Positions 1 to 64,000 of a stretch of DNA of 64,000 nt are shown one piece after another. The notes beneath the pieces were generated by a model, which had not been told where the DNA came from, ran no database searches, and saw nothing but the letters and a program-made list of their open reading frames with translations. The position numbers were made by a program, and so were the translations under genes. Within the stretch, counting starts at the first letter, position 1. Each line of letters starts with the position of its first letter. The stretch lies in contig NZ_JAAAKV010000001.1 of the NCBI RefSeq assembly GCF_009905725.1, positions 62,001 to 126,000 on the forward strand, written 5' to 3'. This DNA is from Emticicia sp. CRIBPO. GTDB taxonomy: Bacteria > Bacteroidota > Bacteroidia > Cytophagales > Spirosomataceae.

Positions 1-102
1 GTGATTGTGGTGACCGCCACAGCCTACGGGGCACCTTATGGACACCCCCAGGTAGACAAGATGATGCAGGACTATATTTTGCCGGCTGTCATTGACAAAT
101 AA
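1..102 (+). CDS. C-terminal end of an unidentified protein (partial)
   Basis: An open frame runs from the first base of the window to a TAA at 100-102 and encodes 33 residues ending in ILPAVIDK. Its start lies outside the window. A perfect hairpin terminator follows 8 bases after the stop, which supports this being the real end of a gene on the plus strand. The fragment is too short to assign a family. Only the 3' end can be claimed. Confidence 0.6.
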   Translation: MIVVTATAYGAPYGHPQVDKMMQDYILPAVIDK

Positions 103-110
103 GCAGAAAA

Positions 111-143
111 GCCGCTTTCAGGATATTGAAAGCGGCTTTTTTT
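111..143 (+). terminator. Rho-independent terminator
   Basis: A perfect 10-bp stem (GCCGCTTTCA at 111-120, TGAAAGCGGC at 127-136) with a 6-base loop is followed by seven T. Four A precede the stem, so it may also stop transcripts of the convergent FKBP gene on the minus strand. Confidence 0.9.
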
Positions 144-160
144 ACTTTATTGATAACGGT

Positions 161-613
161 TTACTTAGCGGAAACCACCTCTACTTCAAACAGCAGCGGG
201 GCGTACGGAGGAATATCTTTTCCTGATCCGGCATAACCGTAACCGATGGAAGAGGGGAAAATCAGGGTAGCCTTCTCTCCCACTTTCATTTTGGCCACAC
301 CCTCGTCAAAGCCCTTGATGACTCTTCCGGCTCCTAAAACGAAATTAAAATTGCCGCTATCGAATTTCTTTCCTGACAAAAGTTTCCCTGTGTAGTTAAG
401 ATTAATGGTTTGCCCGGTTTTAACTGCCAGTCCGGTTGATTCCTTGGTTCTGATAAATCTCAGCCCGCTGGAAGTCTTTTCTGTCACAACAATATTATTG
501 GCTGAAATATAATTTTCGATTTGCTCTTCTTCTGGAAGGGACGAGACTTCGTCTTTCTGGCACGAAAAAATAGATAGTAAAATAAATGTAAAACCTAAAG
601 TGAGTCTTTTCAT
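161..613 (-). CDS. FKBP-type peptidyl-prolyl isomerase, lipoprotein
   Basis: This 150-residue protein is predicted to catalyse cis-trans isomerisation of proline bonds in exported proteins. The N-terminus is a lipoprotein signal: a hydrophobic segment ends in the lipobox-like SIFSC with Cys18 as the lipidated residue. The FKBP domain spans about residues 63-150, with the usual pocket residues visible as Tyr74, Phe84-Asp85, Val98-Ile99 and Tyr125, and the closing IPPYAPLLFEVEVV strand. It is a single-domain enzyme of normal length and probably sits in the periplasm or outer membrane. In gliding Bacteroidota the lipoprotein GldI belongs to this family, but nothing here proves that identity. The gene is monocistronic, with a plausible promoter and a shared bidirectional terminator. 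Confidence 0.93.
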   Translation of the reverse strand: MKRLTLGFTFILLSIFSCQKDEVSSLPEEEQIENYISANNIVVTEKTSSGLRFIRTKESTGLAVKTGQTINLNYTGKLLSGKKFDSGNFNFVLGAGRVIKGFDEGVAKMKVGEKATLIFPSSIGYGYAGSGKDIPPYAPLLFEVEVVSAK

Positions 614-638
614 GAATAATTTCTTTTTAGTAAGATAA

Positions 639-668
639 TTGAGAGATCAAAATTAAATCTTAATTTCG
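639..668 (+). promoter_or_regulatory. Possible promoter of the DinB-like gene
   Basis: TTG at 639-641 is followed after 19 bases by TAATTTCG at 661-668, one mismatch from TAnnTTTG. It lies 38 bases before the ATG at 706 and overlaps the divergent FKBP promoter. Confidence 0.35.
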
Positions 669-681
669 GTTATTAAGTCAA
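648..681 (-). promoter_or_regulatory. Promoter of the FKBP isomerase gene
   Basis: On the minus strand TTG (681-679) is followed after 23 bases by TAATTTTG (655-648), a full match to the Bacteroidota TAnnTTTG -7 element. The start codon lies about 35 bases downstream of the -7 element. This is a motif match only. Confidence 0.55.
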
Positions 682-705
682 ACCAGGAGTACAAATATAA
701 ATCTT

Positions 706-1227
706 ATGTCAAAAAACTCACTTGAAGTATGGCTTCGCGGACCACTTGAAGGCATACCCCCCTTGCTGCAACCTGCCGCCCATGCTTTGCTTCAGGCCCA
801 GGAAGAACTGAATCTGCTGTTGGTTGATTTTGACGAAACCTATCTTTGGGAAAGACCTTCAGGATTGGCCTCGGTTGCTTTTCATCTGCAACATTTATCC
901 GGAGTACTGGACAGACTTTTTACCTATGCCGACGGCCATTTACTGAATCCTGAACAACTGGCCGATCTGGCGAAAGAAAATGAGGCGTTTATTGAATGTA
1001 TGAATGCTGAACATCTGCTTTCCAGGTTCAATAAACAGATAGAGAAATCAATGGAGTACCTGAAAAATGTGGATCAGGATACCCTGACGGAGGTCAGAGG
1101 TGTAGGAAGAAACCAGATACCATCTACCAAATTGGGATTGCTGTTCCACGCGGCCGAACATACCATGCGGCATTTAGGGCAGCTGCTGGTAACAATAAGG
1201 GTCCTGAATCCGGGCATTAAGCAATAA
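706..1227 (+). CDS. DinB-family (four-helix, putative metal-binding) protein
   Basis: This 173-residue protein resembles the DinB/YfiT-like four-helix bundle superfamily. The typical histidines are present: His60 and His63 in VAFHLQHLSG, and His148, His152 and His156 in the C-terminal HAAEHTMRHLGQLL segment. Members are metal-binding and some are thiol-dependent transferases or damage-inducible proteins, but the substrate is unknown here. There is no signal peptide or membrane segment, so it is probably cytoplasmic. It is transcribed divergently from the FKBP gene and followed by a separately started hydrolase. Confidence 0.8.
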   Translation: MSKNSLEVWLRGPLEGIPPLLQPAAHALLQAQEELNLLLVDFDETYLWERPSGLASVAFHLQHLSGVLDRLFTYADGHLLNPEQLADLAKENEAFIECMNAEHLLSRFNKQIEKSMEYLKNVDQDTLTEVRGVGRNQIPSTKLGLLFHAAEHTMRHLGQLLVTIRVLNPGIKQ

Positions 1228-1311
1228 TCTTCTGTATCCGGCTCCAGGTTTTGCGGGTAAATGACGGGCAAATGACGTTAAAATGAGAGGATGCATCTGT
1301 TAAATTGCACC

Positions 1312-2991
1312 ATGAAAAATCAACATATGTCGCTTTACCTGGCCTCTTTTTTTCTTCTTTTTCTGGGAATTGAAACCCCTGGTTTTGCTTCAAAAAACAA
1401 TCCTGATTCACTGGAAATAAAGATTGATGCCATTCTCAAAAACTTTATTGGAAAAGACCGCCCCGGTGCTACAATCGGCATCATAGACCACGGCAGGCTG
1501 GTATATCAGAAGGGTTACGGGATGGCAGACCTCGAAAAGAAAATACCGAATCACCCTGATGTGATGTATAAAATTGCCTCGGTCAGTAAACAGTTTACCG
1601 CTACTGCCGTTTCACAATTGATCAGACAAAATAAGCTTTCTCTGCATGATGATATCCGTACCTATATTCCGGAGTTTCCGGATTATGGCAAGCGTATTTC
1701 TGTCAGCCATCTGCTGTATCATACCAGCGGAATCCGTGATTATATGGTCCTGATGTGGCTGACAGGCAAGAGTTTTGAAGAACCGTTTTTAAACCGGGAC
1801 GCACTTGAGATCATTAACAGGCAAGGCTCTCTGAACTTTACACCCGGTCAACGCTGCGTTTACAGCAATTCCAACTACATTTTACTGGCAGAAATCATCA
1901 AAAGGATCACCGGAAGATCTTTAAGCGACTATGCTGACGAAAACATCTTTAAAGGACTGAAAATGAAGCAATCTGGGTTTGAAAGCTACAAAATTCCCGG
2001 CAATCACACGCTGGCAATAAGTTATAAAAAGAATGAAAACAAGTACAGGTCATACCGGAATGGCAATCACGCCACCGGCGACGGCGGAATGTCGACAACG
2101 CTGAATGACCTGATCAAATGGGATCAGGAATTTTACGACAGCACTTCCGTTAACCAGGATATCCTGAAAAGAGGGGCATTAGAAAGCGGCAACATTTTAA
2201 GTTACGGAAGAGGCATAATGTTCAATACTTACAGGACACAGTCCGTGCAAACACATCCCGGGGCTTTTTTAGGTTACAGATCTGAGATACTCCGCTTCCC
2301 GAAACTACAGATCTCTGTCATTCTGTTAGGCAATTCTGACGAAATTAATCCGGAAGAGATTACCAGGAAAATTGCTGATATTTACGTTTTTAAGGATAAA
2401 ATGGACCTCTCAAATGACGAAAATCCACCAAGTACTCTTCCTGTTTCATATAAGGCCTTCACAGGAAAATATGAGGTCGCTCTAAATCTTTTCATTGATA
2501 TCCGGGAAGAAAATAACCAGATGATTGGCCAGGTAGGCGGACAAGCTGCACAAACACTATATCATGAAGCCGGAAATACTTTTAAAATCGGCAATACAAA
2601 CGACAAAGCTGTTTTCAAGACCGATTCTTCAGGAAAAGTATTCCAGCTGAATATCGTTCAGGGCCAGGGAACTACCAAAGCAGTAAAACTCGGGTTTGCT
2701 TCAGGAGAGGTGCTCGGTCAGTTTGCAGGAACGTATTACAGTGACGAACAAAAAGCCTCGTATGTGTTTGATATTCAGGACGGAGCCTTGTGGTTTAAAA
2801 CAGGTACAAACCCCGGAGTGAAAGCAGAGATCATTATTAAATACGATGTTTGTTATTTCAGTTATCAGAACCTGGAGCGGGCCACCATTAAATTCAGCAG
2901 GGGTGACACAGGCAGGATAACCGGTTTTACGCTCAGTTCAGGGAGGGTCTCCGGTTTAAAATTTGAGAAGAAACAGAGATCAATACCATAA
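1312..2991 (+). CDS. Secreted serine hydrolase of the beta-lactamase / DD-peptidase (class C-like) family
   Basis: The protein has 559 residues when started at the ATG at 1312, which begins directly with a signal peptide (MKNQHMSLYLASFFLLF). An ATG at 1291 in the same frame would add seven non-typical residues. Catalytic motifs of the serine beta-lactamase fold are present: SVSK (SxxK, Ser90 and Lys93), YSN (184-186), and HPG (315-317) in place of KTG. The remaining 200 residues form a C-terminal beta-rich domain, as in many Bacteroidota serine hydrolases. It probably acts in the periplasm on peptidoglycan peptides, D-amino-acid peptides or esters; real beta-lactam resistance cannot be inferred. 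A terminator shared with the convergent M48 gene follows. Confidence 0.9.
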   Translation: MKNQHMSLYLASFFLLFLGIETPGFASKNNPDSLEIKIDAILKNFIGKDRPGATIGIIDHGRLVYQKGYGMADLEKKIPNHPDVMYKIASVSKQFTATAVSQLIRQNKLSLHDDIRTYIPEFPDYGKRISVSHLLYHTSGIRDYMVLMWLTGKSFEEPFLNRDALEIINRQGSLNFTPGQRCVYSNSNYILLAEIIKRITGRSLSDYADENIFKGLKMKQSGFESYKIPGNHTLAISYKKNENKYRSYRNGNHATGDGGMSTTLNDLIKWDQEFYDSTSVNQDILKRGALESGNILSYGRGIMFNTYRTQSVQTHPGAFLGYRSEILRFPKLQISVILLGNSDEINPEEITRKIADIYVFKDKMDLSNDENPPSTLPVSYKAFTGKYEVALNLFIDIREENNQMIGQVGGQAAQTLYHEAGNTFKIGNTNDKAVFKTDSSGKVFQLNIVQGQGTTKAVKLGFASGEVLGQFAGTYYSDEQKASYVFDIQDGALWFKTGTNPGVKAEIIIKYDVCYFSYQNLERATIKFSRGDTGRITGFTLSSGRVSGLKFEKKQRSIP

Positions 2992-2994
2992 AAA

Positions 2995-3030
2995 GAGGGC
3001 TATCATTGAAAAATGACAGCCCTCTCTTCT
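2995..3030. terminator. Shared bidirectional terminator hairpin
   Basis: The arms GAGGGCTATCATT (2995-3007) and AATGACAGCCCTC (3012-3024) pair with one A/C mismatch. The hairpin lies between the convergent hydrolase and M48 genes and is flanked by A-rich (left) and T-rich (right) sequence. Confidence 0.75.
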
Positions 3031-3044
3031 AAAACACTACTTTA

Positions 3045-3878
3045 TTACTTATTGGCATAAGCACTGTAATATTTCATCGCTTTATCCATGTTTTTCTGAA
3101 GACTGGCAATCCTGTCTGCATCTGCAGGGTGAGTAGAAAGCAGCTTAGGCGGCTTAGAAGAATTTTTACCGGCCTCAGCCATTCTCTGCCAGAAAGCTAC
3201 CGCTTCGTTAGGATTATATCCCGCCATAGCCATAAAGATCAAACCCAGCTGATCGGCTTCAGATTCCTGTTTACGGCTGTTAGGCAAAACACCGCCTACT
3301 GTGGTTCCGATACCAAGTACCTGTCCCGCAAGGTTCATCAGTCTTTCATCACCGGTAGCTACTCCCGTAGCAAGGGCTCCGATCTGCGTAAAACCTTGTG
3401 CCACCATGGCATTGCTCATCCTTTCGCGTCCGTGCTCTGCAATCGCGTGGGCAATTTCATGACCCATCACCACCGCTACACCATCTTCTCCCTTACAAAC
3501 GGGTAAGATACCGGTATAGAAACAAACTTTTCCACCAGGCATACACCAGGCGTTAACTTCCTTGCTTTCCACCAGTTTAAATTCCCATTGATATCCGTTA
3601 ATGATGTGACTGTAGTTGTTCTGGATCAGGTAATCTTCCACCGCTTTTTTGATACGGCCCCCAACCCTGGTAATCATTTCAGCATCCCTGTTTTTATAAG
3701 GGACTACCTTTGAAGAGTCCATAAACCCTTTGTACTCAGTAAAGCTCATAGCCATCATTTGCTCTCCCGAAACCATACCGACGAATTGTTTACGGTTGGT
3801 TAACGGAACTCGCTGACAGGCAATAATTGTGGTGACCAGTGCGATCGCAGTTAAGAGAATTCTTGTTTGTGTTTTCAT
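3045..3878 (-). CDS. M48-family zinc metalloprotease, lipoprotein
   Basis: This 277-residue protease starts with a lipoprotein signal ending at Cys21 (TIIAC). The zinc site HEIAH is at 140-144, with the downstream ExEAD motif at 205-209 providing the third ligand. The C-terminal STHPADADRIASLQ segment is typical of BepA/LoiP-like periplasmic M48 peptidases, which degrade or help fold outer membrane proteins. There is no TPR domain, so it is closer to the short LoiP/YcaL type than to BepA. It is rich in Met (17 by hand count). It is monocistronic, convergent with the serine hydrolase and divergent from the FAA-hydrolase-family gene. Confidence 0.93.
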   Translation of the reverse strand: MKTQTRILLTAIALVTTIIACQRVPLTNRKQFVGMVSGEQMMAMSFTEYKGFMDSSKVVPYKNRDAEMITRVGGRIKKAVEDYLIQNNYSHIINGYQWEFKLVESKEVNAWCMPGGKVCFYTGILPVCKGEDGVAVVMGHEIAHAIAEHGRERMSNAMVAQGFTQIGALATGVATGDERLMNLAGQVLGIGTTVGGVLPNSRKQESEADQLGLIFMAMAGYNPNEAVAFWQRMAEAGKNSSKPPKLLSTHPADADRIASLQKNMDKAMKYYSAYANK

Positions 3879-3927
3879 TTTATATGGTTTATTAATTTAC
3901 AAATTAAACGATAATACATCAGATTAA

Positions 3928-3960
3928 TTGAGTCTTTTAAAACCTTTAGACTTATTTTTG
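3928..3960 (+). promoter_or_regulatory. Consensus Bacteroidota promoter of the FAA-hydrolase gene
   Basis: TTG (3928-3930), a 22-base spacer and TATTTTTG (3953-3960) match TTG-N17..23-TAnnTTTG exactly. Transcription should start near 3966. This rules out the in-frame TTG at 3928 as translation start, because it is part of the -33 element, and supports the ATG at 3982. Confidence 0.7.
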
Positions 3961-3981
3961 CAGAAAAAGTATCACAGTCTT

Positions 3982-4590
3982 ATGAAAATATTAGCCGTCG
4001 GGCGTAATTATGCCGAGCATATCAAGGAATTAAGTAATGAGAAACCGGACGAACCGGTTATTTTTTCAAAACCTGAAACAGCATTGCTTAAAAACAATGA
4101 ACCGTTTTATTACCCTGACTTCTCTACCGACATTCATCATGAAGTGGAAGTAGTGATCAAAATCTCTAAAATGGGTAAAAATATTGAAGAGCAGTTTGCT
4201 CATAAATATTATGAGGAAATCGGCCTGGGGATTGACTTCACCGCCAGGGATATCCAGAGCAAACTGAAGAGCAAAGGCCTTCCCTGGGACCTGGCTAAGG
4301 GTTTTAACGACTCTGCCCCTGTTTCTGAGTTTGTTTCCAAATCAGATTATGACTTGTCAAATCTTAATTTCTCGCTGGACATCAACGGGGAAAGAAAGCA
4401 AACCGGAAATACGTCTTTGATGCTTTTTTCGTTTGACTATCTGATAAGCTTTATTTCCAGGTACTTTACCCTGAAAACCGGCGACCTTATATTTACAGGA
4501 ACTCCGAGCGGTGTTTCTCCCGTTAAAACAGGTGACCACCTCACCGGTCATTTAGAAAATAAATTAATGTTTGACTTTGAAGTGAAATAG
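3982..4590 (+). CDS. Fumarylacetoacetate hydrolase (FAH) family protein
   Basis: This 202-residue protein opens with MKILAVGRNYAEH, typical of the compact single-domain FAH family (YcgM/FAHD1-like). These are metal-dependent enzymes such as acylpyruvate hydrolase or oxaloacetate decarboxylase, or 2-keto-acid isomerases. The metal-ligand segment HHEVEVVI and the family motifs DFTARDIQ, GLPWDLAKGFNDSAP and FTGTPSGV are visible. The substrate cannot be deduced. The start was chosen because a consensus promoter lies immediately upstream and the extra 18 upstream residues do not fit the family. It is 6 bases ahead of the M23 peptidase gene and probably co-transcribed. Confidence 0.9.
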   Translation: MKILAVGRNYAEHIKELSNEKPDEPVIFSKPETALLKNNEPFYYPDFSTDIHHEVEVVIKISKMGKNIEEQFAHKYYEEIGLGIDFTARDIQSKLKSKGLPWDLAKGFNDSAPVSEFVSKSDYDLSNLNFSLDINGERKQTGNTSLMLFSFDYLISFISRYFTLKTGDLIFTGTPSGVSPVKTGDHLTGHLENKLMFDFEVK

Positions 4591-4596
4591 TTGTTG

Positions 4597-6501
4597 ATGG
4601 TAAGATTAAAGTTAGTTTTAGTATTATTTTTTGTTATAAAAGGAATCACAGCCTCCGGACAACAAAAAGAACAGAATCCATTTTCCAAAGGATATTTTAT
4701 CCTGCCCATTGCTCCGGGAGAGATCACCTCTCTGTCAGGTTGTTATGGTGATATAAGAATCAACCATTTTCATGCAGGCCTTGATGTCAGGACAGGCGGC
4801 GTGGAAGGTAAAAGTGTTTACGCTGCTGCTGAAGGGTATGTATCCCGCATTAAAGTCATGAAAGGCGGATATGGCAATGCCCTGTACATCACCCATCCGA
4901 ACGGCTTAACCACCGTTTATGCCCACCTCAAAGAATACGCGGATACAATCGGCGTGTATTTGAGAGCAAAACAATACCAGGCCCGGTCATGGGAACTGGA
5001 CATTGAACTCAAACCGGATGAAATCCCGGTGAAGAAAGGTCAGCTGGTAGCCATTTCCGGCAATACGGGTGGATCTGCAGGCCCGCACCTGCATTTTGAA
5101 ATCAGGGACAAAGAAGAAAATGCACTGGATCCTGCCATGTTCGGGTTTTATGAAATCAGGGACGTGCTCCCTCCTACCATTGAGCTGATCAGCCTGAAAT
5201 GTGTCTCCAAAGACGCCAGAATCAACGGAAAATTCGGTATATTTAATTTCTATCCGGTCAGAGGAAAAGGCGGGAAAGTCTCCTTACCGAAAAGGATCGA
5301 GGCTGTCGGGGAAATAGCGATGGAAGTACTGACTTTCGACAAAGCCCAGAACACACCCTTCAGACTCGGTGTCAAGCAGATTGACCTGAGTGTGGATGAA
5401 GAAAGTGTGTACAGATTCAGGCTTGAAAAAATGTCATTTGAGCATAAAATGGATATGAATGCACACGTCAACTATGATAAACTGATATCCAAAGGGCAGA
5501 AAATACATAAATGTTATGTTGAACCTAACGTTTCCAATGATTTCTATATAACCAATGCCACCAAAGGAACCTTCACCATCGAGCCCGGTAAAAACAGGAA
5601 GGTGTCACTGAGTGTGAGGGATGTATTCGATAATGTGTCAGAGCTGGATTTCGTGATCAATGGTGCGGCAATTGCTGAAAATACAGTATCAGAAACAGTG
5701 ATTGCCGGAAAGAAGCCACTGACGGTGAGTACAGAGATTTATGATCATTACCTGATCATCAAGGCTAACGGCACACAAAGAGAAACCAATATGGCCTATC
5801 TGAACAATAAAGGCAAGATAACGGCATTACCGCTGGCCTATCAGACTGGTTTGGAAAAAGTATTTATTTATGATTTCAGAGAAGGCCTGATAGAAAGTTT
5901 TAAGATTGAAGACCTGAATATGCCGGTTTCGGTTACCCACAGGGTGTCGCCGAAAAACACGAAAGTGAAAGAAGAAAGCTTCTCCGCCGATTTCAGCGGG
6001 GCTACTTACGGCGAAGTATTTCTTAACCTGGCGACTTATGGAAACGAACTTTTGCTGGACAGGGACTACATTCCTCTGAAAAAACCGGCAGAAGTGAAAT
6101 GGAAAACCACCATGCCGCTTAATTTCCCAGAAAAACAGAAAGTGTATATCAAAGGGGCAAAACCTAAATACGTGGGAGGAACCTGGGCCGGCAATGAGAT
6201 TTCATTTGATGCCAAAGAACTCGGAACTTACCAGATCCTTACCGATTTTGACCCGCCATACATCACAAAGAAAATTGTGACGCCGGATAAACTGGTCTTT
6301 GTCGTTTCAGATGGCCTGTCGGGCATCAAAGAAATCAAATGCCTGGTGGATAATGAATGGATACTGATGAACTATGAATATAAAAACGGGTACATTTGGT
6401 CAGAAAAGTTGGATAATTCAAAACCTTTTAGTGGTAAAGTGGAGTTATCCATTACAGACAACTGTAACAATGTCCAGATTTTCGAAACCAATCTTAATTA
6501 A
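4597..6501 (+). CDS. Secreted M23-family (LytM-like) peptidase
   Basis: This 634-residue protein has an N-terminal signal peptide ending near ASGQQ. The LytM/M23 zinc site is intact: His59-x3-Asp63 in HFHAGLD and His164-x-His166 in HLHFEIR. This points to a peptidoglycan endopeptidase or a regulator of one. The following 450 residues are beta-rich, with no catalytic motif recognised; this long tail is common in Bacteroidota M23 proteins. The ATG at 4597 is preferred over TTG codons at 4591 and 4594. The gene lies between the FAH-family gene and bcp with gaps of 6 bases on each side, suggesting one operon. Confidence 0.9.
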   Translation: MVRLKLVLVLFFVIKGITASGQQKEQNPFSKGYFILPIAPGEITSLSGCYGDIRINHFHAGLDVRTGGVEGKSVYAAAEGYVSRIKVMKGGYGNALYITHPNGLTTVYAHLKEYADTIGVYLRAKQYQARSWELDIELKPDEIPVKKGQLVAISGNTGGSAGPHLHFEIRDKEENALDPAMFGFYEIRDVLPPTIELISLKCVSKDARINGKFGIFNFYPVRGKGGKVSLPKRIEAVGEIAMEVLTFDKAQNTPFRLGVKQIDLSVDEESVYRFRLEKMSFEHKMDMNAHVNYDKLISKGQKIHKCYVEPNVSNDFYITNATKGTFTIEPGKNRKVSLSVRDVFDNVSELDFVINGAAIAENTVSETVIAGKKPLTVSTEIYDHYLIIKANGTQRETNMAYLNNKGKITALPLAYQTGLEKVFIYDFREGLIESFKIEDLNMPVSVTHRVSPKNTKVKEESFSADFSGATYGEVFLNLATYGNELLLDRDYIPLKKPAEVKWKTTMPLNFPEKQKVYIKGAKPKYVGGTWAGNEISFDAKELGTYQILTDFDPPYITKKIVTPDKLVFVVSDGLSGIKEIKCLVDNEWILMNYEYKNGYIWSEKLDNSKPFSGKVELSITDNCNNVQIFETNLN

Positions 6502-6507
6502 AAATTA

Positions 6508-6954
6508 ATGACCCCTCAGATAGGAAAACCGGCTCCTTTGTTTGAAGCCCAGAACCAGGATGGCGAGACCATAAAACTCTCGGACTTTCTAGGTAAAAAA
6601 GTAGTGCTGTACTTTTATCCGAAAGACAGCACACCCAAATGTACAGACCAGGCCTGTAACCTTCGCGACAACTATGATGCATTGCTTGCCAAAGGCATGG
6701 TAGTGATAGGCGTAAGTGCGGACAGTGCCAAATCACATAAAAAATTCATTAAGAAATATGAATTGCCGTTCGACCTGCTGGTTGACGAAGAGCATGAACT
6801 TTGTGAAAAATACGGGGTCTGGGTTGAAAAAAGCATGTATGGTAAAAAATTCATGGGTGTTTTCAGAACCACTTTCGTGATTGATGAAAAAGGTATCATT
6901 ACCGAAATCATCGACAAGATTGATGCGAACGATCATGCCAATCAGATCATGTAA
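6508..6954 (+). CDS. bcp: Thioredoxin-dependent peroxiredoxin, BCP/PrxQ type
   Basis: This 148-residue enzyme reduces hydroperoxides in the cytoplasm. The motif DSTPKCTDQAC carries the peroxidatic Cys45 and resolving Cys50 with the same spacing and numbering as in E. coli BCP. The length is normal. It is the last gene of the probable FAH-M23-bcp operon, starts 6 bases after the M23 stop, and is closed by a strong terminator. Confidence 0.96.
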   Translation: MTPQIGKPAPLFEAQNQDGETIKLSDFLGKKVVLYFYPKDSTPKCTDQACNLRDNYDALLAKGMVVIGVSADSAKSHKKFIKKYELPFDLLVDEEHELCEKYGVWVEKSMYGKKFMGVFRTTFVIDEKGIITEIIDKIDANDHANQIM

Positions 6955-6972
6955 ATCGTAAATGACCATATG

Positions 6973-7003
6973 AAAAGCAGCATCTTCTGATGCTGCTTTT
7001 TTT
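6973..7003 (+). terminator. Rho-independent terminator after bcp
   Basis: The arms AGCAGCATC (6976-6984) and GATGCTGCT (6989-6997) pair perfectly around TTCT and run into a T tract to 7003. Confidence 0.9.
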
Positions 7004-7074
7004 GTTTACACCAAAGAGTTTCTGAAAATCTCTGAAAAAATATGTAATTTGAAAATCTACTATCTTTTAGTCAC

Positions 7075-7941
7075 ATGAAAATAAGTTTTGACAGCCAGGA
7101 CCTGAAACAGAAACCTGATAAGTTAAGCCCTTTCAGGGAGCGGTTGCACGAAATCATTTTTGAAGCAGAAACACCCCAGGGTAAGCTGTTCGACGTCATT
7201 TTACTGGTAATGATCCTCCTGAGCATATTGGTGCTGATGCTGGAAACGGTGCCTTCTTACCAGGCCAGGTGGCAGGACGAGTTTAAAGTACTGGACTGGA
7301 CCTTTACCGTGTTTTTCACGATTGAATACCTGCTCAGGCTGTATTGTGTCTACAGTCCCAAAAGATATGTTATCAGCTTTTTTGGCATTATCGACCTGGT
7401 CTCGATCCTGCCCAGTTATCTCAGCATATTTTTCCCTGGCACACAATCGCTGATGATTGTCAGGGGTTTAAGGTTGCTGAGGGTTTTCAGGATATTTAAG
7501 CTGGATAATTTCCTTCACCAGGGCAATGTCATCGTAGCAGCTTTAAAATCAAGCCGTACCAAGATTTCCATCTTCATGTTTTTTGTACTTTTACTGGTTA
7601 ACATCTTCGGTTCGGTCATGTACCTGGTCGAACATGAAGTCAATGAAGGGTTCAACAGCATACCCAGGGGTATTTACTGGTCTATTGTGACCATCACCAC
7701 GGTAGGTTACGGCGACATCTCTCCTGTTACTCCCCTGGGCCAGATGATTGCTTCTGTGATCATGATCATGGGTTATGCCATTATTGCTGTTCCGACAGGT
7801 ATTGTGACCTCTGCGGTCATGAATGCCGATAAACCGGAGAAAAGTACATCGGAGGCATGCATCAATTGCGGGAAGGACGGACATGATCATAATGCCGTTT
7901 ATTGTAAGTTTTGCGGACATCATCTGAACGAAAGGAGATAA
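7075..7941 (+). CDS. Voltage-gated potassium channel with C-terminal zinc ribbon
   Basis: This 288-residue inner membrane protein has the six-helix voltage-gated layout. S1 is at about 38-57, S4 carries regularly spaced arginines (Arg130, 133, 136, 139), and the pore loop carries the potassium selectivity filter TVGYGD at 209-214. S6 ends near 250. The tail contains a CxxC-N11-CxxC ribbon (Cys262, 265, 277, 280) with extra histidines between, which could bind zinc. The channel itself is family-typical; the tail suggests metal or redox gating or an assembly role, which is inference. It is monocistronic. Confidence 0.92.
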   Translation: MKISFDSQDLKQKPDKLSPFRERLHEIIFEAETPQGKLFDVILLVMILLSILVLMLETVPSYQARWQDEFKVLDWTFTVFFTIEYLLRLYCVYSPKRYVISFFGIIDLVSILPSYLSIFFPGTQSLMIVRGLRLLRVFRIFKLDNFLHQGNVIVAALKSSRTKISIFMFFVLLLVNIFGSVMYLVEHEVNEGFNSIPRGIYWSIVTITTVGYGDISPVTPLGQMIASVIMIMGYAIIAVPTGIVTSAVMNADKPEKSTSEACINCGKDGHDHNAVYCKFCGHHLNERR

Positions 7942-8053
7942 ATCCGGGTCTTCATCATGCCATACATCGCTTCGAAATATAAAATTATCACCAAAAGCAC
8001 TGATTATCTTCTCTTTTCTACGGATTGGATTTTTCTAACTCTGCAAAAAATGG

Positions 8054-8061
8054 TAGTTTTG
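8054..8061 (+). promoter_or_regulatory. Possible -7 element of the transketolase operon
   Basis: TAGTTTTG is a full match to TAnnTTTG and lies 38 bases before the ATG. The nearest upstream TTG (8025-8027) is 26 bases away, slightly beyond the usual spacing. Confidence 0.4.
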
Positions 8062-8099
8062 CAGTAATTTCTAATTAATCATAAACATACATATATTAA

Positions 8100-8966
8100 A
8101 TGCAGACCAAAGAACTACAGGACATTGCCTCACAAGTCAGACGAGACATTGTTAGAATGGTGCACGGGTGTAAATCCGGTCATCCGGGAGGATCGCTCGG
8201 ATGTACAGATTTGTTGGTAGCCCTTTATTTTCAACAAATGAAAGTAAGTAACCGTAAAGGAAAAGGCGGGTATATTTCATTTAAAATGAACGGTGCAGAC
8301 GAGGATTTATTCTTTTTATCCAATGGACACATTTCTCCTGTTTTTTATTCGGTTCTGGCAAGAAAAGGATATTTTGGTGTTGAAGAATTAGCCACTTTCA
8401 GAAAAATCAACTCAAGACTGCAAGGTCACCCGACCACCCACGAGCACCTTCCGGGTATCCGTGTGGCTTCAGGTTCTTTAGGACAAGGCTTGTCGGTAGC
8501 TATCGGAGCGGCCCTGGCTAAAAAGCTTGATGGTGATGATAAACTGGTTTATTGCTTAATGGGTGATGGCGAGCAGCAGGAAGGACAGATCTGGGAAGCA
8601 GCCCAGTTTGCCCCGCATCATAAAGTGGATAACCTGATCGCTGTGATCGACTTAAACGGTCAGCAGATTGACGGAGCCACCAAGGACGTCATGTCAAACC
8701 GTGACCTGAAAGCCAAATACAAAGCTTTCGGATGGAATGTGATGGAAATCGCTAACGGTAATGATATGGATGCTGTGATAGCCGGATTAAGAAAAGCCAA
8801 AAGACTGACTGGCAAAGGCCAGCCGGTGATGATCTTAATGAAAACCGAGATGGGTGCCGGAGTAGACTTTATGATGGGTAGCCACAAATGGCACGGTGTA
8901 GCTCCGAACGACGAGCAACTGGCTGCAGCCCTGGCTCAGCTTCCTGAAACCCTTGGTGATTATTAA
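8100..8966 (+). CDS. Transketolase, N-terminal (thiamine-pyrophosphate binding) subunit
   Basis: This 288-residue protein matches the N-terminal half of transketolase. It has the opening HGCKSGHPGGSLG, the loop GLGQG-like segment SGSLGQGLSVAIG, and the TPP/metal motif LMGDGEQQEGQIWEAA. Together with the next gene it forms a two-chain transketolase, which moves two-carbon ketol units in the pentose phosphate pathway; 1-deoxyxylulose-like activity is unlikely because no DXS features are seen. The C-terminal partner starts 21 bases downstream, so the two are one operon. Split transketolases are known in Bacteroidota and other phyla. Confidence 0.93.
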   Translation: MQTKELQDIASQVRRDIVRMVHGCKSGHPGGSLGCTDLLVALYFQQMKVSNRKGKGGYISFKMNGADEDLFFLSNGHISPVFYSVLARKGYFGVEELATFRKINSRLQGHPTTHEHLPGIRVASGSLGQGLSVAIGAALAKKLDGDDKLVYCLMGDGEQQEGQIWEAAQFAPHHKVDNLIAVIDLNGQQIDGATKDVMSNRDLKAKYKAFGWNVMEIANGNDMDAVIAGLRKAKRLTGKGQPVMILMKTEMGAGVDFMMGSHKWHGVAPNDEQLAAALAQLPETLGDY

Positions 8967-8987
8967 TTAACAAAGAAGTCGAAAATC

Positions 8988-9941
8988 ATGAAAAAATATA
9001 CGTTCACAGAGAAAAAAGATACACGTTCGGGATTTGGTGATGCCATGACCGAACTTGGAGAATCACATCCCAATGTTGTAGCCCTATGTGCCGACCTTGT
9101 AGGATCACTGAAAATTGCTCCGTTCATTAAAAACCACCCTGAAAGATTTATCCAGACAGGTATTGCCGAAGCCAACATGATCGGTATAGCCTCAGGTCTG
9201 GCGATCGGTGGTAAAATTCCTTATGCTACTACCTTTGCCAATTTCGGCTCGGGCCGTGTTTATGACCAGATCCGTCAGTCGGTAGCTTATTCAGATAAAA
9301 ACGTGAAGATCGCCGTATCACATGCAGGCTTAACCCTTGGGGAAGACGGTGCCACCCACCAGATCCTTGAAGACCTTGCGATGATGCGTGCCATGCCCAA
9401 TATGACGGTTATCAATCCATGTGATTATAACCAGACCAAAGCAGCAACCATTGCTATTGCTGATCACGAAGGTCCTGTATACCTGAGATTCGGCAGACCG
9501 GTTGTTCCCGTATTTACGCCTGCGGACCAGAAATTTGAAATAGGTAAAGCCTGGATGGTTAACGAAGGAAAAGACGTGAGTATCATTGCTACAGGCCACC
9601 TGGTATGGGAAGCCATCAAAGCCGGTGAAATCCTGGAAGAAAAAGGCATTGACGCTGAAATCATCAACATACACACCATCAAACCACTTGATACGGCAGC
9701 CATCCTGAAGAGTGTCAAGAAGACAAAATGTGTGGTAACCTGTGAAGAACACCAGGCTAACGGAGGATTGGGAGACGCTGTAGCTCAGACTTTGTCTCAG
9801 AACTTTTTAGCTCCTCAGGAGTATATTGCAGTGAAAGATTCATTTGGCGAGTCGGGTGTTCCTGAAGACCTGATGGCAAAATACGGTTTAACAGCTGAGC
9901 ACATCGTTGAAGCTGTTCTGAAAGTAATTTCAAGAAAATAA
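8988..9941 (+). CDS. Transketolase, C-terminal (pyrimidine plus TKC) subunit
   Basis: This 317-residue protein is the second half of the split transketolase. The pyrimidine-binding domain includes GIAEANMIGIASGLA and HAGLTLGEDGATHQ. The C-terminal transketolase domain follows from about residue 185. It needs the upstream TPP-binding chain to be active. The gene is followed directly by a strong terminator. Confidence 0.93.
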   Translation: MKKYTFTEKKDTRSGFGDAMTELGESHPNVVALCADLVGSLKIAPFIKNHPERFIQTGIAEANMIGIASGLAIGGKIPYATTFANFGSGRVYDQIRQSVAYSDKNVKIAVSHAGLTLGEDGATHQILEDLAMMRAMPNMTVINPCDYNQTKAATIAIADHEGPVYLRFGRPVVPVFTPADQKFEIGKAWMVNEGKDVSIIATGHLVWEAIKAGEILEEKGIDAEIINIHTIKPLDTAAILKSVKKTKCVVTCEEHQANGGLGDAVAQTLSQNFLAPQEYIAVKDSFGESGVPEDLMAKYGLTAEHIVEAVLKVISRK

Positions 9942-9950
9942 TAAACTTTT

Positions 9951-9987
9951 AAGATCCCGGGACTTCTGTTTCCGGGATCTTTTTTTT
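9951..9987 (+). terminator. Rho-independent terminator after transketolase
   Basis: The 10-bp perfect arms AAGATCCCGG (9951-9960) and CCGGGATCTT (9972-9981) are followed by six further T. The sigma factor ATG lies only five bases after the T tract. Confidence 0.93.
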
Positions 9988-9991
9988 ATCC

Positions 9992-10537
9992 ATGAAAGAT
10001 GAACAGATCATAGAGCTTCTTTTAAATCCGGAAACACAAAACCGGGCATTTGAGGCTATACTAAAGACATACAAGGAAAAAATTTACTATCACGTCCGCA
10101 AAATCGTGATCGATCATGATGATGCCGACGACGTGACCCAGGAGAGTTTCATCAAAATCTGGAAAAACCTCGACAAATTCAGAGGGGACTCGAAACTCTA
10201 TACCTGGCTTTACAGGATCGCGACCAACGAGGCCCTGACGTTTCTGCAGAAGAAAAGAAAGGAAAATTCAGTGTCTATCGATGATAACGAGCAGTTACTT
10301 TCAATTTTCGAAGCTCCCCAGAGCAATGAATACCTCAACGGCGACGAGATTCAGATCAAGTTGCAAAAAGCCTTGCTGCAGCTCACAGACAAACAGAGAG
10401 TGGTGTTTAACTTAAAATATTTTGAGGATTTGAAATACGAGGAAATTTCAGAGATCACTGAAACCAGTGTGGGTGGTCTGAAGGCTACTTATCACTTTGC
10501 AGTGAAAAGAATTGAAGAATTTCTTAAAACAAATTAA
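9992..10537 (+). CDS. ECF-type RNA polymerase sigma factor
   Basis: This 181-residue sigma factor has region 2 (DADDVTQESFIKIWKNLDKFRG with TWLYRIATNEAL) and region 4 (LTDKQRVVFNLKYFEDLKYEEISEITETSVGGLKATYHFAVKRI as separate motifs within residues 125-178). It directs RNA polymerase to an unknown extracytoplasmic-stress regulon. The next two genes encode a membrane protein and a Spy-like periplasmic protein, which fits a sigma / membrane regulator / sensor module. The start codon abuts the upstream terminator, so expression must come from readthrough or an unusual promoter. Confidence 0.93.
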   Translation: MKDEQIIELLLNPETQNRAFEAILKTYKEKIYYHVRKIVIDHDDADDVTQESFIKIWKNLDKFRGDSKLYTWLYRIATNEALTFLQKKRKENSVSIDDNEQLLSIFEAPQSNEYLNGDEIQIKLQKALLQLTDKQRVVFNLKYFEDLKYEEISEITETSVGGLKATYHFAVKRIEEFLKTN

Positions 10538-10582
10538 ACCTTTTGTGTTTTAAACTGTCAAATTACCAAAGCAGGATTAATT

Positions 10583-11074
10583 ATGAACTTAGAAGACAAT
10601 AAGACCGGACATCCCTTTAAAACACCCGACAATTACTTTGAAGAGATGGAAAGCCGTATCCTTAGTGAGGTCAGCTTACGTGGAATAGAGGCCCCTTTCA
10701 AGGTCAAAGAGGATTTCTTCAGTAAAATGGAAAAAGAAATTCTGGCCAGGACCACGGAAGAAGCCAAGCCGCTAACGGTGACGTATAAAAAGAGCAGTTT
10801 CAAGGGTATTTACAGAATGGCAGCAGGCTTCCTGATGTTTTTTGGCCTTGGACTGGGATATTATTACTATTCGTCTGACAACGTAAAAATTGATGACCTC
10901 AGTAATGATGAGATGGTGGCTTACCTGGAGTACCAGTCGATCAGTTCAAGTGAAATTGCCGGTTTTTTAGAGCCGGATGCATTTGATAATAAAGATATCC
11001 TGCCTGAGGATCTGGAGATACATGAAAGTGACATCTTCCTGGAATCCGATGCAAAAATCGTTAAAAGTATTTAA
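10583..11074 (+). CDS. Single-pass membrane protein, candidate anti-sigma partner
   Basis: This 163-residue protein has one transmembrane segment at about residues 77-97 (MAAGFLMFFGLGLGYYYY). The N-terminal cytoplasmic part contains an internal duplication: residues 11-30 (PFKTPDNYFEEMESRIL) and 39-58 (PFKVKEDFFSKMEKEIL). The C-terminal part is acidic and presumably periplasmic. No classical anti-sigma zinc motif is present. Its place directly after an ECF sigma gene suggests it holds or modulates that sigma factor; this is inference. Confidence 0.75.
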   Translation: MNLEDNKTGHPFKTPDNYFEEMESRILSEVSLRGIEAPFKVKEDFFSKMEKEILARTTEEAKPLTVTYKKSSFKGIYRMAAGFLMFFGLGLGYYYYSSDNVKIDDLSNDEMVAYLEYQSISSSEIAGFLEPDAFDNKDILPEDLEIHESDIFLESDAKIVKSI

Positions 11075-11086
11075 TTTAAACTAAAA

Positions 11087-11530
11087 ATGAAAAAAATAAC
11101 ATTTTTGGCCTTATTATTCTCCACCTTCAGTGTCTTCTCTTTTGCACAGAAAAGAGGTGATCATCCGGGGGGAGAAAGAGTAAAAGCCGTAAAAATTGGA
11201 ATGATCACCGAACAACTTCAGCTATCCGAATCACAGGCTGAGAAGTTCTGGCCCGTTTACAATGCCTATTCCGATGAACGCATGCTGATCAACCGCCAGA
11301 TAAGAGAAAAGACAAAACGTGCAGCCAATACCGGCGTTTCTGATGAAGAGGTTTTAAAGCAACAGGATGAGGTTCTGGAATTGAAGTCGAAAGAAATTGA
11401 ACTGGTAAAACAATACAGGGCGAGTTTTCTGAAAGTAATTACAGCCAAGCAATATGCTGATTTACTGGAAACCGAGAGGAAATTTAACCAGATGTTGATG
11501 GAGAAGTTAAAAGAAAGGGGTAAAAATTAA
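11087..11530 (+). CDS. Periplasmic Spy/LTXXQ-like protein (heavy-metal-sensor or chaperone type)
   Basis: This 147-residue secreted protein has a signal peptide ending near FAQKR. The mature part is helical and charged, with the LQLSESQAEKFWPVYNAY signature seen in Spy/CpxP/CnrX-like proteins (an LTxxQ-type helix), followed by a long amphipathic helix. Known relatives act as periplasmic chaperones or as sensors that control an ECF sigma factor. It is the third gene of the sigma operon, 12 bases after its neighbour. The stop codon lies in the loop of a terminator. Confidence 0.8.
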   Translation: MKKITFLALLFSTFSVFSFAQKRGDHPGGERVKAVKIGMITEQLQLSESQAEKFWPVYNAYSDERMLINRQIREKTKRAANTGVSDEEVLKQQDEVLELKSKEIELVKQYRASFLKVITAKQYADLLETERKFNQMLMEKLKERGKN

Positions 11531-11546
11531 TTTTACCCCTTTTTTT
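11517..11546 (+). terminator. Rho-independent terminator overlapping a stop codon
   Basis: GGGGTAAAA (11517-11525) pairs with TTTTACCCC (11531-11539), followed by seven T. The loop ATTAA contains the TAA stop of the Spy-like gene. Confidence 0.88.
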
Positions 11547-11550
11547 ATGA

Positions 11551-12006
11551 TTATTTTTTCGGAACCAGTACACCGTTCGCTACAAAAACGATGTCTGTTC
11601 TCGGTGTCGTAATTTTACTGATTTCCTCTTCGGTTTTACCGGCTTTTTTCGCTGCAGTCTGCTGATCTTCCACACTGACTACTTTTGTACCCGGCTCACC
11701 TTCGAAAACTACTTTTCTGCCTGCAATATCCGTAGGGACAAAAAAACCATAGTCTTTGAATGAAACCCTTACCGTTTTTCCGTCAGCCGTCTTAACTTTC
11801 ATCCAGCAGCCCGCCATCTGGCAAACCGATTCAACTTCACCTTCCAGTTTAAGATTCTTTTTCTCCAGCGTACCTGATTCTTCTACCAGGACTTTAGCCG
11901 GAAGGGCATCTTTATCTGAGATTTTTTCTCCGAATGATTCATATTTCTGGGCCTGGGCCAAAAAACCAAATGCCGCTAAAACTAATGTAAAAAGTGTTTT
12001 TTTCAT
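11551..12006 (-). CDS. Secreted DUF4920 protein
   Basis: This 151-residue protein has a signal peptide ending at AQAQ and the DUF4920 core, recognisable by VCQMAGCWMKV and DYGFFVPTDIAGRKVVFEG. The two cysteines in CQMAGC could bind a metal or form a disulfide. The function of the family is unknown. It lies 10 bases after the large T9SS cargo gene on the same strand and is probably its co-transcribed partner. Confidence 0.85.
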   Translation of the reverse strand: MKKTLFTLVLAAFGFLAQAQKYESFGEKISDKDALPAKVLVEESGTLEKKNLKLEGEVESVCQMAGCWMKVKTADGKTVRVSFKDYGFFVPTDIAGRKVVFEGEPGTKVVSVEDQQTAAKKAGKTEEEISKITTPRTDIVFVANGVLVPKK

Positions 12007-12016
12007 GATAAAGTGT

Positions 12017-15000
12017 TCATTTTATTACCTTCAGCCAACCTTTACAGGCTTTTCCGTCAGGCAGATTCAATAAATAATAATAGGTGCCCGGCACAGCATT
12101 CTTTCCCCAGTTGTTCTCATACTCCTGGGTATTTAGAATAATTCTACCCCAAGCGTCGTAAATTTGCAACTTTATTCCCGGAAATCCAACTACAAAAGAA
12201 TCATTTTTACCATCATTATTGGGAGTTATCACATTGGGAATCAGACCGTCGTATTTACTGAGGTCTATATTCTTTTGTATCGTAAACTCACAGCCCAGGG
12301 CACTGTAGGCTTTCAGGGTAACCTGGTATACTTTGTCTTCCCTTGCCTGGTAATTTCGTACAGATTCCGTATTGAAACGTTCTCCGGAATCCATCAGCCA
12401 TTCGAACTTTGAGGCGGAGCTTCCGGTCAGGTTATTGAAATTAATGACGGAAGGTTTATTGCAGTCAAATTCATAAGCCACCTCAAAATCGGGTTTGACT
12501 GAGCTGTCAATGCTTACAAGCACCTCTTTTTTAGGTTTACAACCATCTTTATAAAAACCCTGAACGGTATAAGTGCTTGTTTTTGAAGGCCTGATCAGGA
12601 TGCTGTTTTTTACAGAGTCGGCCATTCCGGCAGAAGACCAGACAAATCTATCGGCCAGCCCGCTTGCCGTCAGCAAAACAGAACTGCCGGAACATATCTG
12701 TTTGTTTTCAGACACTTTGAAATCGGCCTTGGTATCTTCTACCTTGATGTTCACTTCTCTTTTCACTGTACACTCGGAATTACTGATGGTTACCTCGTAA
12801 ATAACCGACTGCTGTACATTGGCTGTCGGATTGGCGATATTGGGATCCGACAAGCCGGTAGCCGGAGCCCATTTATAGGTGTCTCCGCCAGTAGCACCCA
12901 ACTGAACCAATGCCCCGGTACAAATCGTTGTATCCCCTTTGGCAGAGCTGTTAAAAGATTTTACCCGAATAAACCGCGTAGTGGAGTCAGTGGCTTTGCA
13001 AATGACGTTATTGAAAGCCTTGAGTTTAATGGCATAATACCCTGAGTCCGAAAAAACATAATTGATATGCTCTGAAGTAGAGATGGCTTTATCATTTATT
13101 TTCCACTGGTAGGTAACAGCCCCCACACTTTTATTGTCAAAAGTCACTTTGGCCGGGGCACAAAGCTCAGGCATATTGACCAGTGTTCCGCTGGTCAGGT
13201 TAAATTTGGCAAGCAGTGCATCAATATTGAACTTAAAAGCAGCCATATTACAGTTGGAGTTGTTATGATTGCTCTGAACAGCATTTTTCAAAGGGAATTC
13301 CACAAAATTACCCGCTTTACAGACACAGGCTGAATGATAAATGATGCCATTCTTATCAAAACGGCAGGTTCCTCCGTCCAGGTGATCGCCACGCTCATCC
13401 TCTGCCACAGGTGGGGCATTGGACCCGAAAAAGGTACCATAAAGCAAAGACTTAAAATTCTTTTCAAAAATAGCAATGTAGTAGTTACTTCCGGTCGTGG
13501 TGGATTTGAAGGCATCCCTGGTAACCGGCAAGCCAGTCGTGGTGCTGAATTCATTGTATCCGTTACCTACATTCACTTTTCCACCCCACCCGGCCACATA
13601 GATATTGCCGCAGTCATTCACCAGGAAAGCAGTGGGAACAATGTCGATCCTGCCGTTACCCCTGCCGGTACCGAAAACAGAAGAAAAAATAGTTTTAGAC
13701 AACTGATTGTCAAGACAATGTATAAACTGTCCGCTTCGCTGGTTACTGTAAACACCGGAACTGACGGGATAGCTTCCGGTGGTTAATCCAAAAACATAAA
13801 CGTTGCTTTCCTTGTCAATATCGAGCAATAAGGCAATGTCTGAATTGGGGGTTCCCAGGTAGGTTTTGGATATTATTTTCCCGTCGGCTATTTTGACAAC
13901 AAATCCCTCCATTTCTCCTCCGAAGTCTTTTTTGTAGGCTGATGCCGTCGGGCCGAAATCTTTACTCTTCGTGCCCCCGCAGACAAATATCTCTCCTTTA
14001 CTGTTCACCCTTATGCCGTATCCGGCGTCGTAATCATTTCCACCGATATAGGTACTGAATTCAAGGGCCGAGCAGTCTCCGTTTAATCTGAAGGTCACAG
14101 CATCGTAAAAAGAATGGATTGGTCCGCTTGAATTGACCAGGGGGAAATTTTCGGAGCTGGTGACCGAAGCCACATAAATCTTGTCGTCTTTGTCTACATA
14201 CACCTCACCCCGGAATTCGTCTCCATAGTTCCTGATAGACAATACCCTGTGGTCATTTAAGCCGTCGTTTCCCGAACCACCGACATAGGTGCTTCCCAGT
14301 ATCTTTTTACCATCCTCGCTGATGAGTGTCACAAAAATATCAGATCCTGCGAGGTAACTGATTCCTGTAGTATTCTGGGGTTCGCTGACCGTTACCCCTC
14401 CGTTGTATGTTTTATCGTAGCCATTTGATGACGTCGGGAAATTGATGGAAGAGGTGGTCCCAAAAACCACAAGCTGGTCTTTTGAATTGACGATCAGGCT
14501 GTGAGGCACTTCCGACTCCTGCCCTCCCAGAAATGTCGAATAGAGTATTTTACTACCGTCGTCTGAATATTTTATAATGACAATGTCTGTTCTTGACAAC
14601 AGCCCTCCCCCTCCTGAGGCCCCGCCCAGTTTTTCCTGTAGTGAACCCGCAGTAACAGGGAAATTCGGCCCGAAAACAGTGCCTGCAGCGTACAAATTAC
14701 CTTTGGAGTCATAAGTGGCCGTATGAGACCAGTTGTCGGAAGCAGAGCCAGAATACGTGGAAAAAACCAGCTCAGGATCAATGATGAGTTCTTTTGATTT
14801 ATCATATTCTCCCAATTCAAAATAAACAGCCCCGTCGCTCATTTTGAACCGCGACCTGACCTGTCTTTTCTGATCCCCGGATTTCTGATAAGTAAAAGGT
14901 TCGAATTCCTTAAAATGGCCGAAGGCCGTTTTGAGGTGTAATTCTCTATTCAGCACTTCAACCGACGAAGCTCCCTGGTAATTCAACCTTATTTTCCCGG

Positions 15001-15517
15001 GATCACCATTAGCTTTGACGATGTATTCATACTTAAGGGCCTGATCAAGACTGTAAATCCTGAAATCTATGTTTTCGAAAACATTTCTGATGTAAATTTC
15101 CTTGTAGGCTTTCACACCCGCTCTCCATCTTGAGGCATCATTACCAAGAAAGTAGTTAAAGGTCTGTTCTTCGGGTGAAGACGCAATGACATTGGAAGCA
15201 CTTAAAGAGGCATTGAAAGAAAAAGCTATTTTCTGGGAATTGATGAGGGAGGACGTGGTTCTGAGTTGATCGGCTTTATCTTGTTTGTTTTTGTTTCTGA
15301 GATGGTCAAGTTGCCTGGTGTCATAAAGCAGGTATTCAAGGCCTTTCGGAGTAATGCAAAGGTAGCCTCCGGGGATATCTGCTTTGTAGAGAATACTGTC
15401 TTCCCACTGCCCTTCATTCCTTACAAACAAATATTTGTCGAGAGGATGAGAAGCGAAAAGTTTCGGCAAAAAAAGTAAGCTAAAAACCAGAATATTTATA
15501 AATATTTTTCGACTCAT
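12017..15517 (-). CDS. Large secreted protein with SBBP-like repeats, PKD domains and T9SS type B sorting domain
   Basis: This 1166-residue protein has a signal peptide (IFINILVFSLLFLPKLFAS). An N-terminal domain at about 25-250 (NEGQWEDSILYKADIPGGYL) is followed by a series of beta-propeller-like SBBP repeats around residues 260-760. PKD/Ig-like modules then occupy about 790-1070. The last 75 residues (VITPNNDGKNDSF, IYDAWGRIIL, GTYYYLL) form the gliding-associated C-terminal domain (type B) that directs export by the type IX system. It is therefore a cell-surface or secreted structural/adhesive protein. The gene has its own -7 element and is followed by the DUF4920 gene. Confidence 0.92.
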   Translation of the reverse strand: MSRKIFINILVFSLLFLPKLFASHPLDKYLFVRNEGQWEDSILYKADIPGGYLCITPKGLEYLLYDTRQLDHLRNKNKQDKADQLRTTSSLINSQKIAFSFNASLSASNVIASSPEEQTFNYFLGNDASRWRAGVKAYKEIYIRNVFENIDFRIYSLDQALKYEYIVKANGDPGKIRLNYQGASSVEVLNRELHLKTAFGHFKEFEPFTYQKSGDQKRQVRSRFKMSDGAVYFELGEYDKSKELIIDPELVFSTYSGSASDNWSHTATYDSKGNLYAAGTVFGPNFPVTAGSLQEKLGGASGGGGLLSRTDIVIIKYSDDGSKILYSTFLGGQESEVPHSLIVNSKDQLVVFGTTSSINFPTSSNGYDKTYNGGVTVSEPQNTTGISYLAGSDIFVTLISEDGKKILGSTYVGGSGNDGLNDHRVLSIRNYGDEFRGEVYVDKDDKIYVASVTSSENFPLVNSSGPIHSFYDAVTFRLNGDCSALEFSTYIGGNDYDAGYGIRVNSKGEIFVCGGTKSKDFGPTASAYKKDFGGEMEGFVVKIADGKIISKTYLGTPNSDIALLLDIDKESNVYVFGLTTGSYPVSSGVYSNQRSGQFIHCLDNQLSKTIFSSVFGTGRGNGRIDIVPTAFLVNDCGNIYVAGWGGKVNVGNGYNEFSTTTGLPVTRDAFKSTTTGSNYYIAIFEKNFKSLLYGTFFGSNAPPVAEDERGDHLDGGTCRFDKNGIIYHSACVCKAGNFVEFPLKNAVQSNHNNSNCNMAAFKFNIDALLAKFNLTSGTLVNMPELCAPAKVTFDNKSVGAVTYQWKINDKAISTSEHINYVFSDSGYYAIKLKAFNNVICKATDSTTRFIRVKSFNSSAKGDTTICTGALVQLGATGGDTYKWAPATGLSDPNIANPTANVQQSVIYEVTISNSECTVKREVNIKVEDTKADFKVSENKQICSGSSVLLTASGLADRFVWSSAGMADSVKNSILIRPSKTSTYTVQGFYKDGCKPKKEVLVSIDSSVKPDFEVAYEFDCNKPSVINFNNLTGSSASKFEWLMDSGERFNTESVRNYQAREDKVYQVTLKAYSALGCEFTIQKNIDLSKYDGLIPNVITPNNDGKNDSFVVGFPGIKLQIYDAWGRIILNTQEYENNWGKNAVPGTYYYLLNLPDGKACKGWLKVIK

Positions 15518-15545
15518 AAATAATTGACCAGTATTCGATGTAAAA

Positions 15546-15553
15546 CAAATTTA
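15546..15553 (-). promoter_or_regulatory. -7 promoter element of the T9SS cargo gene
   Basis: On the minus strand TAAATTTG is an exact TAnnTTTG match, 28 bases ahead of the ATG. No TTG is found at the usual -33 spacing. Confidence 0.45.
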
Positions 15554-15569
15554 ATCGAAATAATCAAAA

Positions 15570-16193
15570 TTATGGTTTAAAATCTAAAACATTTAGGGTT
15601 TCTACGCAAAATTGGTATTCCTTGGGTTCGTTGGAAGAAACAATGATGATACGGTCTGCTGAAAATTGCTCAATCAGGCCGAGATACCAGTCAAAACCGG
15701 TGTGATCAAGGTTGGAAGTGGGTTCATCGAGATAGAGGATCTCAGAATCAGAATAAAAGGCTAAACCCAATTTTAGCCTTTGTTTCATTCCGGATGAAAA
15801 GTTTTTAAGTTGCTTGGAGGTGTGTTTTTGTAGTAGTATAGATTCAAGAAACTCTTCTGTTGTTATCTTTTTTCTGAAAGGCTTGAACCTGACGTGAAAC
15901 TCAACGGCTTCTTTCAGAGAAAATTCTTCTATCAGTTCCATATAAGGAGAGGCGATAGAAAACCTCTTATACCATGTTTCTTCCTCAAGCGGTACATTAT
16001 TTTCAAAATACTGTACCTGGCCTTCGTTGACCGGAATAATTCCCCCGATGGCCTGGATGAAAGTAGATTTGCCTGAGCCGTTAGGCCCGACGACAGCATA
16101 AGACCGATTTGATTGAAAGGAAAAACTCAAATTCCTGAAAATCCATTCGTTTTTAAACTTCTTGCCAATATTTTCAAGCTTTACCTCAAACAA
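15570..16193 (-). CDS. ABC transporter ATP-binding protein, orphan
   Basis: This 207-residue ATPase has Walker A (GPNGSGKST, residues 36-44), the signature FSSGMKQRL, and Walker B with D-loop (ILYLDEPTSNLD). The switch region reads VSSNEPKEY, so the usual histidine (H-loop) is replaced by asparagine. No permease gene is next to it. It starts with TTG 2 bases after the lpxA stop and closes the lipid A operon; this position is typical of small Bacteroidota ABC ATPases whose partner is unknown. Transport substrate cannot be assigned. Confidence 0.88.
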   Translation of the reverse strand: MFEVKLENIGKKFKNEWIFRNLSFSFQSNRSYAVVGPNGSGKSTFIQAIGGIIPVNEGQVQYFENNVPLEEETWYKRFSIASPYMELIEEFSLKEAVEFHVRFKPFRKKITTEEFLESILLQKHTSKQLKNFSSGMKQRLKLGLAFYSDSEILYLDEPTSNLDHTGFDWYLGLIEQFSADRIIIVSSNEPKEYQFCVETLNVLDFKP

Positions 16194-16195
16194 GA

Positions 16196-16987
16196 TCAGT
16201 CTTCGAATTTTGAATTTCCGGTTTTGATAATACCTCTTTCTGAATTGCGGATAAAATTGATGATCTCATCTCTTTCTGCCGTAGCCGACATTTCCAGTTC
16301 AATTTTAGCGATAGCAGCTGAATTATTCAACCCTCTCAGGTAAATAGCCCTGTAGATTTCCTGAATCTCTTCAATTTTTTCATTGGTAAAGCCTCTCCTT
16401 CTCAAACCGATAGAATTGACACCACCATAAGAGATTGGTTCTCTGGCGGCTTTTACAAATGGGGGAACGTCTTTTCTCACCAATGATCCTCCGGCAATCA
16501 TCGCATGATTTCCGATTTTTACAAACTGGTGCACCGCACTTGTTCCGCCGATAAATACATGGTCACCAATGGTGATGTGTCCTGCCAGCTGAACTGTATT
16601 GGCCAGAATAACGTGGTCACCGATGATACAGTCGTGGGCAATGTGCACGTAGGCCATCACCAGGCAATTAGCCCCTACCACCGTTTTGTCTTTGTCGACA
16701 GTTCCGCGGTTGATGGTCACACATTCCCTGATGGTAGTGTTATCACCGATTTCCGTGATGGAATATTCACCTTTGAATTTTAAATCCTGAGGAACGGCAG
16801 AGATTACTGCACCAGGAAAAATCCTGCAGTTTTTCCCTATTCTTGCCCCTTCAAATATGGTTACGTTGGGCCCGATCCAGGTACCCTCTCCTATTTCAAC
16901 GTCTTTACTTATTACTGAAAACGGCTCAATTACTACGTTCTGAGCTATTTTTGCCTCTGGATGAATATACGCCAAAGGTTGATTCAT
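16196..16987 (-). CDS. lpxA: UDP-N-acetylglucosamine acyltransferase LpxA
   Basis: This 263-residue protein catalyses the first step of lipid A synthesis, adding a 3-hydroxyacyl chain from ACP to UDP-GlcNAc. It is a left-handed beta-helix of hexapeptide repeats (for example IGEGTWIGPNVTIFEGARIG) and carries the catalytic-histidine region VMAYVHIAHDCIIGD. The C-terminal helical part begins near residue 190. The length matches the family. It lies 14 bases after lpxC/fabZ in the lipid A operon. Confidence 0.96.
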   Translation of the reverse strand: MNQPLAYIHPEAKIAQNVVIEPFSVISKDVEIGEGTWIGPNVTIFEGARIGKNCRIFPGAVISAVPQDLKFKGEYSITEIGDNTTIRECVTINRGTVDKDKTVVGANCLVMAYVHIAHDCIIGDHVILANTVQLAGHITIGDHVFIGGTSAVHQFVKIGNHAMIAGGSLVRKDVPPFVKAAREPISYGGVNSIGLRRRGFTNEKIEEIQEIYRAIYLRGLNNSAAIAKIELEMSATAERDEIINFIRNSERGIIKTGNSKFED

Positions 16988-17001
16988 ATGATGTATTGAT
17001 T

Positions 17002-18399
17002 TTAGTTATTAATAGCTTTTTTTACTAGTCTTGCTGTCATATCTACCGAACAAACAAGGCTTTTACCTACCCAGGCCTCACCGTGCATTTTAGCAACACC
17101 CAGTCTTATAGGGGCTAAAAGTACACATCTGATCACTATGGTATCTCCCGGTATTACATTTTTATAGAACCTGCAATTGTCAATTCCCACCAGGTATGGC
17201 CAGTATTTCTCAGGCTCTCCTGTCGATGTCAGTACCAGTACACCGCCGGTCTGAGCAATGGCTTCCACCTGAAGAACACCGGGCATCACAGGATTGTTCG
17301 GAAAGTGTCCTGTAAAATGCGGTTCATTCATGGTTACATTCTTGATGCCTACCACGGTTGTACCATCCAGTGAAACAACTTTGTCAATGAGCTGGAACGG
17401 GTATCTGTGGGGTAACAGACACGAAATTTCATTTATATTCAGTACAGGTTCTGCTTCCGGATCGAAATAAGGGGCAGAATTGCTGATCTCCTTGATTTTC
17501 TTCTTTATTTTTTTAGCCAGCTCCACATTTGACTTGTGACCCGGACGGGCAGCCAGAATATGGGCTTTTAAAGGGCGTCCTACCAAAGCTAAATCACCTA
17601 CCAGGTCAAGCAGCTTATGTCTTGCAGGTTCGTTATTGAATTTAAGCGGCTCGTCATTTACGATGCCTGACTGACCGATCTTCAATGAAGGTTTATTGAG
17701 CAATTTAGCCAGTTCGCTGACCTTTTCATCTGTCATTTCTTCTTCAGAAATAACGATGGCGTTGCTGGTGTCTCCACCTTTGATCAGGCCTGCTTTGTAA
17801 AGAGCCTCAAGTTCATGAACAAAAACAAAAGTCCTGCAAGGGGCTATATGCTCTTTAAATAACGTTAATTCATGCAATTGTGCGTGCTGGCTGTGCAAAA
17901 CTTTTGAATTATAATCGACCATCACCGTCAGACGGTAGTCGTCCAAAGGCAGAGCTGCCAGCTCAATATTGTTGTCCTCGTCTTTGTAATGAATGGCCTC
18001 AGGTATTTCGAAATAGTTTCTGAGTGCATTTTGCTCCACAATCCCGGCTTTTTCCAGCAGCTCTACAAAAAGCAAAGCACTGCCGTCGAGAATCGGAATT
18101 TCTGGACCATCGATTTCAATCAGTACGTTGTCTACCTGGATACCGACAATGGCTGCCAGGATATGCTCGGTAGTGTGTACCCTGACGCCGTCTTTTGAAA
18201 GGACAGTACCTCTGGAAGTATCTACGACGTAATCAACATCAGCAGGAATAATAGGTTTACCTTCAATATCCACCCTTTGAAAGACAATACCATGGTTTAT
18301 CGGGGCAGGAACGATGCTTAACGTTACAAACTCTCCTGTATGTAACCCAACACCTGAAACCGAGACTTTCTCTTTTATGCTGTGTTGCTTTAAATTCAT
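17002..18399 (-). CDS. lpxC/fabZ: Bifunctional LpxC deacetylase / FabZ dehydratase fusion
   Basis: This 465-residue protein fuses two enzymes. Residues 1-305 are LpxC, the zinc-dependent UDP-3-O-acyl-GlcNAc deacetylase, with HTTEHILAAI and RHKLLDLVGDLAL holding the zinc ligands. Residues about 315-465 are FabZ, the 3-hydroxyacyl-ACP dehydratase, with LLPHRYPFQLIDKV and GHFPNNPVMPGVLQVEA. This fusion is a hallmark of Bacteroidota. It links lipid A commitment and fatty acid elongation, which compete for 3-hydroxyacyl-ACP. It sits between lpxD and lpxA. Confidence 0.97.
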   Translation of the reverse strand: MNLKQHSIKEKVSVSGVGLHTGEFVTLSIVPAPINHGIVFQRVDIEGKPIIPADVDYVVDTSRGTVLSKDGVRVHTTEHILAAIVGIQVDNVLIEIDGPEIPILDGSALLFVELLEKAGIVEQNALRNYFEIPEAIHYKDEDNNIELAALPLDDYRLTVMVDYNSKVLHSQHAQLHELTLFKEHIAPCRTFVFVHELEALYKAGLIKGGDTSNAIVISEEEMTDEKVSELAKLLNKPSLKIGQSGIVNDEPLKFNNEPARHKLLDLVGDLALVGRPLKAHILAARPGHKSNVELAKKIKKKIKEISNSAPYFDPEAEPVLNINEISCLLPHRYPFQLIDKVVSLDGTTVVGIKNVTMNEPHFTGHFPNNPVMPGVLQVEAIAQTGGVLVLTSTGEPEKYWPYLVGIDNCRFYKNVIPGDTIVIRCVLLAPIRLGVAKMHGEAWVGKSLVCSVDMTARLVKKAINN

Positions 18400-18426
18400 T
18401 AGATTTCTTTTTAGTTCTTACTTAAT

Positions 18427-19443
18427 TTAATTTTGGGATGCCTGGTTGTTTTTCATGAAGTCATGAAGTCTCCGGATACTGACTATTGACTTGAGATAAT
18501 CCTGGATCGGCAGAACCGGCGAACCTGAAAACGACTGATTAGGTTCGTTGATATTTTTTCCTATTCCTGACTGTGCACCAATTTTAGTGCCATCCGCTAT
18601 TTTTATGTGACCTACGATGCCAACCTGTCCTGCGATAACACAATTTTTTCCGATCTTGGTAGATCCTGCCACGCCGGTCTGAGCAGCGATCACGGTATTT
18701 TCACCGATTTCCACATTGTGGGCAATCTGTATCAGGTTGTCAAGTTTTACACCTCTTTTGATCAGTGTAGAGCCCATAGTGGCCCTGTCGATGGTGGTAT
18801 TGGAACCGATACTTACATTAGATTCGAGTACGACATTTCCGATCTGAGGAATATCCTGGTAGGTGCCGTCATCTTTAGGGGCAAAACCAAAACCGTCGGA
18901 TCCGATCACACAGCCGCTGTGCAAAACACAGTGGTCGCCTACCACACAATTGTCCAAAACTTTTACACCCGAATTGATGATGGTATTTTTACCGATCTTA
19001 ACGTTCTTGCCGATGAAGACCTGAGGCATAATGACCGTATTTTCTCCTATAGACGCATATTCAGAAATATAGCTGAAGGCCCCGACAAATATATCTTTTC
19101 CTATCTCAGCTGTTTTGGCGATGAAACTGGGTTCTTCAATACCGCTTTTTCTGACCTGGATAATTTTCTGATATTCCGTCATCAGGCTGGAAATAGCCAG
19201 ATAAGGGTTTTCAACAAGAATAAGGCTGGCCGACACCTGGCCTTTAGGAACAAAATCTTTGGCTATGATGACCGCAGTAGCCTGCGTTTCATAAAGAAAC
19301 TGTTCATACTTGGGATTGGAAAGAAAGGTTATGCCCCCGCTTTCGCCTTCTTCAATTTTATTGAATTTATAAATATTTAAAGAATCATCCCCAAGGACTT
19401 CCCCGTTGACAAGATTTGCTATTTGACGGATAGTGAACTGCAT
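18427..19443 (-). CDS. lpxD: UDP-3-O-acylglucosamine N-acyltransferase LpxD
   Basis: This 338-residue enzyme adds the second (N-linked) acyl chain in lipid A synthesis. The N-terminal uridine-binding domain covers about residues 1-100, followed by hexapeptide repeats of the left-handed beta-helix and the [18 protein letters not shown] segment with the catalytic histidine. A C-terminal helix follows. It is placed 40 bases after the HD hydrolase gene and 27 before lpxC/fabZ. Confidence 0.96.
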
Positions 19444-19483
19444 ATTTTTTTAAAAAGCATGTAAATTGTAGCGTAGAATATTC

Positions 19484-20713
19484 CTACAAATATACATCAT
19501 TGGCATAACAAAGGTAATTTTTTTTAACAATATTACTTAAAGCTTTTATAGTTGGGAGGTCAGAAGCTTCTGAAACGTCAATAATCTGCCTGTTTTTTGT
19601 CAGAATATTGATATTTGAGTTTTTCGGAAAATACCCGCTGTTGCTGATCGATCCCTCATAAAAATAGTACTTCATTTCGTCTTCAGGAATGTTATTCAGC
19701 CGCAGTTTCTCTTTATAACCAATAGTATCATTTTCAGATTGATAGTCCATTCCTATGTTGATTTTAAATAGCCGGCGGCGGATCAGGTTTTTTGACAATT
19801 GTGAGAGAATATGATCCTCGCTGAACTGCCATTTTTTGATCGCGTACCAAATATCTATGTCGTCAAGTAATACGAAACTTTTCAGATATTTATTATCAGA
19901 AACGAAATCTTCAAGGCTTACTTTGTTGATAATAAAGGTTTCCAGGCATCCGGGGATTTCAACCGGAAGGTTTTCCTGCTGCAGAAACCTTACCCTTTCA
20001 AATATCCTGATCAGCATCGATTCTGCACAGATGGCCGTCTTGTGCAGGTAAACCTGCCAATACATAAGTCTTCTTGCGTTAAGAAAGTTCTCCACACTGA
20101 GCAATCCCTTCTCTTCGACCACCAGTTGATTGTCTACGACATGCAACATTTTGATGATCCTGTCTACACCCACCTTACCTTCAGCCACCCCTGTAAAGAA
20201 GCTGTCCCTGTTAAGGTAATCCATCCTGTCCATGTCCAGCTGAGAAGAAATCAGCTGATGAAAGAAAGGACGTTCGTAAGTTCCGTTGAACATTTTAATA
20301 GCCAAACCCAGCCGGCCGTCAAATTGTTTATCAAGTTCCTCCATTAACAGCTCAGAAATCTTCTCGTGGTTGATCTGATCCAGGATCACATATTCAAGAA
20401 CATGCGAAAACGGTCCGTGGCCGATGTCGTGCAGAAGTACGGCAATCTGTACGGCTTCTTTTTCAATATCCATCACCATCAGCCCTTTGGATTGCAGGGT
20501 CGTAATAGCCTGGCCCATGAGGTGCATGGCACCCAAAGCATGTTGAAAACGGGTATGAATAGCTCCCGGATAAACCAGTTCGGCCATCCCGAGTTGTTTG
20601 ATTCGTCTTAAACGCTGAAAATAAGGATGTTCAATGAGTTCGTAGATAAGATCAGAAGGTATGGTAACAAAACCATAGACCGGGTCATTGAATATTTTTC
20701 GCTTGTTAGTCAA
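19484..20713 (-). CDS. HD-domain phosphohydrolase (dNTPase/SAMHD1-like)
   Basis: This 409-residue protein has the HD metal site in RFQHALGAMHLMG (first His) and VLLHDIGHGPFSHVLE (His-Asp and downstream His). The layout resembles the dGTPase/SAMHD1-like YdhJ family, so a deoxynucleotide triphosphohydrolase or related role is likely. The start is uncertain: a TTG at 20713 begins LTNKRKIFNDPVYGFV, where family similarity begins. An upstream in-frame ATG would lie within the tRNA and its terminator and is rejected. It is the first gene of the lipid A operon; the same order HD-lpxD-lpxC-lpxA occurs in other Bacteroidota. Confidence 0.88.
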   Translation of the reverse strand: MTNKRKIFNDPVYGFVTIPSDLIYELIEHPYFQRLRRIKQLGMAELVYPGAIHTRFQHALGAMHLMGQAITTLQSKGLMVMDIEKEAVQIAVLLHDIGHGPFSHVLEYVILDQINHEKISELLMEELDKQFDGRLGLAIKMFNGTYERPFFHQLISSQLDMDRMDYLNRDSFFTGVAEGKVGVDRIIKMLHVVDNQLVVEEKGLLSVENFLNARRLMYWQVYLHKTAICAESMLIRIFERVRFLQQENLPVEIPGCLETFIINKVSLEDFVSDNKYLKSFVLLDDIDIWYAIKKWQFSEDHILSQLSKNLIRRRLFKINIGMDYQSENDTIGYKEKLRLNNIPEDEMKYYFYEGSISNSGYFPKNSNINILTKNRQIIDVSEASDLPTIKALSNIVKKNYLCYANDVYL

Positions 20714-20740
20714 AATATGATAACAATAAAGAGGAATAAA

Positions 20741-20769
20741 GAAAAAAAGGAGGCAAAAACCTCCTTTTT
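20741..20769 (-). terminator. Rho-independent terminator of the tRNA gene
   Basis: Read on the minus strand AAAAAGGAGG (20769-20760) pairs with CCTCCTTTTT (20753-20744) around a 6-base loop and continues into T. It separates the tRNA from the HD operon. Confidence 0.85.
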
Positions 20770-20770
20770 G

Positions 20771-20844
20771 TGGGCCCACCTGGGATCGAACCAGGCACCT
20801 ACTGATTATGAGTCAGTTGCTCTAACCGAATGAGCTATAGGCCC
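20771..20844 (-). tRNA. tRNA with CAT anticodon (tRNA-Met, possibly Ile2)
   Basis: The minus strand folds into a canonical 74-base cloverleaf. The acceptor GGGCCTA pairs with TGGGCCC, the D arm is GCTC/GAGC, the anticodon stem ACTGA/TCAGT carries loop CTCATAA, and the T arm is CCTGG-TTCGATC-CCAGG with discriminator A. The anticodon CAT is at 20810-20808. It lacks the initiator-type GGG/CCC anticodon stem, so it is elongator Met or lysidine-modified Ile2. CCA is not encoded. Confidence 0.96.
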
Positions 20845-20861
20845 TGCTTTAAAAAGCGATG

Positions 20862-20891
20862 CAAAGGTAGCTCTAAATCATGATTTTCCAA
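20862..20891 (-). promoter_or_regulatory. Consensus promoter of the tRNA gene
   Basis: On the minus strand TTG (20891-20889), 19 bases and TACCTTTG (20869-20862) match the Bacteroidota consensus fully. The mature tRNA 5' end at 20844 is 18 bases downstream of the -7 element. Confidence 0.7.
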
Positions 20892-21123
20892 AATTCTGAT
20901 TAAGAAATTGTTATTTCTAATTGCTAAAGATTGATATTTAGAACTTTATAAACTGCTTTTTTTAAGTGTTCAGTGTCATTATTGCATAAAGTACTATAGC
21001 CGGGGCGTTTCTGTCAGGGCACACCTTTATTCACAAGCCGTTTCTTCTACTTTATTCCGAAAAAAATCTGTCAATTGAATTATTCTTCCTAATTTAGTTG
21101 TTATCAAAAAAACTATATACTAT
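20892..21123. other. Intergenic region between tRNA promoter and YeeE genes
   Basis: This AT-rich stretch separates divergent units. TAATTTAG at 21090-21097 may be a weak -7 element for the YeeE operon. No gene or stable structure was seen. Confidence 0.4.
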
Positions 21124-21699
21124 ATGGATTTTATAGATTTAATAAGACAACCATGGCCCTGGTATATAGCCGGACCGATCATCGGCTTGACCGTGCCTGC
21201 ATTATTGATTTTAGGGAATAAGTCGTTCGGGATTTCTTCCTCCCTCCGGCATATGTGTGCGGCCATTATACCTTCCAATATTCCTTTCTTTAAATACGAC
21301 TGGAAAAAAGAGTCATGGAACCTGGTTTTTGTGTTGGGCATCGCGATCGGTGGTTTTCTGGGTGCTCAGTTTTTATCTGACCCCAATGAAATTGTGATCG
21401 CCGAGTCTACAAAGTCTGATCTGCAGGCACTTGGTCTGACTACTTTCAGCGGCCTTATGCCTTCCGAATTATTCGGCACAGATCACATTTTTTCCCTGAG
21501 AGGGTTGATCTTTCTTGTCCTGGGCGGATTCCTGGTAGGATTCGGAACCAGGTATGCCGGTGGCTGTACTTCGGGACACTCCATCATGGGTCTTTCCAAC
21601 CTTCAGTGGCCTTCACTGGTGGCTACCATCAGTTTTATGGTGGGTGGCATCCTGATGACCAACGTTCTCTTTCCATTCATATTTAAACTCATTTTCTAA
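21124..21699 (+). CDS. YeeE/YedE-family sulfur transporter, half 1
   Basis: This 191-residue membrane protein has four to five hydrophobic segments and the conserved YAGGCTSGHSIMGLS motif around residue 150, whose cysteine guides thiosulfate through YeeE/TsuA-type transporters. Full-length transporters are about twice this size; here the second half is the next gene, which begins one base after this stop. The pair, followed by a persulfide-dioxygenase-like protein, suggests uptake or export of thiosulfate or related sulfane sulfur across the inner membrane. Confidence 0.88.
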   Translation: MDFIDLIRQPWPWYIAGPIIGLTVPALLILGNKSFGISSSLRHMCAAIIPSNIPFFKYDWKKESWNLVFVLGIAIGGFLGAQFLSDPNEIVIAESTKSDLQALGLTTFSGLMPSELFGTDHIFSLRGLIFLVLGGFLVGFGTRYAGGCTSGHSIMGLSNLQWPSLVATISFMVGGILMTNVLFPFIFKLIF

Positions 21700-21700
21700 G

Positions 21701-22189
21701 ATGCCATCTGCTATTGTCAATAAGGAAATTAAACACGATGATGATGTTCAAAACACTCAGAGTGTATCGGAAACCGCTTTTTCCAATCTGAAATACCTTG
21801 TGGTAGGTATTCTTTTCGGAATTGTATTTTTAAAAGCCGAGATTATCTCCTGGTACAGAATCCAGGAAATGTTCAGGTTCCAGAGTTTTCATATGTACGG
21901 TGTGATAGGAAGTGCCGTGGCTACCGGGCTTATTTCCCTGCTGATCATCAGGAAATTTAATATAAAAACCATCTCCGGAGAATCCATTTCTGTTATCCCG
22001 AAAGTGTTTGACAAAGGGCAGATTTTCGGAGGACTGGCCTTTGGTTTGGGCTGGGCCATCACAGGGGCCTGTCCTGGCCCGCTATATGCACAAATCGGCA
22101 GTGGATACCTGGCTGTCATTGTTACCCTGCTGAGTGCCGTTGCCGGAACATGGTTCTATGGCCTGATCAGGAATAAACTGCCGCATTAA
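21701..22189 (+). CDS. YeeE/YedE-family sulfur transporter, half 2
   Basis: This 162-residue membrane protein (DUF6691-like half) carries the second conserved motif GWAITGACPGPLYAQIG near residue 125. It starts 2 bases after half 1 and must be translated with it. The split into two small proteins with one cysteine motif each is common in Bacteroidota and Proteobacteria (PmpA/PmpB-like). Confidence 0.88.
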   Translation: MPSAIVNKEIKHDDDVQNTQSVSETAFSNLKYLVVGILFGIVFLKAEIISWYRIQEMFRFQSFHMYGVIGSAVATGLISLLIIRKFNIKTISGESISVIPKVFDKGQIFGGLAFGLGWAITGACPGPLYAQIGSGYLAVIVTLLSAVAGTWFYGLIRNKLPH

Positions 22190-22291
22190 CCAGGCATTTA
22201 TTTGCCGGATTATGATCAATCTCATGATTTTAGATGAAACTAAAAGTTCTGAGGATTTGTAGTAATTTCATAAATCAAAACAAAATTGAAA

Positions 22292-23692
22292 ATGAAAATT
22301 GAGCAAATATATACAGGATGTCTGGCCCAGGGAGCGTATTATATTGAAAGTAATGGAGAAGTAGCCATTATTGACCCTCTGAGAGAAGTAAGTCCTTACA
22401 TTGAAAAAGCTCAGAAAGAAGGTGCTGTCATCAGATACGTATTTGAAACTCATTTTCATGCAGATTTTGTTTCCGGTCATATAGACCTTTCTCAGAAAAC
22501 CGGGGCCCCGATTGTGTACGGCCCGAATGCTCAGACCCATTTCGAAGCCATAGTGGCTGAAGACGGGCAGATTTTTAAATTAGGAAATGTAAGTATTAAA
22601 GTGCTTCATACTCCCGGACACACCATGGAATCATCGTGCTATCTTCTGATAGACGAGTCCGGAAAAGAGAAGGCCCTGTTCAGTGGCGACACCCTGTTTA
22701 TCGGTGACGTAGGCAGACCGGACCTTGCTCAGAAATCAGATCTGACCGTAGACGACCTTGCCGGATTCCTCTTTGATTCGCTGAGAGAGAAAGTCATGAC
22801 GCTTCCTGACGATGTGGTGGTATATCCTGCCCATGGGGCCGGTTCTGCCTGCGGAAAGAACATGAGCAAGGAAACCTCGGACATTCTCGGTAATCAGAAA
22901 ATGTTCAACTATGCCCTGCGGGCCGATATGACCAAGAAAGAGTTTATCAAAGAAGTAACTACCGGACTGGCACCCCCTCCCAAGTATTTCCCGCAGAATG
23001 TAAAAATGAACAAAGAAGGCTATGAAAGCATCGACACCGTGATGGACAGAGGTTCACAGGCCTTAAGCCCCGAAGAATTTGAAACCATTGCGAATGCTAC
23101 TTTTGCCCTGATCCTGGATACAAGAAATCCCCAGGATTTTGCTCAGAAATTTATTCCGAATTCTATTAATATAGGATTGAACGGCCAGTTTGCTCCCTGG
23201 GTTGGTGCCCTGATCCCCGACCTTAAACAGGAGATTATCCTTGTAACAGAGGACGGCAAGGCCGAAGAAACCATCATCAGGCTGGCAAGAGTGGGCTACG
23301 ACCATACCCTCGGTTATCTGAAAGGGGGTATTGAGGCCTGGGAAAAAGCCGGTTTTGAGACCGACAGCATTCAGTCTGTCAGCCCCGGATATCTGCATGA
23401 AAACTTCAGTACCGGAGACATCCTGGACGTCAGGAATGTAAACGAATATAACACCGAACATATAGAAGGGGTCAGGAATTTTCCGCTTGATTTTATCAAC
23501 GACAACATGCAGGAACTTGACAAGGATAAGCCATACGTTTTACACTGTGCCGGAGGATACCGCTCCATGGTAGCGGCTTCTATTCTGAAGGCCAGGGGTT
23601 TTGAGGTCATGGATGTGCAGGGCGGTTACGCGGCAATCAAAAAAACGGAACTGTTTGAGGTATCCGAAACCAAGGCACACACCGGCGTTTAA
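22292..23692 (+). CDS. Persulfide-dioxygenase-like MBL hydrolase with two rhodanese domains
   Basis: This 466-residue protein has an N-terminal metallo-beta-lactamase domain of the ETHE1/BlrB type: THFHADFVSGH metal site and HTPGHTMESSCYLL, about residues 1-250. Two rhodanese domains follow. The first (LILDTRNPQDFAQ) lacks a catalytic cysteine, having TEDGKAEE at that site. The second (DVRNVNEYN, HCAGGYRSMVA) retains Cys in the active loop. It should oxidise glutathione-type persulfides to sulfite and transfer sulfur. It follows the YeeE pair and probably handles the sulfur they import. The ATG at 22292 is preferred to an in-frame TTG at 22286. Confidence 0.93.
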   Translation: MKIEQIYTGCLAQGAYYIESNGEVAIIDPLREVSPYIEKAQKEGAVIRYVFETHFHADFVSGHIDLSQKTGAPIVYGPNAQTHFEAIVAEDGQIFKLGNVSIKVLHTPGHTMESSCYLLIDESGKEKALFSGDTLFIGDVGRPDLAQKSDLTVDDLAGFLFDSLREKVMTLPDDVVVYPAHGAGSACGKNMSKETSDILGNQKMFNYALRADMTKKEFIKEVTTGLAPPPKYFPQNVKMNKEGYESIDTVMDRGSQALSPEEFETIANATFALILDTRNPQDFAQKFIPNSINIGLNGQFAPWVGALIPDLKQEIILVTEDGKAEETIIRLARVGYDHTLGYLKGGIEAWEKAGFETDSIQSVSPGYLHENFSTGDILDVRNVNEYNTEHIEGVRNFPLDFINDNMQELDKDKPYVLHCAGGYRSMVAASILKARGFEVMDVQGGYAAIKKTELFEVSETKAHTGV

Positions 23693-23818
23693 GTGAATCC
23701 GGGATGAGTAAACCCCGGAGGCTGAATTTGAGAAAATTTTCCGGTGTATTTGCAGAAACCTATTGGTAATTGAATATATTAGCATCACAATAGCTAATGT
23801 CAACTAAAATCTACCACT

Positions 23819-24829
23819 ATGATCTCAAACACAGTCATCCGCCAGATTGCACTCATTCTTATTATCGTTTTTTTCGGTTTACTATTATTTTTAAACAGTT
23901 CGACTTTTCTTCCGGCGTTCCTGGGAGCATATACCTTTTTTATATTGCTTAAAAGGCCGTATGAATATCTTACTGAAAAAAGAAAATGGAAACCCGGTCT
24001 AGCAGCATCAGTCCTTTTGCTGGTGTCTTTCCTGATCCTGTTGCTCCCTTTGTTTTTCCTTTTTCAGACCGCATTTAACTCTTATTCAGAAGGTGTCAAG
24101 CAAGCTACCCAGCTGATCAATTCGCTCAGTAACTACATCGAGATGCTCGAGAAAAAGTACAACATTGAGCTGATCGACAAAAGCACACTGAGCAAAGCTT
24201 CTTCTTTCATCACAGAAAATGTAAGACAGGTCCTGAGCAAAACCATCAATGGCGTAGCCAATATTGCGGTGATGTATTTTGTGCTCTATTTTATGCTGGT
24301 CGAGAGTGAAAAAATGGAAAAAATGTTCCTGGCGGCCCTGCCTCTCAACAGTAAAAACTCTAAAAATGTAGAAGAACAATTGAATAAACTGGTCCTTTCA
24401 AACGCTATCGGGATACCTTTAACAGCTATAGTACAGGGTATTGCAGGGCTTGTGATTTACTTTATCCTCAAAGTTGAAAACCCTTTTCTCTGGTTTGTAC
24501 TGACCAGTATAGCGGCCATGATCCCGATCCTTGGGGCGGCCATAGCTTATGTCCCGCTGTCTGTTATTTTCTTTGTGCAGGATGAACCCACCAAAGGCAT
24601 CATTATCCTGCTCTACGGCTTCCTTGTCATCGGCACGGTAGATAATGTCTTCAGGATCTGGCTTTTGAATAAACTCGGGCAAACACACCCTATGATCACT
24701 CTTTTCGGGGTATTGATCGGCTTAAAGATTTTTGGGGTGGTGGGTCTGATTTTCGGACCGATCCTGATCTCGCTGTTTTTGTTACTGATCAGGATTTATT
24801 CCATAGAATTCAGCAAAGCAAAAAGTTAG
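23819..24829 (+). CDS. AI-2E family transporter (YdiK/PerM-like)
   Basis: This 336-residue inner membrane protein has about eight transmembrane segments with a long soluble stretch at 80-140. The C-terminal signature PILGAAIAYVPL and LIGLKIFGVVGLIFGPI are typical of the AI-2E/UPF0118 family. Members export small molecules or act as Na+/H+ antiporters; the substrate is unknown. The stop overlaps the convergent GltB-like gene by 4 bases. Confidence 0.9.
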   Translation: MISNTVIRQIALILIIVFFGLLLFLNSSTFLPAFLGAYTFFILLKRPYEYLTEKRKWKPGLAASVLLLVSFLILLLPLFFLFQTAFNSYSEGVKQATQLINSLSNYIEMLEKKYNIELIDKSTLSKASSFITENVRQVLSKTINGVANIAVMYFVLYFMLVESEKMEKMFLAALPLNSKNSKNVEEQLNKLVLSNAIGIPLTAIVQGIAGLVIYFILKVENPFLWFVLTSIAAMIPILGAAIAYVPLSVIFFVQDEPTKGIIILLYGFLVIGTVDNVFRIWLLNKLGQTHPMITLFGVLIGLKIFGVVGLIFGPILISLFLLLIRIYSIEFSKAKS

Positions 24830-26346
24830 ACGGCCATTTCGGGTTCGGGATACAATTCACTGAATGTCACCATTTTTGACGGACCGGTCCTTTTCAGGAT
24901 ATGCTTGCGTTTCAATTCTGATGATTTGGCAAGGCCGGCGGCAGCCAGCAGTTCAACAAAACTGTGAATGGTATTTTTGTGAAAATTAGCCACCCGTACC
25001 GACTTCTCCCCTACGTCCAGGCCCTTCATCAAGCTCTTGTCTTGCGTGGCAACACCCACAGGACAGGAGTTGGTATGGCATTCAAGGGCCTGAATACAGC
25101 CTAAAGCCATCATCATTGCCCGGGCACTGTTAACCAGGTCTGCCCCCAAAGCGAGTGTTTTGGCAATATGAAAACCGTCAAAAACTTTACCCGAGGCAAT
25201 GACCCTGATGTCTTTTTTTAAGTCGAAGGCTTTGAGTGTATCACTTACGAAAGTAAGACCTTCTTCCAGAGGGAGTCCGATAGAATTGGAAAATTCCACC
25301 GGAGCCGCCCCTGTGCCTCCTTCTCCCCCGTCGACGGTAATAAAATCAGGTTTGATTCCGGTTTTCACCATGGCTTTGCAAACGTCTGTAAACTCTTCCT
25401 TATTACCGACACAGAGTTTAAACCCGACAGGCTTACCTTCAGAAAGGTCTCTGAGCTCAGCTATGAAATGCATTAGCCCTTCGGCATTGCTGAAAGCGGT
25501 ATGATAAGTTGGCGAGAGTACGTCGGTAAAAGGTTTTACCCCACGTATCCTGGCGATTTCCAGGGTATTCTTTTTTGCGGGGAGTATTCCGCCGTGTCCG
25601 GGTTTTGCCCCTTGTGACAACTTAAGTTCTATCATTTTGACACTGGGCTGTGCCGCATTTATTTTAAAGGTGACAGGATTAAAGTCACCCGATTCTGTCC
25701 GGCAACCGAAATAGCCCGTTCCTATCTGCCAGATGAGATCACCGCCGTTTTGCAGGTGATAAGGGCTTAGTCCTCCCTCACCCGTGTTATGGGCAAAACC
25801 TCCGATTTTAGCTCCTTTGTTGAGCGAAAGTATGGCGTTTTCACTTAGAGAACCGAAACTCATGGCAGAAACATTCAGAATACTGGCAGAATAAGGTTGT
25901 TTACAAGCCTCCCCTCCTATCAGCACCCTCGGATCTTTATCTACTTCTTCAGCCTTTTTGGGGTACATGGAATGGGCCATGCATTCATATCCTTCGGCAT
26001 ACACATTCAGTCGTGTCCCGAAAGGGGTGGTATCTGTTTCATTCTTGGCTCTCTGGTAAATCAACGACCTGTTCAGCCTGTTGATGGGCGAGCCTTCCGT
26101 ATCTGTTTCTACAAAATACTGCATGATCTCAGGTCTGAAGTCCTCAAGAATATATCTGAAACGGCCGATCAGCGGAAAATTATTTTTGATGGTATGTTTT
26201 TTCTGCAGTATGTCGCTTACGCCAAGTAATACCAGCGGGCCGAAAAGAAGCAGACTCCAGAGTACCGGAGTCCAGAAAAAGCTGATGATGATAACGGCTG
26301 AAATAACACTGATGGAAGTAACAATAAAGATCTCTCTTGCTCTCAT
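24826..26346 (-). CDS. FMN-binding glutamate-synthase-family protein (GltB-like)
   Basis: This 506-residue protein has an N-terminal membrane segment (about 8-40), then the FMN-binding synthase barrel of glutamate synthase: GEGGLSPYHLQNGGDL, KPGHGGILPAKK, and DGGEGGTGAAPVEFS. The cysteines in CHTNSCPVGVATQD and the preceding CIQALE would hold a 3Fe-4S cluster. It lacks the amidotransferase domain, so it is not a full glutamate synthase. The physiological substrate is unknown. It follows the GSP-synthase-like gene by 25 bases. Confidence 0.9.
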   Translation of the reverse strand: MRAREIFIVTSISVISAVIIISFFWTPVLWSLLLFGPLVLLGVSDILQKKHTIKNNFPLIGRFRYILEDFRPEIMQYFVETDTEGSPINRLNRSLIYQRAKNETDTTPFGTRLNVYAEGYECMAHSMYPKKAEEVDKDPRVLIGGEACKQPYSASILNVSAMSFGSLSENAILSLNKGAKIGGFAHNTGEGGLSPYHLQNGGDLIWQIGTGYFGCRTESGDFNPVTFKINAAQPSVKMIELKLSQGAKPGHGGILPAKKNTLEIARIRGVKPFTDVLSPTYHTAFSNAEGLMHFIAELRDLSEGKPVGFKLCVGNKEEFTDVCKAMVKTGIKPDFITVDGGEGGTGAAPVEFSNSIGLPLEEGLTFVSDTLKAFDLKKDIRVIASGKVFDGFHIAKTLALGADLVNSARAMMMALGCIQALECHTNSCPVGVATQDKSLMKGLDVGEKSVRVANFHKNTIHSFVELLAAAGLAKSSELKRKHILKRTGPSKMVTFSELYPEPEMAV

Positions 26347-26371
26347 ATTAAATCTAAATTATGTGTACGAC

Positions 26372-27544
26372 TTAATCTATATAATGCCCCACAAACTGGG
26401 CAGAATTATTCAAAATTTTATGGTTGTTTCTTCTGAAGCCCAATCCGCAGGCTTCATAGGCAAAAAACACCCCTGCCTGATAAAAATTCCCTCTGAAATC
26501 TTTGGCCAGGGGAGCGTATTCCTGGTAAACTTTTAGCTGATCGTCATAATCCCCGCCCTCTTCCTCTATAACGCCGCCGTTTTCATCGACGATCCTGACG
26601 TTCGCTCCCTCTCTTCCTAAAACCACTTTTTCTACGAAGGTCTTATTTCTCAGTTTTTTAAAATCCGATTCCAGGAGGTACTCATTTTTCGGATACAATT
26701 CCCAAAGATATTTTAAAATGGCTTTCGATTGAAACAACATGGTATAAGCCGGGTTCAAGACGACCGCTTTTTCGGCGGTTACTATCTTGGTTAGTATCTC
26801 TGCCAGTTCAGGTTCATCCACAGCGATATATTCCCACGGAATAAGTTTGAACCAGAAAGGATAGTTTACAGGGTCTCCGTTTTCATTATTGGCAAAAATA
26901 CCGTCAGATTCTGAAAATATAACTTCTTCTATGCTTTTAAAAGACACTTCAAAACCAGCTTCATATGCTGCCTCCATTAATAACGCAACATTGTTGTTGT
27001 CTTCTGGAGCGTCAAACATCGTAGAAAATAATATAAAGGGGTCTTTGTTCCTGTTGAGGTTTTTCAGCCTTTTGAAGTTTTCCACCAGGGCGTCGTAAAC
27101 AAAATTCATCTGAGCCTCTTCGTTCATGTGGTTGGCCTTGAGTTGCAGCCATTGCAACACCGCTGTTTCGGGCAATGTTGTGGGTGTATCTGCATTAAAC
27201 TCCAGCAATTTAACCGGCAGGTCATCTATACCCCCGGCAAAATCAAAACGGCCGAATAAATGGAAATGATGATCATTCTCCCAGGTATACCTGATGATCT
27301 GATGTAGGTTCGCAGGAATGCCGGTGGTGCCCAGGAGATCGTTTCTGAGGATGTATTCTGCCGCATCAACCAGCATGGGATAAAGGGCGTTGCCGGCCCT
27401 GTAGAAACCATCCGCTTCTTTTTCACTGACCCTGACAAGGTCATTGGCCAGGTAGTTTTTAGCGTCTTCCGAAATATAATATTCCCAACCCAATTCATTA
27501 AAAATGCTTTTGGGAAGGTCAACGATTCTTTTTTCTCTGATCAT
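26372..27544 (-). CDS. Glutathionylspermidine synthase-family ATP-grasp ligase (YgiC-like)
   Basis: This 390-residue protein corresponds to the synthetase domain of glutathionylspermidine synthase, without the amidase domain. Recognisable motifs are GRFDFAGGIDDLPVKLLEFNADTPT split over residues 95-120, and VLGREGANVRIVDE in the ATP-grasp region. Homologues such as YgiC/YjfC are C-N ligases whose real substrates are uncertain. It starts 2 bases after the YgiB-like gene, reproducing the ygiB-ygiC pairing of enterobacteria. Confidence 0.88.
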   Translation of the reverse strand: MIREKRIVDLPKSIFNELGWEYYISEDAKNYLANDLVRVSEKEADGFYRAGNALYPMLVDAAEYILRNDLLGTTGIPANLHQIIRYTWENDHHFHLFGRFDFAGGIDDLPVKLLEFNADTPTTLPETAVLQWLQLKANHMNEEAQMNFVYDALVENFKRLKNLNRNKDPFILFSTMFDAPEDNNNVALLMEAAYEAGFEVSFKSIEEVIFSESDGIFANNENGDPVNYPFWFKLIPWEYIAVDEPELAEILTKIVTAEKAVVLNPAYTMLFQSKAILKYLWELYPKNEYLLESDFKKLRNKTFVEKVVLGREGANVRIVDENGGVIEEEGGDYDDQLKVYQEYAPLAKDFRGNFYQAGVFFAYEACGLGFRRNNHKILNNSAQFVGHYID

Positions 27545-27546
27545 GA

Positions 27547-28137
27547 TTAACTGCTGAATGAACCCCTGGATGAAGACCTGAAAAATCCGCTGCGGCCACC
27601 TGACACAGGTCTGCTGACGGTCCTGGTCACTGAACTGCTCCTGAGGTCGTTGCTCACGCCCGCCACGCCGGGACGATAAAAACCATTGTATGAATTGGAG
27701 GACATATTACGGCCCATCATGTAACCCATGCCACTCCACCACAGAATACTTCCGAGGCCGCTTCCGCCGTGTCTCACGTGATTGTTATGTACGGTCGTAG
27801 AGTCTTTGTCTTTTTCGTCTACCAGCAATGACGCCTGGGCAACTCCCATGACCTCTTCTTCACCGTTTAAACGCTGTATGATAAATTTTGACTGGGCTTT
27901 ATCTTCCACGACTTTCTCGTCTATAATGGAGTATTTACCCGGCTCGACTTCTTTTACGGTAGTGATAACACCTTTGGTCGGTTCGGTAACTTTGACATCC
28001 TCATACTGAACCTCTCCCGAGTCCGAACTACAGGCCAGGCTGGATGCCAGCATCGCAGACGCTGTAATGTAAAACAAGCTTTTGGGAAGGCCTCTTTTCC
28101 AGCTGCCGGAACTCAGATCAAGATATTTCTTTTTCAT
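27547..28137 (-). CDS. YgiB-like Ser/Gly/Arg-rich lipoprotein
   Basis: This 196-residue protein has a signal segment ending at SSLAC (a likely lipobox, Cys36), a central domain (EEEVMGVAQASLLVDEKD), and a low-complexity tail rich in Ser, Gly and Arg (GRSGFFRSSSRGSFSS). The composition and the neighbouring YgiC-like ligase point to the YgiB/UPF0441 family; the function is unknown. It is the first gene of a three-gene unit with the ligase and GltB-like gene. Confidence 0.75.
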   Translation of the reverse strand: MKKKYLDLSSGSWKRGLPKSLFYITASAMLASSLACSSDSGEVQYEDVKVTEPTKGVITTVKEVEPGKYSIIDEKVVEDKAQSKFIIQRLNGEEEVMGVAQASLLVDEKDKDSTTVHNNHVRHGGSGLGSILWWSGMGYMMGRNMSSNSYNGFYRPGVAGVSNDLRSSSVTRTVSRPVSGGRSGFFRSSSRGSFSS

Positions 28138-28540
28138 AATGATTTAATATTTATTCAAAATAGAGGGAGGTCAATTTTATGATTGATTTTGTTTTTAAAA
28201 TCCATTTCCAGAGATAACATGTTTTAAACAGGGAACGTTTACCAAAACGGTTAATTATTATGAATGCGGCAATTAATCATTATCAACGGTCTGAATTGAT
28301 TTCGGATACCGCCGTAATTACCTGTTTTAAAAATTAAAGAAAAATAAAAGCAAGATAAAATTATTTATTTTTTCTTAATATTTTAAAGGCAAAATCATAA
28401 TTTTACCACTATCAACTGCCCATTTCTTCGATATTTCAAGGATAAAGTATAAAAATTTTAATATTGAAGATAAAATTTAAAGATTATATTTTGGTTAATT
28501 TAAAATTAAAACTAACATTGTCCAAAAAAACCATAAAATT
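28138..28540. other. AT-rich intergenic region
   Basis: This is a 400-base divergent region between the YgiB-like unit and a small secreted protein gene. It is very AT-rich and must hold promoters in both directions. A TATATTTTG run near 28491 resembles a -7 element with one extra T. No ORF or stable RNA structure was recognised. Confidence 0.4.
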
Positions 28541-28879
28541 GTGGATTTGAAAAGCAAAATTTTAAAAGTCGTCATTCTGCTGATTTTCAGTGTGAGCAGG
28601 ATTTACGCTTTTGATAACCTGCAGACGATCTACACGCTGGCGAATTCTGATGAGTGTGCCGTTAAGGAAAACAAAGACTCAGACAAGCCGGTCCTTTCGG
28701 ATTTACTCAAGCAGGAACAGAGCGAAGAAGATGCTCATTTTGACCTGCCCTTCACAGAAGATTTAGTCCTTGATTTTACTTTCAGACATATCCTTCCGGA
28801 TTCGGTTGCCACTATTCACAGAGCCAACCCATTTATTCTCACCCGTCTTTTTATTTTCTTTGACAATCTCAGGATATGA
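28541..28879 (+). CDS. Small secreted hypothetical protein
   Basis: This 112-residue ORF begins with GTG (28541); a TTG at 28547 is an alternative. It has a clear signal peptide (KILKVVILLIFSVSRIYAF). The mature part is acidic at first (KENKDSDKPVLSD) and contains no motif that I recognise. It stands 180 bases upstream of dabA on the same strand; a shared role is possible but not supported by sequence. Confidence 0.55.
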   Translation: MDLKSKILKVVILLIFSVSRIYAFDNLQTIYTLANSDECAVKENKDSDKPVLSDLLKQEQSEEDAHFDLPFTEDLVLDFTFRHILPDSVATIHRANPFILTRLFIFFDNLRI

Positions 28880-29059
28880 GATCTCCATTTTAAGCCTTTT
28901 TATTCCCCTTATTTTATTGACTGAGGTTAATGCCGTTTGTTTGGTCATTATCTGACATTGCTCTATCCGTCCGGATCTTAAGAGCAGAGAGTTTTTCGGG
29001 AAAAGGCGTGTATTGGTTAAAAAATCACCCCGGTTTAATCATTTATACCTAAGTTTAAA

Positions 29060-31561
29060 ATGAAAACTCATCATTCATCATTCAATGAAAAAGAGTTATT
29101 GCATGAACTGAAACACTTTTTACCGGCACAAGCCCCGCTAAAAGATTTTATTCATCATAATTCGCTGCATGCATTTCAGCATCTTAAATTCTATGATGCT
29201 ATCAGAAATGCTTCTCAGATTTTCGGTTACAAAGTCTCTCTTTCTTTAAGAGAATACAGAGACATGTACAAAAAGAACCAGATCAATTCCATCATCCTTG
29301 AGAAGGTGATTGCCCGTCGTAAAGGGTCTCAGCACATCTCTTCCTGGATGGAAAAAATGATCAACAGGTCCTACAATACTTCCATCACCCCGAGAATCGG
29401 ATCGATCAGGTCCAACTGGAAGAAGGAATATTATATTGACATGGATCTACTGATCCACCCTATTTTATTCAGAATTCTTTGCAGCTACCTTGACCAGGGC
29501 ATTTCCATCTGGGGATTTCCGGTGATGCACAAGGGATTCCTAGCCTCGCTCCGTGAAATTGAAAAAAACAGTTACATGAGTTTTTTCAAGACAAGCCGGG
29601 CCAAACAGTTTCTGCTTCAGCCTAATGTCAGAATGACGGACCTGCTGAAGCTGGTGGTAGGCGATGAGGCTTTGTACAATCAATATCTTTTTGATCAGCA
29701 GTTTGCTCACCAGGGATGGTCAGGAATGGTTTCGGTGGTTGAGGATGCTCCTCAGACACTGTCAGACCACAGAAAAATTTCTTTACATGATCTGATCATT
29801 TTTGAGCTTCTTCTTGAAATTGACGCCCTTGATCAGAAATTCGGACCTAACTGGGCTCCGTTGAGCAACAGACTGAACCTAAAATCCATTAATATTTTCG
29901 GAGAAGTACCTTCGACAGATTTGTCTGAAGTGATTTCACTCTGGCAGGATGCTTTTGAATGGACTTATTATGACCAGGTGCTGGGCGGTATCCAGATTGA
30001 AAAGGAGGCGGCTCCTGTTCAGGATCATAAGAGTTTCCAGGCGATGTTCTGTATCGATGACCGCGAATGTTCCATCAGACGTTACCTGGAGAAAACAGAT
30101 AAGAATTGTGAAACTTTCGGCACACCGGGTTTCTTTGGTGTGGAGTTTTACTACAAACCTGAGCATGCCAATTCTTTCACAAAACAATGCCCGGCCCCGG
30201 TTACCCCGAAATTCCTGATCAAGGAAATCGGCACCCGGTCTAAAAACAAGAAAGATGTGCACTTCACCAAGCAGACCCATTCGCTGGTCAGAGGCTGGCT
30301 GATGTCACAGACCCTTGGTTTCTGGTCAGCTTTCAAACTCGTTTCGAATATTTTCAGACCAACCATGTCCGCGGCGGCGGTGTCATCTTTCCGTCACATG
30401 GACAAATATTCCAAGCTGACCATTGAGCACAAACCGAACCAGTCGCATCACCACGAACACGATCTCCAGGTTGGTTACACCGTTGATGAAATGGTTACGC
30501 GTGTGGAAGGCCTGCTCAAAAGTATTGGCCTGGTCAACCAGTTTGCTCCTATCGTATATGTGGTGGGGCATGGAGCCAGCAGCGTTAACAATACCCATTA
30601 TGCCGGTTATGATTGCGGGGCCTGTTCAGGCAGACCGGGCTCTGTAAATGCAAGGGTGGTGAGCTTTATGGCCAATCACCCGCAGGTAAGGGAAATTCTG
30701 AGAGAAAGAGGCATTGATATTCCTGATACAACCCAGTTTGTAGGGGCATTGCATGATACTACAAGAGATGAAATCGCCTTCTACGACGAGGACATCCTGT
30801 CAAAAGAAAATACAGAAAGACATAAAACAAACGATAAAATCTTCGAAAAAGCCCTTGATTATAATGCCAAGGAGCGTTCAAGGAGATTTGAATCGGTAGA
30901 CTCAAGCCTCAGTCCCGAGAAAGTCCATGAAAAGATCAGAGAAAGATCTGTCTCTCTTTTTGAGCCAAGGCCGGAGCTGAACCATGCTACCAATTCGCTT
31001 TGTATCGTAGGCAGAAGGTCTCTGTCAAAAGACCTGTTCCTGGACCGCAGGGCATTCATGAATTCTTACGACTATGAGATTGACCCTGAAGGAAAATACC
31101 TGTTTAATATCCTGAAAGCCGCCGCCCCGGTTTGTGGTGGTATCAACCTCGAATATTATTTCTCAAGGGTTGATAATCAAAAGCTTGGAGCAGGGACCAA
31201 ACTACCTCACAATGTGATGGGCTTATTTGGCGTGGCCAACGGTAACGACGGTGACCTTAGGCCCGGGCTGCCTTATCAGATGGTCGAAGTGCATGATCCG
31301 ATCAGGATGCTTTTTATAGTTGAACACTTACCGGAAGTAGTATTGGAAACCATACAGAAATTACCTGAAATGTATGAGTGGTTTATCAATGAATGGGTGA
31401 ATTTAGTGGTTGTGCATCCTAAAACCCATAAGTTATTCTTTTTTAAGGACGGAAAATTCGAGGTATACAGTCCTGTAAAACAAGACATTGAGGCCATCGA
31501 AGATCTGTTCCTGATCTTTGAATCACACCAGGAAAATCTACCGGTCAGTTTAGTAAACTAA
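29060..31561 (+). CDS. dabA: DabA-type subunit of the DAB inorganic-carbon transporter (DUF2309)
   Basis: This 833-residue protein is a DUF2309/DabA protein, a beta-carbonic-anhydrase-like cytoplasmic subunit that traps CO2 as bicarbonate when coupled to an ion-conducting membrane partner. The zinc site is intact: Cys331 and Asp333 in FCIDDRECSIRR, His504 in VVGHGASS and Cys519 in GYDCGACSGR. The spacings Cys-x-Asp and His-N14-Cys equal those reported for Halothiobacillus DabA2. dabB starts 9 bases after the stop. The order dabA-dabB is the reverse of the dabB-dabA order described for proteobacteria. Confidence 0.94.
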   Translation: MKTHHSSFNEKELLHELKHFLPAQAPLKDFIHHNSLHAFQHLKFYDAIRNASQIFGYKVSLSLREYRDMYKKNQINSIILEKVIARRKGSQHISSWMEKMINRSYNTSITPRIGSIRSNWKKEYYIDMDLLIHPILFRILCSYLDQGISIWGFPVMHKGFLASLREIEKNSYMSFFKTSRAKQFLLQPNVRMTDLLKLVVGDEALYNQYLFDQQFAHQGWSGMVSVVEDAPQTLSDHRKISLHDLIIFELLLEIDALDQKFGPNWAPLSNRLNLKSINIFGEVPSTDLSEVISLWQDAFEWTYYDQVLGGIQIEKEAAPVQDHKSFQAMFCIDDRECSIRRYLEKTDKNCETFGTPGFFGVEFYYKPEHANSFTKQCPAPVTPKFLIKEIGTRSKNKKDVHFTKQTHSLVRGWLMSQTLGFWSAFKLVSNIFRPTMSAAAVSSFRHMDKYSKLTIEHKPNQSHHHEHDLQVGYTVDEMVTRVEGLLKSIGLVNQFAPIVYVVGHGASSVNNTHYAGYDCGACSGRPGSVNARVVSFMANHPQVREILRERGIDIPDTTQFVGALHDTTRDEIAFYDEDILSKENTERHKTNDKIFEKALDYNAKERSRRFESVDSSLSPEKVHEKIRERSVSLFEPRPELNHATNSLCIVGRRSLSKDLFLDRRAFMNSYDYEIDPEGKYLFNILKAAAPVCGGINLEYYFSRVDNQKLGAGTKLPHNVMGLFGVANGNDGDLRPGLPYQMVEVHDPIRMLFIVEHLPEVVLETIQKLPEMYEWFINEWVNLVVVHPKTHKLFFFKDGKFEVYSPVKQDIEAIEDLFLIFESHQENLPVSLVN

Positions 31562-31570
31562 TTGTTACTT

Positions 31571-33439
31571 ATGAATTCTATCCTTCAAATATTTGTTTTT
31601 ATTCCTATAGCCGGCTTTTTTATCAGCCTGCTTATTCCCGGCAAAAAGGAAGGAATTCTCTCCTGGGTGGCTTTCTTTACCGTTGGTCTTCATATGGTTA
31701 GTTTCCTGGTCTTTCTGGTCTATTGGCTGACTCATGGAAGGGTCTCCCTTAACCTGAAAGAAATTGTCCTGTTTCAATCCAAAGACTATGTTTTCCTGGT
31801 TGATTTCTATTTTGATAAAATTACGGCTGTTTACCTGCTGGTAGGGTCTTTCCTTACTTTCCTGGTGACGATCTACAGCAGGTATTATTTACACCGGGAA
31901 ACAGGTTACAAGCGTTTTTTCAATACCATTCTGTTCTTCTATACGGGATACAACCTGACTATTTTTTCAGGCAATTTTGAAACCCTTTTTATCGGCTGGG
32001 AAATGCTGGGTATCTCCTCATTCCTGCTGATCGCTTTTTACCGCGACAGGTATCTTCCTGTCAAAAATGCGATCAAGGTGTTTTCAGTATACAGAATCGG
32101 TGATGTGGGGCTGATCCTCGCGATCTGGGCCAGCCACCACCTGTGGCACGAAAACATTACTTTTCTGAAGCTGAGTAATTACACCCTGGTTCATGACCAC
32201 CTTTTAAGTCACACCTTTATCGGTGCGTTTATTTCACTGATGATCCTTGTAGCAGCTGCCGCAAAATCGGCTCAGCTTCCTTTCTCGTCGTGGTTGCCGC
32301 GGGCTATGGAAGGGCCGACGCCTTCAAGTGCCATTTTTTATGGTTCCTTGTCTGTTCATATCGGTGTATTCCTTTTGCTAAGGACACACCCTTTCTGGGA
32401 CCAGCAGATTTCAGTCAGGATTCTGATCGGGATTCTCGGCCTGACAACGAGTATTATTGCCTCGCTGATTGCCAGGGTCCAGTCTTCAGTAAAGAGTCAG
32501 ATCGCTTATGCCTCTATTGCCCAGATAGGCCTGATTTTTATTGAAGTAGCGGCCGGGTTTGAAAACCTCGCTTTGCTTCACTTTGCAGGCAATGCCTTTT
32601 TAAGAACTTACCAGCTATTGGTTTCTCCTTCCATTGTGAGTTACATGATCAGGGAGCAGTTTTATAATTTTGTTCCCCGTCAACATACGATCGAAGACTC
32701 ATGGCCGAAGAAAATCGAATACTCGGTCTACCTGCTGAGTCTCAAAGAATGGAATCTTGACCTCGTGATGGACTACCTGGTTTGGAAACCGTTGAAACAA
32801 ACCGGAAGAAAACTCGATTTCCTGACCCTTCCGATCCTGTTTGCGATGTTCATCCCGATGTATCTGATCGGCTTGTTCAGTTATTTTTACCAGGATCAGC
32901 TTCCAACGCAGATCCATGCCTACCTGCCACCTTTTTTCGCCTTTATCGGGCTGATCATGGTGCTTAAGTCATTCTCAGAACGTAAAAACCCAGTGATGAG
33001 CTGGTTTCTGATCATTATGAATCATTTCTGGACTGTACTGTCGATCTCTTTCAATGATCATTTCAGCAACTACGAAATCGCCTTTTACCTGAGCGGCATT
33101 ATCGTCAGCGGTACGCTGGGGTATGTATGCCTGATGAGGCTCAAGTCAAGAGAAGATGTGATTGATCTCAACGGATTTCACGGACACTCTTTTGAGTATC
33201 CGAGACTGGCCCTGGTCTTTCTGATTGCCTGTCTGGGGCTTACGGGATTCCCGATCACCCCTACATTCATCGGAGAGGACCTGATCTTCAGCCACATCCA
33301 CGATGATCAGTTTATCCTGGTATTCTTAATTTCATCGGGGTTTATACTGAGTGGTATATCTATTATGAGGGTATATGCGAGAGTCTTTCTTGGACCCCAT
33401 ATCAAGACCTACCACGAATTACCTTACAAATCATCCTAA
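31571..33439 (+). CDS. dabB: DabB-type membrane subunit (NuoL-like) of the DAB transporter
   Basis: This 622-residue protein is hydrophobic throughout, with about 14 membrane helices, and belongs to the proton-translocating NuoL/MrpA family (MEGPTPSSAIFYGSLSVHIG corresponds to the conserved discontinuous helix). With DabA it would use a cation gradient to drive CO2 hydration. The ATG at 31571 is preferred to the TTG at 31562. It is not part of a complex I operon, since no other nuo gene is near. The SulP gene follows after 33 bases. Confidence 0.92.
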   Translation: MNSILQIFVFIPIAGFFISLLIPGKKEGILSWVAFFTVGLHMVSFLVFLVYWLTHGRVSLNLKEIVLFQSKDYVFLVDFYFDKITAVYLLVGSFLTFLVTIYSRYYLHRETGYKRFFNTILFFYTGYNLTIFSGNFETLFIGWEMLGISSFLLIAFYRDRYLPVKNAIKVFSVYRIGDVGLILAIWASHHLWHENITFLKLSNYTLVHDHLLSHTFIGAFISLMILVAAAAKSAQLPFSSWLPRAMEGPTPSSAIFYGSLSVHIGVFLLLRTHPFWDQQISVRILIGILGLTTSIIASLIARVQSSVKSQIAYASIAQIGLIFIEVAAGFENLALLHFAGNAFLRTYQLLVSPSIVSYMIREQFYNFVPRQHTIEDSWPKKIEYSVYLLSLKEWNLDLVMDYLVWKPLKQTGRKLDFLTLPILFAMFIPMYLIGLFSYFYQDQLPTQIHAYLPPFFAFIGLIMVLKSFSERKNPVMSWFLIIMNHFWTVLSISFNDHFSNYEIAFYLSGIIVSGTLGYVCLMRLKSREDVIDLNGFHGHSFEYPRLALVFLIACLGLTGFPITPTFIGEDLIFSHIHDDQFILVFLISSGFILSGISIMRVYARVFLGPHIKTYHELPYKSS

Positions 33440-33472
33440 ATATTTCTCAAAATATTAAAAATATAATTTAAA

Positions 33473-35077
33473 ATGGAAAGTACTGTTAAAAAAACCATTC
33501 CTAAAGACGGCCTTGCAGGCTTAAAAGAAAACTGGTCTACCGACATAGTTTCAGGATTTACTATCTTTTTACTCGCTTTACCCCTCAGTTTAGGTATCGC
33601 CAAAGCCTCGGACTTCCCTCCGATCATGGGATTGGTGACCGCGATCATCGGCGGGGTCGTTGTGAGTCTCTTTTCAGGGTCCAGATTGACCATAAAAGGA
33701 CCTGCAGCGGGTTTGATCGTGATTGTGGCAGGTGCGGTAAGTGAATTTGGTGGTGGAGAAACAGGCTGGCACCTGGCTCTGGGAGCTATGGTGGTGGCCG
33801 GTTTGATCCAGATCCTATTCGGGGTATTGAAACTTGGTAAACTGGCGGATTTCTTCCCACTTTCCGCCATTCACGGCATGTTGGCAGCCATTGGGCTGAT
33901 CATCATTGCCAAACAAATCCCGGTGCTGCTTGATGTAGATCCGGCCATGACCAAAGGCAAAGGCCCGCTGGCCCTGATCGGGGCCATTCCCCAGTTTATC
34001 GCTCACCTGGACCCGAGGGCTACGATCATCGGTGTGGTGAGTTTGGCGGTGATGCTGGGCTGGCCGTTTATCAAGAACCAGTTTATCAAGAAAATACCTG
34101 CTCCGCTTGTGGTTTTACTGATTGCGATCCCTGCTGAATTGTACATGGATTTTCAACATACTGAGCCTGCCTATGCCCTGGTTCACATCGGCAACCTGAT
34201 GGATAGCATCAAATGGAATGTCGATTTCAGTGGTTTTTCACAAACCGGTGTATTCATTAAATATGTGGTTATGTTTGCTTTGGTTGGTACGCTGGAGTCA
34301 CTTCTTACAGTGAAAGCGATTGACATGCTTGACCCGTACAGACGTAAATCCGATACGAATAAAGACCTTATTGCTATTGGCATCGGTAATACGCTGGCGG
34401 CCCTTCTGGGTGGTCTGCCGATGATCTCAGAAGTAGCCCGTAGTTCATCCAATGTGAACAACGGTGCCAAGACCCGTTGGGCCAACTTTTTCCATGGTGC
34501 CTTCATCCTGGTGTTTGTATTGCTGGCTTCTCACCTGATTGAGCTGATCCCGAACACGGCCTTGGCTGCGATGCTGATCACGGTGGGTATTAAACTGACG
34601 CACCCGAGAGAATTTGTTCAGACTTTCAAAATCGGTAAGGAACAATTGCTGATTTTCTTAACCACGATATTCTTTACTTTATTTGAAGACCTTCTGGTGG
34701 GTATTTTTGCCGGTATGATCCTTAAAATGATCATTCACCTGATCAACGGAACGCCTATTTCATCGTTCTTCAAGGCTCCGACTGTGGTTTCATTTACAGA
34801 CGACAAATACCTTGTTGAGATTGACAAATCTGCTGTATTTACCAATTACCTGGGAATTAAACGTAAACTTGATGCTATTCCTCCGGGATTTGATGTCACT
34901 ATTGACCTTAAAAACACAAAGCTGGTAGATCACTCAGTGATGGAAAACCTGCACCATTTTGAACATGATTATGTAGAAAGAGGTGGAAAAGTAAGCATCA
35001 TAGGGCTGGATGACCACAAGCCGGTTTCGGGTCACAAACTGTCTGCAAGAAAAAAAGCGAAGGTAGCCTTAGGGTAA
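33473..35077 (+). CDS. SulP-family anion transporter (sulfate or bicarbonate)
   Basis: This 534-residue protein has the SulP core of about 10-14 helices with FTIFLLALPLSLGIAKAS, SRLTIKGPAAGLIVI and NTLAALLGGLPMISEVARSS (shown in parts). A reduced STAS-like domain covers the last 110 residues (TIDLKNTKLVDHSVMENL). SulP proteins move sulfate, bicarbonate or other anions, often with sodium. The placement right after dabAB makes bicarbonate uptake the likeliest job, but sulfate cannot be excluded. Confidence 0.9.
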   Translation: MESTVKKTIPKDGLAGLKENWSTDIVSGFTIFLLALPLSLGIAKASDFPPIMGLVTAIIGGVVVSLFSGSRLTIKGPAAGLIVIVAGAVSEFGGGETGWHLALGAMVVAGLIQILFGVLKLGKLADFFPLSAIHGMLAAIGLIIIAKQIPVLLDVDPAMTKGKGPLALIGAIPQFIAHLDPRATIIGVVSLAVMLGWPFIKNQFIKKIPAPLVVLLIAIPAELYMDFQHTEPAYALVHIGNLMDSIKWNVDFSGFSQTGVFIKYVVMFALVGTLESLLTVKAIDMLDPYRRKSDTNKDLIAIGIGNTLAALLGGLPMISEVARSSSNVNNGAKTRWANFFHGAFILVFVLLASHLIELIPNTALAAMLITVGIKLTHPREFVQTFKIGKEQLLIFLTTIFFTLFEDLLVGIFAGMILKMIIHLINGTPISSFFKAPTVVSFTDDKYLVEIDKSAVFTNYLGIKRKLDAIPPGFDVTIDLKNTKLVDHSVMENLHHFEHDYVERGGKVSIIGLDDHKPVSGHKLSARKKAKVALG

Positions 35078-35140
35078 TATAAGGGGTTGAACATGGTCAG
35101 TTATTTGTTAAAATTCGCCGCTGGATTTTGATTCTTAATT

Positions 35141-35194
35141 GGCCTGTTCTAATTTTATCATTCTTTTTTACAATATTATTCATTTGAACAGGCC
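35141..35194. repeat. 9-bp inverted repeat around the porin promoter
   Basis: GGCCTGTTC (35141-35149) and GAACAGGCC (35186-35194) are perfect inverted copies with a 36-base spacer. The spacer begins with TAATTTTA, one mismatch from the -7 consensus, 19 bases after a TTG at 35128-35130. A loop-forming operator is a plausible reading. Confidence 0.5.
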
Positions 35195-35224
35195 TCTCCG
35201 GGCCTCCAGAAACAACATTTTATT

Positions 35225-36535
35225 ATGAAATTTTTTAAAATAATGATAGCCTTCACAGGGCTGTTAGCTACTTTGTTGCCTTCCGTTTCTCAAGCTCAGA
35301 CCCTTAAAGACGGCAAAGTATACCTGAATGAAGACGGTTCTCATTTTGTAAAATTCACACTGGTTTCGCAGATCTGGTTAAGGACACAGGACTATAACCC
35401 CGGCACCACGATCTTCGGTTACAGCAAAAACAGCGGTACCGATATCGGTATCAGGAGGTTCAGAATGCAGCTTTTCGGTCAGCTGACCGACAGGGTATTT
35501 ATTTACAGCCAGATCGGTGAAAACAACTTCAATAATCTTTCAGACAGGAAGTTAGGCTTATTTGTTCATGATGCACTCGGAGAATATGCCGTTGTAAAAA
35601 AACACCTTTCGCTGGGTGGCGGATTATCGGCCTGGAGCGGTTTGTCGAGGTTTGCATCCCCTTCCGTGGGTTCGATTATGGGTGTTGATGCACCTTTGTT
35701 TCAGCAGTCGACCAATGATGTGACGGACCAGTTTTTAAGGAAATTGTCGGTATATGCCAAAGGTAAACTGGGCAAGTTTGACTACCGCCTGGTGATGGCA
35801 CAACCGATGGCTTTTCAGAAGGGAACAGGTTACTCTGCGACCCTCAGCCCTACCGCCAATTTCTCTTCCCTGCCTCCCAAAATGCAGTGGAACGGCTATT
35901 TCCAATACCAGTTTAAAGACCAGGAATCAAACCAGACGCCTTATATGACGGGTACATACCTGGGTAAAAAGAAAGTATTCAATGTAGGGGTAGGTTTTGT
36001 TTACCAGCCGGACGCGATGTGGAAACTGGGTGCCAATATGAAAGACACCGTACAGACCAACATGCTTCAGCTGGCAGCAGACGTGTATTATGACGCCCCT
36101 GTAGGTACAAAAGGACAGGCTGTGAGCCTTTACGGCAGTGTAACGCACTTTGACTTCGGCACTAATTACATCCGTAACCTGGGTGTCATGAACCCGGCAA
36201 ACGGGACAAATGACAAAAATATTCTGAATGGTGGTGGCAACGGTTTCCCGGCGTATGGAACGGGTAATGTGCTGTATGCCCAGGCGGGATACAAGCTGAG
36301 TGATAACCTGATCGGCAAAACAACGCTGATGCCTTATGCGGCTATACAGCATGCCAATTATGAGAAGCTGAACACCCCGATGAACTTTATTGATCTGGGA
36401 GTAAGCTGGCTGCTCAGTGGGCACACCTCAAAGCTGACGGCGTCGTATCAGAACCGTCCGGTATACCTGAACAATGGTGATTTATCAGAAAGAAAAGGAG
36501 CACTTGTGGTTCAATATCAGGCATTTTTTAATTAA
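35225..36535 (+). CDS. Outer membrane porin (OprO/P-like beta-barrel)
   Basis: This 436-residue protein has a signal peptide ending at SQAQ, followed by alternating amphipathic strands from end to end (KFTLVSQIWLRTQD, GIRRFRMQLFGQLTDRVFIYSQIG in parts) and a final aromatic residue pattern (VVQYQAFFN), which is typical of 16- to 18-strand porins. It probably lets anions or nutrients cross the outer membrane. It follows SulP after 148 bases with its own likely promoter, so it may feed the DAB/SulP system. Confidence 0.87.
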   Translation: MKFFKIMIAFTGLLATLLPSVSQAQTLKDGKVYLNEDGSHFVKFTLVSQIWLRTQDYNPGTTIFGYSKNSGTDIGIRRFRMQLFGQLTDRVFIYSQIGENNFNNLSDRKLGLFVHDALGEYAVVKKHLSLGGGLSAWSGLSRFASPSVGSIMGVDAPLFQQSTNDVTDQFLRKLSVYAKGKLGKFDYRLVMAQPMAFQKGTGYSATLSPTANFSSLPPKMQWNGYFQYQFKDQESNQTPYMTGTYLGKKKVFNVGVGFVYQPDAMWKLGANMKDTVQTNMLQLAADVYYDAPVGTKGQAVSLYGSVTHFDFGTNYIRNLGVMNPANGTNDKNILNGGGNGFPAYGTGNVLYAQAGYKLSDNLIGKTTLMPYAAIQHANYEKLNTPMNFIDLGVSWLLSGHTSKLTASYQNRPVYLNNGDLSERKGALVVQYQAFFN

Positions 36536-36553
36536 CGTACTATTGACAATTTT

Positions 36554-36584
36554 AAAAAGCACGGATTTTATCTGTGCTTTTTTT
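36554..36584 (+). terminator. Rho-independent terminator after the porin gene
   Basis: AAAAGCACGGA (36555-36565) pairs with TCTGTGCTTTT (36571-36581) with one G-T pair, followed by a T run. Confidence 0.88.
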
Positions 36585-36713
36585 GTGCCCTTTCAAAGCT
36601 TCCGCCTTCTTCCCTTCCCGACGAGTATTTCACTCCCTGTTTCACTTCACGGTCATAAATTTGACATTATCAGGATTCTATATAAATTTTACAATAATTT
36701 TATATTTTATTAG

Positions 36714-36730
36714 TCTATAAAATTGGTAGA
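36714..36730. promoter_or_regulatory. Candidate operator site 1 (TCTA-N9-TAGA)
   Basis: TCTATAAAATTGGTAGA; the arms extend to AGTCTA and TAGACT (36712-36732), six perfect pairs. Sites with the same TCTA-N9-TAGA pattern precede the YeiH, TlpA and redoxin genes. Confidence 0.55.
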
Positions 36731-36742
36731 CTTAATAGTCTA
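36727..36742. promoter_or_regulatory. Overlapping palindrome in the same promoter
   Basis: TAGACT-TAAT-AGTCTA is a perfect 6-4-6 inverted repeat that shares its left arm with operator site 1. TAATCTTG at 36746-36753, one mismatch from the -7 consensus, follows four bases later. Confidence 0.5.
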
Positions 36743-36759
36743 TATTAATCTTGCATTAT

Positions 36760-37035
36760 CATAATCAACAAAGAAAAAACAGGTATTCATTTCCGGAAAT
36801 TAAACAGGGAATTTGTTCGGTTCCGGAAAGAACAATAAGCTAAATTTTAACCCCTGAACTATAATTCTCCCGGTTTGCTGTGATGCGTTGCAGCAAACCT
36901 GATTTCCGGCCGTGTGCCTTAATGGAAGGCATAAGTCTCATAAGCTTAGTCAGATGGTTCGAATCCATTCACGGCCTCAACTTCAGGAACCCCGGTTTCT
37001 GAACAACCCGGAAAACAAAATTTTATAACATCAAC
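36760..37035 (+). promoter_or_regulatory. Structured 5' leader of the desaturase-DUF1684 unit
   Basis: If transcription starts near 36760, the leader is about 275 bases long. It contains three hairpins and one tRNA-like fold: 36813-36835 (TTGTTC / GAACAA arms around a TTCCGGAA palindrome), 36872-36899 (GGTTTGCTG / CAGCAAACC, nine perfect pairs), the cloverleaf at 36908-36977, and 36984-37001 (CAGGAACC / GGTTTCTG). No match to a riboswitch class that I know could be made. Confidence 0.5.
36908..36977 (+). ncRNA. tRNA-like RNA with CAT anticodon and shortened D arm
   Basis: The sequence folds into a cloverleaf. The acceptor GGCCGTG (36908-36914) pairs perfectly with CACGGCC (36970-36976). The anticodon stem TAAGT/GCTTA carries loop CTCATAA with CAT at 36939-36941. 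The T arm GATGG-TTCGAAT-CCATT (36953-36969) has the exact tRNA T-loop consensus, and the variable loop is 4 bases. The D arm (36916-36930, GCCTT-AATGG-AAGGC) leaves only one base between acceptor and D stem, so the molecule is 70 bases, shorter than normal, and the discriminator is T rather than the A expected for Met. It differs in sequence from the canonical CAT tRNA at 20771-20844. It may be a degenerate or specialised tRNA or a tRNA mimic in an mRNA leader. Confidence 0.6.
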
Positions 37036-38247
37036 ATGGAATTAAATTACTTTGCCCTGGCTGTCCCGTTTTTTCTTTTCTTTATCGGATTGGAATATTA
37101 CGTGGCACAAAAAAACAAGAAGCCTTATTTTAAGTTCGACAGTTCAATCGCCAACATCAATGTGGGGATTGTGGAGAGGGTGACCGATCTTTTTACCGTT
37201 GGCTTGTTTTATTATTTTTACGATTATCTGCATCAGCATTTTGCCATTTTTGATATCAAGCCCGGTGTGCTGATGTGGGTGGCACTGGTTTTCGGAACGG
37301 ACCTGCTCTGGTATTGGTACCACAGGTTCGGACATAAAATAAACCTGTTCTGGGGTTTTCATGTGGTGCACCACCAGAGTGAAGAATTTAATTATACGGC
37401 CGGTACAAGGATAACCATTTTTCAGGCGGTGGTCAGAACGCTTTTCTGGTCGATACTTCCGATTATCGGGTTTCCGGCTCACATGATTTCCGTGATCCTG
37501 ATCATCCATGGCCTGTATCCGTTTTTTACGCATACCCAGCTGATCGGCAAACTCGGATTCCTGGAGTATTTCCTGGTGACGCCGTCACACCACAGGGTAC
37601 ACCATGCCAGCAATGAGCAGTACCTGGATAAGAATTTTGGCGATATGTTCATCATCTGGGACAAGCTCTTCGGGACGTTTGAGGAAGAAAAAGAACAGCC
37701 GGTATACGGTCTGACCAAGCAACTTGGCAGTTATAGTTTTTTATGGCAGCATTTTCATTTCCTGGTAGAGATCTGGTATGCCGCCAAGGCAGAAAAAGGG
37801 CTTTGGAATAAGCTGAAAGTGATTTTCGGAAGTCCGGAAGATTTTAACCCGGAAGTAAGGGCACAGGCTGAGAAGAGATTCCTGGCCAAAGACAAAGCCC
37901 CTGCGGGCTCGAAGAGATTCAGAAATTATGTTTTGATTCAAATCAGCTTTACCCTGATATTTCTTTTTGTCATGTTGCTGTTTGAAAGTCATTTGAGCAC
38001 ATTTTTACAGGTTTCAGCGTCATTATTCATTATTATTACCGTGATCAACTGCGGGGCCATACTGGAACAAAGAAAGTGGGTGTTCTTCCTGGAATTTGCC
38101 AGGATCAGCCTGGTACTGATCACCGGGTTTTATTATTATCCGAATATTAAACTGATAATAGTACTTTATGTAATGATCGTGGCTTTGATCTCTTATTATT
38201 CAATCATCAAGAAACAATACCTGAACCTGGTCTATGGGAAAATATAG
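37036..38247 (+). CDS. Sterol-desaturase / fatty-acid-hydroxylase superfamily membrane protein
   Basis: This 403-residue protein has several membrane helices and the eight-histidine di-iron pattern of the family: WYHRFGH, HVVHHQS and HRVHHASNEQYLDKNFG. It would use O2 to hydroxylate or desaturate a lipid. Bacteroidota members include proteins of unknown substrate. The C-terminal third contains extra helices. Its promoter carries operator-like repeats and the leader a tRNA-like fold. The protein holds only 6 Met and 1 Cys by hand count. Confidence 0.9.
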   Translation: MELNYFALAVPFFLFFIGLEYYVAQKNKKPYFKFDSSIANINVGIVERVTDLFTVGLFYYFYDYLHQHFAIFDIKPGVLMWVALVFGTDLLWYWYHRFGHKINLFWGFHVVHHQSEEFNYTAGTRITIFQAVVRTLFWSILPIIGFPAHMISVILIIHGLYPFFTHTQLIGKLGFLEYFLVTPSHHRVHHASNEQYLDKNFGDMFIIWDKLFGTFEEEKEQPVYGLTKQLGSYSFLWQHFHFLVEIWYAAKAEKGLWNKLKVIFGSPEDFNPEVRAQAEKRFLAKDKAPAGSKRFRNYVLIQISFTLIFLFVMLLFESHLSTFLQVSASLFIIITVINCGAILEQRKWVFFLEFARISLVLITGFYYYPNIKLIIVLYVMIVALISYYSIIKKQYLNLVYGKI

Positions 38248-38270
38248 CCACAGGTTAAATCAATAAACCA

Positions 38271-39158
38271 ATGAAAACTTTAAAAATTACCACCCTCACC
38301 ACCTTTCTTCTGACGGCCCTTGCTTTCAGCGGTTTCAGAAGACCGGCGGATGATTATGAGGAAGAGATAAAAACTTTTCATCAGAAAAGGATTGAGGGCC
38401 TGAAAAAAGAAAACGGCTGGCTTAACCTGGCAGGTTTGTTCTGGCTGGAAGCAGGCGAAAACACTTTCGGGTCTGACCCTTCCAATGAGCTTGTTTTTCC
38501 CAAGGGTAAAAGCGATGACTTTTTAGGCAAAGTGATCCTCAAAAATGATGAGGTGGTATTTGAAAGTCAGGCGGAGCAAAAGGTTTCGGATGAAAAGGGT
38601 TTACCGGTAAGTCAACTGAAAGTTTTTCCTTCTGAAAAACCGGTGGTGTTAAAACACAAAAGCCTTCAATGGACCATTATCAAAAGAGGCGACAAATACG
38701 GCGTAAGACTACGTGACCTGGAGAGTGAAGAATTGAAGAATTTCAAGGATATCGACACTTACCCTGTAGACCGCAAGTGGAAAGTGAAAGCCACCTTTGT
38801 TCCTTCAAACGGCAGACAAATCCCTATTCTTGATGTTCTGGGACAGACTTCGCTACAGGATTCTCCTGGGCGGCTGGTGTTTACGATCAAGGGGAAATCT
38901 TACAACCTGGACGCTGTCGGGACAACGGATGAACTTTTCATTATTTTCGGAGACAAGACGAATAAAAAAGAAACTTACGGAGCAGGCAGGTTCCTGTATT
39001 CTGCAGTCGAATCAGACGGAAGTGTTTATTTAGATTTTAATAAAGCGATTAACCCGCCGTGTGCATTTACTCCTTTTGCTACCTGTCCTTTACCACCAAA
39101 GCAGAACTTACTTGAGGTGAGCATTAATGCCGGCGAAAAAAACTATAGTTACCATTAA
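38271..39158 (+). CDS. Secreted DUF1684 protein
   Basis: This 295-residue protein has an N-terminal signal (TTLTTFLLTALAFSGF) and the DUF1684 hallmarks: ENGWLNLAGLFWLEAGENTFGSD near the N-terminus (in parts) and NPPCAFTPFATCPLPP near the C-terminus. The function of the family is unknown. Apart from the initiator it has no Met, and its only two Cys are the conserved pair. It lies 23 bases after the desaturase-like gene and is probably co-transcribed. Confidence 0.88.
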   Translation: MKTLKITTLTTFLLTALAFSGFRRPADDYEEEIKTFHQKRIEGLKKENGWLNLAGLFWLEAGENTFGSDPSNELVFPKGKSDDFLGKVILKNDEVVFESQAEQKVSDEKGLPVSQLKVFPSEKPVVLKHKSLQWTIIKRGDKYGVRLRDLESEELKNFKDIDTYPVDRKWKVKATFVPSNGRQIPILDVLGQTSLQDSPGRLVFTIKGKSYNLDAVGTTDELFIIFGDKTNKKETYGAGRFLYSAVESDGSVYLDFNKAINPPCAFTPFATCPLPPKQNLLEVSINAGEKNYSYH

Positions 39159-39220
39159 CGCCCTGTAAAAGACGATTTACTGACCTGGAAATTGACGTGA
39201 CTTTGTTTACGGCAGGGATT

Positions 39221-39238
39221 CTTTGAATCCATTCAAAG
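39221..39238. repeat. Short hairpin upstream of the Rrf2 gene
   Basis: CTTTGAA (39221-39227) and TTCAAAG (39232-39238) are perfect inverted copies around TCCA. No T tract follows, so terminator function is doubtful. Confidence 0.4.
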
Positions 39239-39256
39239 GAAACTGAAAATATATCT

Positions 39257-39271
39257 TATTGAAATTCAATA
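39257..39271. promoter_or_regulatory. Palindrome upstream of the Rrf2 gene, candidate autoregulatory site
   Basis: TATTGAAATTCAATA has seven perfect base pairs about a central A. It is flanked by ATCT (39253-39256) and AGAT (39271-39274). Position 97-111 bases upstream of the start codon fits a regulatory role. Confidence 0.4.
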
Positions 39272-39307
39272 GATTAAAGAAATTAAAGATAAAATTTTGT
39301 TGTACTC

Positions 39308-39342
39308 CTGGTTTAGTCTGGCCTGGTTTATCATTAACCAGG
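39308..39342. repeat. CCTGGTTTA direct repeat and hairpin in the Rrf2 leader
   Basis: CCTGGTTTA occurs at 39308-39316 and 39322-39330. The second copy also pairs as CCTGGTT (39322-39328) with AACCAGG (39336-39342). The element ends 25 bases before the rrf2 ATG and could be an operator or an RNA hairpin. Confidence 0.4.
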
Positions 39343-39367
39343 TCAGATATTTTAAACGATTAAAACT

Positions 39368-39796
39368 ATGATTTCAAAAAAAGCTAAATATGCACTAAAG
39401 GCCCTGAAAGTACTTGCCGAAAGGCACGGACAGGCAGAATCATCGACGGTCTCAGAAATTGCGATTCTCGAAAATATTCCAAGGAAATTCCTGGAGGCCA
39501 TTTTACTGGAGTTAAGAAACAACAGCCTTTTGACGAGTCATAAAGGCAAGAACGGAGGATATTCGTTAAAAGTTGATCCGGATAAAATTACCCTGGCAAG
39601 GGTACTAAGAATCATCGACGGGCCTATTGCTCCCACCCTTTGTGTGTCGATTTATTATTACGACAAATGTGAAGATTGCCCGGACGAAGAAACCTGTCCG
39701 ATCAGGCCTGTGATGCTGAAAGTCAGGGATGCCAACCTGCATGTGTATGAAAAAACTACCCTGCTGGATTTTATTCAGAACAAGAAAACAGATTAA
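39368..39796 (+). CDS. Rrf2-family transcriptional regulator with four-cysteine cluster
   Basis: This 142-residue regulator has the winged-helix DNA-binding domain of the Rrf2 family (SKKAKYALKALKVLAE, IPRKFLEAILLEL, SHKGKNGGYSL). Cysteines lie at 92, 101, 104 and 110 (C-x8-C-x2-C-x5-C), which could bind an Fe-S cluster or sense thiol state; IscR/NsrR use three cysteines in this area with a different spacing. The Firmicute member CymR controls cysteine metabolism. Its position inside a cluster of sulfur-related genes makes it the best candidate for binding the TCTA-N9-TAGA sites. Confidence 0.92.
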   Translation: MISKKAKYALKALKVLAERHGQAESSTVSEIAILENIPRKFLEAILLELRNNSLLTSHKGKNGGYSLKVDPDKITLARVLRIIDGPIAPTLCVSIYYYDKCEDCPDEETCPIRPVMLKVRDANLHVYEKTTLLDFIQNKKTD

Positions 39797-39800
39797 AAAT

Positions 39801-40247
39801 ATGACCAGGTATATTTTTCTTGCTTTCGCCGTCGTCTTATTAGCCGGCCATGATGGATTTTCCCAACAGAAAACCAAGCTGATTACCTGGAAGTATACCA
39901 TAGCTTCTGAGGTCGTGAACAGTGAGTCGATTGTCGACATCGTTTTTACGGCCAAAATAAGCCCGGGATGGAAATTATACGGAGCAGGTTTCAAAAGCAC
40001 CGACAATGGTCCCAGACAAATCGGTTTCCTGTCTTCTGAAAACGGGTCGTTTGAACTGGTAAAATACCCTGCCCCTGTAAACCAGCTCTGGAAAGAAGGC
40101 ATAAGTTATTTTTCAGAAAAAGCTGAATTCAAAGCTAAAATCCGGATTCTTGAACCCACTGCAGACATCTGCGGGATCATCCGCGGAAGGCTTTTTAATG
40201 AAAAGGGAGAGATTGTAGATTTTGAGAATAAATTTCAATTTTATTAA
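39801..40247 (+). CDS. Secreted DsbD-alpha-like domain protein
   Basis: This 148-residue protein starts at an ATG four bases after the Rrf2 stop; its signal peptide is FLAFAVVLLAGHDGFSQ. The mature part (TIASEVVNSESIVDIVF, ISPGWKLYG) resembles the immunoglobulin-like N-terminal domain of DsbD. It holds only one cysteine (in ADICGII), so it cannot act as a CxxC redox domain by itself. It is probably co-transcribed with the Rrf2 gene. The assignment is moderate. Confidence 0.7.
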   Translation: MTRYIFLAFAVVLLAGHDGFSQQKTKLITWKYTIASEVVNSESIVDIVFTAKISPGWKLYGAGFKSTDNGPRQIGFLSSENGSFELVKYPAPVNQLWKEGISYFSEKAEFKAKIRILEPTADICGIIRGRLFNEKGEIVDFENKFQFY

Positions 40248-40273
40248 ACAGCACTTCATCAACCAACCCAAAG

Positions 40274-40312
40274 CAGGAATGTCCGCTTGCCATGGCGGCA
40301 TCCTGTTTTTTT
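40274..40312 (+). terminator. Rho-independent terminator
   Basis: CAGG-ATG-CCGC (40274-40286 with two bulged bases) pairs with GCGG-CAT-CCTG (40295-40305), followed by seven T. It ends the Rrf2 / DsbD-alpha-like unit. Confidence 0.82.
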
Positions 40313-40338
40313 ATCTTAAAAAGCTGTAATTTAGTCAG

Positions 40339-41772
40339 ATGTTAAAAAAAGAATGTGATGCTGTTGTGATCGGGTCAGGGCCCAACGGACTTGCCGCTGC
40401 CATTACCCTGCAACAGGCAGGTTTATCTGTATTGATACTGGAATCCAGGGACAGCATAGGGGGCGGATTAAGGACCAAAGAACTTACCCTGCCTGGGTTC
40501 AGACATGATGTATGTTCGGCTATCCACCCTCTGGCTGCAGAGTCTCCTTTTTTTAAGACCTTGCCCCTGGATCAGCACGGCCTGGAATATCTTGACCCGC
40601 CTGTGTCGGCTGCCCATCCCTTTGACGGCGGTGGGGCTGCATTTTTAAGCAGATCCCTTGAAGAAACAGCCCGCTCACTGGGAGATGATGCCGGGCGATA
40701 TAAAGACCTGATTTTACCCATTCTCAAAGACTGGAAGTACCTGGCTCCTGAGATCCTCGATGAGTTACATATTCCTGACCATCCGTTTAAGCTGGCCAGA
40801 TTCGGACTGAAAGCATTGACGTCTGCTTCGTATCTGGCGGGCAGGTTTAAAACCAAAGAAGCAAGAGGTTTGTGGGCAGGTATGGCTGCTCACTCTATTT
40901 TACCCCTGGACAAACTCACGACATCGGCTATCGGCCTGGTGCTGAGCACGGTGGGTCATCACCGGGGCTGGCCGGTTCCAAAGGGTGGGTCGCAAAAAAT
41001 TGCCGATGCCCTTGCTGCTTATTTCATTTCGCTGGGTGGGGAAATTGAGACCAATTTTCATGTCAAATCCCTTTCCCAACTGCCTTCTTCCCATGCGGTT
41101 TTGTTTGATATTACGCCTAAACAGATGCTGGAAATAGCCGGGCACCGTTTCTCTTCGCTATATCAATGGCAGCTGAAAAGATACCGGTACGGACTGGGGG
41201 TTTTTAAGGTAGACTGGGCTCTGGACGGACCCGTGCCTTTCACCAACGAACACTGCAGGAATGCCGGAACCATCCACATAGGCAATACATTTGAAGAAAT
41301 CCGTGAATCAGAAAAACTGACCTGGAAGGGCGGACATCCTGAAAAACCTTTTGTTTTGCTGGCCCAGCAGAGTTTGTTTGATCAAAGCAGGGCTCCCGAA
41401 GGCAAACATGCCGTCTGGGCCTACTGTCATGTACCCAACGGCTCCACCAGGGATATGACGCAGGCAATAGAATCCCAGATAGAGCGGTTTGCCCCCGGGT
41501 TCAGGGAGAGAATCCTGGCTAAAAACGTCATGAATACCGGCCAGATGGAATCATATAATCCCAACTATGTAGGCGGTGACATCAATGGCGGGTCGTTAGA
41601 CATCACACAGCTGTTTACCAGGCCTGCCCTTCGCTGGTCGCCCTACAGGACATCAGCCAAAGGGCTTTACATCTGCTCGTCATCCACGCCTCCGGGTGGT
41701 GGTGTACATGGCATGTGCGGTTACAGGGCTGCAACAAAAGCTTTGAAGGAAGTATTTGACATCAGGAACTGA
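40339..41772 (+). CDS. Phytoene-dehydrogenase-like NAD(P)/FAD-dependent oxidoreductase
   Basis: This 477-residue flavoprotein has the Rossmann FAD motif VIGSGPNGLAAAITLQQAG at 9-27 with the acidic end LESRDS and GGG. The C-terminal FAD-binding part reads STPPGGGVHGMCGYRAA. The closest named family is phytoene desaturase / PYROXD2-like oxidoreductases (COG1233); no carotenoid genes are adjacent, so the substrate is unknown. It is monocistronic, started 27 bases after the preceding terminator. Confidence 0.9.
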   Translation: MLKKECDAVVIGSGPNGLAAAITLQQAGLSVLILESRDSIGGGLRTKELTLPGFRHDVCSAIHPLAAESPFFKTLPLDQHGLEYLDPPVSAAHPFDGGGAAFLSRSLEETARSLGDDAGRYKDLILPILKDWKYLAPEILDELHIPDHPFKLARFGLKALTSASYLAGRFKTKEARGLWAGMAAHSILPLDKLTTSAIGLVLSTVGHHRGWPVPKGGSQKIADALAAYFISLGGEIETNFHVKSLSQLPSSHAVLFDITPKQMLEIAGHRFSSLYQWQLKRYRYGLGVFKVDWALDGPVPFTNEHCRNAGTIHIGNTFEEIRESEKLTWKGGHPEKPFVLLAQQSLFDQSRAPEGKHAVWAYCHVPNGSTRDMTQAIESQIERFAPGFRERILAKNVMNTGQMESYNPNYVGGDINGGSLDITQLFTRPALRWSPYRTSAKGLYICSSSTPPGGGVHGMCGYRAATKALKEVFDIRN

Positions 41773-41879
41773 CTTCTGCGGAATGCAGCTTTAACAAAAA
41801 ATTCACCAACCAGTATCAGCCGGAATGAGTAAAAACAAGGACAAATATTTGTAAATCGTGTGAAAATGAATTTACTTTG

Positions 41880-41896
41880 TCTATAGATTAAATAGA
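41880..41896. promoter_or_regulatory. Candidate operator site 2 (TCTA-N9-TAGA)
   Basis: TCTATAGATTAAATAGA also contains the perfect palindrome TCTATAGA (41880-41887). It lies 278 bases upstream of the YeiH-family gene; TATATTAC at 41900-41907 is only a weak -7 match. Confidence 0.5.
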
Positions 41897-42057
41897 TTTT
41901 ATATTACTGGTTGATAATGTGAATATTATAGGGGTAAAAAAACCAGGTATTCCCTGACAAAGCCATGAAAAAGTGTCCATTTTATAGCCGGAACATATAA
42001 GCAGAAACCAATGAAATTTATTTAAACGGGAATAAAGAACATTACCTCTGAAAAACG

Positions 42058-42135
42058 ATAATAACATCCGTGTCCGGGCGTCGGGGAATTTTCGGTGGTT
42101 GATCATTCAACTGATGACCGGCACGGTGTTATTAT
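42058..42135 (+). promoter_or_regulatory. Long stem structure in the YeiH leader
   Basis: ATAATAACA-T-CCGTG (42058-42072) pairs with CACGG-TGTTATTAT (42122-42135), 14 pairs with one bulge. The stem continues with CCGG (42074-42077) against CCGG (42118-42121). An inner hairpin is GTTGA-TCAT-TCAAC (42098-42111). No T tract follows, so it is not a simple terminator. No known riboswitch was recognised. Confidence 0.5.
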
Positions 42136-42173
42136 TTAAACTTCTCCGGAAAATTTAACCCTTCCAATTATAT

Positions 42174-43433
42174 ATGTCAAATCAAAAAAGTAGTTTCTCA
42201 ATCACAGAAGACTGGACCGTCGTGCTGCTCGGTTTTCTGATCATCCTTATTTCTATTGTTGGTTTTATACTTCCTGTTCCTGTTTTCGGATGGGAAAATT
42301 TTTCAGAATTATCTTCCAAAGTCCTGAAACCTTCTAATCTGCTGTTTGTTTTCGGGCAGTTTGTGCTCATTTATGCCGTAGGAATTGCAGGAGTTTTTCT
42401 TACAGGCAAATCAGTTCCCTCCTTTCTCAAAGGTTTCCCGGTGGTTTACTGGCTCACTGTGCTTGCCCTTATCCTGGCCGGAAACGCCCAGGTAAAAGCC
42501 CTTAACCTGGAAGCGGTGATCTTCAGTTTAGTGATCGGCCTGGTTATCGGAAATTTCCTGGATATTCCGGACTGGCTCAGGAACTCGCTTTCGACGGAGT
42601 TATTTGTTAAAATAGGGCTGGTACTTCTGGGTACGTCTGTCATTTTTGCGGATATCCTGAAGGCCGGTTCCCTCGGACTTATCCAGGCTTTGGTGGTAGT
42701 ACTTTCAGTGTGGTATTTTGCTTTCTGGATTTCCAAAAAGTTGGGAATTGATGAAGAAATGGCCATTATGTTGTCCAGTGCCGTCTCTATCTGCGGGGTT
42801 TCTGCGGCCATCGCTACTTCGGGGGCTATCAAGGGAGACTCTAAAAAACTATCTTATGTCATCTCTTTAGTGCTGATCACAGCCATCCCGATGATGATTT
42901 TCATGCCTTACATTGCCAAATGGCTGGGTTTGTCCGAAGAAGTCACTGGAGCGTGGCTGGGCGGTACCATCGACACGACGGGAGCGGTGGTGGCTTCGGG
43001 TACACTGGTAGGAGAAACAGCCCTTAAAATCAGTACCATTGTCAAGTTTTCACAAAATGTTTTGCTGGGAGTAGCGGCTTTTGCCATCTCCATTTACTGG
43101 ACTTACACCAATAACCCACTGGCCAAAGACCAGGAAACTAAACCGACATTAAACGTCATCTGGGAACGTTTTCCGAAATTTGTCCTGGGCTTTATAGGAG
43201 CCTCCCTCCTTTTCTCTTTCATTCTTTCCTCAGAAACCATCAATGAGGTAAAAGGCAGTCTTAAAAACCTGCAGGGCTTATGGTTTGCTTTGGCATTTAC
43301 CAGTATCGGGCTGGAGACGAACTTCTCTGACCTGTTTAACAAAAACAGCAAAAAACCACTTTACGCCTTCCTGATTGCACAAGGTTTTAATATCGTTGTG
43401 ACTTTAGTAATCGCTTATTTTTTATTTAAATGA
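42174..43433 (+). CDS. YeiH-family permease (putative sulfate exporter family)
   Basis: This 419-residue membrane protein has about 10-11 helices and the family motifs LGTSVIFADILKAG, SSAVSICGVSAAIATSGAIKGD and GGTIDTTGAVVASG. The family (UPF0324/YeiH) is annotated as putative sulfate exporters, with some members linked to sulfonate metabolism; the true substrate is unknown. It has only 6 Met and 1 Cys by hand count, unusual for a membrane protein. The next gene overlaps by ATGA. Confidence 0.9.
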   Translation: MSNQKSSFSITEDWTVVLLGFLIILISIVGFILPVPVFGWENFSELSSKVLKPSNLLFVFGQFVLIYAVGIAGVFLTGKSVPSFLKGFPVVYWLTVLALILAGNAQVKALNLEAVIFSLVIGLVIGNFLDIPDWLRNSLSTELFVKIGLVLLGTSVIFADILKAGSLGLIQALVVVLSVWYFAFWISKKLGIDEEMAIMLSSAVSICGVSAAIATSGAIKGDSKKLSYVISLVLITAIPMMIFMPYIAKWLGLSEEVTGAWLGGTIDTTGAVVASGTLVGETALKISTIVKFSQNVLLGVAAFAISIYWTYTNNPLAKDQETKPTLNVIWERFPKFVLGFIGASLLFSFILSSETINEVKGSLKNLQGLWFALAFTSIGLETNFSDLFNKNSKKPLYAFLIAQGFNIVVTLVIAYFLFK

Positions 43434-44230
43434 CCCTGAGAAATCCTGCCCTGATTATATTGTTGATGCTGTTTTCTGAGCCGGCCTTATTTGCTCAGAA
43501 GCGTTATAACCATAATATTGTCTGGGGCAGGCTGGCCCTGACCGATACGCTCAGCAGCAAACTCCGCTGGGAACTGTTCATTCAGCACCGGAGGCAAAAT
43601 ACCGAAGAAAGCGACTGGAATGTCGTCAAAGCTTCCCAATTTACCAGTTACTGGCTGTGGTTTCATTACAATCTATCGCCTTCAACCAAACTCTCGGTTT
43701 CCCCGGTCGGCTATTTTAAAAGCTGGATCCTGATCGCCCACCCGACAGATATCGACAGAGACGGGATCAGGGAATTCAGATGGGCGGCCAGGCTGGACCA
43801 TGAAACCAAAGGCAAATATTTCAATGTACTCAACAGGCATAACCTTGAGTACCGGATACGGGACCTTCAGAACAACAATGTTTTTCAACCCAACTGGCGG
43901 GTGCGGTACATGATCCGGCTGGAAAAGCCGCTGAAGGCCTCCTGGATAAAGAAACCTACTAGTCTCGTCGCTTATGAAGAGGTGTTTATCCAGTTTGGCA
44001 AGGCCGTCAGAAGCAATCCTAACGTTTTTGATCAGAACAGGCTTTATCTGGGCGTAAATCACAGTTTTTCAAAGCGTATCAAGGGGAACCTGGGCTACAT
44101 CTGGGGAATTCAGCAAAGAAACTCAGGTAACGAATTCGATTTTTCCAACATTCTCTGGGGTGTGCTGACGATCTATAATGTATTCAGCCAATTCAGAGGC
44201 AATAAAAAACCTGCTGCAGATCATCATTGA
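43430..44230 (+). CDS. Outer membrane DUF2490 protein
   Basis: This 266-residue protein starts inside the YeiH stop (ATGA overlap), which implies translational coupling. It has a signal peptide ending at LFAQ and alternating beta-strand patterns ending in VFSQF, as in the DUF2490 beta-barrel family. It may provide the outer membrane path for whatever the YeiH permease handles; this is inference. It holds no Cys and 3 Met. Confidence 0.82.
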   Translation: MTLRNPALIILLMLFSEPALFAQKRYNHNIVWGRLALTDTLSSKLRWELFIQHRRQNTEESDWNVVKASQFTSYWLWFHYNLSPSTKLSVSPVGYFKSWILIAHPTDIDRDGIREFRWAARLDHETKGKYFNVLNRHNLEYRIRDLQNNNVFQPNWRVRYMIRLEKPLKASWIKKPTSLVAYEEVFIQFGKAVRSNPNVFDQNRLYLGVNHSFSKRIKGNLGYIWGIQQRNSGNEFDFSNILWGVLTIYNVFSQFRGNKKPAADHH

Positions 44231-44237
44231 AAATTTG

Positions 44238-44245
44238 TATATTTG
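44238..44245 (+). promoter_or_regulatory. -7 promoter element (TATATTTG)
   Basis: TATATTTG is an exact -7 match, 21 bases before the ATG of the SMP-30-like gene. A TTG at the usual -33 spacing is missing. Confidence 0.5.
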
Positions 44246-44266
44246 ATCAACAATATCTTATGAAAA

Positions 44267-45523
44267 ATGAAAAAAGCTTTACTTCTGACACTGATCTTTT
44301 CTTACTCCCTGTCCAATGCCCAGGGTCTGCAGGAATTATTCACCCAAAGCACAGACGCCTATAAAAAGAAAGACTTCGGATCCTTTCTTACACTTACACA
44401 AAAACTGGATAACATCAGGCCTTCCCATCCCCGGATCACCTACAACCTGGCGTCGGCTTACGCCCTGAACGGGCAAAAGGAAAAGGCCTTTGAGGTTCTG
44501 GAGAAACTGATCAGGACGAACAACCAAACAGCTTTTGAATCAGATTCTGACTTTGTTTCGCTTCAATCTGCACCAGCTTATGGGAAATTACTGCTGTTAA
44601 AAAAAGAACTTGGTCTGGAAGTGAAAAACAGTAAGCTGATCGTCAGCCTTAACATCAAAGACCTGCATCCTGAAAGTGTGCTTTTTCTGAAGAAAAGCAA
44701 TACCTGGCTGGCTTCCTCCATCAGGAAAAGGAAGATCGTCAGTTTTGATCCCAAAACAGGAAAATGTACCGACTGGCTTGCAGAAGTCGGCATTTTGTCA
44801 GTTTTTGCCCTTAAACCGGATCAGGATGAACGATATCTCTGGGTGGCTACAGCTGCGATGCCGGAGATGGAGGGTTTCAGTAAAGAACTGGAAGGACAGG
44901 CTGAAATCCTGAAAGTGGACATTTCAACCCATAAAATAGTTGAGCGGTTGAAGACCCGAGGAAGCCATGTTTTCGGGGACCTGATCGTCAGTAAAAAGGG
45001 GGAGGTTTTTATTTCAGACAGTGATCAGCCGGTCATCTACAAAATAACGGGTGGGACCGTTCAGCCCTGGCTTGACCTTAGCGGAGAAGCCTTTAACCTG
45101 CAAGGCCTGAGCTTCGACGCTGCAGAAAAGAACATATACATTTCCGACTATCTCAAAGGCATTTTGAAAATACCTGCAGATCATCCGGAATCCGGAAAAT
45201 GGATGGATTTTCCTTCAGATGCCACTAAAAAAGGCATCGACGGGCTGATTCATTACAAAAACTCTCTGATAGCCATTCACAACGGCGTTCAGCCGATCAG
45301 GATAGTCAGGTATTTTCTTGACGACAAAGGTGAGCGGATTGTCCGTGCAGAAGTGATTGATAACAACCGCAAAGAGCTGGATGAACCTGCCCTGGCATTT
45401 GCCATGAACGATATGCTGTATTATTTTGGCAATTCTCCGTGGAAAGCTTATAACAAAGACTTTAGCCTTGACAATAACAAATATGAAGCTCCGATGCTTT
45501 TCAGTTACTTACTGTCCAGGTGA
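44267..45523 (+). CDS. Secreted SMP-30/NHL-like beta-propeller protein with TPR-like N-terminus
   Basis: This 418-residue protein has a signal peptide (LLLTLIFSYSLSNAQ). Residues about 20-110 form a TPR-like helical pair (RITYNLASAYALNGQKEKAFEVLEKL in parts). Residues about 130-400 form a six-bladed propeller with FDPKTGKCTDW, GEVFISDSDQPVIYKI and IYISDYLKGILKI repeats, like SMP-30/gluconolactonase proteins. The substrate is unknown. It sits in the sulfur-related cluster with its own -7 element. Confidence 0.8.
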   Translation: MKKALLLTLIFSYSLSNAQGLQELFTQSTDAYKKKDFGSFLTLTQKLDNIRPSHPRITYNLASAYALNGQKEKAFEVLEKLIRTNNQTAFESDSDFVSLQSAPAYGKLLLLKKELGLEVKNSKLIVSLNIKDLHPESVLFLKKSNTWLASSIRKRKIVSFDPKTGKCTDWLAEVGILSVFALKPDQDERYLWVATAAMPEMEGFSKELEGQAEILKVDISTHKIVERLKTRGSHVFGDLIVSKKGEVFISDSDQPVIYKITGGTVQPWLDLSGEAFNLQGLSFDAAEKNIYISDYLKGILKIPADHPESGKWMDFPSDATKKGIDGLIHYKNSLIAIHNGVQPIRIVRYFLDDKGERIVRAEVIDNNRKELDEPALAFAMNDMLYYFGNSPWKAYNKDFSLDNNKYEAPMLFSYLLSR

Positions 45524-45578
45524 TTTACTTCCGGTAAGAAAATCACCATAAATTGTTGAAAAAAAATCACAGCAACAA

Positions 45579-46929
<1,351 letters not shown>

Positions 46930-46936
46930 AATAAGT

Positions 46937-46964
46937 AAAACAGCCGGCTGGTCCGGCTGTTTTT
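46937..46964 (+). terminator. Rho-independent terminator after metY
   Basis: AAAACAGCCGG (46937-46947) pairs with CCGGCTGTTTT (46953-46963) around CTGGT, ending in T. Confidence 0.9.
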
Positions 46965-46968
46965 AAAT

Positions 46969-46976
46969 TATATTTG
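46969..46976 (+). promoter_or_regulatory. -7 promoter element (TATATTTG)
   Basis: This is an exact -7 match immediately after the metY terminator and 17 bases before the aminotransferase ATG, so the leader would be about 10 bases. Confidence 0.5.
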
Positions 46977-46993
46977 CTGCAAAAAACACCTCT

Positions 46994-48154
46994 ATGACCC
47001 TTTCTGCCAAGCCGGTAATCTCTTCCAAACTTCCTGATATCGGCACCACTATTTTCACAGTCATGTCTAAACTGGCCCTGGAGCACCATGCTCTGAATCT
47101 TTCACAGGGATTCCCGAATTTTGATGTGGCACCGGAGCTGACGTCGTTACTGGATAAATATACCCGCAAAGGATTCAACCAATATGCCCCGATGACCGGT
47201 GTGCAGGTTTTAAGAGAGGCACTGTCAGAAAAAACTTCGGCTCTTTATGGAGTAAATTATGATCCTGAAACTGAGATTACAGTCACTTCAGGAGCTACAG
47301 AGGCATTGTTTGCAGCGATTTCAGCGGTCGTTTCTCCCGGCGATGAGGTCATTATATTCGACCCTGCTTATGACAGCTATGCCCCGGCCATCAGGCTAAA
47401 TGGCGGTATACCTGTTTATGTCACCTTAACACCTCCCGACTATACCATTGACTGGCAGGAAGTTAAAGGCAAAATATCCGATAAAACACGGATGATCATC
47501 ATCAACACTCCCCACAATCCTACCGGAACCGTGTTGAGCAGTGAAGATTTAAATCAGCTGGCTGCTTTGGTCAGGGACACAGATATTTTTGTGCTGGGCG
47601 ATGAGGTCTATGAACACATTATTTTCGATGGCTTGCCGCATCATTCCCTGCTTACTCACCCTGAACTTAAAGAAAGGAGCTTCATCTGCGGGTCATTCGG
47701 GAAGACATTCCACATAACAGGCTGGAAAATAGGCTATTGTCTCGCTCCTAAAGACTTGAGTGTCGAATTCAGGAAAGTACATCAGTACCTCACTTTCAGT
47801 ACGTTCACACCTGCTCAGTATGCCCTGGCAGAATATCTTAAAACTCCTGAAAACTATCTTTCCATTCCGGCGTTTTATGAAAGCAAAAGAGACCAGTTCC
47901 TGTCCGCCATAGCCGGCTCGCGGTTTAATTTCAAACCCTCACAGGGAAGTTTTTTTCAGAATGTTTCGTACGAGGCCCTTACCGATGAAAACGACTTTGA
48001 CCTGGCCGTCAGGCTCACTAAGGAGATTGGTGTGGCTTCCATTCCCGTTTCTGTTTTTTATCATCAGAAAAACGATTTCAAGATACTCCGCTTCTGCTTT
48101 GCAAAAGACCGGGAAACCCTTGAAAAAGCCGGAGAAAAGCTCTCAAAACTCTGA
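46994..48154 (+). CDS. Class I/II PLP aminotransferase, methionine aminotransferase (YbdL/MtnE-like)
   Basis: This 386-residue enzyme has the fold type I motifs LSQGFPNFD, TSGATEALFAAI, NTPHNPTGTVLS and GSFGKTFHITGWKIGY, where the lysine binds PLP. The opening SQGFPNFD and overall pattern match KAT/YbdL enzymes that transaminate methionine with aromatic or branched 2-oxo acids, the last step of methionine salvage. It follows metY with its own promoter, so the two support methionine metabolism. Confidence 0.9.
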   Translation: MTLSAKPVISSKLPDIGTTIFTVMSKLALEHHALNLSQGFPNFDVAPELTSLLDKYTRKGFNQYAPMTGVQVLREALSEKTSALYGVNYDPETEITVTSGATEALFAAISAVVSPGDEVIIFDPAYDSYAPAIRLNGGIPVYVTLTPPDYTIDWQEVKGKISDKTRMIIINTPHNPTGTVLSSEDLNQLAALVRDTDIFVLGDEVYEHIIFDGLPHHSLLTHPELKERSFICGSFGKTFHITGWKIGYCLAPKDLSVEFRKVHQYLTFSTFTPAQYALAEYLKTPENYLSIPAFYESKRDQFLSAIAGSRFNFKPSQGSFFQNVSYEALTDENDFDLAVRLTKEIGVASIPVSVFYHQKNDFKILRFCFAKDRETLEKAGEKLSKL

Positions 48155-48251
48155 TTTCTTCTTCCACAGAAGATTTCTCCTGATTGATTTTTAAAATATT
48201 CTGATAAAGAATAGTACATTTCAAACAAAATGATCGATTTTCCGCGATAAA

Positions 48252-48268
48252 TCTACCAAATCGATAGA
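48252..48268. promoter_or_regulatory. Candidate operator site 3 (TCTA-N9-TAGA)
   Basis: TCTACCAAATCGATAGA, preceded by AA and followed by CT as in site 4. It ends 10 bases before TATATTTA (48279-48286), a one-mismatch -7 element of the TlpA-like gene. Confidence 0.55.
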
Positions 48269-48278
48269 CTTATTTGTT

Positions 48279-48286
48279 TATATTTA
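48279..48286 (+). promoter_or_regulatory. Probable -7 element (TATATTTA)
   Basis: One mismatch to TAnnTTTG, 22 bases before the ATG of the TlpA-like gene, beside operator site 3. Confidence 0.4.
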
Positions 48287-48308
48287 CATACTAAACAAAC
48301 TAAAATCA

Positions 48309-49529
48309 ATGAAGACGATCAGGTTAATAATTCTCTCTGTTTTTTCGGTTACACTGGCCAGTGCCCAGGTGACACCCAAACAAGGACCATGGAGAGGGAC
48401 TTTCAAATTATTCAACGGGGCAGAAGCTCCTTTTAACTTTGAACTTAAAGACAAAAACGCTTACCTGATCAATGGTAAAGAGCGTTTTGAAATCAAAGGT
48501 GTTTATCAGAAAAACGATTCTCTTTTTATTCCCATTGATATTTTCGATGCCGTCATCAAGGCGAAGGTGGAAAGTGCGGGTAAACTTTCAGGTATTTTCA
48601 GAAGACTGAATTCAACCATTCCGGATATCAGTTTCACCGCTGAGCAAGGCAAAACTTACCGTTTCTTTGAAAACCCGGGGGCTGCCAGCGTGAGTTTGCA
48701 TGGCAACTGGGATGTGGTCATCGGTACCAGCCCGAATAAACTGGTGGGCGTATTTACCCAGACCGGAAACAAACTTTCAGGTACTTTCCTATCAAAAACC
48801 GGTGATTACCGTTTCCTGGAGGGTTCTGTTCAAGGTGACGAGTTTTTCCTTTCGGCGTTCAGCGGTTCAAGTCCCAGCCTGATCAAAGGGAAAATTTCGG
48901 GAGATGAGCTGACAGCTGAATACATCACGATCAGAGGCTCACAGCCGGTAAAAGGTACGAGGAATGAAAAAGCCGCTTTACCTGATGCTTACTCTCTGAC
49001 CAAAATAAAAGAAGGAACCACATTTGACTTCACGTTTCCGGATGCCTTCACTGGCAAACCGGTATCTCTGAAAGATACAAGATACAAAGGCAAAGTAGTG
49101 GTGGTAACCATCCTGGGTAGCTGGTGTCCCAACTGTATCGATGAAGCTACTTTTCTTTCGCCATGGTACAAAGCCAACAAAGACAGGGGCGTTGAAATCA
49201 TCGGATTATCTTTCGAACGTAAGAACGATGCGGCTTTTGCCAAAACAAGGCTGGAGGCTTTAAAAACAAGGTTCGGAATTGATTATCCGCTATTGTTTGC
49301 GGGCTTATCCGATAACAATTATGTCAAGTCGGTGTTGCCGTCATTGACTGACTTTATCTCCTTCCCTACCACGATCTTTATTGATAAAAACGGGAACGTG
49401 AGCAAGATACATACCGGTTATTCAGGACCTGCTACAGGGAAATATTATGAAGCATTCGTTAAAGAATTCAACCATGATATCGACACCCTGCTGGGAAGTG
49501 ATGCAGGCAAAGGCCAGACGGGGAAATGA
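48309..49529 (+). CDS. Secreted TlpA/ResA-like thioredoxin-domain protein
   Basis: This 406-residue protein has a signal peptide ending at ASAQ. The first 230 residues are beta-rich repeats without recognised motif. The C-terminal thioredoxin domain has the active site SWCPNC (Cys273-Pro-Asn-Cys276) and the cis-Pro region FPTTIFIDKNG. It should reduce disulfides or cytochrome-type thiols in the periplasm. Its only cysteines are the catalytic pair and its only methionine is the initiator, an extreme composition. It is followed by a terminator. Confidence 0.9.
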   Translation: MKTIRLIILSVFSVTLASAQVTPKQGPWRGTFKLFNGAEAPFNFELKDKNAYLINGKERFEIKGVYQKNDSLFIPIDIFDAVIKAKVESAGKLSGIFRRLNSTIPDISFTAEQGKTYRFFENPGAASVSLHGNWDVVIGTSPNKLVGVFTQTGNKLSGTFLSKTGDYRFLEGSVQGDEFFLSAFSGSSPSLIKGKISGDELTAEYITIRGSQPVKGTRNEKAALPDAYSLTKIKEGTTFDFTFPDAFTGKPVSLKDTRYKGKVVVVTILGSWCPNCIDEATFLSPWYKANKDRGVEIIGLSFERKNDAAFAKTRLEALKTRFGIDYPLLFAGLSDNNYVKSVLPSLTDFISFPTTIFIDKNGNVSKIHTGYSGPATGKYYEAFVKEFNHDIDTLLGSDAGKGQTGK

Positions 49530-49608
49530 CCGGAGAAAACGAGTATGGAAAAAGGATATTTACTCTTATTCTTTCCAGAAAGCGGAACAAACTGAAAATC
49601 AATAAATA

Positions 49609-49638
49609 AGAATGCCGGCTAGCCAACCGGCATTCTTT
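49609..49638 (+). terminator. Rho-independent terminator after the TlpA-like gene
   Basis: AGAATGCCGG (49609-49618) pairs perfectly with CCGGCATTCT (49627-49636); the T run is short. Confidence 0.8.
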
Positions 49639-49650
49639 ATGAAAATTTAA

Positions 49651-49667
49651 TCTACTAATATACTAGA
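49651..49667. promoter_or_regulatory. Candidate operator site 4 (TCTA-N9-TAGA)
   Basis: TCTACTAATATACTAGA; the flanks AA and CT equal those of site 3. It overlaps the expected -33 region of the promoter whose -7 element is at 49687-49694, a position suited to repression. Confidence 0.55.
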
Positions 49668-49686
49668 CTATATAGAGTTATTTAAT

Positions 49687-49694
49687 TATATTTG
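49687..49694 (+). promoter_or_regulatory. -7 promoter element (TATATTTG)
   Basis: Exact -7 match, 32 bases before the ATG of the cysteine-free redoxin gene. Confidence 0.55.
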
Positions 49695-49726
49695 CACTAT
49701 AATCAGCAAGCGAAATATACTATAAG

Positions 49727-50371
49727 ATGATTAAAAAGCATTTACCTCAATATGATCCGGCATTCTGGGATACGGAAATCCCGCTGAACAGGTCCAATGA
49801 AAAGTTGCTCCATTTGCAGACCGGAGCTAAAATGCCTGATTTATACATAGCAAAAGACATGGCCTTCTGGCAGAATATTCCAAAGAAATTTAAATTCGAG
49901 AAACCAAGCCTGTTCTCACTGATCGGCAATAAACCCCTGGTGATCAGCTTTCTGGCTGGCGGCTGGAATAATTATGGCAAACAGCATCTTGAAACATTAA
50001 AGAGTGTATACCAGGAAATTAAAGCTTTAAACGGCAACCTCCTGGTAATATTAAATGCCTCTTATACCGATTCTCTGGAAATGATCCGTTATTTTGAAGT
50101 CGATTTTAATATTGTGGTGGATCCGGACAATCAGATTGCGACAAAATTCGGTCTGTACTCTGAAACGGCCCCGGTTTGGGACCGTATTTCAGGAATATCC
50201 GAAGAAGTGCCCGTTCCGGCTACGTTTGTCGTTAATCAGTCGGGTTCTATTATTTATCATACCATTGATGAAGATTTTGACAAGCCGTTTTCTCCTACGG
50301 AAGTTTTGGGAGCGGTTTTCGCGGCAGCAAGCCGGGTGCCTTATAACAACAGATACCGTTTTGCTACCTGA
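49727..50371 (+). CDS. Peroxiredoxin-like (AhpC/redoxin fold) protein without cysteine
   Basis: This 214-residue protein aligns with peroxiredoxin-like proteins that normally read YRGGWCPYC. Here the segment is LAGGWNNYGKQHLETLKSV, with Asn81 and Gly84 where the CxxC cysteines should be. The thioredoxin-fold strands (PLVISFLA, NLLVILNAS, NIVVDPDNQIATKFGL, VPATFVVNQSGSII) are intact. The whole protein has no cysteine, so it cannot be a thiol peroxidase. It may be a structural or binding homologue. It is the first gene of a pair with a small hydrolase, 26 bases apart. Confidence 0.85.
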   Translation: MIKKHLPQYDPAFWDTEIPLNRSNEKLLHLQTGAKMPDLYIAKDMAFWQNIPKKFKFEKPSLFSLIGNKPLVISFLAGGWNNYGKQHLETLKSVYQEIKALNGNLLVILNASYTDSLEMIRYFEVDFNIVVDPDNQIATKFGLYSETAPVWDRISGISEEVPVPATFVVNQSGSIIYHTIDEDFDKPFSPTEVLGAVFAAASRVPYNNRYRFAT

Positions 50372-50397
50372 ATCAACGTCCTTTAAATTGAGCAAAG

Positions 50398-50982
50398 ATG
50401 AATAGTCGCACACATTTCTTAACGCATCCCGGACTGGCATCTTCGGGGCCGCAACACTGGCAAACCATCTGGGAAGACCAGTCACCTGAACTTTTCAAAC
50501 GGGTGGAACAGGACAACTGGGACTGGCCCGAAAGAAAGGTCTGGGTGGAAAGATTGCAGGAGTATGTAGCAGCACTGACCGGCCCCACTGTTTTGGTAGC
50601 CCATAGCATGGGTTGTATTACAGTAGCTTACTGGGCCAGAAAATACAGTTCTCCTTACATTACAGGGGCACTACTTGTCGCTCCTGCAGATGTGGAAAGG
50701 TCAAAGAGGCTTAATTTTGTAGTTGATTTCTGCCCAATTCCGGAAGAAAAGCTACCTTTTGAAAGCATAGTCGTGGCCAGCAGCAATGATCCCTTTGCGG
50801 ACATTGACCGCTCCAGGAAATTTGCCATGGATTGGGGAAGCAACTTTGTCAATCTTGGTGAGAAAGGACATATCAACGCCATTTCAAAATTAGGAGACTG
50901 GAAAGAAGGCAAACAATTGCTGAAAAAACTGTCCGCTAAAAATGGCATTCTTTTTGAAAATGAATCATTAATCAATTATTAA
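50398..50982 (+). CDS. RBBP9/YdeN-family serine hydrolase
   Basis: This 194-residue alpha/beta hydrolase has the opening HPGLASSGPQHWQTIWE typical of the family, the nucleophile elbow VAHSMGC (Ser in AHSMG), an Asp in SNDPFADIDRS and the catalytic His in EKGHINAISKLGDW. The substrate is unknown. It is probably co-transcribed with the cysteine-free redoxin. Confidence 0.93.
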   Translation: MNSRTHFLTHPGLASSGPQHWQTIWEDQSPELFKRVEQDNWDWPERKVWVERLQEYVAALTGPTVLVAHSMGCITVAYWARKYSSPYITGALLVAPADVERSKRLNFVVDFCPIPEEKLPFESIVVASSNDPFADIDRSRKFAMDWGSNFVNLGEKGHINAISKLGDWKEGKQLLKKLSAKNGILFENESLINY

Positions 50983-51044
50983 CCAATCCCTGAATAATAC
51001 GTCAACAGGAAATCTCGTTAGAAGCTAAAATTATAAATTTTGTC

Positions 51045-51052
51045 TATATTTG
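51045..51052 (+). promoter_or_regulatory. -7 promoter element (TATATTTG)
   Basis: Exact -7 match, 30 bases before the ATG of the aldo/keto reductase gene, preceded by GTC so that TCTATATTTG repeats the motif seen at 45601-45610. Confidence 0.5.
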
Positions 51053-51082
51053 TGCTTCAATTCCTAAAAAAACCGCATCTCA

Positions 51083-51958
51083 ATGAAAAAAGTATATCTT
51101 AGTGATTCTGGCCCTAAAGTATCTGAGGCAATTTACGGCTTCTGGCGATGGGAAGATTGGGGAACAGAAACCACCTCAAAGATCGAGAAAATAATTAATC
51201 TGTGTTTAGAACTGGGTATCAATACATTTGACCACGCCGACAGTTACGGTGACTTTACCATAGAAGAACATTTCGGAAAGATCATCAAAAACAAGTCTTT
51301 CAACAGGGAAGACATTGTGTTATTCAGTAAATGCGGGATCCGTAAGTCAAAAGACGGCCAGTTCACATTCTATGATACTTCAAGAGACCATATCGTTAAA
51401 AGTATTGAAAACTCGTTAAAGAAATTCAATACCGATTACCTTGATATCTTTCTTTTGCAACACAATGATTTCCTGACCGACCCGGAAGAAACAGCCAGGG
51501 CCCTCACAGAAGTGGTTAACTCTGGTAAAGCCAAGCACATCGGTGTAGCTAATTACTCGGCCTCTCAGCACCAGTTGCTGGATTCCTATCTGAATATTCC
51601 TTTGGTGACGAATCATATTGAGCTTAACCTGGTGGATATTTCGGCCCTTCATGACGGAAGAATAGATTACGCCAAGCAGCGTTTCTGTAAACCTTTGGCA
51701 TGGGCTCCCCTGGCTGGAGGTGTGATCATGAACGGCAATGATGAAAAATCAATCATCCTGAGAGCCAAGCTTTATGACATCAGCAAGAAATACGATGCCA
51801 ATATTGAGCAGACCGCCGTAGCATGGCTGATGAAATTAGGCACTTTGCCTATCATCGGTTCACTGTCTGAAGAGAGGATCGTCAATGCAGCCAGTGCATC
51901 AAAAATAAAACTCAGCCACGAAGACTGGTACGAAATATACCAGGTGGCTATTCAATAA
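51083..51958 (+). CDS. Aldo/keto reductase (YdhF-like)
   Basis: This 291-residue NAD(P)H-dependent reductase has the TIM-barrel signature INTFDHADSYGDFTIEEHFG with the catalytic Asp/Tyr, the lysine in LFSKCGI and the His in LLQHND. The closest known type is E. coli YdhF. The substrate is unknown. It is monocistronic and ends with a strong terminator; its -7 element is identical to that of metY. Confidence 0.93.
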   Translation: MKKVYLSDSGPKVSEAIYGFWRWEDWGTETTSKIEKIINLCLELGINTFDHADSYGDFTIEEHFGKIIKNKSFNREDIVLFSKCGIRKSKDGQFTFYDTSRDHIVKSIENSLKKFNTDYLDIFLLQHNDFLTDPEETARALTEVVNSGKAKHIGVANYSASQHQLLDSYLNIPLVTNHIELNLVDISALHDGRIDYAKQRFCKPLAWAPLAGGVIMNGNDEKSIILRAKLYDISKKYDANIEQTAVAWLMKLGTLPIIGSLSEERIVNAASASKIKLSHEDWYEIYQVAIQ

Positions 51959-51972
51959 AAGAAATTCTTCAG

Positions 51973-52000
51973 GCCGGCATCTTGCGATGCCGGCTTTTTT
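51973..52000 (+). terminator. Rho-independent terminator
   Basis: GCCGGCATC (51973-51981) and GATGCCGGC (51986-51994) pair perfectly around TTGC, followed by six T. Confidence 0.93.
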
Positions 52001-52285
52001 ATGCCCCGTTTTCAGAAATCCCCGTTCTGCTGTGTAACAAATTCCCCACTTTCACGCATTTTTCCATGAACGAAAATTCCTCAGAAAATTATCTCACTGC
52101 ACAAAAAATACACTAATCACCTCAATATCAATCAACTAAACCCAAATTTTTGATTTTTGTAAAAATCCCGCAAGTGTGGATCACTATTTTTTTAAATAAA
52201 GACGAAACGTACCTAACTAATTGCTCTGAAGCTTTAAATATTTAAAAGCTCACAGTAATTAAAAAATCAACTAAAAAAAAGTCTT
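52001..52285. other. AT-rich intergenic region
   Basis: It holds no gene. GATTTTT/AAAAATC (about 52152-52167) forms a small AT hairpin, and TATTTTTT at 52185-52192 may be a weak -7 element for the glycine-zipper lipoprotein. Nothing else was recognised. Confidence 0.4.
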
Positions 52286-52720
52286 ATGAAAAATTTATTG
52301 ATCACCATCGCTACCGCGGCAACTATCATGAGTTGTACTTCTAATGCAGGTACAAATGCCAAGATAGAAGAGGCCAGGCAAGCCGCCATCGATTCAATGC
52401 ATAAAGCAACAGAAATCGAAGCCATCAAACAAGCAGCTATTGACTCGGTTAACCGTGCCAATGAAAAAGCTGAAGTCACTGAAAAAGTAATCTATGTCCA
52501 CGACAATCATAATAACACAGCCTCTCCTGCTACAAAAACCCAACGCAAAAAGATGAATAATGTAGCCAAGGGAGCCTTGATTGGGGCCGGGGCTGGTGCA
52601 ATTACCGGAGCAGTCGTTTCCAAAAAGAAAGGACAAGGTGCCATCATTGGTGGTGTCGTGGGAGCCGGAGCAGGTGCCGCCACAGGAGCCATCATTGACC
52701 ATAATAAAAAGAACAATTAA
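52286..52720 (+). CDS. Glycine-zipper lipoprotein
   Basis: This 144-residue protein has a lipoprotein signal ending at IMSC (Cys17), an Ala-rich helical region with two similar segments (ARQAAIDSMHKATEIEA and IKQAAIDSVNRANEKAE), and a C-terminal glycine zipper (ALIGAGAGAITGAVV, then AIIGGVVGAGAGAATGAII) likely to sit in a membrane. Such YMGG-like proteins contribute to envelope stability. The gene is monocistronic with a terminator. Confidence 0.85.
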   Translation: MKNLLITIATAATIMSCTSNAGTNAKIEEARQAAIDSMHKATEIEAIKQAAIDSVNRANEKAEVTEKVIYVHDNHNNTASPATKTQRKKMNNVAKGALIGAGAGAITGAVVSKKKGQGAIIGGVVGAGAGAATGAIIDHNKKNN

Positions 52721-52770
52721 TGATATAGTTAGAGTTAATATTTCCACACACGGTCCATATAACCGAAACT

Positions 52771-52803
52771 AAAGTGTCAGAGGGAAACTTCTGACACTTT
52801 TTT
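52771..52803 (+). terminator. Rho-independent terminator
   Basis: AAAGTGTCAGA (52771-52781) pairs with TCTGACACTTT (52790-52800), followed by T. Confidence 0.9.
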
Positions 52804-52901
52804 ATTATACCATTTTAGTCCCGAAACCTATCCACTTATGCCTTTTCAGCTTATATTTGAGGTTCTTAGAGACAACAACAGACTAACAGATCAAACTATC
52901 T

Positions 52902-53753
52902 ATGAAAATATCTGTAATAGATGCCGGCAATTTTAAACTCGACGGCGGGGCCATGTTCGGGGTAGTGCCGAAAACCATCTGGCAAAAAATGATACCGGCA
53001 GATGAGCTGAATTTGTGCAGCTGGAAAATGAGATGCCTGCTGGTCGAAAACGAAGGCAAACTGATCCTGACCGATACAGGCATGGGTGACAAGCAACCTG
53101 AAAAGTGGCAGGGATATTATTTCAAACACGGCGACGGCGATCTGATCCAATCCATCAGGAAAGCCGGCTACCACGAAGACGAAGTCACTGATGTGATCCT
53201 GAGTCATCTCCATTTTGATCATTGCGGCGGGGCGGTTTCGTGGAATACCGCCAGAGACGGTTACCGGCTTACCTTCAAAAACGCCAGGTACTGGACACAT
53301 TCCGCTCACTGGGATTGGGCCATTCACCCGAATCCAAGGGAAAAAGCAACATTTTTGACAGAAAACCTGCTGCCCATAGAAGAATCAGGGCATCTGAATT
53401 TTATTGATCAGCAGCCTGATTTTTTCGGGAACAAGTTCAGCTTCCTGTTTGCAGACGGCCATACGGAAAAGATGATCATGCCGGTAGTTACCTTTAAAGA
53501 ACAGAAGATTATTTTCATAGCAGATACCGTCCCTTCTCATGCCCACATTCATGTGCCTTATTGCATGAGTTATGACATCAGGCCTTTACAAACGATGCAG
53601 GAAAAGGAAAGTTTGCTTCAAATCATCAGCGATGAAAAGTGGCTGATCTTTTACGATCACGACCCGGTGCACGAAGTATCCGGTATCATTAAAACAGAAA
53701 AAGGCTTTAAGCCTGAATTTTCAGGGAGTCTGAAAGATTTTGTATCTTTATAA
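52902..53753 (+). CDS. MBL-fold metallo-hydrolase
   Basis: This 283-residue protein has the metallo-beta-lactamase metal site SHLHFDHCGGA (HxHxDH), the preceding LILTDTGMGDKQP, and IFIADTVPSHAHIH downstream. The pattern resembles quorum-quenching-lactonase/YqjP-like hydrolases, but the substrate is unknown. There is no signal peptide. It is followed 60 bases later by the patatin gene. Confidence 0.92.
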   Translation: MKISVIDAGNFKLDGGAMFGVVPKTIWQKMIPADELNLCSWKMRCLLVENEGKLILTDTGMGDKQPEKWQGYYFKHGDGDLIQSIRKAGYHEDEVTDVILSHLHFDHCGGAVSWNTARDGYRLTFKNARYWTHSAHWDWAIHPNPREKATFLTENLLPIEESGHLNFIDQQPDFFGNKFSFLFADGHTEKMIMPVVTFKEQKIIFIADTVPSHAHIHVPYCMSYDIRPLQTMQEKESLLQIISDEKWLIFYDHDPVHEVSGIIKTEKGFKPEFSGSLKDFVSL

Positions 53754-53761
53754 CAGATAAA

Positions 53762-53780
53762 TTATCTATACGTTATCTAT
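53762..53780. repeat. TTATCTAT direct repeat before the patatin gene
   Basis: TTATCTAT occurs at 53762-53769 and 53773-53780, a period of 11 bases or one helix turn. It could be a tandem regulator site; the patatin ATG is 33 bases downstream. Confidence 0.4.
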
Positions 53781-53813
53781 TGACAGGAAATTTGAAATCA
53801 CATCATACTTAAT

Positions 53814-54572
53814 ATGAAGATAGGACTGGTACTTTCAGGAGGCGGAGCAAGGGGATTTGCTCATTTAGGGGTTATTAAAGCCATTAATGAACTGGGATTA
53901 AGTCCGGACATGATCTCCGGCACCAGTGCCGGTTCACTGGTCGGGGCGTTCATTGCAGCCGGTTATTCCCCGGATTTTGTCCTGGAAACCATCCTGAAAC
54001 TAGGCATCAGAAGTCAGCTTAAATTTGCATTCAACCGTTTCGGACTTTTCAGCCTTGACAAAGTGGAAAAGCTGTTTCATGATTATATCCCTCACAATAG
54101 TTTTGAAGCACTAAAGATTCCCCTGGTGGTTTGTGCCACGGATATTGTCAGGGGAGAAACCGTTTATTTTGATTCGGGAGATCTGGCCAAGCCTGTGCTG
54201 GCTTCCTGCTGTATTCCGGGTATTTTTGAACCGGTGACTTACAATGGACATACCCTGATTGACGGAGGGGTGATGAACAACCTGCCTCTGGAACCCCTGG
54301 AAGGAAAATGCGACCTGCTGATCGGCGTTAACGTCACTCCTATCGAGAAAACCCTTCCTATCAAATCGGCTAAAGATGTTATGATGAAATGCCTGTTCCT
54401 GTCTATCGGTCAGCAGGCCAAAGATAAACTCGACCGGCTTGACATTGCCATCGAACCCAGCGAAATCGCCAAATATGACGGATTAAGCCTTTCAAAGGCC
54501 AAAGAACTCTATAATCTGGGCTACGAATCGGCAAAAGCAGAATTAGAAGGGAAATTGTCTCATATTTTGTAA
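53814..54572 (+). CDS. Patatin-like phospholipase (RssA/NTE type)
   Basis: This 252-residue enzyme has the oxyanion motif SGGGARGFAHLGV (8-20), the nucleophile GTSAG with Ser38, and the catalytic Asp150 in LIDGGVMNN. It should hydrolyse phospholipids or lysophospholipids. There is no C-terminal beta-barrel (the PlpD/T9SS-type extension is absent), so it is the small cytoplasmic type. The SprE-like lipoprotein gene starts 93 bases further on. Confidence 0.93.
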   Translation: MKIGLVLSGGGARGFAHLGVIKAINELGLSPDMISGTSAGSLVGAFIAAGYSPDFVLETILKLGIRSQLKFAFNRFGLFSLDKVEKLFHDYIPHNSFEALKIPLVVCATDIVRGETVYFDSGDLAKPVLASCCIPGIFEPVTYNGHTLIDGGVMNNLPLEPLEGKCDLLIGVNVTPIEKTLPIKSAKDVMMKCLFLSIGQQAKDKLDRLDIAIEPSEIAKYDGLSLSKAKELYNLGYESAKAELEGKLSHIL

Positions 54573-54665
54573 GTTTGCGTTCGTTTAATGATCTGGTCCG
54601 GAATTTGGATAATTTTAGCCTGTACCGGTCGTTATCAGTTTATAATGGTATTTAAAGAATATTTT

Positions 54666-56810
54666 GTGAAAAGACTTTTTACCCTGCTTCTGGCAAACTG
54701 TATATTAATATCATGCTCACAATTCAGCAACAGCCCGACGAGCAAGGCCTGGCACAACTTGAATGCCAAATATAACTCCCTGCTTATCGCCCGCGACAAC
54801 TACAAAATTGCAAAGACCATCGATATTAAGGAAAGAAAGGAGAATTTCGGTACAGTTCTGCCCATATTCCATAAAATAGACAGTACCAAGCTGAAAACAG
54901 CAAGGCCTCACCTCGAAGAAGTGGTCAAAAAGACTTCCCTGATCGCGGAAAGACACTCCAACTCAAAATACATTGATGAAGCTTATCTTTTGCTTGGAAA
55001 AGCAAGATTAATGAAAGGCGAGATTTTCAATGCGATAGAAACTTTCAAATATGTCAACACTACCGGCAAATCACAGGATAAGAAAAATGAAGCCCTGATT
55101 TGGCTGATGAGGGCCTATACCGAAAGTGGTGATTTTCAGACGGCCAACCAGGTTTCAGACATCCTTAAGTCGGCGGTGCTGAGCCCCAGGGACAAAGCAC
55201 AGTATCTTTTGGTAAAAGCCCATTTCCACCAGGTACAGGGTGAAGACGCCCTGGCGGTGGTTTTACTGGAAGAAGCCCTCAAAAACATGCCCAAATCTGC
55301 TGAAAAAGCAAGATACCATTTCATAGCGGGTCAGCTGTTTGATCAGCTCAACCGCCCTGTTTATGCCCGGAAAAACTACCAGATGGCTAAGAAAAACAGG
55401 CCGGATTATGACATCGAGTTTTATTCCAACCTGGGGCTGATGATGAACCAGTCACTGGCCAATAACACCATCAACACTTTTGAAGGGATGCTTACAGACC
55501 GGAAAAACACCGACCTGAAAGATAAGATTTACTTCAAAATGGGGGAACTGGAGTCAAAAAAACGCAATTATGACCAGGCCATCGAGTATTATCAGAAGTC
55601 GGTGGCCCTGAGTACAGACGACAATGTCCAGAAAGCTTATTCCTACAAAGCCATCGGTGATATCTACTTTAATCACCTGGGGGATTTTGAGAAATCGGCG
55701 TCTTACTATGACAGCACTATTATTACCATTCCGAAAGACTATCCTGATTATAAAACGCTGATTTTAAAGACTCAGTCGCTCAATGATTTTTTGAAATACA
55801 AAAAAACACTGGACCTTGAAGACAGTCTCCAGACGCTTGCGGCGATGAACCCGCTGGCTTTGGACAACAAACTAGAAGAGATCATCATCCAGCAGGAAAA
55901 AGACAAGAAAAAGCTGAGCGATGCCGCCAAAGTCGTTGCCAATCAGCAAAACCCGCCCCAGATGGTGGCCAGCAACGGTGCTAAAAACAGGTGGATACTG
56001 TATGATCCTGCGGAATTGCTGAAATCCAGAAATGAATTTACCAGGTTGTGGGGCAACAGGAATCTTGACGACAACTGGAGAAGAGCTGACAAAGAGACCG
56101 GGTCTGTAAGCTTCAGTATTGAGCGGGGCGTGGAGAAAAAAGACTCATTGGCAGCCAGACAAACGGAAGAAGAACTGGACAAGGCCAATAAGGCTGCTGA
56201 AAGTCAGCTGGCTTTCAGAAAAAGTGAATTGCTGCAGAAAATCCCTAAAACACCGATACAGCAGGCTGCCTCAAAAAGAAAGCAGGAAGAAGCTTATTAT
56301 CAGCTGGGTAAGATATACAAGTTACAGTTTCAGGACAATGAAAAAGCCAGGGCTACTTTTATCACCCTGACAGAGAAATTCCCGAAAAGTATCTATGCAC
56401 CGGAAGCTTACTACTTCCTGGCCATCATGGAGGAAAATCCGGCCGATAATGTTTACAGGACCACCTTGCTTGAAAAATTCCCCGGTTCTTCTTTTGCCCG
56501 TCAGATCAAAAAAGGAAATGTAAAAATCAGCAGTGACAAAGAAACCGAAGCCCAGAATTTTTACGCGGCGGTGTTCAAATCTTATTCTGAAGGTAATTAC
56601 GACAAAACCCTTGAATCGCTTGAAAACGGACTGAATGAATATATCGGCAGCCAGGTAGAAGACAAAATGGCCATGCTAAGGATCATGATCCTGGCCAAAA
56701 AACAAAATAAAGACCAATACCAGATTGCCCTGCAGGACTTTTTAAGAAGTTATCCTAACTCTGATCTAACCCTAAAAGCTAAAGACATGTTAGCTGTAAT
56801 AAATAAATGA
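54666..56810 (+). CDS. TPR lipoprotein, SprE/PorW-like (type IX secretion and gliding)
   Basis: This 714-residue protein starts best at GTG 54666, which gives a lipoprotein signal KRLFTLLLANCILISC with lipobox ending at Cys17. Upstream ATG codons would place 26 extra residues before the signal. The segment SKAWHNLNAKYNSLLIARDNY is the hallmark start of SprE/PorW, an outer membrane-associated lipoprotein needed for T9SS export. Many TPR units follow. The coupled gene order with a small membrane protein and a symporter is preserved by ATGA overlaps. T9SS is independently supported by the cargo protein at 12017-15517. Confidence 0.85.
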   Translation: MKRLFTLLLANCILISCSQFSNSPTSKAWHNLNAKYNSLLIARDNYKIAKTIDIKERKENFGTVLPIFHKIDSTKLKTARPHLEEVVKKTSLIAERHSNSKYIDEAYLLLGKARLMKGEIFNAIETFKYVNTTGKSQDKKNEALIWLMRAYTESGDFQTANQVSDILKSAVLSPRDKAQYLLVKAHFHQVQGEDALAVVLLEEALKNMPKSAEKARYHFIAGQLFDQLNRPVYARKNYQMAKKNRPDYDIEFYSNLGLMMNQSLANNTINTFEGMLTDRKNTDLKDKIYFKMGELESKKRNYDQAIEYYQKSVALSTDDNVQKAYSYKAIGDIYFNHLGDFEKSASYYDSTIITIPKDYPDYKTLILKTQSLNDFLKYKKTLDLEDSLQTLAAMNPLALDNKLEEIIIQQEKDKKKLSDAAKVVANQQNPPQMVASNGAKNRWILYDPAELLKSRNEFTRLWGNRNLDDNWRRADKETGSVSFSIERGVEKKDSLAARQTEEELDKANKAAESQLAFRKSELLQKIPKTPIQQAASKRKQEEAYYQLGKIYKLQFQDNEKARATFITLTEKFPKSIYAPEAYYFLAIMEENPADNVYRTTLLEKFPGSSFARQIKKGNVKISSDKETEAQNFYAAVFKSYSEGNYDKTLESLENGLNEYIGSQVEDKMAMLRIMILAKKQNKDQYQIALQDFLRSYPNSDLTLKAKDMLAVINK

Positions 56811-56947
56811 CAAAGCAAAACAATGACCCGGAAGATGAAGAAAAGCCCCCCGTATTTAAGTCCTGGAAAGCAGCCTACTGGTTTGTTATCCTGACTTCGG
56901 TAGCTTTATTCATCCTATTTTACCTATTGACAAAAATGTATTCATGA
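56807..56947 (+). CDS. 46-residue single-pass membrane protein
   Basis: A short ORF begins at ATG 56807 within the stop of the SprE-like gene (ATGA) and ends at TGA 56945-56947, overlapping the ATG of the symporter gene. It encodes a polar N-terminus (MTKQNNDPEDEEKPPVFK) and one hydrophobic helix (AAYWFVILTSVALFILFYLL). The two overlaps and normal codon use show that it is a real, coupled gene. It could be an accessory subunit of the symporter, as small proteins accompany some SSS transporters; this is inference. Confidence 0.8.
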   Translation: MTKQNNDPEDEEKPPVFKSWKAAYWFVILTSVALFILFYLLTKMYS

Positions 56948-58635
56948 CGAGTTTAGACTGGTTACTCATGGGCCTGGCCCTGTTCTTCATTATTGCCTAC
57001 GGAGTTTATAAAAACAGGAAAGACACGACCATCAATGAATATTTGCTGGCAGGCAAGTCTCTTCCGTGGTACCACGTCGGTCTGTCGGTGATGGCCACCC
57101 AGGCAAGTGCCATTACCTTCCTTTCGGCCCCGGGGCAGGGATTTACGGACGGGATGGGCTTTGTCCAATTCTATTTCGGTTTGCCTTTTGCGATGGTCGT
57201 TCTGAGTATTACCTTTATTCCGATCTTTCACCGTCTCAGGGTATATACAGCCTACGAATACCTTGAAAACAGGTTTGACACCAAAGTAAGGGTGTTTACA
57301 GCCGTTTTGTTCCTGATTCAAAGGGGGCTTTCCACCGGAATTTCCATTTATGCCCCGTCTATTATTTTGTCTACTATTTTCGGATGGGACATCGCCTGGA
57401 CCAACGTGATCATGGGGGGAATTGTACTTACTTATTCTGTGATCGGAGGCACCAAGGCCATTTCTTATACCCATATCCAGCAAATGATCTTTGTAACAGC
57501 CGCCATGATTTTTGCGGGTTACCTAGTTGTCAATCTTTTACCTGCCGACATCGGGCTGGTTGATGCTGTGAAAGTAGCCGGAAAAGCAGGCAGGGTCAAC
57601 ATCATGGACCTCAAGTTCAATCCGCAGGAAAGATATAACCTCTGGTCGGGTTTGCTGGGTGGTTTCTTTTTACAACTCTCCTATTTCGGAACAGATCAGT
57701 CGCAGGTAGGAAGGTATCTTACGGCTAAAAGCATCAAACAAAGCCGTATCGGTTTACTAATGAACGGTCTGATTAAAATCCCGATGCAGTTCGGTATACT
57801 CCTGATCGGTGTGCTGGTTTTTGTTTTTTACCAGTTCAACTCCTCCCCTGTTTTTTTCAATACGGTAGAAACCGACAAACTGGTCAACAGTGAATATGCG
57901 GCCGAGTACCGCTTGCTGGAAGACCGCCATGCTGCGTTGGGGAAGCAAAAAGAAGTTGAAATCCGTAAACTTCACGAGGCCATCCAATCTGAAAAACAGC
58001 CTGAAATCGAAATCAGCCAGAGCACCATTCAAAGCCTCGACAAGCAGTCAAAAGAGCTGAAAAAAGAGGTTTCGGGCCTTATTAAAAAGAATAACCCTAC
58101 CGGTGACTCCAATGACGTCAATTACATTTTCCTCAGATTTATCCTTGATCATTTACCGCACGGGTTCATAGGATTGCTGATTGCCATTATTTTTTCTGCT
58201 TCCATGGGTTCCGTGGCCTCTGCCTACAGTTCGCTGGCAGCTACCAGCCTGGTGGATGTGGTCAGAAAGACTACCAACAAGGAAATTTCGTCGGATCTGG
58301 AATTAAAATACTCCAAATACCTGACTATTTTCTGGGGTTTATTCTGTATTCTGATTGCTTCGTTTACCCATAAACTGGGCAGCAGTATGATTGAATTGGT
58401 AAATATTTTGGGTTCCTGGTTTTATGGTATTATATTAGGCATATTTTTAGTGGCATTTTATACGAAATCTATCGGGTCCAAAGCCATTTTCTGGGGGGCC
58501 ATCATTTCACAAATCCTCGTGATTGCCATCTGGAAATATGAATTGGTCGCATTTTTATGGCTTAATCCCATTGGTGTCGGGTTAGTGTTTGCCTTTAGCT
58601 GGAGCATCCAGAAACTTACCATTACATCAAAATAA
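56944..58635 (+). CDS. Sodium:solute symporter (SSS family)
   Basis: This 563-residue inner membrane protein has about 13 helices and the SSS core motifs: NEYLLAGKSLPWYHVGLSVMATQAS (in parts), QRGLSTGISIYAPSIILS and GTDQSQVGRYL. Between helices 8 and 9 there is an 80-residue charged insertion (about 312-385) with coiled-coil character (RHAALGKQKEVEIRKLHEAI). Substrate is unknown; sugars, sialate or carboxylates are possible. The downstream two-component genes begin 3 bases after its stop. Confidence 0.92.
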   Translation: MTSLDWLLMGLALFFIIAYGVYKNRKDTTINEYLLAGKSLPWYHVGLSVMATQASAITFLSAPGQGFTDGMGFVQFYFGLPFAMVVLSITFIPIFHRLRVYTAYEYLENRFDTKVRVFTAVLFLIQRGLSTGISIYAPSIILSTIFGWDIAWTNVIMGGIVLTYSVIGGTKAISYTHIQQMIFVTAAMIFAGYLVVNLLPADIGLVDAVKVAGKAGRVNIMDLKFNPQERYNLWSGLLGGFFLQLSYFGTDQSQVGRYLTAKSIKQSRIGLLMNGLIKIPMQFGILLIGVLVFVFYQFNSSPVFFNTVETDKLVNSEYAAEYRLLEDRHAALGKQKEVEIRKLHEAIQSEKQPEIEISQSTIQSLDKQSKELKKEVSGLIKKNNPTGDSNDVNYIFLRFILDHLPHGFIGLLIAIIFSASMGSVASAYSSLAATSLVDVVRKTTNKEISSDLELKYSKYLTIFWGLFCILIASFTHKLGSSMIELVNILGSWFYGIILGIFLVAFYTKSIGSKAIFWGAIISQILVIAIWKYELVAFLWLNPIGVGLVFAFSWSIQKLTITSK

Positions 58636-58638
58636 AAC

Positions 58639-59331
58639 ATGAGCGAATCACAAAACATATTGATTATTGAAGACGATCAAAGAATTGCTCAGAACATCAG
58701 CAAAGGACTTGAAGAAAAGGGATTTCTGACCCAGATTGCTTTTGACGGCAAAATCGGTTTGAAAATGGCCCTCAATAAAGAATTCGACCTCATTCTCCTG
58801 GATCTTAATTTACCAGGAATGAACGGTTACGAAGTGTGCGAAGAAGTCAGAAAACGCAAGGCCGATATTCCCATCATCATGCTGACCGCCCTTGGCGAAA
58901 CTGAAGACAAGATCGAAGGTTTTGAAAAGGGGGCTGACGACTATATTGTTAAACCATTCGATTTCAGAGAGTTACTGGCCAGAATCAATGTATTTCTTAA
59001 AAGAAGAAATGCGGATAACTACCAGGGCATCAATCATTTGAAAATCCTTGACCTTGAAATGGACCTGGATTCCAAGATTGTAACCCGTCAGGGCATGAAC
59101 ATTGAACTGACACCCAAGGAATTTCTTCTGCTCGAATACCTGATCAAAAACAAAGGAAAAGTGGTCTCTAAAGTAGATATTGCGGAAAGCCTCTGGGAAC
59201 AGAATTCCCAGCAAAGCCTTAATGTCATTGAAGTGTATATCAATTTCCTCAGAAAGAAAATTGACAAGGATTTTCATCCCAAACTGATCCATACCAAAAC
59301 CGGGATGGGCTATATTCTTAAAGAAGAATAA
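58639..59331 (+). CDS. OmpR-family response regulator
   Basis: This 230-residue regulator has a receiver domain with phospho-acceptor Asp55 (DLILLDLNLPG), Thr83 in MLTAL and Lys105 (YIVKPFD), and a C-terminal winged helix (LTPKEFLLLEYLIKNKGKVVS, VYINFLRKKID). It is co-transcribed with the symporter and the histidine kinase 11 bases downstream. Confidence 0.95.
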   Translation: MSESQNILIIEDDQRIAQNISKGLEEKGFLTQIAFDGKIGLKMALNKEFDLILLDLNLPGMNGYEVCEEVRKRKADIPIIMLTALGETEDKIEGFEKGADDYIVKPFDFRELLARINVFLKRRNADNYQGINHLKILDLEMDLDSKIVTRQGMNIELTPKEFLLLEYLIKNKGKVVSKVDIAESLWEQNSQQSLNVIEVYINFLRKKIDKDFHPKLIHTKTGMGYILKEE

Positions 59332-59342
59332 TCTGTTAAAGA

Positions 59343-60713
59343 ATGAAGATCCGGACTAAAATAGCCCTGCAGTTTACCGTGATAGTTGCCACTATCCTGA
59401 CCGTGTTTTCCCTTGTTATTTACTATCTGTCGGAAAATAACCGGAAGCAGGAATTCTACCTGAGTCTGAAAGACAGGGCACGGACAACAGCCCAGCTTTT
59501 AATCAAGGAGAAGGGCATTGACAAAAAACTGCTTAAAATTGTAGACAAAAACACCCTTTCGACACTCTATGCAGCCGAAGTGATGGTTTTTAATGACCTC
59601 AATGAGCTCGCATATTCCAACTATGAAGCAGACACCGTTTATTATTCTCCTGAGCTGTTAAAAAAAATACGGACTGAAAAATACCTGGAATCTTCTTTTA
59701 ACGATAAAGAAGTGGTAGGGACCATTTATGACAACGAATTCGGAAAAAGTTTCGTAGTCCTGGCCCAGGCCAAAGACGTCTATGGAAAACAAAAACTGGC
59801 CAACATCAAGCAAACCATGATTTACGGTTTGATTTCAGCCATATTTCTGACCATCATCTTCGGTTTTATTTTTGCAGGACAATCTTTAAAGCCGATTTCG
59901 AGGATCAACCATGAAGTTTCAAAAATAACGGCCTATAACCTGACCAAAAAACTCAGTACAGGCAATAATAAGGACGAAATCGCTCAGTTGGCCCGTAATT
60001 TCAATGAGATGCTGTCCAGGATCGAGAAATCATTTGAATTACAGAAAAGTTTTGTAAGCAATGCTTCTCATGAACTGAGAACGCCGTTGGCCGCCATAAA
60101 ATCTGAGATTCAGGTCGCTTTGGAAAACGACAGGTCTACTGAGGAATACAAAAGCACCCTTCATTCACTGTATATTGATAACCAAAGACTTATACAGCTC
60201 ACGAATGGGCTTTTACAATTGGCTAAATCTGAAAAAACCAATGAGAATGTCCAGATGGTGCCGCTGAGAATCGATGAGATTCTGTTTGAAGTACAGGATG
60301 AGCTTACTCACCAGCAGTCGAACTACCAGATCATGATCGATTTTGACGATATCCCGGATGATGATAACTGGGTGACCGTCAGCGGAAACAAGCCATTGCT
60401 GAAAACAGTATTTAACAATCTCATCGAAAATGCCTGTAAATATTCAGATAACAAGACAGCAGAAGTAAAAATCAAATTCAACAAGCGGAACTGCCTGATT
60501 TCAGTGGCGGATACCGGGATCGGTATTCCAAAAGAAGAAATCGAAAGGATTTTTGAGCCGTTTTACCGCACCAAAAATGCCGCTACATTTAAAGGGCATG
60601 GCATAGGGCTTTCTATTTGTAAGCGTATCGCAGACATGCACAAAGGCAGGATTGTCGTAAAAAGTGAGTTGCATTCCGGCAGTGTTTTCAGCGTGATCAT
60701 TCCTCATTTGTAG
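59343..60713 (+). CDS. Sensor histidine kinase
   Basis: This 456-residue kinase has helices at about 8-30 and 160-180 bounding a periplasmic domain of some 130 residues, a HAMP domain, HisKA with phospho-accepting His243 ([14 protein letters not shown]), and the ATPase boxes [18 protein letters not shown] and GHGIGLSIC. With the preceding regulator it forms a two-component pair. Its 3' end overlaps the convergent queG by 17 bases. Confidence 0.95.
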
Positions 60714-61644
60714 GATTGAGAAACTGTATATTACGCTTCAGACCTTCGAACTTTGTTCGCTTTAACGCTGATTTCTTAAACAATTCGCGAAAAACTTCTT
60801 CCGTTATCTCTTCCCAGTCTTTATTGGAAAAATTTTCCAGGTCTGGATTCAGCGTAAATGCCGGGGTTTTGTGAGGCTTAGCAAAACGGTTCCATGGACA
60901 CACGTCCTGACAGATGTCACAACCAAACATCCAGTTTTTAAACTTCCCTTCCACTTCTTTCGGGATAGACTCTTTCAGTTCTATCGTAAAGTAACTGATA
61001 CACTTACTGCCGTCTACCACATAAGGCCCTACGATGGCGTCTGTGGGGCAGGCATCGATACAGGCTGTGCAGGTACCGCAAAAATCCTTCATCGGGCCGT
61101 CATATTCCAGATCAAGGTCAAGGATGATTTCACCGATGAAGAAAAAGCTCCCGCCTTCGCGGTTCAGCAGGTTGCTGTGTTTGCCTATCCAGCCTATGCC
61201 ACTTTTTTTTGCCCATACCTTGTCCATCACGGGGGCTGAATCGACAAATACCCGTCCGTTTACTTCCCCGATCTCTTCTTCTATAAAATAAAGCAGTTCT
61301 TTCAGCCTGTCTTTTACCACAAAATGATAATCTGTACCGTAGGCATATTTAGACAGTTTCAGGTGCTCATCACCTTCGGGCAGTTTTTTTTCCGGATAAT
61401 AATTAAACATCAGGCTGATCACCGACTTTGCACCGTCCACCAGTTTCCTGGGGTCCAGTCTTTTGTCAAAATGATTGGCCATGTAGGCCATCTGGCCGTG
61501 GTAGTTTTTGTTGAGCCAGTTTTCGAGCCGCGGAGCTTCTTCTTCCAGGAATTCAGCTTTGGAAATCCCGCAGAAATCAAAACCCAAAGCTTTTGATTTC
61601 TCCTTGATTAACCGTGTTCTGTCTGAAAGTATTGAAGTACCCAA
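60697..61644 (-). CDS. queG: Epoxyqueuosine reductase QueG
   Basis: This 315-residue enzyme catalyses the last step of queuosine synthesis, reducing epoxyqueuosine in tRNA. Two 4Fe-4S clusters are indicated by [16 protein letters not shown] and [11 protein letters not shown]; the cobalamin-binding N-terminal part includes [22 protein letters not shown] (in parts). The start at 61644 is TTG; an ATG at 61651 is in another frame. No other queuosine gene is nearby. Confidence 0.95.
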
Positions 61645-61815
61645 TGGACATTTTTTTGTAAAATTAACAAAACTGATCCTATTTTAAGACGAAAGGCCTG
61701 TTTTATGTTCGATATGACCAAACAGCTTGCAATTACGGGAAAACTTTGTGAAATTCGTTTTATCAATAATAGCCAGTACCTGATCATCTATTTTCAACCT
61801 TAAAAACAAAAAAGA

Positions 61816-63501
61816 ATGAACAATGTTTCTTCCGGTCCATCCAGCCGGGCAAAAGTTTCTTTACTTCTCAGCTTCCTCGTTATTTTAATTCCTTTAACAT
61901 CATTTAAATCTTTTAAACCCACTGTTTACAAAGCAGATGTCATCATTTATGGGGGTACTTCCGCGGCGGTTACTGCGGCCGTTCAGGTCACAAAAATGGG
62001 TAAAAGCGTCATCATTGTATCTCCTGACAAGCATCTCGGCGGATTATCTTCCGGCGGACTAGGCTTTACCGACACAGGAAACAAGGAAGTGATCGGGGGC
62101 CTTTCACGCGAGTTTTACCAGAGATTGTACAATCATTATCAGAAAGAAGAAAACTGGAAATGGCAGAAAAAGGACGAATACGGCAACAAAGGACAGGGAA
62201 CTCCTGCGTTGGACGGAGCCAACCGCACCATGTGGATTTTTGAGCCTCACGCTGCCGAAAAAGTATTTGAAGATTTTGTAAGCGAATATAAATTGAAGGT
62301 CTACCGGAATAAGTGGCTGGACAGGTCTAAAAAAGGCATCACCATGAAATCCGGATCTATCCAATCGTTCAGAACATTGGATGGGGATGAATTCCAGGGA
62401 AAAATGTTTATCGATGTTACCTACGAAGGCGACCTGATGGCCCTTGCGGGTGTTTCTTACCACGTTGGCCGTGAAGCCAATGATGTCTACGGAGAAAGCT
62501 GGAACGGAGTTCAGACGGAAGTTTTCCAGCATGGTCATTATTTTAAATCGAAAGTCAGTCCTTATGTGGTTGAAAATGACCCGAAGAGCGGTTTACTGCC
62601 TGAAGTTTCCTCAGAAAAACCGGGCATAAAAGGTCAGGGAGATAACAAAATACAGGCCTACTGTTTCAGAATGTGCCTGAGTAATAATCCGGACAACCGC
62701 ATTCCGTTTCCGAAACCAGCCGGGTATGATCCCAAAAGATATGAACTTCTGGCGAGGGTGTTCAAAACCGGATGGCGTGAAACCTTTGATAAGTATGATC
62801 CGATTCCCAACAGAAAGACGGATACCAATAACCACGGTCCTTTCAGCACCGATTATATCGGCAAAAATTATGATTATCCGGAAGCTTCCTATGAAAGAAG
62901 GAACGAGATCATCAAAGAACATGAGCTTTACCAGAAAGGACTGATGTATTTCCTGGCCAATGACCCGCAGATACCGGCGGATGTGCAGGACAAAATGAAG
63001 CAATGGGGGCTACCGAAAGATGAATTTACAGACAACGGCGGATGGCCGCATCAGTTATACATCCGTGAAGCCAGAAGAATGACGGGTGAATTTGTCATGA
63101 AAGAAGCCGACGCCCTTGGAAAAACCGAAGTACCCCAACCCATCGGAATGGGCTCCTACTCCCTGGATTCCCATAATGCTCAGCGATATGTGAAAGAGGA
63201 TGGCTATGTACAAAATGAAGGAGACATCGGAGTGCATCCGAAACAGCCCTACTCTATTGCTTACGGTTCTATTTTACCTAAAGAAAGCGAGTGTAAAAAC
63301 CTGCTGGTCCCGGTTTGTGTGTCCAGTTCCCATATTGCTTTCGGATCGATCAGAATGGAACCTGTGTTCATGATTTTAGGGGAATCGGCCGCAACGGCCG
63401 CTGTTCTGGCGATAGAAGACAAGGTTTCTCCCCAAAAACTAAGTTACGATAAATTAAAGAAACACCTGCTGAATCAGAAGCAACGATTGACTTTGAATTA
63501 A
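61816..63501 (+). CDS. FAD-dependent oxidoreductase (FAD_oxidored family), exported or membrane-anchored
   Basis: This 561-residue protein has a hydrophobic N-terminal segment (VSLLLSFLVILIPLTSF) and then the FAD-binding motif ADVIIYGGTSAAVTAAVQVTK (in parts), with LGGLSSGGLGFTDTGN. These are typical of PF12831 proteins, which Bacteroidota use in polysaccharide or xanthan-type pathways, though no polysaccharide locus is here. The substrate is unknown. It is monocistronic and ends with a strong terminator. Confidence 0.9.
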   Translation: MNNVSSGPSSRAKVSLLLSFLVILIPLTSFKSFKPTVYKADVIIYGGTSAAVTAAVQVTKMGKSVIIVSPDKHLGGLSSGGLGFTDTGNKEVIGGLSREFYQRLYNHYQKEENWKWQKKDEYGNKGQGTPALDGANRTMWIFEPHAAEKVFEDFVSEYKLKVYRNKWLDRSKKGITMKSGSIQSFRTLDGDEFQGKMFIDVTYEGDLMALAGVSYHVGREANDVYGESWNGVQTEVFQHGHYFKSKVSPYVVENDPKSGLLPEVSSEKPGIKGQGDNKIQAYCFRMCLSNNPDNRIPFPKPAGYDPKRYELLARVFKTGWRETFDKYDPIPNRKTDTNNHGPFSTDYIGKNYDYPEASYERRNEIIKEHELYQKGLMYFLANDPQIPADVQDKMKQWGLPKDEFTDNGGWPHQLYIREARRMTGEFVMKEADALGKTEVPQPIGMGSYSLDSHNAQRYVKEDGYVQNEGDIGVHPKQPYSIAYGSILPKESECKNLLVPVCVSSSHIAFGSIRMEPVFMILGESAATAAVLAIEDKVSPQKLSYDKLKKHLLNQKQRLTLN

Positions 63502-63505
63502 ATAG

Positions 63506-63541
63506 AAAAGCTCATCCTGGCTAAGCCGGGATGAGCTTTTT
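63506..63541 (+). terminator. Rho-independent terminator
   Basis: AAAAGCTCATCCTGGC (63506-63521) pairs with GCCGGGATGAGCTTTT (63525-63540) with one T-G pair. Because it starts with A and ends with T, it can also serve the convergent sigma factor gene. Confidence 0.9.
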
Positions 63542-63568
63542 AAATGATCTGCAAATTCATCTATTCTT

Positions 63569-64000
63569 CTATAAACCATCCATTTTCCTCCGTATCGTCT
63601 GTTTGTCCGTTCCGGTTTTTGCCAGACTCAGGGCCTTTTCAAAATGTTCTTTTGCTCTCTGATTGTCCAGATCCGTGTAGAGTTCGCCAAGCAACGTAAA
63701 GTAAAAATGATTGTCCGTCAAGGCAAGTTTCTCGGCTTCTGCGATAGCGGCAGGTTTTCCTTTTACTTTGGCCAGGGCATAAGTTCTGTTGAGTGCTGCC
63801 ACCGGCGAATATTCCTGGATCAGTAATTGATTGTATAACATCAGGATACTCTCCCATTTCTTAGGAGTATCAGCTTTAATGGTGTACCAGTAAGCAATAC
63901 CGGCTTCGAGATGATACCGGGAAAGTTGCGTGCCTTTTGACGCTTCATGCAGATAAAAACTGCCTTTCATGATCAGTTCTTTGTTCCAGAGATTCTCATC
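63569..64000 (-). CDS. C-terminal part of an ECF sigma factor with TPR-like domain (COG4941), cut by window end
   Basis: The open frame continues to the window edge, so the start is missing. The 143 visible residues (DENLWNKELI at the edge, LYNQLLIQEYSPVAALNRTYALAKVKG in parts, FTLLGELYTDLDNQRAKEHF) match the C-terminal helical repeat region of COG4941 / SigJ-type ECF sigma factors. The sigma domains lie outside the window. An in-frame ATG at 63970 is internal and not the start. Confidence 0.85.
   Translation of the reverse strand, partial: DENLWNKELIMKGSFYLHEASKGTQLSRYHLEAGIAYWYTIKADTPKKWESILMLYNQLLIQEYSPVAALNRTYALAKVKGKPAAIAEAEKLALTDNHFYFTLLGELYTDLDNQRAKEHFEKALSLAKTGTDKQTIRRKMDGL

Follow-up and report, generated by a model that had tools for sequence, protein, structure and literature searches.

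The window (the 64 000-nucleotide stretch of DNA analysed here) contains, at 36908–36977 on the plus strand, one member of a small family of pseudo-tRNAs. The family is conserved, covaries in its cloverleaf, lies in one set of genes and carries only Met or Cys anticodons at the 13 places where it occurs, while features that ordinary tRNAs keep have been eroded. The explanation that we prefer, with a probability of roughly 40%, is that these RNAs, perhaps derived from tRNA-Cys, are co-transcribed with sulfur operons and act through MetRS or CysRS outside ordinary decoding. In this role, they may constitute a novel signal of sulfur starvation.

The 70 bases are called tRNA-Met(cat) by ARAGORN and score 47.6 bits with the Rfam tRNA model RF00005 (gathering score 29), and their predicted fold is a cloverleaf of -24.5 kcal/mol (z = -3.01; 1 of 200 shuffles equals or beats it) that is retained within the folded leader. 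All three agree with the 70-base cloverleaf with a Met (CAT) anticodon described in the first-pass annotation. Its structural details can also be read directly in the sequence: a 7-bp acceptor (GGCCGTG/CACGGCC), the anticodon loop CTCATAA (anticodon at 36939–36941) on a stem TAAGT/GCTTA closed by T-G, a 4-base variable loop (GTCA), a T arm GATGG-TTCGAAT-CCATT and a T as discriminator (36977). The single base said to separate the acceptor from the D arm is T8 if the D stem has 5 bp, but the predicted fold pairs T8 as well, giving 6 bp. Similarly, the distance of 130 bases to the next gene is correct only from the first base of the element; from its last base to the start codon at 37036 there are 58. 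No Rfam T-box match is present in the window at gathering thresholds. ARAGORN lists 35 distinct sequences in the window genome, this element included. Three are ordinary CAT tRNAs (L015, L017, L021), one of them initiator-like with the anticodon stem TTGGG/CCCAA, and the element makes a fourth; there is one ordinary tRNA-Cys.

Upstream of the hydroxylase operon, and of the element, a pattern search finds the operator-like inverted repeat GTCTA-N9-TAGAC at 36713–36731, in line with the operator repeats noted earlier. By eye, a second, overlapping repeat, TAGACTTAATAGTCTA, lies at 36727–36742, and a possible -7 promoter box, TAATCTTG, can be read on the plus strand at 36746–36753, with one mismatch to TAnnTTTG, which we take to be the consensus. 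A plus-strand hairpin, GGTTTGCTG...CAGCAAACC, seen in the sequence and in the leader fold, lies directly 5′ of the element (36872–36899); some other family members also have hairpins shortly upstream, with sequences unlike this one (by eye). Another predicted hairpin, TTCAGGAACCCCGGTTTCTGAA, lies between the element and the start codon (36982–37003, plus strand). Because the GTCTA-N9-TAGAC pattern has 14 sites in the window genome against 9 for a reversed-pattern control, the repeat alone is weak evidence, and it is the intergenic placement that carries the case. Four of the 14 sites fall in the window, all intergenic: the one before the hydroxylase gene and those at 41879–41897, 48251–48269 and 49650–49668, before a YeiH-family transporter gene (42174–43433; Pfam PF03601 above cut-off, TIGR00698 below it), a redoxin/TlpA-like gene (48309–49529) and an AhpC/TSA-like gene (49727–50371), respectively. 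A like repeat is found 83–99 bases 5′ of the element in four Emticicia-group genomes, in one of them with its last base outside the first pattern; none was found in the flanking DNA examined for G056, L168, G200, G004, Leadbetterella, CS3-21 and B1. Elsewhere in the window genome, an operator-like repeat lies 64 bases 3′ of an ordinary tRNA-Gln gene and 5′ of another gene (G000:C35:149073, L165).

DNA similarity is too blunt for finding the family. Across 99 genomes, such a search recovered nothing beyond the window except one weak hit (G012, E 0.0015), which covers the downstream hairpin in a region that by eye resembles coding DNA. A repeated or mobile element was also considered and dropped: within the genome, the best other match to the 500-base intergenic region (E 0.058) is not convincing as a second copy, and the region matches nothing among plasmids and phages. 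The hydroxylase homologue of Emticicia C21 (G035), which is 72% identical, has a tRNA-Met-like element at the same place, with compensatory differences, and a covariance model (R1) was built from these two elements. When run on 222 genomes of the family, R1 finds 11 places at 56–99 bits, with the next at 47 or less among the matches listed; two of these background matches (L090, L091) are ordinary tRNA-Cys. A second model (R2), built from the 11 places and run with lax filters on 34 genomes, returns the same 11 at 73–93 bits and nothing else above 45; no genome yields more than one main-type copy. Of the background matches, the 18 that were fetched (L134–L151) are all ordinary tRNAs (seven tRNA-Cys, six tRNA-Arg and five tRNA-Phe).

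A pattern scan of named genomes adds two places, in Emticicia sp. EMPMRC01 (L168, 73.1 bits) and Bacteroidetes B1 (L192, 79.2 bits), for a total of 13 places and 12 distinct sequences at 73–93 bits, all in Lacihabitans and Emticicia relatives. Other hosts include Emticicia C21, E. agri (G187), Emticicia 21SJ11W-3 (G191), Lacihabitans soyangensis (G003), Lacihabitans CCS-44 (G004), Lacihabitans CS3-21 (G005), a Leadbetterella MAG (G002) and a Cytophagales MAG (G200). The pattern required an AAC end and thus could not detect copies like that in the window. Its 38 loci (L166–L203) comprise ten main-type members, 14 tRNA-Gln(CTG), one tRNA-Arg, one called tRNA-Ile and 12 that are apparently due to chance. 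The tRNA-Gln(CTG) loci belong to Salinivirgaceae, unnamed Bacteroidetes and Mucilaginibacter; in Salinivirgaceae and Mucilaginibacter, these tRNAs have the acceptor TGTCGTG/CACGACA or TTTCGTG/CACGAAA.

Wider scans argue against a broad distribution in Bacteroidota, as do the pattern loci other than members, which are ordinary tRNAs or apparent chance. Across the order (390 genomes), five known members are recovered, and the matches at 46–55 bits are background, with 25 of 25 that were fetched (L109–L133) being an ordinary tRNA-Cys at the matched place. Across the phylum (395 genomes, E<=1e-10), no member is found beyond the window genome. The order and phylum scans both score 12 candidates per genome, so that divergent members may be missed. 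One genome of the order has three tRNA-Cys(GCA) genes within 725 bases (L125:848-1572), two of them short at 71 bases. In the open-access literature, judged by title and the start of the abstract, with subscription papers and preprints outside the scope, we found no description of such an element in Bacteroidota.

The first-pass annotation had proposed a covariance search for homologues with compensatory changes, and the 13 places provide them. In the first 11 sequences, of which 10 are distinct, pairing holds in 92.7% of cells, and two-sided changes affect 14 of the 22 pairs, a result reached by none of 500 shuffles; as a control, sliding the partners by 1–3 columns leaves 37–51% of cells paired. 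Taking all 12 distinct sequences adds two places that were outside the R2 build and worsens the D-arm alignment; 87.9% of cells then pair, with two-sided change again in 14 of 22 pairs (0 of 500 shuffles), and the count of pair types is unexceptional (137 of 500 shuffles). Conservation of the surrounding DNA provides a further comparison. Among three Emticicia hydroxylase leaders, the element is 88–95% identical, the next 80 bases 40–65% (45% between the window and Emticicia C21), the 90 bases 5′ of the element 63–79%, and the mostly coding DNA further on 75–80%. Between L. soyangensis and Lacihabitans CCS-44, the values are 92% for the element, 86% for the next 80 bases, 74% for the preceding 90 and 73% for further DNA. 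The three closest Lacihabitans-type pairs show a small contrast (element 99–100%, rest 82–96%). The element is thus under selection as a structure. An isolated decayed tRNA, the outcome that the earlier reading had allowed for as a lone copy in one strain, is ruled out by this covariance family, whose members are conserved in other genomes with compensatory changes.

Of the 13 main-type elements, 11 have the anticodon CAT (Met) and two have GCA (Cys; G056 and G200). The anticodon loops have exactly seven bases and share T33 and A37-A38 with ordinary tRNA-Met and tRNA-Cys; the T arm is conserved across the family. Other tRNA features are not kept to the same degree. Counting the window copy among the 12 distinct elements, U8 is present in 5, compared with 34 of 34 ordinary tRNAs in the window genome, and positions 1-72 are paired in 3, with G.A in the other 9, compared with 33 of 34. 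Eleven of the 12 have A as the discriminator, and the window copy has U. Three of the 11 main-type relatives reach the Rfam tRNA gathering score (38.4, 37.7 and 29.9), and for the remaining eight Rfam lists no tRNA at E<=1. ARAGORN is more lenient, accepting 7 of the 11 members found first. The elements therefore have a cloverleaf and an anticodon, lie off the tRNA consensus and are conserved, which is what we mean by a pseudo-tRNA; the window copy departs least from the consensus, with the highest Rfam score listed.

Two roles as ordinary tRNAs can be set aside. An initiator tRNA has as its hallmark three G-C pairs at 29-31/39-41 of the anticodon stem, and none of the 12 elements has them. 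Replacement of tRNA-Cys is also rejected, as the ordinary tRNA-Cys pattern matches once in each of 12 genomes. Ordinary CAT tRNAs are likewise present alongside the element in the window genome, the only one so checked. The Met assignment made earlier thus holds for the window and for 11 of 13 places, but it is not specific: GCA is found in two of the 13 and in a second type of element.

The second type has a D arm nearer that of ordinary tRNA-Cys and a different acceptor stem. In G010 (L047:205-276), it occupies the leader of an AhpC-like/hydroxylase operon and has the loop ATGCAAA (GCA, by eye); in the Cytophagales MAG (L264:1024-1094), it lies in the same operon leader with a damaged loop, TCGAAAA. 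Both have an A.G mismatch at 1-72 (by eye).

Several comparisons suggest Cys ancestry as a possible to likely, though not proven, origin of the element. Relative to the ordinary tRNAs of the window genome, the nearest to the window copy and to the G056 copy is tRNA-Cys (25.0 versus 16.5 and 25.5 versus 12.5, respectively). In pairwise alignment, five of the 13 entries score highest with tRNA-Cys, the window and both GCA copies among them; seven, representing six distinct sequences, do so with tRNA-Arg and one with tRNA-Phe. By mean score, tRNA-Cys comes first, barely (13.6 versus 13.1 for tRNA-Arg). That every fetched next-best match in the order scan was tRNA-Cys points the same way, though the model contains GCA members. 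A tRNA-Gln ancestry, hinted at by the common CACGACAAC end, was dropped, as the scan pattern itself had selected that end.

Decayed copies give a view of the family over time. In Emticicia sp. EMPMRC01 (L168, 1-4304, minus strand), an intact CAT copy lies 3′ of a decayed copy that aligns to the G056 GCA element with a score of 25 (maximum of 17 in 1000 plain shuffles) and has the anticodon ACA. Because a decayed GCA-like copy stands beside an intact CAT copy, a swap between the Cys and Met forms seems to have taken place at one locus. Two sister genomes have remnants, clear in G194 (L208:317-404; 32.0 versus 18.0) and weak in G188 (L211:443-528; 19.5 versus 17.5); both are 3′ pieces located where an Rrf2 gene, or what is left of one, ends, and they suggest that the element is dispensable.

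The gene 3′ of the window element (37036–38247, plus strand), labelled ‘desaturase-like’ in the first-pass annotation, belongs to the fatty-acid hydroxylase superfamily (FA_hydroxylase, Pfam PF04116, E 7.9e-28). It is followed on the same strand by a DUF1684 gene (38271–39158; Pfam), whose homologue is immediately 3′ of the element in three relatives, and by an Rrf2-family regulator (39368–39796; Pfam Rrf2, and NCBIfam rrf2_super above cut-off), a candidate for acting at the operators; the best equivalog of the latter is CymR, far under its cut-off (67.4/195 bits). Further plus-strand genes encode MetY, an O-acetylhomoserine aminocarboxypropyltransferase (45640–46929; TIGR01326, 650.7 bits, cut-off 495.1), a member of the methionine aminotransferase family (46994–48154; NF006569, 591.8 bits, cut-off 420) and an aldo/keto reductase (51083–51958). 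We infer that this cluster is a sulfur regulon, and a tRNA-like element with a Met anticodon in an apparent sulfur regulon, as first proposed, is what the window holds. Just upstream of the cluster, consecutive genes encode DabA, a proton-antiporter-like protein and a SulP-family transporter (29060–35077); this is probably an inorganic-carbon uptake module and need not be part of the sulfur regulon.

Elsewhere in the family, the element keeps to the same gene set while its neighbour changes. The next gene is a fatty-acid hydroxylase in four cases, DUF1684 in three, Rrf2 in two, MetY in one (G192) and the aldo/keto reductase in one (the GCA element of G056); of the other two elements, one precedes a membrane dipeptidase gene, after a TonB receptor, and one follows Rrf2 at a contig end. 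Twelve of the 13 adjoin a homologue of a gene from 36908–52000 of the window, and the 13th (the dipeptidase case, in the Cytophagales MAG) has redoxin-like and orf172 homologues 3–7 kb away. By eye, the gene 5′ of the DUF1684 and Rrf2 elements resembles the terminal part of a TonB receptor, with the receptor of the Cytophagales MAG alone checked. The Rrf2 protein adjoining the two Lacihabitans elements is only 30% identical to that of the window.

These arrangements bear on the earlier placement of the element in an mRNA leader, which does not carry over to the family in general. Only 5 of the 13 main-type elements (four hydroxylase, one MetY) have an operator-like repeat 5′ and the first gene 3′; the other eight lie between genes or before an apparent own promoter of the neighbour (by eye). 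The identity of the next gene varies, as does its distance from the element, and the spacer shows poor conservation. A Met-sensing leader riboswitch therefore fits poorly in general. A riboswitch of the hydroxylase gene in particular is rejected, since most hydroxylase loci are without the element: among 27 further loci (with 1500 bases of flank), a tRNA is called only in the two with a known element, and the other 25 have no R2 match except one short chance piece. Of 20 upstream stretches, 19 are without the element, and the 20th holds the second-type copy of the Cytophagales MAG, with its damaged anticodon loop.

In the reading that we prefer, the element would perhaps have begun as a copy of tRNA-Cys that then kept or gained a GCA (Cys) or CAU (Met) anticodon. 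It would be made when a sulfur operon is transcribed, presumably in dependence on sulfur and under an Rrf2-type regulator, and be released by processing or exposed as a cloverleaf, which MetRS or CysRS could bind via the anticodon. With U8 and the 1-72 pair lost, most copies would be poor decoders; as a ligand or competitor of the synthetase, the RNA could lower the use of scarce Met or Cys or report their charging, in trans. According to PMC9976931, CAU on a tRNA-Val body suffices for charging by E. coli MetRS, and a CAU pseudo-tRNA should thus engage MetRS. The same source gives U73 as a main CysRS determinant; as the GCA copies have A73, binding with poor charging can be argued for them, and their engagement of CysRS is doubtful. 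A bolder version, which we consider doubtful as a whole, is a sulfur-starvation RNA that rations Met and Cys in the proteome: it would imitate the Cys or Met tRNA and either keep MetRS or CysRS occupied or carry a different residue into the ribosome, with lineages having swapped the two versions.

An effect in trans is favoured because the neighbour, the spacing and the spacer vary while the cloverleaf and anticodon stay. The rival in cis is an operator on the model of the E. coli thrS leader: with MetRS or CysRS bound to the mRNA cloverleaf, the next gene would not be translated until uncharged tRNA competes for the synthetase and relieves the block. It would account for the element being on the strand of the neighbouring genes in 13 of 13 cases, for the cloverleaf surviving in the window leader fold and for anticodon loops like those of ordinary Met and Cys tRNAs. 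In L189 and L200, where the element ends ~10 bases 5′ of the Rrf2 start codon, a cis effect is easy to imagine. At both of these loci, a hairpin and T run also end a few bases 5′ of the element (by eye), so that its transcription may occur only through terminator read-through. However, fixed genes and a conserved platform would be expected of a cis device, and the family instead has six different next genes and spacers of about 10 to >150 bases, and each genome has a single main-type copy instead of a copy for every operon. In G056 and L168, what looks like the operator and promoter of the next gene itself even lies 3′ of the element (by eye). We thus regard the cis operator as unlikely. A specialised decoding tRNA, used under sulfur limitation as an extra Met or Cys elongator or, more boldly, to place a sulfur-free residue at Met or Cys codons, is only slightly easier to accept. 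The tRNA-like loops, the conserved T arm and the ARAGORN calls speak for it, and the window copy, with U8, a paired 1-72 and its 47.6 bits, could still decode; the loss of U8 in 7 and of the 1-72 pair in 9 of 12 distinct sequences and the absence of an Rfam tRNA listing for eight relatives speak against it, and sulfur-free cargo is at odds with a CAU anticodon, which normally specifies charging by MetRS.

The two remaining alternatives give the anticodon no role or the element no function. As a processing signal, the cloverleaf would be a cut site for RNase P or RNase Z that separates the genes of an operon, with a meaningless anticodon. Several members do lie between genes, and the invariant pairs are in the lower acceptor stem and T arm, the usual contacts of RNase P. 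Pure processing would need neither exact 7-base loops nor anticodons confined to Met and Cys in 13 elements, which makes this explanation improbable. Recent tRNA copies in functionless decay are less probable still, to the point of being hard to credit: the patchy distribution (a match clearly exceeding background in 11 of the 222 genomes of the family), the remnants in two sister genomes and the decayed L168 copy would be as expected, but compensatory changes, better conservation than the surrounding DNA where pairs are more distant, and the confinement of six or seven arrangements to one gene set would not.

To our knowledge, tRNA-like regulators outside translation are rare and scattered. 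In the translational operator of E. coli thrS, an mRNA structure that imitates tRNA, mainly its anticodon arms, binds the aminoacyl-tRNA synthetase and regulates the synthetase's own gene. The present family shares with it a tRNA mimic for a synthetase and differs in having a full cloverleaf beside several sulfur genes; the constant position before one regulated gene, a trait of the thrS type, is absent. The met leader of S. aureus is reportedly a T-box riboswitch that ties tRNA state to genes of sulfur amino-acid synthesis; a T-box binds a tRNA, whereas the present element is itself tRNA-shaped. The nearest known thing that we found, as far as descriptions can be compared, is tRNAOther of Bacillus cereus, also a tRNA-like RNA with a real anticodon. 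PMC3399842 describes it as having a Trp anticodon, poorly aminoacylated, absent from polysomes and a piece of a longer iron-regulated transcript, with a CymR homologue among the genes changed on its deletion. By that account, tRNAOther differs in phylum, in its Trp anticodon, in its iron/Fur control and in flanking a pathogenicity island. Recurrence in one metabolic gene set and a switch between two related amino acids are found in the present family and are not reported for tRNAOther in that account. The family is thus set apart by its hosts, its Met/Cys-only anticodons and its repeated residence in one gene set. In PMC5424206, tRNA-Cys genes occur beside SepCysS and sulfur genes as part of RNA-dependent Cys synthesis; a tRNA-Cys gene among sulfur metabolism genes is the common point, and most copies here have a Met anticodon.

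What is unusual about this small family is that one metabolic gene set harbours it at six or seven places, with anticodons for only the two amino acids that the set supplies. If the link holds, it would provide a direct route from sulfur supply to aminoacylation, distinct both from T-boxes and from transcription attenuation. Several hosts are named strains (for example, Emticicia agri and Lacihabitans soyangensis), and the idea is therefore testable. A further caution is that annotation software can list such RNAs as extra tRNA-Met or tRNA-Cys genes, which is what happened with ARAGORN in this case.
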